Positions 1-25,978 of a DNA stretch of 25,978 bases are shown piece by piece (the stretch's first letter is position 1; every line of letters starts with the position of its first letter). The DNA comes from a virus, in IMG/VR virus record IMGVR_UViG_3300017770_000135, positions 1-25,978 of that record; one strand, given 5' to 3'. The notes below the pieces were generated by a model. That model saw nothing but the letters and a program-made list of their open reading frames with translations. It was not told the origin of the DNA and searched no databases. A program made the position numbers and the translations under genes.

Positions 1-1
1 C

Positions 2-226
2 AGAAAAGAACAACCTAATATTGGAATAGTTAAATATTCTAATAAGTCCTTAGAAGCTCTAGGAATAAATCCTGGAACACTTATTACGTTCACGCCTAAC
101 TCGGAATTTGAGTTTATTATAGAGGGTGAACGACTTTATTGTATGAAATTAAATGATATAGCTTTAACGCATGAATACCAAGGAAACGAAAAAGAAAATA
201 ATCCAAGCTGGGCAAAAAGCAGTTGA
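2..226 (+). CDS. GroES-like co-chaperonin, C-terminal part (partial at the left edge)
   Basis: The second reading frame is open from the window edge to a TGA at 224-226, giving 74 residues of a protein whose start lies outside. The pattern is that of the Hsp10/GroES fold in phage and bacterial co-chaperonins: a hydrophobic strand (LITFTPNSEFEF), an IEGERLY turn, then a MKLNDIAL strand that matches the usual 'D-I-[LA]' end of GroES. Known co-chaperonins cap a GroEL-type ring, and the T4 relative Gp31 is needed to fold the capsid protein. The position just upstream of the terminase and head genes suits a capsid-folding role, which is inference. GroES normally stops soon after this last strand. 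Here about 18 polar residues follow, encoded mostly in the 56 bases that overlap the next gene. The N-terminal half and mobile loop cannot be checked. Confidence 0.62.
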   Translation, partial: RKEQPNIGIVKYSNKSLEALGINPGTLITFTPNSEFEFIIEGERLYCMKLNDIALTHEYQGNEKENNPSWAKSS

Positions 227-446
227 GGAACTTATTAAGGTAGCAAAAGAAAAGATTGTTGACTCAGACGATGATGTAAGCGCTGACAGATTAAAAAATG
301 CTGCCGCTACTAAAAAGCTAGCTATATTTGATGCTTTTGAAATACTTAATCGTATTCAACAAGAGGAAGATATGTTAAATGAGAAGCCTAAAGAAGTTAA
401 AATAGAAAAAACTTTTAAAGGCTTTGCAGAAGGGAGAAGCAAGTGA
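171..446 (+). CDS. Candidate small terminase subunit (91 aa)
   Basis: This is a 91-residue, highly charged and helical protein directly upstream of the large terminase. It overlaps that gene by four bases (GTGA), which suggests translational coupling. The central part (residues about 33-66, including DDDVSADRLKNAAATKKLAI and FDAFEILNRI) resembles a recurring phage protein found next to terL, which I recall as small terminase or unknown. Small terminase subunits recognise the packaging site and stimulate the ATPase. No classical helix-turn-helix is obvious. The ATG at 171 lies inside the co-chaperonin gene. The next in-frame ATG is at 372 and would leave only 24 residues, so the upstream start is preferred. 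The N-terminal lysine-rich helix looks like real coding sequence. The role rests mainly on position and size. Confidence 0.5.
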   Translation: MNTKETKKKIIQAGQKAVEELIKVAKEKIVDSDDDVSADRLKNAAATKKLAIFDAFEILNRIQQEEDMLNEKPKEVKIEKTFKGFAEGRSK

Positions 447-2668
447 TTTACGAACAAACACTTTGGAAAGAGATTAAAGATGTTGTAAACCCTAAGATAT
501 TAGCTAAAAACAATAGATTTAAAAAATGGGATTATGGTTATAATTCTGATTATGATTTTATAGTAATAAGTAAAACTGGAAAAATTGGACAAATCATTGA
601 AATACAAGATCTCAGGATTGCTTTACCAGCAACAAGTGAACCGTTTAAACGAAGTGAAAAAAAAGCGGAGCAATACTGGGAAAAACAAGAATACCCGAAA
701 GAATTAAAAAAAATTAAAAGTAGGTTTGACTGGGAAGAATACCCAGCTGAATTTAAAGAAAAATGGTATGATTATATCGACAAAGAGTTCGAAAGAAGAG
801 AACAGGGTTACTGGTTTTATAATAACAATGTTCCTACTTATATTACTGGCACACATTACATGTACTTGCAATGGTCAAAAATCGACGTTGGAGCACCTGA
901 TTACAGGGAATCAAATAGACTCTTCTTTATATTTTGGGAAGCATGTAAAGCCGATACAAGATGTTACGGAATGTGCTACCTCAAAAACAGACGATCTGGA
1001 TTCTCTTTTATGTCAAGCGCGGAACTTGTTAACCAAGCTACAATATCTTCCGATGCTAGATTCGGTATACTTTCCAAGTCTGGTTCAGATGCCAAAAAAA
1101 TGTTTACAGATAAAGTTGTACCCATATCAGTCAACTACCCGTTCTTTTTTAAACCCATTCAAGATGGTATGGACAGGCCAAAGACTGAACTGGCATATCG
1201 TGTTCCGGCATCAAAGCTTACTAGAAGAAAGCTTGAGTCGAATGAACAACTTAGGGAATTAGACGGACTTGACACAACTATTGATTGGAAAAATACAGGT
1301 GATAACTCTTATGATGGTGAAAAATTAAAATTATTAGCTCATGATGAAAGTGGTAAATGGGAAAGGCCTGATAACATATTAAATAACTGGAGAGTTACAA
1401 AAACCACATTAAGACTAGGATCAAGAATCGTAGGTAAGTGCATGATGGGCTCAACTTCAAATGCTTTAGATAAAGGTGGAGACAATTTTAAAAAATTATA
1501 CGAAAGTTCAAGCGTTACAAAAAGAAATAAAAACGGACAAACATCTTCTGGGCTCTATAGCTTGTTCATTCCTATGGAGTGGAACTACGAAGGATTCATC
1601 GATATTTATGGACTACCTGTCTTCGTTAGAGGTGAAAATACAGTCAAAGGAGTTGATGGTTTTGAAATTACAACAGGAGTTATTGAACACTGGGAAAACG
1701 AAGTTGAAGGACTAAAATCAGATCAAGATAGTTTAAACGAGTATTACAGACAATTTCCAAGAACAGAGCAGCATGCTTTTAGAGATGAAACAAAAGATAG
1801 CTTGTTTAATTTAGTTAAAATATATGAACAAATAGATTTTAATGAAGAAGCTAATAACAATGCTACTATATCTTTAGGTAATTTTCAATGGAAAAATGGG
1901 ATTAAAGATACTAGCGTGAGTTTTATGCCTAATCCTAATGGTAGATTTAGAGTTAGTTGGGTTCCTGAAGTTTCTATACAAAACAATGTAATAATAAAAA
2001 ATGGAATTAAATACCCAGGTAATGAGCATATGGGAGCTTTCGGATGTGATAGTTATGATATTTCTGGTACTGTTGACGGTCGCGGCTCTAAAGGAGCACT
2101 TCATGGATTAACAAAGTTTAGCATGGAAGACGCACCACCTAATCATTTCTTTTTAGAATACATATCAAGGCCACAAACAGCTGAAATATTTTTTGAAGAT
2201 GTTTTAATGGCTTGTATATTTTATGGCATGCCAATTCTAGTAGAAAATAATAAACCAAGATTACTTTATTATTTTAAAAGAAGAGGTTATAGAGGTTTTA
2301 GCATGAATAGACCTGATAAAATATGGAACAAGTTGTCTACTACAGAAAGAGAGATAGGTGGAATACCTAATTCAAGTGAAGATATTAAACAAGCTCATGC
2401 TGCGGCTATAGAGTCTTACATAAATGACAATGTTGGTCAATTACAAAACTCAATGGGTAATATGTATTTTCAAAAAACATTAATAGATTGGTCTAGGTTT
2501 AACATAAACAATAGAACAAAGTTCGATGCTACTATAAGTTCTGGACTAGCTATAATGGCTTGTAATAAAAATAAGTATAGACCTGTTCAAGATAAGGTTT
2601 CTAAAAAAATAAACCTAGGAATTAAAAGATATAATAACGAAGGAGCAATTTCTAAATTAATACAATAA
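443..2668 (+). CDS. terL: Terminase large subunit (ATPase and nuclease)
   Basis: The protein (741 aa) is the packaging motor that drives DNA through the portal and cuts it. The ATPase half shows a deviant Walker A, KNRRSGFS at residues 181-188, with the R-x-G-[FY]-S pattern also known from phage lambda gpA. Walker B is LLAHDES with D301 and E302. The coupling motif is GSTSN at 336-340. The nuclease half shows an RNase H-like strand GCDSYD (D536, D539), a second acidic site in ILVENN (E601) and a third candidate near D647. An aromatic N-terminal region (GYWFYNN, PTYITGTHYMYLQW) precedes the ATPase and is, to my recollection, typical of Bacteroidota phage terminases. The start is GTG at 443 with an AGGGAG six bases upstream, the only Shine-Dalgarno-like site seen before a gene in the window. 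C is clearly enriched around 840-1260 compared with the nuclease half. Confidence 0.9.
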   Translation: MIYEQTLWKEIKDVVNPKILAKNNRFKKWDYGYNSDYDFIVISKTGKIGQIIEIQDLRIALPATSEPFKRSEKKAEQYWEKQEYPKELKKIKSRFDWEEYPAEFKEKWYDYIDKEFERREQGYWFYNNNVPTYITGTHYMYLQWSKIDVGAPDYRESNRLFFIFWEACKADTRCYGMCYLKNRRSGFSFMSSAELVNQATISSDARFGILSKSGSDAKKMFTDKVVPISVNYPFFFKPIQDGMDRPKTELAYRVPASKLTRRKLESNEQLRELDGLDTTIDWKNTGDNSYDGEKLKLLAHDESGKWERPDNILNNWRVTKTTLRLGSRIVGKCMMGSTSNALDKGGDNFKKLYESSSVTKRNKNGQTSSGLYSLFIPMEWNYEGFIDIYGLPVFVRGENTVKGVDGFEITTGVIEHWENEVEGLKSDQDSLNEYYRQFPRTEQHAFRDETKDSLFNLVKIYEQIDFNEEANNNATISLGNFQWKNGIKDTSVSFMPNPNGRFRVSWVPEVSIQNNVIIKNGIKYPGNEHMGAFGCDSYDISGTVDGRGSKGALHGLTKFSMEDAPPNHFFLEYISRPQTAEIFFEDVLMACIFYGMPILVENNKPRLLYYFKRRGYRGFSMNRPDKIWNKLSTTEREIGGIPNSSEDIKQAHAAAIESYINDNVGQLQNSMGNMYFQKTLIDWSRFNINNRTKFDATISSGLAIMACNKNKYRPVQDKVSKKINLGIKRYNNEGAISKLIQ

Positions 2669-2671
2669 TAT

Positions 2672-5059
2672 ATGATTTACACAACTAATAATAGTTCTTT
2701 TCCAGATCAGGTAGTACCTGATGCAGAGAAAGCTACTTTAGAATACGGGCTTGCTGTTGCTAGAGCTATTGAGGGAGAATGGTTTAAAAACTATAGATAT
2801 GGTACTAATAATCCTGGTTACGCAGTAAACTACAATAACTATCACAGTTTAAGATTATACGCAAGAGCAGAGCAACCAACAAAGAAATACAAAGATGAAC
2901 TTGCTATAAATGGAGATTTAAGTTATTTAAACCTTGATTGGAAGCCTGTACCTGTAATACCTAAGTTTGTAGATATTGTTGTTAATGGAATGTCTCAAAG
3001 AAATTATGAAATAAAAGCATTTGCTGTTGATCCTTTCTCTACTAAAAAAAGAACTGACTACGCTAAAGAATTAATGAGAGATGTTAGAGAAAGAGAGTTA
3101 GCACAGAAAATAGAACAAGTAACTGGTCAAAAAGTTCAATCACCACAATATAAAGAATTAGGATTAGAAACAGAAGAAGAAATTAAACTGCATTTACAAT
3201 TAGATTATAAACAGTCTGTAGAAATAGCAGAAGAAGAAGTTATAAATGATGTTTTACAAAGAAACAAATACGATTTAACTAGAAGAAGAATAGCTGAAGA
3301 TTTAACAATTTTAGGTATTGCATGTACTAAAACAAACTGGAATCAAGCAGAAGGAATTACTGTAGACTATGTAGATCCTTCAACTTTGGTTTACTCATAT
3401 ACAGAAGATCCAAACTTTGAAGATTTATACTACGTAGGTGAGGTTAAGTCAATATCTTTGGCTGATTTAAAAATGCAATTTCCTTACTTAACAGATTCAG
3501 AATTAGAAACAATACAGAAGTATGATGGAAACTCTGAATACTTAAGAGGTTTTAATGGTAAAAATGATAACTTAACTGTTCAAGTACTTTACTTTGAATA
3601 CAAGACTTATAGCGATCAAGTTTTTAAAATAAAAGAAACACCAACAGGTTTAGAAAAAGCTTTAGAAAAGCCTGATACATTTAATCCACCAGAAAACGAT
3701 AACTTTGAAAGAGTTTCTAGAACTATAGAAACGCTTTATAGCGGTGCTAAAATACTAGGACATCCTATGATGTTGAACTGGGAATTATCTAAAAACATGA
3801 CAAGACCTTTTGCAGATACAACTAGAGTTAAAATGAATTACAGTATATGTGCTCCTAGAATGTATAAAGGTAGAATAGAAAGCTTAGTAAGTAGAGTAAC
3901 TGGCTTTGCTGATATGATACAGTTAACACATTTAAAACTACAACAAGTAATGTCTAGAATAGTGCCAGATGGTGTATATTTAGATATGGATGGTTTGGCA
4001 GAGGTTGATTTAGGTAATGGAACTAATTATAATCCAGCAGAAGCATTAAATATGTATTTTCAAACTGGTAGTATTGTAGGTAGATCTTTAACTCAAGATG
4101 GTGATCCTAATAGAGGTAAAGTTCCTATACAAGAATTGCAATCTAGCTCAGGTGGTGCTAAAATACAATCTCTTATACAGACTTATGAATATTATCTAAA
4201 AATGATTAGAGACGTTACGGGTCTTAATGAAGCTAGAGATGGAAGTACTCCAGATAAAAACGCTTTAGTTGGGTTACAGAAATTAGCTGCCGCTAACTCT
4301 AACACAGCAACTAGACACTTATTGCAAGCAATGTTGTATTTAACATCGAGAACTTGTGAGAATATATGTCTAAGAATATCAGATTCTTTAGAATATCCAT
4401 TTACTAAGTCTGCTTTAGAAAATAGTATATCAAGATACAATGTTTCTACTTTAGAAGAAATAAGTAATTTAAACCTACATGACTTTGGTATATTCCTAAA
4501 TTTAGAACCAGACGAAGAAGAAAGACAATACTTAGAACAGAATATACAAATAGCTTTAAAAGGAAACGCTATTGATTTAGAAGATGCGATTGATCTTAGA
4601 GAAATAAACAACATAAAGTTGGCTAATCAAATGCTAAAAGAAAGAAGAAAAAGAAAGCAAAAACGAGACCAACAGATTCAACAACAAAATATTCAAGCTC
4701 AAGCTCAAGCAAACGGCCAGTTAGCTGAACAAACAGCTTTAGCTGAAACACAAAAACAACAAGTTATAACAGAGCAAAAAATGCAATTAGCAAAAGCAGA
4801 AAGTGATTTCGAAATATTGCAAATGCAACAAAAAGCTCAAATAGATCAGCAACTATTAGATCTTAGGTACACTTATGACATGAAATTGAAGCAGATGGAA
4901 ATAGATGCTCAAGGTCAAAAAGAAAACATGATTGAAGATAGAAAAGATCAAAGAACAAAATTAGAAGGTTCACAACAAAGTGAAATGATACAACAAAGAC
5001 AAATGGATGGGCCTCCAATAAATTTTGATGCAAAATACAGTGACTTATTATCACAATAA
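2672..5059 (+). CDS. Portal protein
   Basis: The 795-residue protein follows terL after a three-base gap in the same frame. Portals form the dodecameric channel at one capsid vertex, where the terminase docks and DNA enters and leaves. Recognition rests on position and size and on the segment at residues about 511-550 (RDVTGLNEARDGS, then LVGLQKLAAANSNTATRHLL), a motif I know from portals of this type. From about residue 645 to 780 the protein is a Lys/Arg- then Gln-rich coiled coil (QQIQQQNIQAQAQA, EQKMQLAKAESDFEILQMQQ). This would build a long barrel inside the capsid like the P22 portal barrel; that comparison is inference. The last residues (PPINFDAKYSDLLSQ) form a short non-helical tail. 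The leader has no Shine-Dalgarno motif. Confidence 0.85.
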   Translation: MIYTTNNSSFPDQVVPDAEKATLEYGLAVARAIEGEWFKNYRYGTNNPGYAVNYNNYHSLRLYARAEQPTKKYKDELAINGDLSYLNLDWKPVPVIPKFVDIVVNGMSQRNYEIKAFAVDPFSTKKRTDYAKELMRDVRERELAQKIEQVTGQKVQSPQYKELGLETEEEIKLHLQLDYKQSVEIAEEEVINDVLQRNKYDLTRRRIAEDLTILGIACTKTNWNQAEGITVDYVDPSTLVYSYTEDPNFEDLYYVGEVKSISLADLKMQFPYLTDSELETIQKYDGNSEYLRGFNGKNDNLTVQVLYFEYKTYSDQVFKIKETPTGLEKALEKPDTFNPPENDNFERVSRTIETLYSGAKILGHPMMLNWELSKNMTRPFADTTRVKMNYSICAPRMYKGRIESLVSRVTGFADMIQLTHLKLQQVMSRIVPDGVYLDMDGLAEVDLGNGTNYNPAEALNMYFQTGSIVGRSLTQDGDPNRGKVPIQELQSSSGGAKIQSLIQTYEYYLKMIRDVTGLNEARDGSTPDKNALVGLQKLAAANSNTATRHLLQAMLYLTSRTCENICLRISDSLEYPFTKSALENSISRYNVSTLEEISNLNLHDFGIFLNLEPDEEERQYLEQNIQIALKGNAIDLEDAIDLREINNIKLANQMLKERRKRKQKRDQQIQQQNIQAQAQANGQLAEQTALAETQKQQVITEQKMQLAKAESDFEILQMQQKAQIDQQLLDLRYTYDMKLKQMEIDAQGQKENMIEDRKDQRTKLEGSQQSEMIQQRQMDGPPINFDAKYSDLLSQ

Positions 5060-5070
5060 TTTTATTAACT

Positions 5071-5083
5071 ATTATATTATATT
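5071..5083 (+). repeat. (TTATA)2 pentamer repeat running into a start codon
   Basis: Two TTATA units (5072-5076, 5077-5081) are followed by TTATG at 5082-5086, which contains the ATG of the probable scaffold gene. The same arrangement with three units precedes the gene at 8508. The leader is A/T only, with no Shine-Dalgarno motif. It may act as an unstructured ribosome-loading leader or as part of an AT-rich promoter. Which of these applies cannot be told from the sequence. Confidence 0.6.
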
Positions 5084-6202
5084 ATGTCAGAAATAAAAGA
5101 AGAAAAAGTAGAAGGTTTAAAAATAAAAAAGCCTTCTTATAAAAAACCTACAGATAAGGTTTTTAAAGTTGATTTAACTAAAAAACAAGAAGATGCCGTT
5201 CAAGAGCCAAGCACAGAGAAAGTGGATGTACGCGACGAATCCGGAGATGGCGAAAAAGTGGGAGAAGCACACAAAGAAGAAATCGTTGCCGTTGAGAGTA
5301 AAGAAGAAAAAGTAAATCCTATAGTTGAGGTAACAGAGCAACAAGAAAAGCCTGTAGAGCCAAAAATAGAAGCTCCAGTATTACCAGATAATATAAATAA
5401 GCTGGTAGACTTTATGAAAGATACTGGTGGTGATATTGAAGATTACGTAAGATTAAACACTGACTATTCTAAAGTAGATCCAGACGCACTACTACTAGAA
5501 TATTACAAAACTACTAAACCTCATTTAGATAAAGGAGAAATAGAATTTCTAATAGAAGACAAATTCTCTTATGACGAGGATGAAGAGGAAGAAAAACAAA
5601 TTAAAAAAAAGCAGCTTGCTGCTAAAGAAGAACTTGCGAAAGCTAGAACTTTCTTTGACCAGACAAAACAAAAGTATTATGATGAAATTAAAATTAAATC
5701 TAATACTAGTGATGAAGGCAAGAAAGCTTTAGACTTTCTCAATACATACAACAAGGAACAAGAAATAGCTAAACAGCGACATGAAACGTTTCAACAAAAA
5801 ACAAAAGATATTTTCAATGATTTCAAAGGTTTTGATTTTAAAATTGGAGATAAAACTTTTAAATATAATGTAAACAACTCTGTCGATGTCGCAGCAAAAC
5901 AGTCTAACTTAAACACATTTGTTAAGAAGTTCTTAAACAAAGAAGGAGAAGTTGTTGATGCTGTTAACTACCACAAAGCTATTTATGCTGCTGATAATGC
6001 TGATGCTGTAGCTAAACATTTTTATGAGCAAGGTAAAGCCGATGCTACTAAAGATATTATGGCTAAGTCTAATAATATAACAAATGAACCTAGGCCACAA
6101 GCTAATGGTGATATGTTTATTAATGGTTTAAAGGTGAGAGCAATTAGTGGTGCAGATAGTTCTAGGTTGAAAATTAAAAGAAAAAATAAAAACAACAACT
6201 AA
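5084..6202 (+). CDS. Probable scaffold / head assembly protein
   Basis: The 372-residue, strongly acidic and helical protein lies between portal and major capsid genes, the usual place for a scaffold. Residues 1-105 are low-complexity Lys/Glu/Val/Pro and probably disordered. Residues about 105-160 form a conserved-looking segment (INKLVDFMKDTGGDIEDYV, LNTDYSKVD, YYKTTKPHLD). An acidic run DEDEEEEKQ near residue 165 is followed by a long helix, which fits a coiled-coil scaffold. The last residues (SRLKIKRKNKNNN) are very basic, as in scaffolds that bind capsid subunits through a C-terminal basic helix. No Ser-His or other protease signature was seen, so a protease-scaffold fusion is not supported. 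A GC-rich island at about 5212-5300 encodes part of the disordered head. The function is inferred from position and composition. Confidence 0.65.
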   Translation: MSEIKEEKVEGLKIKKPSYKKPTDKVFKVDLTKKQEDAVQEPSTEKVDVRDESGDGEKVGEAHKEEIVAVESKEEKVNPIVEVTEQQEKPVEPKIEAPVLPDNINKLVDFMKDTGGDIEDYVRLNTDYSKVDPDALLLEYYKTTKPHLDKGEIEFLIEDKFSYDEDEEEEKQIKKKQLAAKEELAKARTFFDQTKQKYYDEIKIKSNTSDEGKKALDFLNTYNKEQEIAKQRHETFQQKTKDIFNDFKGFDFKIGDKTFKYNVNNSVDVAAKQSNLNTFVKKFLNKEGEVVDAVNYHKAIYAADNADAVAKHFYEQGKADATKDIMAKSNNITNEPRPQANGDMFINGLKVRAISGADSSRLKIKRKNKNNN

Positions 6203-6215
6203 AAAATAAAAACAA

Positions 6216-7712
6216 ATGGGATTTGTAGATAATGGGACAGCGCCTGGAATAGGTGCGTTTCCCGCACAAATTACTCCAATGCCAAACAAAGTAACTGTAC
6301 AAGACAATTATATTGACTTTCAGAAAGCTGGGTTTGAACAATGGGGACAACAATATCTACCTGAGCTTTACGAAGCTGAAGTAGAAAGATACGGAAACAG
6401 AACTTTAGGTGGTTTCTTGAGAATGGTTGGAGCAGAAATGCCAATGACTTCTGATCAAGTTATTTGGTCTGAGCAAAATAGATTACACGTTGCTTATGAC
6501 TCTGTAACTGTTGCAGTAAGTGGTGCTGATCCACTTTATACAGTAACTATTGCTTTACCTGCTGGTCAAGACACTGGTGCTGTAAGAGTAGGTAACACTA
6601 TATTAGTTTCTGACTCTTCAGGTTTAGTTACTGCTAAACTTTTAGTTAAAGACGTTACTGGTGCTACTTTTAACACTTTAGCTTGTGTTAGTTATGAAGG
6701 TGCTACTTTAGTAGGTACTACTTTAATAAGTGCTACTAATAGTTTATTCGTATATGGTTCTGAATTTCCAAAAGGAACTAACGGTATGAGTGGAGCTATT
6801 GAGCCAACTTTAAGTACGTTTAAAAATTCTCCAATTATATTGAAAGACAACTATGAACTAGCTGGTTCTGATGCTGCTCAAATTGGATGGGTTGAAGTTG
6901 CTACTGAAGATGGTCAATCTGGATACTTATGGTATTTAAAAGCTGAGTCTGAAACAAGATTACGTTTCGAAGACTATCTTGAAATGTCAATGGTTGAAGG
7001 AAAGAAAATGGCTACAGCTGGTGAAACTTTTGGTGCTAAATTTACACCTGCAACTACATTAGCTGCTCCTGGACAAGTAGTAAAAGGTACTGAAGGTTTA
7101 TTTTCTGCTATTGAAACAAGAGGTAATATATACTCTGGTTTTGCTGGTGCTGCTGCTCCTGGTTCTGGTGCTTTAGGTGATTTCGATGAAATCCTTAAAA
7201 ACCTAGACAAGCAAGGTGCTATAGAAGAAAACATGCTTTTCTTATCTAGAGCTACTGCTCTTGATTTTGATGATATGATAGCTGCTGTTAACGGTGGATT
7301 TGCTTCTGCTCAAGCTGCTTCTTATGGTCTATTTGAGAACGATGGTGATATGGCATTAAACTTTGGATTTTCTGGTTTTAGAAGAGGTTCTTATGACTTC
7401 TACAAGACTGATTGGAAATATCTAAATGATGCTACAACTAGAGGTTTAGACAAAGAGATTGATGGTGTAATGGTTCCTGCTGGAACTACTACAGTATACG
7501 ATCAAATGTTAGGATCAAACATCAGACGTCCTTTCTTACATGTAAGATATAGAGCTTCTGAAACTGAAGATAGAAGAATGAAATCTTGGATCACTGGATC
7601 TGTAGGTGGAGCCTTTACTTCTGATCTTGACACTATGAGAGTTAATTTCTTATCTGAAAGATGTTTAGTCGTACAAGCTGCTAATAACTTCGTGTTATTT
7701 AAAGGAGCTTAA
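6216..7712 (+). CDS. Major capsid protein
   Basis: The 498-residue protein is assigned as the HK97-fold shell subunit. It has the expected length and follows portal and scaffold. The segment at residues about 38-85 (FEQWGQQYLPELYEAEVERY, GNRTLGGFLRMVGAEMP, SDQVIWSEQNRLH) matches what I recall of major capsid proteins of crAss-like and related Bacteroidota phages. Residues about 98-190 are a Val/Thr/Gly-rich beta segment that may be an insertion domain on the capsid surface. The C-terminal part (IRRPFLHVRYRASETEDRRM, then SVGGAFTSDLDTMRVNFLSE) fits the axial domain. Codon choice is very uniform (GCT, GGT, ACT, TCT), as expected of a highly expressed gene. The A/T-only leader AAAAATAAAAACAA precedes the ATG. 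A hairpin terminator follows 14 bases after the stop. Confidence 0.85.
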   Translation: MGFVDNGTAPGIGAFPAQITPMPNKVTVQDNYIDFQKAGFEQWGQQYLPELYEAEVERYGNRTLGGFLRMVGAEMPMTSDQVIWSEQNRLHVAYDSVTVAVSGADPLYTVTIALPAGQDTGAVRVGNTILVSDSSGLVTAKLLVKDVTGATFNTLACVSYEGATLVGTTLISATNSLFVYGSEFPKGTNGMSGAIEPTLSTFKNSPIILKDNYELAGSDAAQIGWVEVATEDGQSGYLWYLKAESETRLRFEDYLEMSMVEGKKMATAGETFGAKFTPATTLAAPGQVVKGTEGLFSAIETRGNIYSGFAGAAAPGSGALGDFDEILKNLDKQGAIEENMLFLSRATALDFDDMIAAVNGGFASAQAASYGLFENDGDMALNFGFSGFRRGSYDFYKTDWKYLNDATTRGLDKEIDGVMVPAGTTTVYDQMLGSNIRRPFLHVRYRASETEDRRMKSWITGSVGGAFTSDLDTMRVNFLSERCLVVQAANNFVLFKGA

Positions 7713-7725
7713 TTATTATATAAAT

Positions 7726-7750
7726 GTGGAGAGTTAACGCTCTCCACTTT
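7726..7750 (+). terminator. Rho-independent terminator after the major capsid gene
   Basis: A perfect eight-base-pair stem, GTGGAGAG (7726-7733) with CTCTCCAC (7740-7747), encloses the loop TTAACG and is followed by TTTATTAACATTTT. The T run is broken, so termination may be partial. It lies 14 bases after the capsid stop codon. Confidence 0.75.
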
Positions 7751-7774
7751 ATTAACATTTTAAAATAAGAAAAT

Positions 7775-8107
7775 ATGGCACAATTTATAAAACTACCAAA
7801 GAGTACAACTGATTCATCTTCTTTTGATTTAATGAATATTGGATGGGGTGTTGGTGAAAGTACTTCACCTACTAATACAACAATAAGAGTTTTCGTCTAT
7901 TCGAATAATGTTAACTCATACGACACAGACAGTTTACCTGCATTCACTATTACAATGAGTTCAGCGATGAGTGACTCTGAAAGACTTGATATGGTTAATA
8001 ATATTGCTTTGGCAGCTCAAGAAGTTTGTGAAAACCCAAATTCAACTCCTACATTAAGATTAGTTGGAACAAAATACGTTTCTTCTGTGGCTTATGCAGG
8101 TACTTAA
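7775..8107 (+). CDS. Small structural protein, possible capsid decoration (110 aa)
   Basis: I do not recognise a named family. This 110-residue protein opens with MAQFIKLPKSTTDSSSFDLM and is rich in Ser, Thr, Val and Asn. Predicted beta strands (TTIRVFVYSNN, AFTITMSS) surround a helix (DSERLDMVNNIALAAQEVCE). It lacks membrane segments and catalytic motifs. Its place right after the major capsid gene and its terminator, and its opening shared in style with the next small gene (MNYIKIKES), suggest a capsid-associated decoration or minor head protein. Small 'xYIK[LI]' proteins are common near capsid genes in environmental phages, as far as I recall. The ATG follows TAAAATAAGAAAAT, an A-rich leader with no Shine-Dalgarno motif. 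The coding status is firm and the role is inferred. Confidence 0.6.
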   Translation: MAQFIKLPKSTTDSSSFDLMNIGWGVGESTSPTNTTIRVFVYSNNVNSYDTDSLPAFTITMSSAMSDSERLDMVNNIALAAQEVCENPNSTPTLRLVGTKYVSSVAYAGT

Positions 8108-8124
8108 TTTTTAAAAAAAATATC

Positions 8125-8451
8125 ATGAACTATATAAAAATAAAAGAATCGCAAACAATAGGTACAGCTACTAAAGATATAGACTTTTTAATTCCGGTAG
8201 GTCAAATAGTTAGAGTTTCTGGAACTACTACTTCTGTTAAAATAGCTACAGCACCTAATGACACTTCTACAGGGTTTAGTCCAGTCTATCAAATTGGAGG
8301 CTTTGGAACTTTGTCTTCTGCTTCAGAAGGTTTTCAAACAGTTTATAAGCTTATTGATGAATTATCAAAAACACCTAATAAGGTTTCTGATTATTTAAAA
8401 ATAAACGGAGATTCTGATTTGACAGTGTCTTTTAGCTTTGACACACCTTAA
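8125..8451 (+). CDS. Small structural protein, possible second decoration protein (108 aa)
   Basis: This unrecognised 108-residue protein starts MNYIKIKESQTIGTATKDID and is beta-rich (IVRVSGTTTSVKIATA, LTVSFSFDTP) with one amphipathic helix (GFQTVYKLIDELSKTPNKVS). Its length, its opening pattern and its strand-helix-strand layout resemble the preceding 110-residue protein, so the two may be distant paralogues. Sequence identity is too low to settle this by eye. It sits 17 bases after the previous stop and is followed within nine bases by a strong terminator. The two genes therefore appear to form a short unit behind the capsid gene. A role on the head surface or at the head vertex is inference from context only. 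Confidence 0.58.
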   Translation: MNYIKIKESQTIGTATKDIDFLIPVGQIVRVSGTTTSVKIATAPNDTSTGFSPVYQIGGFGTLSSASEGFQTVYKLIDELSKTPNKVSDYLKINGDSDLTVSFSFDTP

Positions 8452-8459
8452 ACAACAAT

Positions 8460-8485
8460 GATCCCGCTTAGGCGGGGTCTTTTTT
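8460..8485 (+). terminator. Strong rho-independent terminator
   Basis: An eight-base-pair stem, GATCCCGC (8460-8467) with GCGGGGTC (8472-8479), has one T-G wobble, encloses the four-base loop TTAG, and is followed directly by six T residues. It is by far the most GC-rich hairpin in this AT-rich window and is a textbook terminator. Confidence 0.9.
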
Positions 8486-8507
8486 AATTATTATATTATA
8501 TTATATT
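8486..8507 (+). repeat. (TTATA)3 pentamer repeat running into a start codon
   Basis: After AATTA (8486-8490), three TTATA units (8491-8505) are followed by TTATG (8506-8510), whose ATG starts the 270-residue gene. The layout copies that before the gene at 5084, with one more unit. It lies directly after a strong terminator, so it is also a candidate AT-rich promoter. No Bacteroidota-type TTG and TAnnTTTG pair was seen. Confidence 0.6.
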
Positions 8508-9320
8508 ATGGAAAAAACAAAGAAAAAACCTACAGCAAAAACTGTAGAAACGATTGATAAAGTCGTTGAAACTCCAAAAGTTATAGACACTTGGGAGTAT
8601 AAAGATAGAAATTACTATTTATTAAATGGTAAAGAACCATTAACATATACACTACCTAGCAGGCACTCTCGTAGGTATCCTTTAGTTTATTTTGATAAAA
8701 ATAAAGGTTATGAAAGAGAATTAAGATATGCTACAAATCAAAAGTCAATATTTGTAGATGAGCAGCAAGGTTCAGTAACAATGAAGCATATTGTGTTTAA
8801 AGATGGACACATGATGGTTCCTAAAGAAAAAAGAAATTTACAAGAGTTTTTATCTCATCATCCTCATAAAGATTTAATATTTACAGAGTTTGATAGAGTA
8901 GCTGTAGCTGAAGATCAGTTTGATTATTTAGAAGCTGAAATAGCAGCAATGAATATGGCTTACGAAATGGAAGTAGATAAATCAGAAGCTATCCTAAGAG
9001 TTGAAGTAGGGTCTAGTGTTTCTAAGTTGTCATCTAAAGAACTTAGAAGAGATTTACTTTTGTTCGCTAAAAGAGATCCAATATTATTCTTAGAATTAGC
9101 TCAAGATGAAAATGTTGAATTAAGAAATGTAGCTATAAGAGCGACAGAAGATAGAATAGTAATATTATCTGATGATAATAGATCTTTTAAATGGGCTACA
9201 AATGGAAGAAAATTATTGAATGTTCCATTTGATGAAAATCCATACTCTGCTATGGCTGCTTGGTTTAAAACTGATGAAGGTTTAGAAGTATATAACTCTA
9301 TACAGAAAAAACTAAAATAA
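8508..9320 (+). CDS. Unrecognised structural protein (270 aa)
   Basis: The function is not recognised. The first 25 residues are Lys/Thr-rich and probably disordered. Residues about 26-130 form a beta-rich part with notable segments TLPSRHSRRYPLVYFDKNKG, YERELRYATNQKSIFVDEQQ and NLQEFLSHHPHKDLIF. The second half is helical and acidic (FDYLEAEIAAMNMAYEME, LRRDLLLFAKRDPILFLELA). The FVDEQ and LQ-FL-HHP elements recall a recurring phage structural protein, but I cannot name it. The gene stands alone between two terminators and has a (TTATA)3 leader, so its level is probably set independently of the capsid and neck genes. A small capsid-associated, DNA-binding or regulatory role is equally possible. 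The coding status is firm. Confidence 0.55.
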   Translation: MEKTKKKPTAKTVETIDKVVETPKVIDTWEYKDRNYYLLNGKEPLTYTLPSRHSRRYPLVYFDKNKGYERELRYATNQKSIFVDEQQGSVTMKHIVFKDGHMMVPKEKRNLQEFLSHHPHKDLIFTEFDRVAVAEDQFDYLEAEIAAMNMAYEMEVDKSEAILRVEVGSSVSKLSSKELRRDLLLFAKRDPILFLELAQDENVELRNVAIRATEDRIVILSDDNRSFKWATNGRKLLNVPFDENPYSAMAAWFKTDEGLEVYNSIQKKLK

Positions 9321-9335
9321 CAAGTGATTATAATT

Positions 9336-9364
9336 AAAGGTGGTTTAAACGCCACCTTTTTTTT
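9336..9364 (+). terminator. Rho-independent terminator before the neck and tail genes
   Basis: AAAGGTGG (9336-9343) pairs with CCACCTTT (9352-9359) around the loop TTTAAACG, followed by T residues through 9364 (eight in total from 9357). It lies 15 bases after the 270-residue gene and ends 12 bases before the next start codon. Confidence 0.85.
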
Positions 9365-9376
9365 AAATAAACAAAT

Positions 9377-10126
9377 ATGGCAATAAACGTAAACACTGTT
9401 TACCAAACTGTGTTATTTATTTTAAATAAAGAACAGAGAGGTTACATGACTCCAGCTGAATTTAATAGCTTAGCTAATCAAGTTCAGTTAGAAATATTAG
9501 ATAAATATTTTGAAGACTTAAATTTATTTTTAAGACAAGCTAATAATAGTACTGAATATGCTAATAAAATTAAAACAGTTGAAGAAAAAATAGCTGTATT
9601 TGAAAGACAATCAACAACTACTAACTTTGATCTAACACAATTAACTAGATTCTACAAGTTAGGAACGGTAACATATGTAGGAACAAGCGCTGCTGGAAAT
9701 AATCCTTTTGGTCCAGAGTATCCTACCGTAATTGAAGAAATAACACAAGGAGAATTTAACTTAATAAACAAATCTCCGCTAACAAGACCTAGTGCTAATT
9801 TTCCAGTATTCACTATAAGAAATCACACATTACAAATATCACCTAATATAACAGAGGTAACTATAAACTATTTAAGAAAACCAGCTGATGTAGTCTGGGC
9901 TTATCAAATAGGTACCTTAGGGCAATACATATATGAAGGAACAGTTCCACCTCCAGCGGGCACAGTACCTACAAGTGGATCTGTTAATTTTGAATTATCT
10001 GAGCTAGAACAAACAGAAGTTATATTAAGAATACTACAATATGCTGGTATAATAATAAGAGATCCACAGATTATACAAACAGCATCTAGTCTAATACAAC
10101 AAGATGATCAGATAGAAAAAACTTAA
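9377..10126 (+). CDS. Ring / head-to-tail adaptor protein
   Basis: The 249-residue protein begins with a helical segment (VYQTVLFILNKEQRGYMTPA, EFNSLANQVQLEILDKYFED) that I recognise as a recurrent opening of connector-type proteins in Bacteroidota phages. In crAss-like phages such proteins form stacked rings between portal and tail. The middle (residues about 95-175) is beta-rich, with an Asn-Pro-Phe-Gly loop and the strand pattern VFTIRNHTLQISPNITEVTI. The C-terminal part is helical (SELEQTEVILRILQYAGIII). It starts a run of three neck and tail genes in one reading frame. It ends TAATAA and the next gene's ATG follows at once. The ring assignment rests on motif memory and position. Confidence 0.65.
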   Translation: MAINVNTVYQTVLFILNKEQRGYMTPAEFNSLANQVQLEILDKYFEDLNLFLRQANNSTEYANKIKTVEEKIAVFERQSTTTNFDLTQLTRFYKLGTVTYVGTSAAGNNPFGPEYPTVIEEITQGEFNLINKSPLTRPSANFPVFTIRNHTLQISPNITEVTINYLRKPADVVWAYQIGTLGQYIYEGTVPPPAGTVPTSGSVNFELSELEQTEVILRILQYAGIIIRDPQIIQTASSLIQQDDQIEKT

Positions 10127-10129
10127 TAA

Positions 10130-11272
10130 ATGGGACTAATAACAGAAACTAATTATCAATACTACGAAGGAAGTCAATTATATTCAGGAACCAACACTGC
10201 TACACAAGATTTAACTTGGACAGCTGACATAGTGTTGAATGATGCTAGCTCTGATAAAATAGCAAATTATGTAGTAGAGACTAGAGCAGCTGGTGTTTCT
10301 GAGTTCTCTCTATATCCTCTTGCTAATTATTCTTTAGTTAGTAGAAACGTAGTAACTCTGACTACAGTAATTCCTTTAACAACAGAAATAAGAATAAGAG
10401 CTATAGATCAAGCTAGATGGAACAATTATGGAGGTTATGAGTACATAAGTTTAAATGAAATAATAACAAATTTCATGATGATATATGTAGGTAGCGACAA
10501 AGTAATATCTAATGCTAGAAGATCTGATGTTATATTTCACGCTAAAAGAGGTTTACAAGAATTTAGTTATGACACTTTAAAATCTGTAAAGTCTCAAGAA
10601 TTAACTATACCTCCTAGTTTAACTTTACCTATACCTCAAGATTACGTTAACTATGTTCAACTTTCATGGATAGACGCTTCAGGTGTTAAACACATTATAT
10701 ATCCTACTACACTAACTAGTAATCCAACTCCAATAACCCAAGGAAGCGATGGTATACCTGCTCAAAGCTCAACAGGTGAGAATATAGAGTCGCTACAATC
10801 TATAACAACAGATAGATGGCAAAGTTTAAATCAAAATGATTTAACAGGTCAACTTGATGTAGACTCACTTTCTGTTTACGATTTTGACTGGTGGAAATTA
10901 GCTTACGGAAGAAGGTATGGTTTAAACCCAGAAATAAGTCAGAAAAACGGTTGGTTTACTATAGATAATAGAAAAGGTAGTTTTTCTTTTAGTAGTGATT
11001 TAAGAGATAAAGTTATAATAATAGATTATATATCTGATGGACTAGCATATGAAGAAGACACTAAAGTTCCTAAAATGGCTGAGGAAGCCATGTATGCACA
11101 TATAATCTATGCAATAACTAGCTCTAAAGCTAATATACCAGAATACATTGTTCAAAGATACAAAAGAGATAGATCAGCTAAACTTAGAAATGCTAAAATA
11201 AGATTAAGTAATATTAAATTAGAAGCATTTACACAAGTGATGCGTGGTAAATCTAAATGGATTAAACATTAA
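10130..11272 (+). CDS. Ring / tail stabilisation protein
   Basis: The 380-residue protein has three parts. Residues 1-105 are a beta domain resembling short fibronectin-like or receptor-facing strands (TQDLTWTADIVLND, LTTEIRIRAIDQARWNNYGG). Residues about 106-180 hold the core ISLNEIITNFMMIYVGSDKV, FHAKRGLQEFSYDTLK and LPIPQDYVNYVQLSWID, a pattern known to me from head-tail adaptor proteins of this phage group and in position comparable to P22 gp4. The end (RNAKIRLSNIKLEAFTQVMR, GKSKWIKH) is basic and, as I recall, well conserved in crAss-like stabilisation proteins. The gene is in frame with both neighbours and separated from the next ATG only by TAA and one codon, which suggests coupled translation. 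It probably stacks on the preceding ring protein below the portal. Confidence 0.7.
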   Translation: MGLITETNYQYYEGSQLYSGTNTATQDLTWTADIVLNDASSDKIANYVVETRAAGVSEFSLYPLANYSLVSRNVVTLTTVIPLTTEIRIRAIDQARWNNYGGYEYISLNEIITNFMMIYVGSDKVISNARRSDVIFHAKRGLQEFSYDTLKSVKSQELTIPPSLTLPIPQDYVNYVQLSWIDASGVKHIIYPTTLTSNPTPITQGSDGIPAQSSTGENIESLQSITTDRWQSLNQNDLTGQLDVDSLSVYDFDWWKLAYGRRYGLNPEISQKNGWFTIDNRKGSFSFSSDLRDKVIIIDYISDGLAYEEDTKVPKMAEEAMYAHIIYAITSSKANIPEYIVQRYKRDRSAKLRNAKIRLSNIKLEAFTQVMRGKSKWIKH

Positions 11273-11275
11273 AAA

Positions 11276-14200
11276 ATGGCAGAATCTACAAATACTTTTA
11301 TAAATTCAAAAATGAATAAGGATCTAGATTCTCGTCTAGTTCCTAATGGTGACTACCGTGATGCTGAAAATGTCTCTATAAGTAGATCAGAAGGTTCTGA
11401 TGTCGGAGCACTAGAAAATACACTAGGCACTATTCAAGTAACAGATTTTGGTTTAGGTAGCAATTGTAAAGTAGAAATAATAGGTAAAATAATAGATCAA
11501 ATAAACAATAGAATATTTGTTTTATTAACAGATTATACTGATAATTCACCTGATAAGCTTTCTAATAAAGCTTACTTAATAAACAATATTTCAACAAATC
11601 TAGGTGATGCTACTTGCGCTATAGGAGTTTTTGATGCTAATACAGGTAATGGTAGTATAATTGTCAGTGGTCCTTGGTTAAACTTTTCTACTACTCACAT
11701 TGTAACAGGTATAAACTTACTAGAAAACTTATTATTTTGGACAGATAATAGAAATCAACCTAGAAAAATTAATGTTGAAACAGCTATTGGAAATCCAAAT
11801 TATTATTATACTGAAGATCATGTTTCAGTTGCTAAATTATACCCTTGGCAAGTTATATCTATGTTGAATAAGACTGATGCAGCTGCTGTTACTGGCGGTA
11901 ACAATTACAAGTCTTTAATGAATGATGTTGTTTCAAAAAATTTACCAGGTTGGCCTAAAGTTACATCACTAACAGTAGTTAACCCAGGTTCTGATTATCA
12001 ATTTAGTGCTACTTTGACTAATATACCAACTAGTGGAGGTACTGGAACTGGACTCACGGTTGATGGTGTAACAAATGGTTCAGGTGTTTTTACTAGTATA
12101 AGTATAAACAATCCTGGAAAAGGCTATACTAATGGAGATACTATAACAATAATTAGCGAATTTGTAAGCCCTGGAGAACCTACTAAAATAGCTATAGTTG
12201 AAGGAAAAAATGGAAAAGGTTATGCTACTAGTCCAGATCCTAGTGCTTCTACATTTGTCTCTGGTCCTGGCCCAGGAACAAAAGTAAGTTGGGGCCAAAG
12301 AGAAGGTTTTATTTATGGAACAAGTGTTGATGAAAATAATAGATCATTAGTCACGATAGATGCAGCGACTCCTGGTAGTGGAAAAAAAGTAGGTGACATT
12401 TTAAAAGTTCCGCTTCCTTCAGGATCACTTGGAGCAGAAGAAGCTGAATTAGAAGTTTTAGAAATTGATTTTTCCGGTGTGTTTGCTACGTTTACTATTA
12501 ACGTTACCTCCGCTCCTAATCCTGAAAAAGACATTACGTATGAAGGAGATGAAGAATACATGAAAGACAGGTTTATAAGATTTAGTTACAGATTTAAGTT
12601 TGATGATGGAGAATATTCTTTATTAGCTCCTTTTACTCAAATAGCTTTTATACCTGAGCAGGATGGTTTTTTCATTAATTCAGACGAAGAAGTAGCTTAT
12701 AAGTCTACTGATTTAAACTTAATGAGAAATAAAGTTAATAGAATTCAATTAGACATACCGTCTCCAGCTACAATATTTCAAGATCAAGCTATGAGTAATG
12801 CTTTTGGTAATAACGCTAGTTGGAACACTGTTTTTGATTTGTTTAAAATAACTGAAGTTGATATTCTATATAAAGAAGCACAAGGCGAAGTAATAAAAGT
12901 AATAGACACAATTCCTCAAAGTGTTTTTTCAACAAATAGTCTTCAGTATATTTCTTACATTTATGAAGGCAAAAAACCTTATAAAGTTTTAAACTCTAAA
13001 GAAATAGTTAGAGTCTCTGATATAACACCTTTAAGAGCTATTTCTCAAGAAATTATATCTAACAGAGTTGTTTATGGAGGTTATTTAGATAAAGGAACAG
13101 AACCTTCTTCTATAAAGTATAATGCTTCTATAGAAAACAAGTCAGAACAAGTAGTTGTAAGTGGCGGTAGTTCTAATATTCTTAATTTTATGAATACTGA
13201 TTATAGAAAAGAATATCAAAATCACAACTTAAAACAAAATAGAACTTACCAAGTAGGAGTGGTGTTAGCAGATAGATACGGAAGACAGTCTAACGTGGTA
13301 TTATCAGAGTACGATGTGCAGGCGGTTACAAATAAAAGTGGTTCTACAGTTTACAACCCATATAAAAATGAAAATTACATATCAAGTGGAAACATGAAAA
13401 CTTGGCCAGGTGATAGTTTAGCTATTGAATTTGATGAGTTAATACCTGATTCTATAGATCAATTAAATTATCCAGGCTTGTTTTACGGTACAGAAGCAGT
13501 GGATAAAACAGCACTAGGATATGAAAATTCTACAGGATGGTATAGTTTAAAATTTGTTGTCAAACAATCTCAACAAGAGTATTACAATGTTTACCTACCC
13601 GGCTTACTTAGAGGTATTTCAAACCCTAACACACTAGAGTCTAATCTTAGTAGTCCTTATTTGCACAGTGTTTTACAGAGCGACAATATAAACAAAGTTC
13701 CTAGAAGTTTAATAGAAGTAGGTCCTGAACAACAAATATTTAGTACATCTAAACCTAATTCTTTACAAAGTGATTTAAACTATATAAAAACTCAGTTAGG
13801 CAATGCAGATTTACAAGACATAGATCCAAACACGCTAGATAAAGATTCTATTCAAGACGAGAAAATAATAAAAATATTAAAAGAAAGAAATAGGTTACAG
13901 AGTAGATTAAATTTAGTTGATAAAGACAATTCTGCAGTAGAGATGTACTTAAGAGTCAACAATTTTTATAAAAATACCTTTGCTTCTAGCACTTCAAGTA
14001 GTCAATATTTTCCTATTGATAGTACATCAAATACAATAAGTGGTCCTGATGGCGTAGTATTGATAGGCAAAGGAACTGACTTAGGCTTGTATGAAATAGA
14101 TCCTAATCCTATAAATACAAATGAAATTTCTACTGAACCATCTTTAGCAAAAGATAATTTCTTAGACGCTACGAGTAGTCCATTAATAATGAAGATTCAA

Positions 14201-15082
14201 TCTACTAACATAGATAATAATCCTGGAGTTGAAGCTGAGAATATGATACCAGCGTTAGCTGTTTATGAAACTACTCCTGTAGAATCTTCTTTAGATATAT
14301 ACTGGGAAACTTCTTCTTCTTTTCCCATACAGATTTTTAACGAACTAATAATAGCACCAGGTCTTACTTCTGGTATTCCTTTTAGTATGGCTGATAACAC
14401 AGCTCTAGGACCTAATTTTGATTTACCATACATGACTAAAAACGAAGGCAGTTCTATATCTGGAAGCGCTTTTGTACCTTTTCAAGTTGTAAATAGTGTA
14501 GGATCTGCATTACCTGTTTCAACAGTAAACTTAGTTGCTGTATTCGATGAGCTTGGTAACAATGAAATATCTAATTGGACATTAACAGGAACAAATCCTA
14601 ATTTAAATCTTGAGACTAATAAGTTTCTATACTCTGATCCTAGCAATAGATTTAGAAGTTTCAATTTCGAAGTTACTACTTCTACTGGAGCTTTTGCTAG
14701 TATAAGTTTTAATGAAGGTATTAAAAACCTACCTGCAGTTATAAATTCTCCAGCAGGTGGAAGTAACTTTACGATAGGTTTAATTGGTGGTGTAGTGGTA
14801 AGTCCTACTGGGGTTAATGGCGCGGCTGGACCTTTAGATAAAACTAAAGATTTAAACTGGAGAATATCAAAACAAGAAGATGCCTCTGGGAATCAAGTTA
14901 ATTACTTTAACTTAGCAACTGGAACAGGTGTTCAAGGATCTTGCAGTTTAAATTTAAATACTATAACTGCATTACAAGCTGCTGCTGGACCTTTTTCAAT
15001 AGCAATAGAGTTAAATGACAGGCCATTTCCTAACCTAACACAGTATCAAGATAAAGTTGAATTCACTGTAACAGTAAGTTAA
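11276..15082 (+). CDS. Tail nozzle / muzzle protein (1268 aa)
   Basis: This is the large neck-to-tail protein, of the type called nozzle or muzzle (compare P22 gp10, T7 gp12 and crAss001 muzzle in general position and size). The N-terminus (FINSKMNKDLDSRLVPNGDY, RDAENVSISRSEGSDVGALE) and LFWTDNRNQPRKIN at 153-166 fit a beta-propeller-like head. Residues about 230-400 are Gly/Pro/Thr-rich with two 'G-x-G/K-G-Y...G-D' units (NPGKGYTNGDTITI, NGKGYATSPDPSA), which look like an inserted fibre-type beta module. At about 425-465 the conserved-looking segment FIRFSYRFKFDDGEYSLLAP follows. A helical stretch lies near residues 835-905 (IIKILKERNRLQSRLNLVDK). The C-terminus is again beta-rich and immunoglobulin-like in composition. 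It would form the tube through which DNA leaves. Residue-level function is not visible. Confidence 0.7.
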   Translation: MAESTNTFINSKMNKDLDSRLVPNGDYRDAENVSISRSEGSDVGALENTLGTIQVTDFGLGSNCKVEIIGKIIDQINNRIFVLLTDYTDNSPDKLSNKAYLINNISTNLGDATCAIGVFDANTGNGSIIVSGPWLNFSTTHIVTGINLLENLLFWTDNRNQPRKINVETAIGNPNYYYTEDHVSVAKLYPWQVISMLNKTDAAAVTGGNNYKSLMNDVVSKNLPGWPKVTSLTVVNPGSDYQFSATLTNIPTSGGTGTGLTVDGVTNGSGVFTSISINNPGKGYTNGDTITIISEFVSPGEPTKIAIVEGKNGKGYATSPDPSASTFVSGPGPGTKVSWGQREGFIYGTSVDENNRSLVTIDAATPGSGKKVGDILKVPLPSGSLGAEEAELEVLEIDFSGVFATFTINVTSAPNPEKDITYEGDEEYMKDRFIRFSYRFKFDDGEYSLLAPFTQIAFIPEQDGFFINSDEEVAYKSTDLNLMRNKVNRIQLDIPSPATIFQDQAMSNAFGNNASWNTVFDLFKITEVDILYKEAQGEVIKVIDTIPQSVFSTNSLQYISYIYEGKKPYKVLNSKEIVRVSDITPLRAISQEIISNRVVYGGYLDKGTEPSSIKYNASIENKSEQVVVSGGSSNILNFMNTDYRKEYQNHNLKQNRTYQVGVVLADRYGRQSNVVLSEYDVQAVTNKSGSTVYNPYKNENYISSGNMKTWPGDSLAIEFDELIPDSIDQLNYPGLFYGTEAVDKTALGYENSTGWYSLKFVVKQSQQEYYNVYLPGLLRGISNPNTLESNLSSPYLHSVLQSDNINKVPRSLIEVGPEQQIFSTSKPNSLQSDLNYIKTQLGNADLQDIDPNTLDKDSIQDEKIIKILKERNRLQSRLNLVDKDNSAVEMYLRVNNFYKNTFASSTSSSQYFPIDSTSNTISGPDGVVLIGKGTDLGLYEIDPNPINTNEISTEPSLAKDNFLDATSSPLIMKIQSTNIDNNPGVEAENMIPALAVYETTPVESSLDIYWETSSSFPIQIFNELIIAPGLTSGIPFSMADNTALGPNFDLPYMTKNEGSSISGSAFVPFQVVNSVGSALPVSTVNLVAVFDELGNNEISNWTLTGTNPNLNLETNKFLYSDPSNRFRSFNFEVTTSTGAFASISFNEGIKNLPAVINSPAGGSNFTIGLIGGVVVSPTGVNGAAGPLDKTKDLNWRISKQEDASGNQVNYFNLATGTGVQGSCSLNLNTITALQAAAGPFSIAIELNDRPFPNLTQYQDKVEFTVTVS

Positions 15083-15087
15083 ATATT

Positions 15088-17205
15088 ATGAAAATTAACA
15101 TAGCATATTATAATAGTTTCTGGGCTAAAAGCGTTAAAGATAGTGATTATGCTCCAAATGTTCCTCAATGGCCAGGTTTACCTTGGTTTGATGGAAGCGC
15201 TAATTATCCTAATACTAATTATCCAGTATATCCGTTTGGCTCGCAAACAAAAACAGCTCCATCTACTGCAGGGAGTTATAATACTACATATCCAGCTTCT
15301 AGCAGAATGTGGTTTATAGAAGAGTCTAGAATAAAAGGTGGTTATAATAATACTTCAATAGACTATGGTGTTAGAGCTTATTTAGTAGATGACAACAAAT
15401 TAGGCTCATTTAAGGGTAATTATTTAATTTATTCTGGGATATTTAACTCTAAGAGTAACTTTAATCAAACTAACGTCTTTTCAAATGCTGAGCCTATAAC
15501 CAGATCTTTAGACCCAGCTTTTGGTGATATACAAAAACTTTACTCTGCAGAAACAAATTTATTAGTTTTTCAAGAATTAAAAACAAGCAAGATATTAGTC
15601 AACAAAAACCAATCTTATAACAACTTAGAAGGTTCAGTTGATAATAATAGAGTTTTAGGTCAGGTAGATCCTTATGCCGGCATGTATGGTATAGGTAGAA
15701 GTCCAGAGTCTTTTGCTTCTTATGCTAATAGAAGATATTTTGTAGACAAAGATAAAGGAGCTGTATTAAGATTATCTCTTGACGGTCACACTGAAATATC
15801 TAATTACGGAATGAGAGACTTTTTTAGAGACTCTTTAAATAATTTAAATGATCAATTTCTTGTTTATAATACTAAAGATAATTCAGGTAGTATTAAAATA
15901 GAAATAGAAATACCACCAAATCCTTTGAGCCCTGATTTATTCGAAGTCCTATTGAAAAATATTGATTGTTGTGACGTTAATCCTGGCTCTATATTATCTC
16001 TAGATGATCCAAGTAACCCTGGAACTTCTATAGAATTAATAAACACTAATACTAATGAGCCAATATACGTTACATCTATAGACTGCGCTACTAATGGAAT
16101 AACTTTATCTAGCGGTAACAACTTAGCTAATATAGACCCAACTCCAGTTACTACATATAATTATGTATGGAATTTGACTACTCCTGGTACTGGCTACATA
16201 ATAGGCACTTCATACACAACAACAACTATAACAGGTAGTGGAAGTGGCGCTATTGTAACTGCAACCGCAACTAATGGAGATGGTAGTGTTATAAATGGAG
16301 AATTTGCAAACGGCTATGTTGCTGGAGACATAATAAGCGTTAACGGTGGTGGTGTAAAAGCAGAACTTACTCTTTCTCTTGTTCCTAATACTGGAGGTTG
16401 GCAATATGTTTATCTACAAAACAATTATAAATCTAAGATTTACGGAGGATATGACATTCACAATGGCAATTACACTATGTCTATGCAAGTTAATTCTGCT
16501 TTAATATCAGATTCTACTACTACTATATCAGGTGATGGTCAATTAAACGACTCTACTAATACTTATAAAACTCTTTCATATGATGAGACTGTTAAAGGTT
16601 GGGTTAGTTTTTACAGTTTTAAACCTACATGGATGGATAGTTTACGTAATGTTTTTATATCTACTTATGAATCAGGTATATATTACCATTATGATCAAAG
16701 TGTGGCTAATAATAGAGGTAAGTTTTACACTCATGATATTGCAGAATCTAATATAACATTTTTATTTAATGCATCGCCTAGTATAAGCAAAACTTTTAAA
16801 ACAGTTTCTTACGAAGGATCTTCAGGATGGCAAGTTTCTTCAATAAAATCAGATTTTGAAGGTATGAATTATTTTAATTCATCTTTCAGTGAAAATCAAG
16901 ACGTTGTAAATAGTGTTAAAAGCTACTTAGAAGGAAGGTACGAATTAAATAATCCAGTAAACACTGGCACTTCAGCAGTTGTTCACCCGTTTGGCCAAGC
17001 TGGTTTTGATAGAAAAGAAAATAAATACGTTGCAAACATAGTGAATAACAGTGTAGCTAGACCTGGAGAGGTTATATTTGGCAATCAAATGTCAGGTATT
17101 AAAGGATTTTTTACTGAAACAAAGTTTGCTGTAGATAATGTTACAGAGCCTGGGGGCATGAAAGAATTGTTTTCTGTAAGTGCTAATTTTGTAAAATCTT
17201 CTTAA
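15088..17205 (+). CDS. Tail structural protein, nozzle partner (705 aa)
   Basis: The 705-residue beta-rich protein is rich in Asn, Tyr and Ser. Landmarks are WFIEESRIKGGYNNTSIDYG and VRAYLVDDN near residues 75-105, YANRRYFVDKDKGAVLRLSL near 213, and KTLSYDETVKGWVSFYSFKP near 490-510. These repeated strand-turn units suggest a beta-propeller or stacked beta sheet. Residues about 290-425 carry a Gly/Thr-rich insert (TPGTGYIIGTSYTTTTITGS, ANGYVAGDIISVNGGG) resembling the insert in the 1268-residue protein. A DCCDVNPG pair of cysteines begins it. The gene lies five bases after the previous stop. I suspect that the two proteins together correspond to a single nozzle assembly, with this one more distal. 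A tail-tip or receptor-proximal role is also possible. No depolymerase or lysin motif was recognised. Confidence 0.6.
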   Translation: MKINIAYYNSFWAKSVKDSDYAPNVPQWPGLPWFDGSANYPNTNYPVYPFGSQTKTAPSTAGSYNTTYPASSRMWFIEESRIKGGYNNTSIDYGVRAYLVDDNKLGSFKGNYLIYSGIFNSKSNFNQTNVFSNAEPITRSLDPAFGDIQKLYSAETNLLVFQELKTSKILVNKNQSYNNLEGSVDNNRVLGQVDPYAGMYGIGRSPESFASYANRRYFVDKDKGAVLRLSLDGHTEISNYGMRDFFRDSLNNLNDQFLVYNTKDNSGSIKIEIEIPPNPLSPDLFEVLLKNIDCCDVNPGSILSLDDPSNPGTSIELINTNTNEPIYVTSIDCATNGITLSSGNNLANIDPTPVTTYNYVWNLTTPGTGYIIGTSYTTTTITGSGSGAIVTATATNGDGSVINGEFANGYVAGDIISVNGGGVKAELTLSLVPNTGGWQYVYLQNNYKSKIYGGYDIHNGNYTMSMQVNSALISDSTTTISGDGQLNDSTNTYKTLSYDETVKGWVSFYSFKPTWMDSLRNVFISTYESGIYYHYDQSVANNRGKFYTHDIAESNITFLFNASPSISKTFKTVSYEGSSGWQVSSIKSDFEGMNYFNSSFSENQDVVNSVKSYLEGRYELNNPVNTGTSAVVHPFGQAGFDRKENKYVANIVNNSVARPGEVIFGNQMSGIKGFFTETKFAVDNVTEPGGMKELFSVSANFVKSS

Positions 17206-17234
17206 ATATAAAATAAATAATTTAAAAAAATACT

Positions 17235-17897
17235 ATGCCAATACCTTTAATAATCCCTATAATAGCGGTCGGTGCTCAGTTAACCAACGGTATTATAGCA
17301 AATGGAAAAGCTAATCAAGCAAAAAACGACGCTAAAACTTTAGCAGATAACATAACTACATTAGAAAATAATAGAACACCTATTATAAACCCTTATGAAA
17401 ATGCTAAGGACATGTCAAGTATGCTTTCTAATCCTTATGCAAATATAGGCGTTGCTACTCAATCGGCACAGATGGAAGCTGAAGAAGCTGATATTGCTCT
17501 AGCTAATACTTTAGATGCTGTAAGAGCTGGTGGTTTTGGATCTGGTGGGGCAACTGCTTTAGCTCAAGCCGCTTCTAAAAGTAAAAGAAATATTTCAGCT
17601 GATATACAGAAGCAAGAAGCTGCTAACAATAAATTAAGAGCAGATGGAGAGGCTAATTTGCAAAACCAAATAATGAATGAAAAAATAAGAATGCAAGGTT
17701 TAGATGCTGCTGGAAAAGAATTTATGTATAAAGAACAAAACGCAAGAGATGAGCAGCAGTTAAATAGAGCTCAAGCGTTGTACGATAATGAAAAAGCTCA
17801 AGAAATGCAATATAGAGCAGACACAGTTAATGCTTTCTCAGGTGCAGCTAGTAGTTTAACATCTTTTGGCATGGCGCCTGCAGGTACTTTTGGATAA
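17235..17897 (+). CDS. Internal virion / cargo protein (220 aa)
   Basis: The protein opens with a hydrophobic segment (IPLIIPIIAVGAQLTNGIIA, residues 3-22) and continues as one long Ala/Gln/Glu-rich helical region. The most striking stretch is DIALANTLDAVRAGGFGSGG followed by ATALAQAASKSKRNISADIQ (residues about 85-125), a Gly hinge inside helices that I recall from ejection or cargo proteins of short-tailed phages. In position and composition it resembles T7 gp14-type internal proteins, which insert in the host outer membrane after ejection. That comparison is functional inference, not homology seen here. The hydrophobic N-terminus could be a membrane-insertion segment and does not look like a cleavable signal peptide. 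It is followed by two larger probable cargo proteins. Confidence 0.62.
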   Translation: MPIPLIIPIIAVGAQLTNGIIANGKANQAKNDAKTLADNITTLENNRTPIINPYENAKDMSSMLSNPYANIGVATQSAQMEAEEADIALANTLDAVRAGGFGSGGATALAQAASKSKRNISADIQKQEAANNKLRADGEANLQNQIMNEKIRMQGLDAAGKEFMYKEQNARDEQQLNRAQALYDNEKAQEMQYRADTVNAFSGAASSLTSFGMAPAGTFG

Positions 17898-17920
17898 AAG
17901 TATAATTTAAATAATTAATT

Positions 17921-19831
17921 ATGGGATCATACACACAACCTAGTCAAGTGCTAGACGAAACACATTCGAACATAAATAAAGGTTTTGCTCAAATAGAAAC
18001 AGATATAGCTAATAAATTAAAAGCTAATAGATTACAAGCTATAGAAGATCAAAAACTTTTAGAAAAACAAAGAATAGAGAGATCAAAACTAGACTTAAAA
18101 AGACAAAAAGATCTTAACCGCCTAAAAGGAGAAGAAAGAGATGCTGGAATAAACGTAGTTCATTCAGTAGAAGGCGCGGTTGTTGGTGAAGAAGAAGGCT
18201 ACTCAAACATAAGAATAAATGGTAACATTGTAAAAGTTAAAAGATCAAATGTAGTAAAAGCTCAAGAATTAAGAGAGAAAAGTAAAAATACAACTGATAA
18301 AGAAGAGCAAAAAAAAATTAGAGAAGAGTTACTTAAACTAGATGAAGAAACTGGTATTGATGTAATGAGTTTTGATATTAACGAAGACGATTTTGGTGGC
18401 ATACAATTTGGTATAGAAGAAGATTTAAATTATTTATACAAGCAGCTTGCACAACACGAGCCAAACAGTGCTGAGTATGAGTTTACTGTAGGATTAATAG
18501 AGCAAGTTTTAGATGAAGCTCCTGTTTTAGTAAGTCTACTTAACAAGACAACAGAAAATAACGCTTCTGCTTACAACTTGAATGGCGAATTACTCAAACC
18601 TGAAAGAGGTATAAATGGAATATTACTAGATGATGGAGCCCCTAACTTTGAGTTAAGAGCAGAAGTTAGCAAACACATTATATTCGGAACTAAACAAGGT
18701 AGATTTTCTTATGAATCAGTAGGTAATCAACCTACTAAGCAAGGTCAGTTTTCAGGATCTTCATATATACTATATACAGCAGAAAATGGTGAGACACTTA
18801 AAATAGGTTATGATGAATATAAAAAGTTAGTTGAAGATGGCGGTGGCTTAATAGGCACTACAAATGGTGAGCCGTACAATAAAGCAATTAAAAAAATATG
18901 GGATCAAAATAAGAATGCTTATAAAAAGTTATCAGATAAAAGTATTAATACGTCTACTCAAAATCAAGGAGATAGAAAAGTTACTATTAGAGAGACTGTA
19001 CAAAGCTTTGATAACGCTAACGCTAACTTAGAAGCATCAATAACTGACTTTGTGTACAACGGTGGTATGAACAATGTTGAAGGCAAAATACCTGGATACA
19101 ATTACGCACAAAACTTTTGGCAAATGTCAGGTGGTCCAGATGGTAGTGAAGAGATGAGGGTCTGGAACAATAGTGATGAGCAAAAGAAAAGATTAGCTAC
19201 TTTATTAACGGAAAACATCAAAAGAGAGTACGCTAACGAAACTAACATAACTAGCTACAATATAACCAATAAAGAATACAACAATGAACAAGAACAAGAA
19301 TCTACTGCTATATTGACAGAAGGTTTACTATTAGATGCTGAAATATCTGAAAAGTATTTTAAATCTAAAAATTCATTAGATAATAATAACAAAGCTGAAT
19401 ATGGTTATCAGGATATAAGAGATAATTACAAAACTTTATCAAACAATGGTTTTAGAGGAGCTGCAGCTATGTTAACTGATTTAGACACAAGTAATAAAAA
19501 AACTTACAGATCTGGAGCTGATATGAATACACAGCTTGTTAAAGATAATAATTACAAACTTTTAGACGAAAACGGTAATCCTGTAATGCAAGCAGACCCT
19601 AGTAAATTATATGTAGACATAGGTAATAATAATACTTATCTAGAACTAAACGTAACCGATTTTCCTTCTTTAATAAACGAAGTTAAAAATGCTAGAGGAA
19701 CAAAAAAATCAGTTCACGAAAAGGCAATAAAAAAAATAAATACTGAAACACCTATTGATGAAACATCAGAAGTTAAAAAAGGTGATGAAGAACAATTTAA
19801 TGTAATAGAAATAGCTGACCAATTTGCGTAA
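17921..19831 (+). CDS. Probable internal cargo protein (636 aa)
   Basis: The 636-residue protein has no family I can name. Residues about 15-140 are charged helices and probable coiled coil (NKLKANRLQAIEDQKLLEKQ, RIERSKLDLKRQKDLNRLKG). A mixed domain follows, with acidic segments (FDINEDDFGGIQFGIEEDLN) and Asn-rich loops. The C-terminal 40 residues are Lys/Glu-rich. It has no signal peptide, no transmembrane segment and no visible catalytic signature. It sits between the 220-residue hydrophobic-start protein and the giant protein; in short-tailed phages such trios are often ejected with the DNA. Its stop codon shares one base with the next start (TAATATG, stop 19829-19831, ATG 19833 after one intervening base), which suggests coupled translation. 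The cargo assignment is contextual. Confidence 0.55.
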   Translation: MGSYTQPSQVLDETHSNINKGFAQIETDIANKLKANRLQAIEDQKLLEKQRIERSKLDLKRQKDLNRLKGEERDAGINVVHSVEGAVVGEEEGYSNIRINGNIVKVKRSNVVKAQELREKSKNTTDKEEQKKIREELLKLDEETGIDVMSFDINEDDFGGIQFGIEEDLNYLYKQLAQHEPNSAEYEFTVGLIEQVLDEAPVLVSLLNKTTENNASAYNLNGELLKPERGINGILLDDGAPNFELRAEVSKHIIFGTKQGRFSYESVGNQPTKQGQFSGSSYILYTAENGETLKIGYDEYKKLVEDGGGLIGTTNGEPYNKAIKKIWDQNKNAYKKLSDKSINTSTQNQGDRKVTIRETVQSFDNANANLEASITDFVYNGGMNNVEGKIPGYNYAQNFWQMSGGPDGSEEMRVWNNSDEQKKRLATLLTENIKREYANETNITSYNITNKEYNNEQEQESTAILTEGLLLDAEISEKYFKSKNSLDNNNKAEYGYQDIRDNYKTLSNNGFRGAAAMLTDLDTSNKKTYRSGADMNTQLVKDNNYKLLDENGNPVMQADPSKLYVDIGNNNTYLELNVTDFPSLINEVKNARGTKKSVHEKAIKKINTETPIDETSEVKKGDEEQFNVIEIADQFA

Positions 19832-19832
19832 T

Positions 19833-22800
19833 ATGAATTATAGATTTAAAGGAACAGATTATACTGAAGACCAAATGAGCGAAGTAGCTGGTGTAAAAGG
19901 CTACACTTTAGATGAGTTAATATCTAAAAACCCTCAAATAGAAATTATAAATGAGAAAGAAGACGATGTATTAGAACCTCTTGACTTAGGAAAGGAAGTT
20001 GAAGTGGAAAAGCCTGCGCCTGTCGAGATTGCCCCAGCTGCGACAGAGATAAAAAGCGATGGGGTTTCCAAGCCGGAAGATACTTCATTGGAATTAGAAA
20101 AGAATAAAAAAGTTGAACCTGTAAAAGTAGAGGAAAAGCCTAAAGTTGATAATTTAATATATCCTGAAGCTACCAATACTAAAGAACTTGAAAAAGCTTT
20201 TGAAAAAGAATACAACGTCAAGTATAAAAACATTCAAAAAGCTGTAGACGCAGATGTTTTAAAAGCAGATCAAAACTTTAAAAATGAATTAGACAAGTAC
20301 TTTTCAGAAGGCATAGACAAATATAAAGCTGTAAATGAAGACGGTACAGAATACCTTAATTTTAATCTTTTAGAAAGAGACGCTTATAATAGCGCTGTTG
20401 AAAAATACAAAAAAGAAATAGAAAACATAAACACTACATATAGTAAAGACAAGTTAAATGACTACGTTGAAAGATACAACTCTTTTTTAGGTGAAGAATC
20501 TAGAAAACAACTAGACCAGCTATTAGTAGACACAGAGAAAGGCAAACAAGATCTTATAGATTTTGAAAAGAAATTATACTTTAGATACAATAAAGATGGT
20601 GAGCTATTAGGTATACACAATTATGATAGTATATATCAAACATACGTAGCTCCTAAGAGACTTAAATACGAAGAATATGTAAGTATACCAGGAAACGAAA
20701 ACAAAACAAGGAAAGAGTATAAAAAAACATCTAACGTATTGCCATCTTATGACAGCGTAGAAGACTACGTAGAGCAATATAACAAGTGGAAGAACTGGGG
20801 TCAAGGATATATGGTAGAGTCTAGAAAAGAAAATTTACTACCTGAACTTGTTGTAGAAACAACCACTAAAAAATCTGATATTAACAATCGTGTAGATTAT
20901 TGGAATAATGAATTTTCTGGACCTGCTCAAGCTATATTCAACGATTTTGACGATAATACTGCTGCTAGAATATTAAAAAATTTACTACCAGAAACTTTTG
21001 ATGTAAGTCCTTATAATCCTTTAAAAAACCAAATATCTATAACTAATACCAAGACAGATGAATCTTATGTTATTGATGTGTTTGCTGATGGTAAAAAAGC
21101 TATAGCTAAAAGTCAATCTAGTGAACTAGCTGGTTGGTTAGCCGCTAACACAACTAATGAAGACATAGACTTAACAAATAAAAGAAAAGAGGATCTCAAT
21201 AAGTTTTTACTAAAAGCTCAGTCTGAGTCTGCGTATGATGCAAATGGAGATTTAACTGGAGGTTTAAATGTAGAATCAAAAAGATTACCTTTTACTAGTG
21301 AGTATTCTGCGAGCCCTGTCTCTGATTTAAATGACTTTAGTGTAGACATGTCATTGTTTGCTGTTAAAAAAACTCCTGCTTATAGTAGACAGGCTATGGG
21401 TACTATCACTGGTATGAAAGTGCAAGAAGAAGTTACTACGCCAGACAGGCAGAGAAAAGCTCAACAAGCATCTTTTAATGCTTTTATACAGACTGTTTCT
21501 TCAAATGGTAAACCAATAGGTGTGTCAGGAGAAATAAACTATTCTACTATGCCTACTTATGAGCAAAGTTTGAAAACTACCAATAAGCTCATGGATCAAA
21601 AAATGCCAATTGATTCTTACACAGAGATACCTAGTACTTATCAAGCTAGCCCAACATCTAGTCCAAAAGAAAAGCAAATAATAGAATATTCTAAACAAAA
21701 CAAAGAAGCACTGTTTTATTATGACAAATCAAATGGTGAGAAAGTTTTGTTTGATACTAAAAAATGGAGTGAAGAAAACGATGGTAAAAACTTTACTGAA
21801 TTTATAAGTAGAAAAGCTGTAAATGAAATAATAGTACCTCAAGATTTAATTGAAGAAGAAAAATCTGTTTTTGAAAAAGCTATAGGTATGGATTTCTTAG
21901 GAGATCAAGATTTAAATAAGCAAGCTAAAATTATATTAGCAAATATAAATGTAAACAAAAAAGTTAAAAACGAAATAGCTTCTACTAAGTATATTCAAAA
22001 AACTCTTGAAAATAAATTAAAAAATACTACTTTTTATAATGTAGAAACTGCACAAGCAATTTTAAATATTCCAGGATATGAAGTAGAAATGAGAGAAGGA
22101 GAAGATATTGTTGAAGTAGAGACTAATTATGGTGAAAAAGTTTTAGCACCTAAGTGGATTTTTGATAACGCTAAGCTAGAGACTACTAACTTTTTATCTT
22201 CAATTGAAGCGTATAAAGAAAACAACGAAGCACAAAGTAAACTTATTGATGTTTCAGAAAAAGCTGAAGATAAATGGGATATATATAGGTTAAACTATAG
22301 TGATACAGAGGCTAATCTTCAAAACTTTGCACTATCAACAGGTGATTTTTTAAACTCAGCATTGTATGGAGGCGTTAAATACTTATCACCTTTTGGATGG
22401 GCCATGACCGCTTTATCAGCTAAAGCTGGAGTGCAAGATCCTCTTACAGATTTAATGTTAGGTTTTAAAGATTATGGAGATAAACAAAGGTCTTATTACA
22501 ATGCCCCTCCTGAATTTGGAAAGTTTAAAACTGCAGCTGAATTTGGAAGTTGGTTTTTTAACATGGCAGGGACTCAAGTTCCTCAATATGCAACCATGCT
22601 ATTTAGCGGTGGTAGCGCTTCTTTGCCTCTTATATTCATGGGTGCTTCTGCTACTGGTTCTACTGATTTAGATTTTAGAAGAGAAGTTATAAGTGGTACA
22701 AAAGATTACAATGAATTTGGAATAATGTGGAGAGCTGTATTATCAGGTGGCTCTGAAGCTTTGTTTGCAGGTTTACCTACTTGGAAAATTCTTAATAAAG

Positions 22801-25800
22801 GTAAGAGTTTAGTTTCTGGTTTAGGCGGTGATGCTACATCAAAGTTTTTTAAAGGAGGTAAAGATTATTTAAGAGCTCAAGTACCTGGAATTATTAAAGA
22901 TACTTCTGTAGATGCTGGTTTTGAAGTTGTGAATGGTGTTGTTCAAAATTTACTAGCTGGAAGACCTAGCACTCAAGGCTTAGGCGAAATAGCAGCTACA
23001 AGCATATTGATGACTGGTCCTGTTAGCACTCTGTCCCCAACATACTATGCTTTAACCACTAAAGATTTCATAGGTGGAAACTTAAAACAAAGCATAAATG
23101 AAAACACTTGGAAAATAAACCAAATAGAACAGCAGAATAAATCTTATTTTAAAAGCATACAAAAATTCATGAAAGCCGCTACTTTAAGAGCTGGCACTAG
23201 TGATGGTAGGTTTGCAAAGCAAAAGGTTCAAGAGCTTAAGAATAAAATACTAGAAAACGTTAATATTAAAATTAATTTAGAAACAGACGTTAAGTCTGAC
23301 TATAAAACACTAGATAATTTATTTAAAAACAAAGGTGTAAATCCAGCTGGAAGTGCTAATTATAATTTCATGCTTAATGAATTAGTAAAACTAAAGTCTT
23401 CTGCTAAAGAAATAAACCTAAACAACAACTTAACCGCTTCTCAAAAAACAGATTTACTTGATAAGGTTAATGCGCAATATGTAGCTATTGACCAAGCTAA
23501 AGAAAAATACTTAGATCCAAAAACTTATGGAGATGCTTGGTATGCTTTAAAAGGAGCTGGCATATTTGATTTAAAAGCTAAAAGACAATACAAGGAGTAT
23601 ATTAGTAAAGCCACTCAAAACCTACAAGAATCTGGTGTTACTAATGATAACATGACAAATGAAAAGATAGAACAAGAAGCTAGACTTCTTTATCATGATA
23701 AAATAGCAGAAGATCAATTAGCTAAAGATAAGAAAGTAAGACCAGAACTAAAAGTTGCAAGAACACTTGAAGAGGCTAAAAATATAATAAATTCTAGTGA
23801 AACTTTAAGTGAAGATCAAAAGAAAAATTTAATAAGCAAGCTTGAAAAAGGAACTCAAAATGGATTTACTATAGATGAATTTGAGTTTGCTTATAAACCT
23901 AATATGGTTAAAAATAGTATGTTCCATACTGGAAGCCACGAAATATCTCACTATTCATCTGCAGAATTAATTACAAGAAACCCACAAGCTTTCAAAGGTT
24001 TTGCTGATCAACTAGTTTCTTTTATGGAGACTGATCATGCAGAGCTTTTAGAGTACGCAAAACAAGTTAATGCTAATTTATTTAAAGACGGTAAGTACGA
24101 TCCTGAAGAAGTAATAGCTACATTTATAGAACTAGTAGGAGCTGACAAAATAAAAATGAATAAAAATGGTAATGTACCTGCTTTACTAGGTTTTTTGTTT
24201 AATAAAAGTTTAAATAATGCTAGTGAAGGAGAATACAATATACCTTTTAATGGACAAGATGATATTGTTAATTGGTTTATTGGCCTTGGTAAAGCTTTAA
24301 CAAACGGTGATGTTACAGTTGGTAAATATACTGATCTATTAGCTGGTGCATTAGATATAGATTTAGAAACTGGAAAAGTAATTCCAATAACTGATCAAAC
24401 TTCTAAGCTTGCAGCTAGCGAAGCTAGTGTTAGTTCTTCTGAAACTACTCTACTTGAAGCCATTAACAACTTACTACCTGAAGATATAGATACTAAAGAA
24501 AAGTATGATAACTTTATAAGAGATGAAAGAAAAGCAAAGCCAGTTGTAGACGCGTTAAACAAGCCAGGTGGAGCTATAAATAATTATATAAGATCTAAAC
24601 AGGTTAGTCCAGAAGAAGGCAACGAGATGATACAAAACACGTTGTTTAGGTTGTTTAATTTTAACCCTGAAGAAACTAGAGCAGACGGCAGTATAGTAGG
24701 TCCTGAAGCTTTTGGTGAAAGAATATTTTCTGATACTAGATTTGCCTCAATGGACGCTAGAAAAAAGCTAGCTAAAGAAGCAGAGAAGAAGAAACAAGAA
24801 GACAGAATAGATAGTGAAGAAGCAAAACAGGTAGCTGCTAAAGATGACACTACTCCTGTTAATACAGCTAAAGACAAAGTAACTCCTAAATCAAAAATAC
24901 CTAAAGAGTTTCCAGAAGTATTTGATAAAGAAATTAAAAAAGAGTTTGAAACAGCTGGACTAGAAATATACGAAAGTGATATTCCAGATATATCTAAAAA
25001 AGAATTTAAATCTGTTATTACTGAACTTTTTAGAGGTAAACTAACTAAAAAAGTAAAAGATAAACTAGGAACTGGAAAAAACTACAGTTTTGTAGTTAAA
25101 AAAATGGCTCCTATGATGAAGGATCTTTTACCTATACAATGGTTTGTTAGATTAGAATCTCAAACAAAACCTGAAGATAGAATATTTACTAAACCTCCAA
25201 CGCGTTTGACTAAGCAGACTGAAATTGACGCCGCTATTTTAGACGAAAAAGTATATGCAGAAAATATAGCTCAAGGAGTTAATGTATATGAGTTTAAAGA
25301 TTTTAAACCAAAAGAGCTTATTGATTATTTATTACCTCCTTTAAAAATAACAAGTGCTAAAACAGGTAAAGAAGTAAGAAGTGGACTTAGAGGTAATAGA
25401 AAAACTACATTTGCAGAAGGTTTAACAGATAGACTAGGTAGAGATGTGTCTCCTTCTTCAGCTGAAGCAGTAGGTAAAACACCTAAAGAAATAGCAGAAA
25501 TAAGTAGAAAGCTACAAGTAGATCCTAGAATTAAGTTTAGTGAAGTTCATAATGATATAAGAAAAGCATACGGCGGACAGTTAGAGTATTTTGATGCAGG
25601 TAATTATAAGGAAGCTGCTAAAAGTGTTAATAAAGTTAGAGATTTTGTTGTTGACGTGTTAGCACCTATATTAGGCGGTGACGTATATAATTTAATAGAT
25701 TCAAATAATCTTGCTCCTATAGGTAACAGATGGTTTAAAAACGTTGGAAGAGGATTGTTTATGGGAGATGTTTTTCCTATGAGCAAAAAAAATATAGATC

Positions 25801-25978
25801 TATACAATGAGACTGTAGATATAAATAAAACTTTAGTAGCTCAAGGAGTTTTAGGAACCTTAAAAGATTTAGTAGCAGATGTAGAAGCTTCGTCAGGTAT
25901 AAAAAAAGGTGAACAAAAAACAAATACAAGTAAAATTCTAGCCAAACAAGACCTAAGCAAACTTGAAGACAACTTAAA
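19833..25978 (+). CDS. Giant internal virion-type protein with HExxH motif (partial, over 2048 aa)
   Basis: The frame from ATG 19833 was followed codon by codon. It has no stop to the window edge, so at least 2048 residues are encoded and the C-terminus is missing. Residues 1-50 form a small folded start (FKGTDYTEDQMSEVAGVKGY). Residues about 45-110 are an acidic Pro/Glu/Lys/Val linker encoded by a GC-rich island. Then come long helical regions, two Gly/aromatic hydrophobic stretches at about 831-868 and 903-945 (FGSWFFNMAGTQVPQYATML), and at 1369-1373 the sequence HEISH, a zinc-metallopeptidase HExxH signature. EEVIATFIE at 1425-1433 offers a possible third ligand. A very large protein at the end of a cargo cluster fits a DNA-ejection or 'polyvalent' protein that enters the host. 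The protease role is inference from one motif and its helical setting. Confidence 0.75.
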   Translation, partial: MNYRFKGTDYTEDQMSEVAGVKGYTLDELISKNPQIEIINEKEDDVLEPLDLGKEVEVEKPAPVEIAPAATEIKSDGVSKPEDTSLELEKNKKVEPVKVEEKPKVDNLIYPEATNTKELEKAFEKEYNVKYKNIQKAVDADVLKADQNFKNELDKYFSEGIDKYKAVNEDGTEYLNFNLLERDAYNSAVEKYKKEIENINTTYSKDKLNDYVERYNSFLGEESRKQLDQLLVDTEKGKQDLIDFEKKLYFRYNKDGELLGIHNYDSIYQTYVAPKRLKYEEYVSIPGNENKTRKEYKKTSNVLPSYDSVEDYVEQYNKWKNWGQGYMVESRKENLLPELVVETTTKKSDINNRVDYWNNEFSGPAQAIFNDFDDNTAARILKNLLPETFDVSPYNPLKNQISITNTKTDESYVIDVFADGKKAIAKSQSSELAGWLAANTTNEDIDLTNKRKEDLNKFLLKAQSESAYDANGDLTGGLNVESKRLPFTSEYSASPVSDLNDFSVDMSLFAVKKTPAYSRQAMGTITGMKVQEEVTTPDRQRKAQQASFNAFIQTVSSNGKPIGVSGEINYSTMPTYEQSLKTTNKLMDQKMPIDSYTEIPSTYQASPTSSPKEKQIIEYSKQNKEALFYYDKSNGEKVLFDTKKWSEENDGKNFTEFISRKAVNEIIVPQDLIEEEKSVFEKAIGMDFLGDQDLNKQAKIILANINVNKKVKNEIASTKYIQKTLENKLKNTTFYNVETAQAILNIPGYEVEMREGEDIVEVETNYGEKVLAPKWIFDNAKLETTNFLSSIEAYKENNEAQSKLIDVSEKAEDKWDIYRLNYSDTEANLQNFALSTGDFLNSALYGGVKYLSPFGWAMTALSAKAGVQDPLTDLMLGFKDYGDKQRSYYNAPPEFGKFKTAAEFGSWFFNMAGTQVPQYATMLFSGGSASLPLIFMGASATGSTDLDFRREVISGTKDYNEFGIMWRAVLSGGSEALFAGLPTWKILNKGKSLVSGLGGDATSKFFKGGKDYLRAQVPGIIKDTSVDAGFEVVNGVVQNLLAGRPSTQGLGEIAATSILMTGPVSTLSPTYYALTTKDFIGGNLKQSINENTWKINQIEQQNKSYFKSIQKFMKAATLRAGTSDGRFAKQKVQELKNKILENVNIKINLETDVKSDYKTLDNLFKNKGVNPAGSANYNFMLNELVKLKSSAKEINLNNNLTASQKTDLLDKVNAQYVAIDQAKEKYLDPKTYGDAWYALKGAGIFDLKAKRQYKEYISKATQNLQESGVTNDNMTNEKIEQEARLLYHDKIAEDQLAKDKKVRPELKVARTLEEAKNIINSSETLSEDQKKNLISKLEKGTQNGFTIDEFEFAYKPNMVKNSMFHTGSHEISHYSSAELITRNPQAFKGFADQLVSFMETDHAELLEYAKQVNANLFKDGKYDPEEVIATFIELVGADKIKMNKNGNVPALLGFLFNKSLNNASEGEYNIPFNGQDDIVNWFIGLGKALTNGDVTVGKYTDLLAGALDIDLETGKVIPITDQTSKLAASEASVSSSETTLLEAINNLLPEDIDTKEKYDNFIRDERKAKPVVDALNKPGGAINNYIRSKQVSPEEGNEMIQNTLFRLFNFNPEETRADGSIVGPEAFGERIFSDTRFASMDARKKLAKEAEKKKQEDRIDSEEAKQVAAKDDTTPVNTAKDKVTPKSKIPKEFPEVFDKEIKKEFETAGLEIYESDIPDISKKEFKSVITELFRGKLTKKVKDKLGTGKNYSFVVKKMAPMMKDLLPIQWFVRLESQTKPEDRIFTKPPTRLTKQTEIDAAILDEKVYAENIAQGVNVYEFKDFKPKELIDYLLPPLKITSAKTGKEVRSGLRGNRKTTFAEGLTDRLGRDVSPSSAEAVGKTPKEIAEISRKLQVDPRIKFSEVHNDIRKAYGGQLEYFDAGNYKEAAKSVNKVRDFVVDVLAPILGGDVYNLIDSNNLAPIGNRWFKNVGRGLFMGDVFPMSKKNIDLYNETVDINKTLVAQGVLGTLKDLVADVEASSGIKKGEQKTNTSKILAKQDLSKLEDNL
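23937..23951 (+). other. HExxH zinc-binding signature in the giant protein
   Basis: The codons CAC GAA ATA TCT CAC encode H1369-E-I-S-H1373 of the giant protein, in the context HTGSHEISHYSSAELI. In zincin metallopeptidases the two His bind zinc and the Glu activates water. About 50 residues on, DPEEVIATFIE holds Glu residues (1425, 1426, 1433) that could give the third ligand, as in gluzincins. Chance occurrence of the short motif in so long a protein cannot be excluded. Confidence 0.5.

Follow-up and report, generated by a model that had tools for sequence, protein, structure and literature searches.

A predicted zincin-type metallopeptidase domain in the giant, apparently ejected protein of a large group of Bacteroidota phages

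The giant protein encoded at the end of a virus fragment of 25,978 bases (source record G000, analysed over its full length and referred to as the window) very probably contains a domain of the zincin fold whose ligand set, made up of the motif HEISH and the glutamate E1426, is intact. We regard it as a gluzincin-type metallopeptidase domain because the fold predicted by AlphaFold2 has the zincin topology, HEISH being placed on one helix and E1426 on another; the domain is predicted to bind zinc and to act as a protease. The domain belongs to the giant of a large group of Bacteroidota-infecting phages, a protein which appears to be packed and injected. Most likely this gluzincin cuts the ejected chain in which it resides, an assignment for which we see about even chances. 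As the first-pass annotation of the window had stated, metallopeptidase domains occur in large 'polyvalent' proteins of phages and plasmids (Iyer et al. 2017, PMC5512222), and giants delivered with the virion are known to contain zincins (PMC5512222; for the N4 structure, PMC12633501). The family described here from this phage group has no match to the Pfam model of such zincins, PF18818.

The open reading frame holding the domain (P0001) can start at an ATG or at an in-frame TTG, from which it comprises 2051 amino acids. As it is still open where the record ends, the protein is truncated and its full length lies beyond the record. The window stops within the giant gene and therefore lacks the conserved C-terminal region of the relatives' giants; what it covers is roughly the first two thirds of a giant 'polyvalent' protein that is probably carried in the virion. 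HEISH comprises residues 1369-1373 counted from the ATG (used below), or 1372-1376 counted from the TTG. It is the only HExxH of the 2051-aa frame, where about 0.002 are expected from the composition. The first-pass annotation had placed this motif in a helix; the coordinates were confirmed on checking, and AlphaFold2 likewise puts the motif in a helix. It had further named three acidic residues downstream, and here the outcome was divided. E1426 is a likely ligand, being glutamate in all aligned relatives, and at E1433 an acid is conserved (D or E in 41 of 45), but E1425 (24105-24107) is glutamate in only 25 of 45. In the upstream part of the giant, residues 898-1023, which include a hydrophobic stretch, are weakly similar to gp74 of Tenacibaculum phage Gundel_1 (tblastn, E=2e-3).

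Table 1. Features of the window (feature, positions, strand, basis or remark; residues are those of P0001 unless stated otherwise)
Terminase large subunit	443..2668	+	phrog_6681, E=2.1e-167
Portal protein	2672..5059	+	phrog_6547, E=1e-139
Head structural protein	6216..7712	+	phrog_13704, E=2.1e-93; homologue of phi38:1 structural protein gp093
Muzzle-like tail protein	15088..17205	+	PF25729 crAss_MUZ_C, residues 542-652 of this protein, E=3.3e-8, over cut-off
220-aa protein	17235..17897	+	kept in relatives (phmmer)
636-aa protein directly 5' of the giant	17921..19831	+	same order in relatives
Giant open reading frame holding the domain (P0001)	19833..25978	+	ATG 19833; in-frame TTG 19824; at least 2048 aa, open at record end
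Hydrophobic stretch, possible membrane segment (residues 923-943)	22590..22652	+	hydropathy
Zincin-like domain, approximate limits (residues 1279-1521)	23658..24386	+	AlphaFold2 model; alignments A1, A3, A4
Predicted strand pair preceding the active-site helix (model residues 126-129, 132-136)	23862..23894	+	AlphaFold2 model
HEISH (HExxH), two predicted zinc-ligand His and catalytic Glu	23937..23951	+	single HExxH in 44/49 relatives' giants
E1426, predicted third zinc ligand	24108..24110	+	E in 45/45; 59/59 model-aligned domains
E1433, conserved acid one helical repeat further	24129..24131	+	D 25, E 16 of 45

Terminase, portal, head and tail genes precede the giant (Table 1). The product of the head gene is probably the major capsid protein, as assigned by its position. 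The module ends with the genes for the muzzle, the 220-aa protein, the 636-aa protein and the giant, and this order recurs in relatives. It resembles the order muzzle-C1-C2-gp47 of crAss001 and gp52-gp51-gp50 of N4. By position the 220-aa protein would be the counterpart of the first small cargo or ejection protein, and the order of the genes suggests that the 636-aa protein corresponds to crAss001 C2/gp46 and N4 gp51. The terminase shares 64% identity with that of an uncultured spring podovirus and 46% with those of Flavobacterium phages of the elemo group; the terminases of Cellulophaga, Tenacibaculum and Maribacter phages are more distantly related. In IMG/VR more than 600 stretches encode relatives of the window terminase. 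The tail/muzzle region (11276-17205) consists of two genes (1268 and 705 aa) in the window and in many relatives and of one fused gene in phi38:1, Gundel_1 and L104. The first partial open reading frame of the window (2-226) matches the C-terminal end of the GroES co-chaperonin family (phrog_13932, E=3e-4), and GroES/GroEL-like genes are found near the terminase in related phages, too.

No close relatives were found with the protein as the only seed, and relatives were instead reached via the anchor genes terminase and muzzle. In three relatives that were found by similarity (21-30% identity) both histidines, the glutamate between them, E1426 and E1433 are invariant columns. Contigs were then fetched by their muzzle gene and the following giant open reading frame was read, in order to avoid dependence on similarity. 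The count covers the 49 loci in which the giant spans 700 residues or more. Exactly one HExxH was present in 44 of these giants; the five without it include a short fragment (L151). This amounts to 44 motifs in 99,801 residues, compared with 0.1 expected on shuffling, whereas the 673 other open reading frames of the same loci contain two in 337,945 residues. In the fetched parts of cultured relatives HExxH is confined to the giant.

For an alignment of 45 domains the members were selected for one HExxH alone. Besides the motif, E1426 is the only invariant column, at a mean column identity of 17%. Clustering at 30, 40 and 50% identity divides the 45 domains into 10, 20 and 34 groups, respectively; given this and the low identity, the family does not represent one recent lineage. 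The glutamate was also present in a model-based alignment of 59 domains, including those that lost HExxH; of this alignment only the Glu column was used, the column of the second His being one off owing to an insert. A regular expression describing the Glu helix matched 41 of 54 sequences (shuffled mean 3.1), a result to which we give little weight because the pattern was written after the data had been seen. A profile of the domain recovered held-out giants (e.g., L112, L108, L116, L113, L106; E-values from 8e-31 to 1e-6). It also finds the giant of the cultured Flavobacterium phage vB_FspP_elemoA (QLF85284.1; E=1.6e-11, HEIFH), which is situated at the same position; unlike the window giant, this is a frame of 3703 aa, and its remainder is without detectable similarity. 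Both the His-Glu-His set and E1426, whose conservation the first-pass annotation had proposed to examine, are thus kept in homologues.

The stretch 23487-24536 was modelled with AlphaFold2 using the alignment of the 45 relatives. The mean pLDDT is 79.8, with mostly 85-97 in the core, and a trimmed model agrees with the full one. The predicted topology consists of a long N-terminal helix, three strands, the HEISH helix (model residues 148-164) and a later helix with E1426 (206-218), an arrangement also described in the literature for the zincins of polyvalent proteins (PMC5512222). This topology, together with the conserved HEISH and E1426, supports the gluzincin-type layout that had been proposed. 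The model places the motif in a helix of a zincin-like fold, and neither of the two outcomes that the first-pass annotation had named as refuting was obtained. In structural comparisons zincins head the match lists or recur in them (PPEP-3 and the M34 catalytic domain, both Z 4.9; MATCAP, ArdC, collagenase G/H), with Z never above 4.9 and no match significant alone. Foldseek gave no significant match in the PDB for either model; in BFVD the best match was the giant of elemoC (E=0.05). The case for the fold rests therefore on the topology and the conserved ligand set.

At the sequence level no zincin model of Pfam, PHROGs or NCBIfam was over cut-off for the window domain and the 45 relatives. 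Scattered weak matches below threshold included Peptidase_M78 in six members (best E 0.021) and SprT-like in two. PF18818 (MPTase-PolyVal) was searched for in 13 records, that of the window among them, and did not match any at E<=10; it is not among the first 25 of the 93 families listed for the 45 members. A profile search of solved structures yielded only a ubiquitin match located upstream of the motif, which looks like a chance match and was rejected.

Apparently complete giants of the relatives are about 2000-3600 aa long. They are composed of a hypervariable part of the first 600-1300 residues, the zincin and a strongly conserved C-terminal part. The latter, about 700-800 aa, is common to all 33 relatives compared; the rest of the giants mostly diverges. 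In L170 it extends over about residues 1420-2052. The C-terminal region opens with a set of motifs (DFxDT, LTAR, Lys, DD) that we read as HAD-like from the sequence, and found no counterpart in Pfam, in PHROGs (searched with three proteins) or among 50,697 phage records. The giant is a large protein of the multidomain type among virion genes; further domains were seen in relatives only. Gene order and the relatives suggest that it is packaged in the head and ejected into the host. The annotation of both phi38:1 gp101 and Gundel_1 gp74 is that of a structural protein, and mass spectrometry has detected crAss001 gp47, which corresponds to the giant by position, in virions (PMC10172136).

Three known systems can be compared. 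The N4 virion RNA polymerase gp50 (Schitoviridae) carries the zincin C1 at residues 2124-2375 with the motif HELVH. In both cases HExxH occupies the central to C-terminal half of a giant that is, or appears to be, ejected, and a large C-terminal part follows it, and both genes adjoin two smaller ejection-protein genes. In contrast to gp50, no polymerase domain was recognised over the Pfam cut-off in the incomplete window giant or in six relatives (RPOL_N at E=0.51 only), and outside the motif no sequence homology to the N4 polymerase was detectable. With the polyvalent-protein MPTase (PMC5512222; P1 DdrB, ArdC) the domain shares the topology, HExxH with a Glu on a later helix, and the location in a large multidomain protein near virion genes; it differs in that the family has no PF18818 match and that ArdC (6i89) reaches only Z 3.1.

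The third system, gp47 of crAss001 (Crassvirales; L199:26120-33145), is likewise placed after the muzzle and two smaller cargo proteins. Its single HExxH is YHEAFH at 2157, and no other crAss001 cargo protein contains one. Eight further crAss-like phages (L200-L207), with giant Suoliviridae proteins among them, keep YHEA[FW]H together with an acidic helix that follows after some 30-40 residues. Unlike in the window, the zincin of gp47 lies near the C-terminus, the spacing to the Glu is shorter and the protein is annotated as an RNA polymerase subunit. Alignment of the crAss and window families with hhalign pairs both motifs (P=4e-4, probability 34%) in the zincin region only, and a search of the crAss001 genome with alignment A5 gave no match. 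Since this probability is low, we consider a common descent of the two zincins, as judged from sequence, to be no more than possible. Within the literature searched, which covered few subscription journals, no paper on a zincin in this phage group or in crAss gp47 was found.

The domain profile also detects the domain in four long giants without HExxH (L155, L183, L164 and L124). The motif is replaced by EELFH in L155, by QEVGH in L183 and by HEITGH (at giant residue about 1100) in L164; in L124 the aligned part begins after the motif position. All four retain the domain and the third Glu. The HEXXXH spacing of L164 has been described for some polyvalent-protein zincins (PMC5512222). To judge from these sequences the active site is altered or lost in a few members, and an intact canonical site is therefore not strictly required in every member. 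The shorter giants gp101 of Cellulophaga phage phi38:1 and gp120 of phi46:3 contain no HExxH at all.

In the mechanism that we propose, a single zinc ion would be bound by H1369 and H1373, both on one helix, and by E1426 on the following helix, with E1370 activating the water. The zincin would cleave the chain to which it belongs, either in the course of ejection or afterwards, and could thereby separate the delivered modules. Such a separation is conceivable because the zincin lies between the variable N-terminal and the conserved C-terminal parts, and it is this location within a very long chain that leads us to prefer self-processing. Self-processing of ejected giants has been proposed for polyvalent proteins (PMC5512222). 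There are two precedents: DdrB of phage P1 is cleaved before packaging, with self-cleavage proposed, and in the N4 polymerase the zincin lies between the polymerase and the C-terminal domain. The N4 polymerase is packaged unprocessed (PMC5512222), hence cutting before packaging is not general. Split giants, which would be a genetic sign of self-processing, were sought in the members with altered motifs and none was found. In L124, L155 and L183 the giant is nonetheless one unbroken chain of about 2600-2750 aa, so processing is not essential in all members, and the giants of phi38:1 and phi46:3 without the motif also argue against self-processing.

Alternatively, the zincin could be an injected effector cutting host proteins (defence, envelope or regulatory) early in infection. 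We rank this explanation second and consider it possible but rather doubtful. It has been put forward for polyvalent-protein zincins (PMC5512222), the domain sequence is far more variable than the ligand set (17% mean column identity), and the motif loss in a few members would suit a host-dependent function. However, the variability is common to the whole N-terminal two thirds and not particular to the domain, and no host target is known or predicted. A fold kept for a structural or regulatory job such as docking or packing of the giant, binding zinc with little or no protease activity, seems unlikely to us. It would be in line with the N4 polymerase, whose zincin is situated in a region required for encapsidation of a protein that is not processed before packaging (PMC5512222), and with relatives that keep the domain despite a lost ligand (EELFH, QEVGH); but a purely structural role does not predict that 44 of 49 giants would retain the catalytic Glu along with all ligands while their overall identity is very low.

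The first-pass annotation had also considered processing of capsid or cargo proteins, noting that no prohead protease is visible in the window. Indeed none was recognised among the window's family matches, which is the point in favour of a maturation protease acting during assembly. The idea itself gained no specific support: the zincin lies inside a cargo protein and away from the head genes, phi38:1 and phi46:3 have the same head gene order without an HExxH in the giant and other fetched regions, and a term search of the text of PMC10172136 did not find capsid processing in crAss001. We regard this role as very improbable. Still less credible is a chance HExxH in a coiled, helix-rich protein without a metal site. 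HExxH alone is a weak pattern, and the zincin models of Pfam and NCBIfam stayed below cut-off, but the family-wide occurrence of the motif against 0.1 expected, the independent invariant Glu and the predicted fold refute a chance origin as far as sequence can.

Hardly anything is annotated in the giants that these abundant phages appear to eject, and the active-site signature would provide a first enzymatic function. It would also extend the range of virion zincins from N4 and P1 to a large marine group and to the crAss-like gp47, and the long-standing proposal that zincins process giant ejected proteins becomes testable in cultured phages (elemoA, crAss001). Tentatively, self-processing may be generalised: the zincin would be a core part of the last giant ejection protein in the marine flavophage-type group, in Crassvirales (gp47) and in N4-like phages, acting as a release protease that cuts between modules in the host, although we think it somewhat unlikely that this holds for all of them.

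Two giants of relatives show further peculiarities. The giant of an uncultured podovirus (MW202828.1; L092:744-12338) carries HEFGH twice, at a distance of about 885 residues, which may represent two zincin domains; the window domain profile detects neither region. In relative L126 (L209:4209-12751) the giant is followed by an overlapping frame of 844 aa, which reflects either a giant that is naturally divided or a frameshift introduced in assembly.
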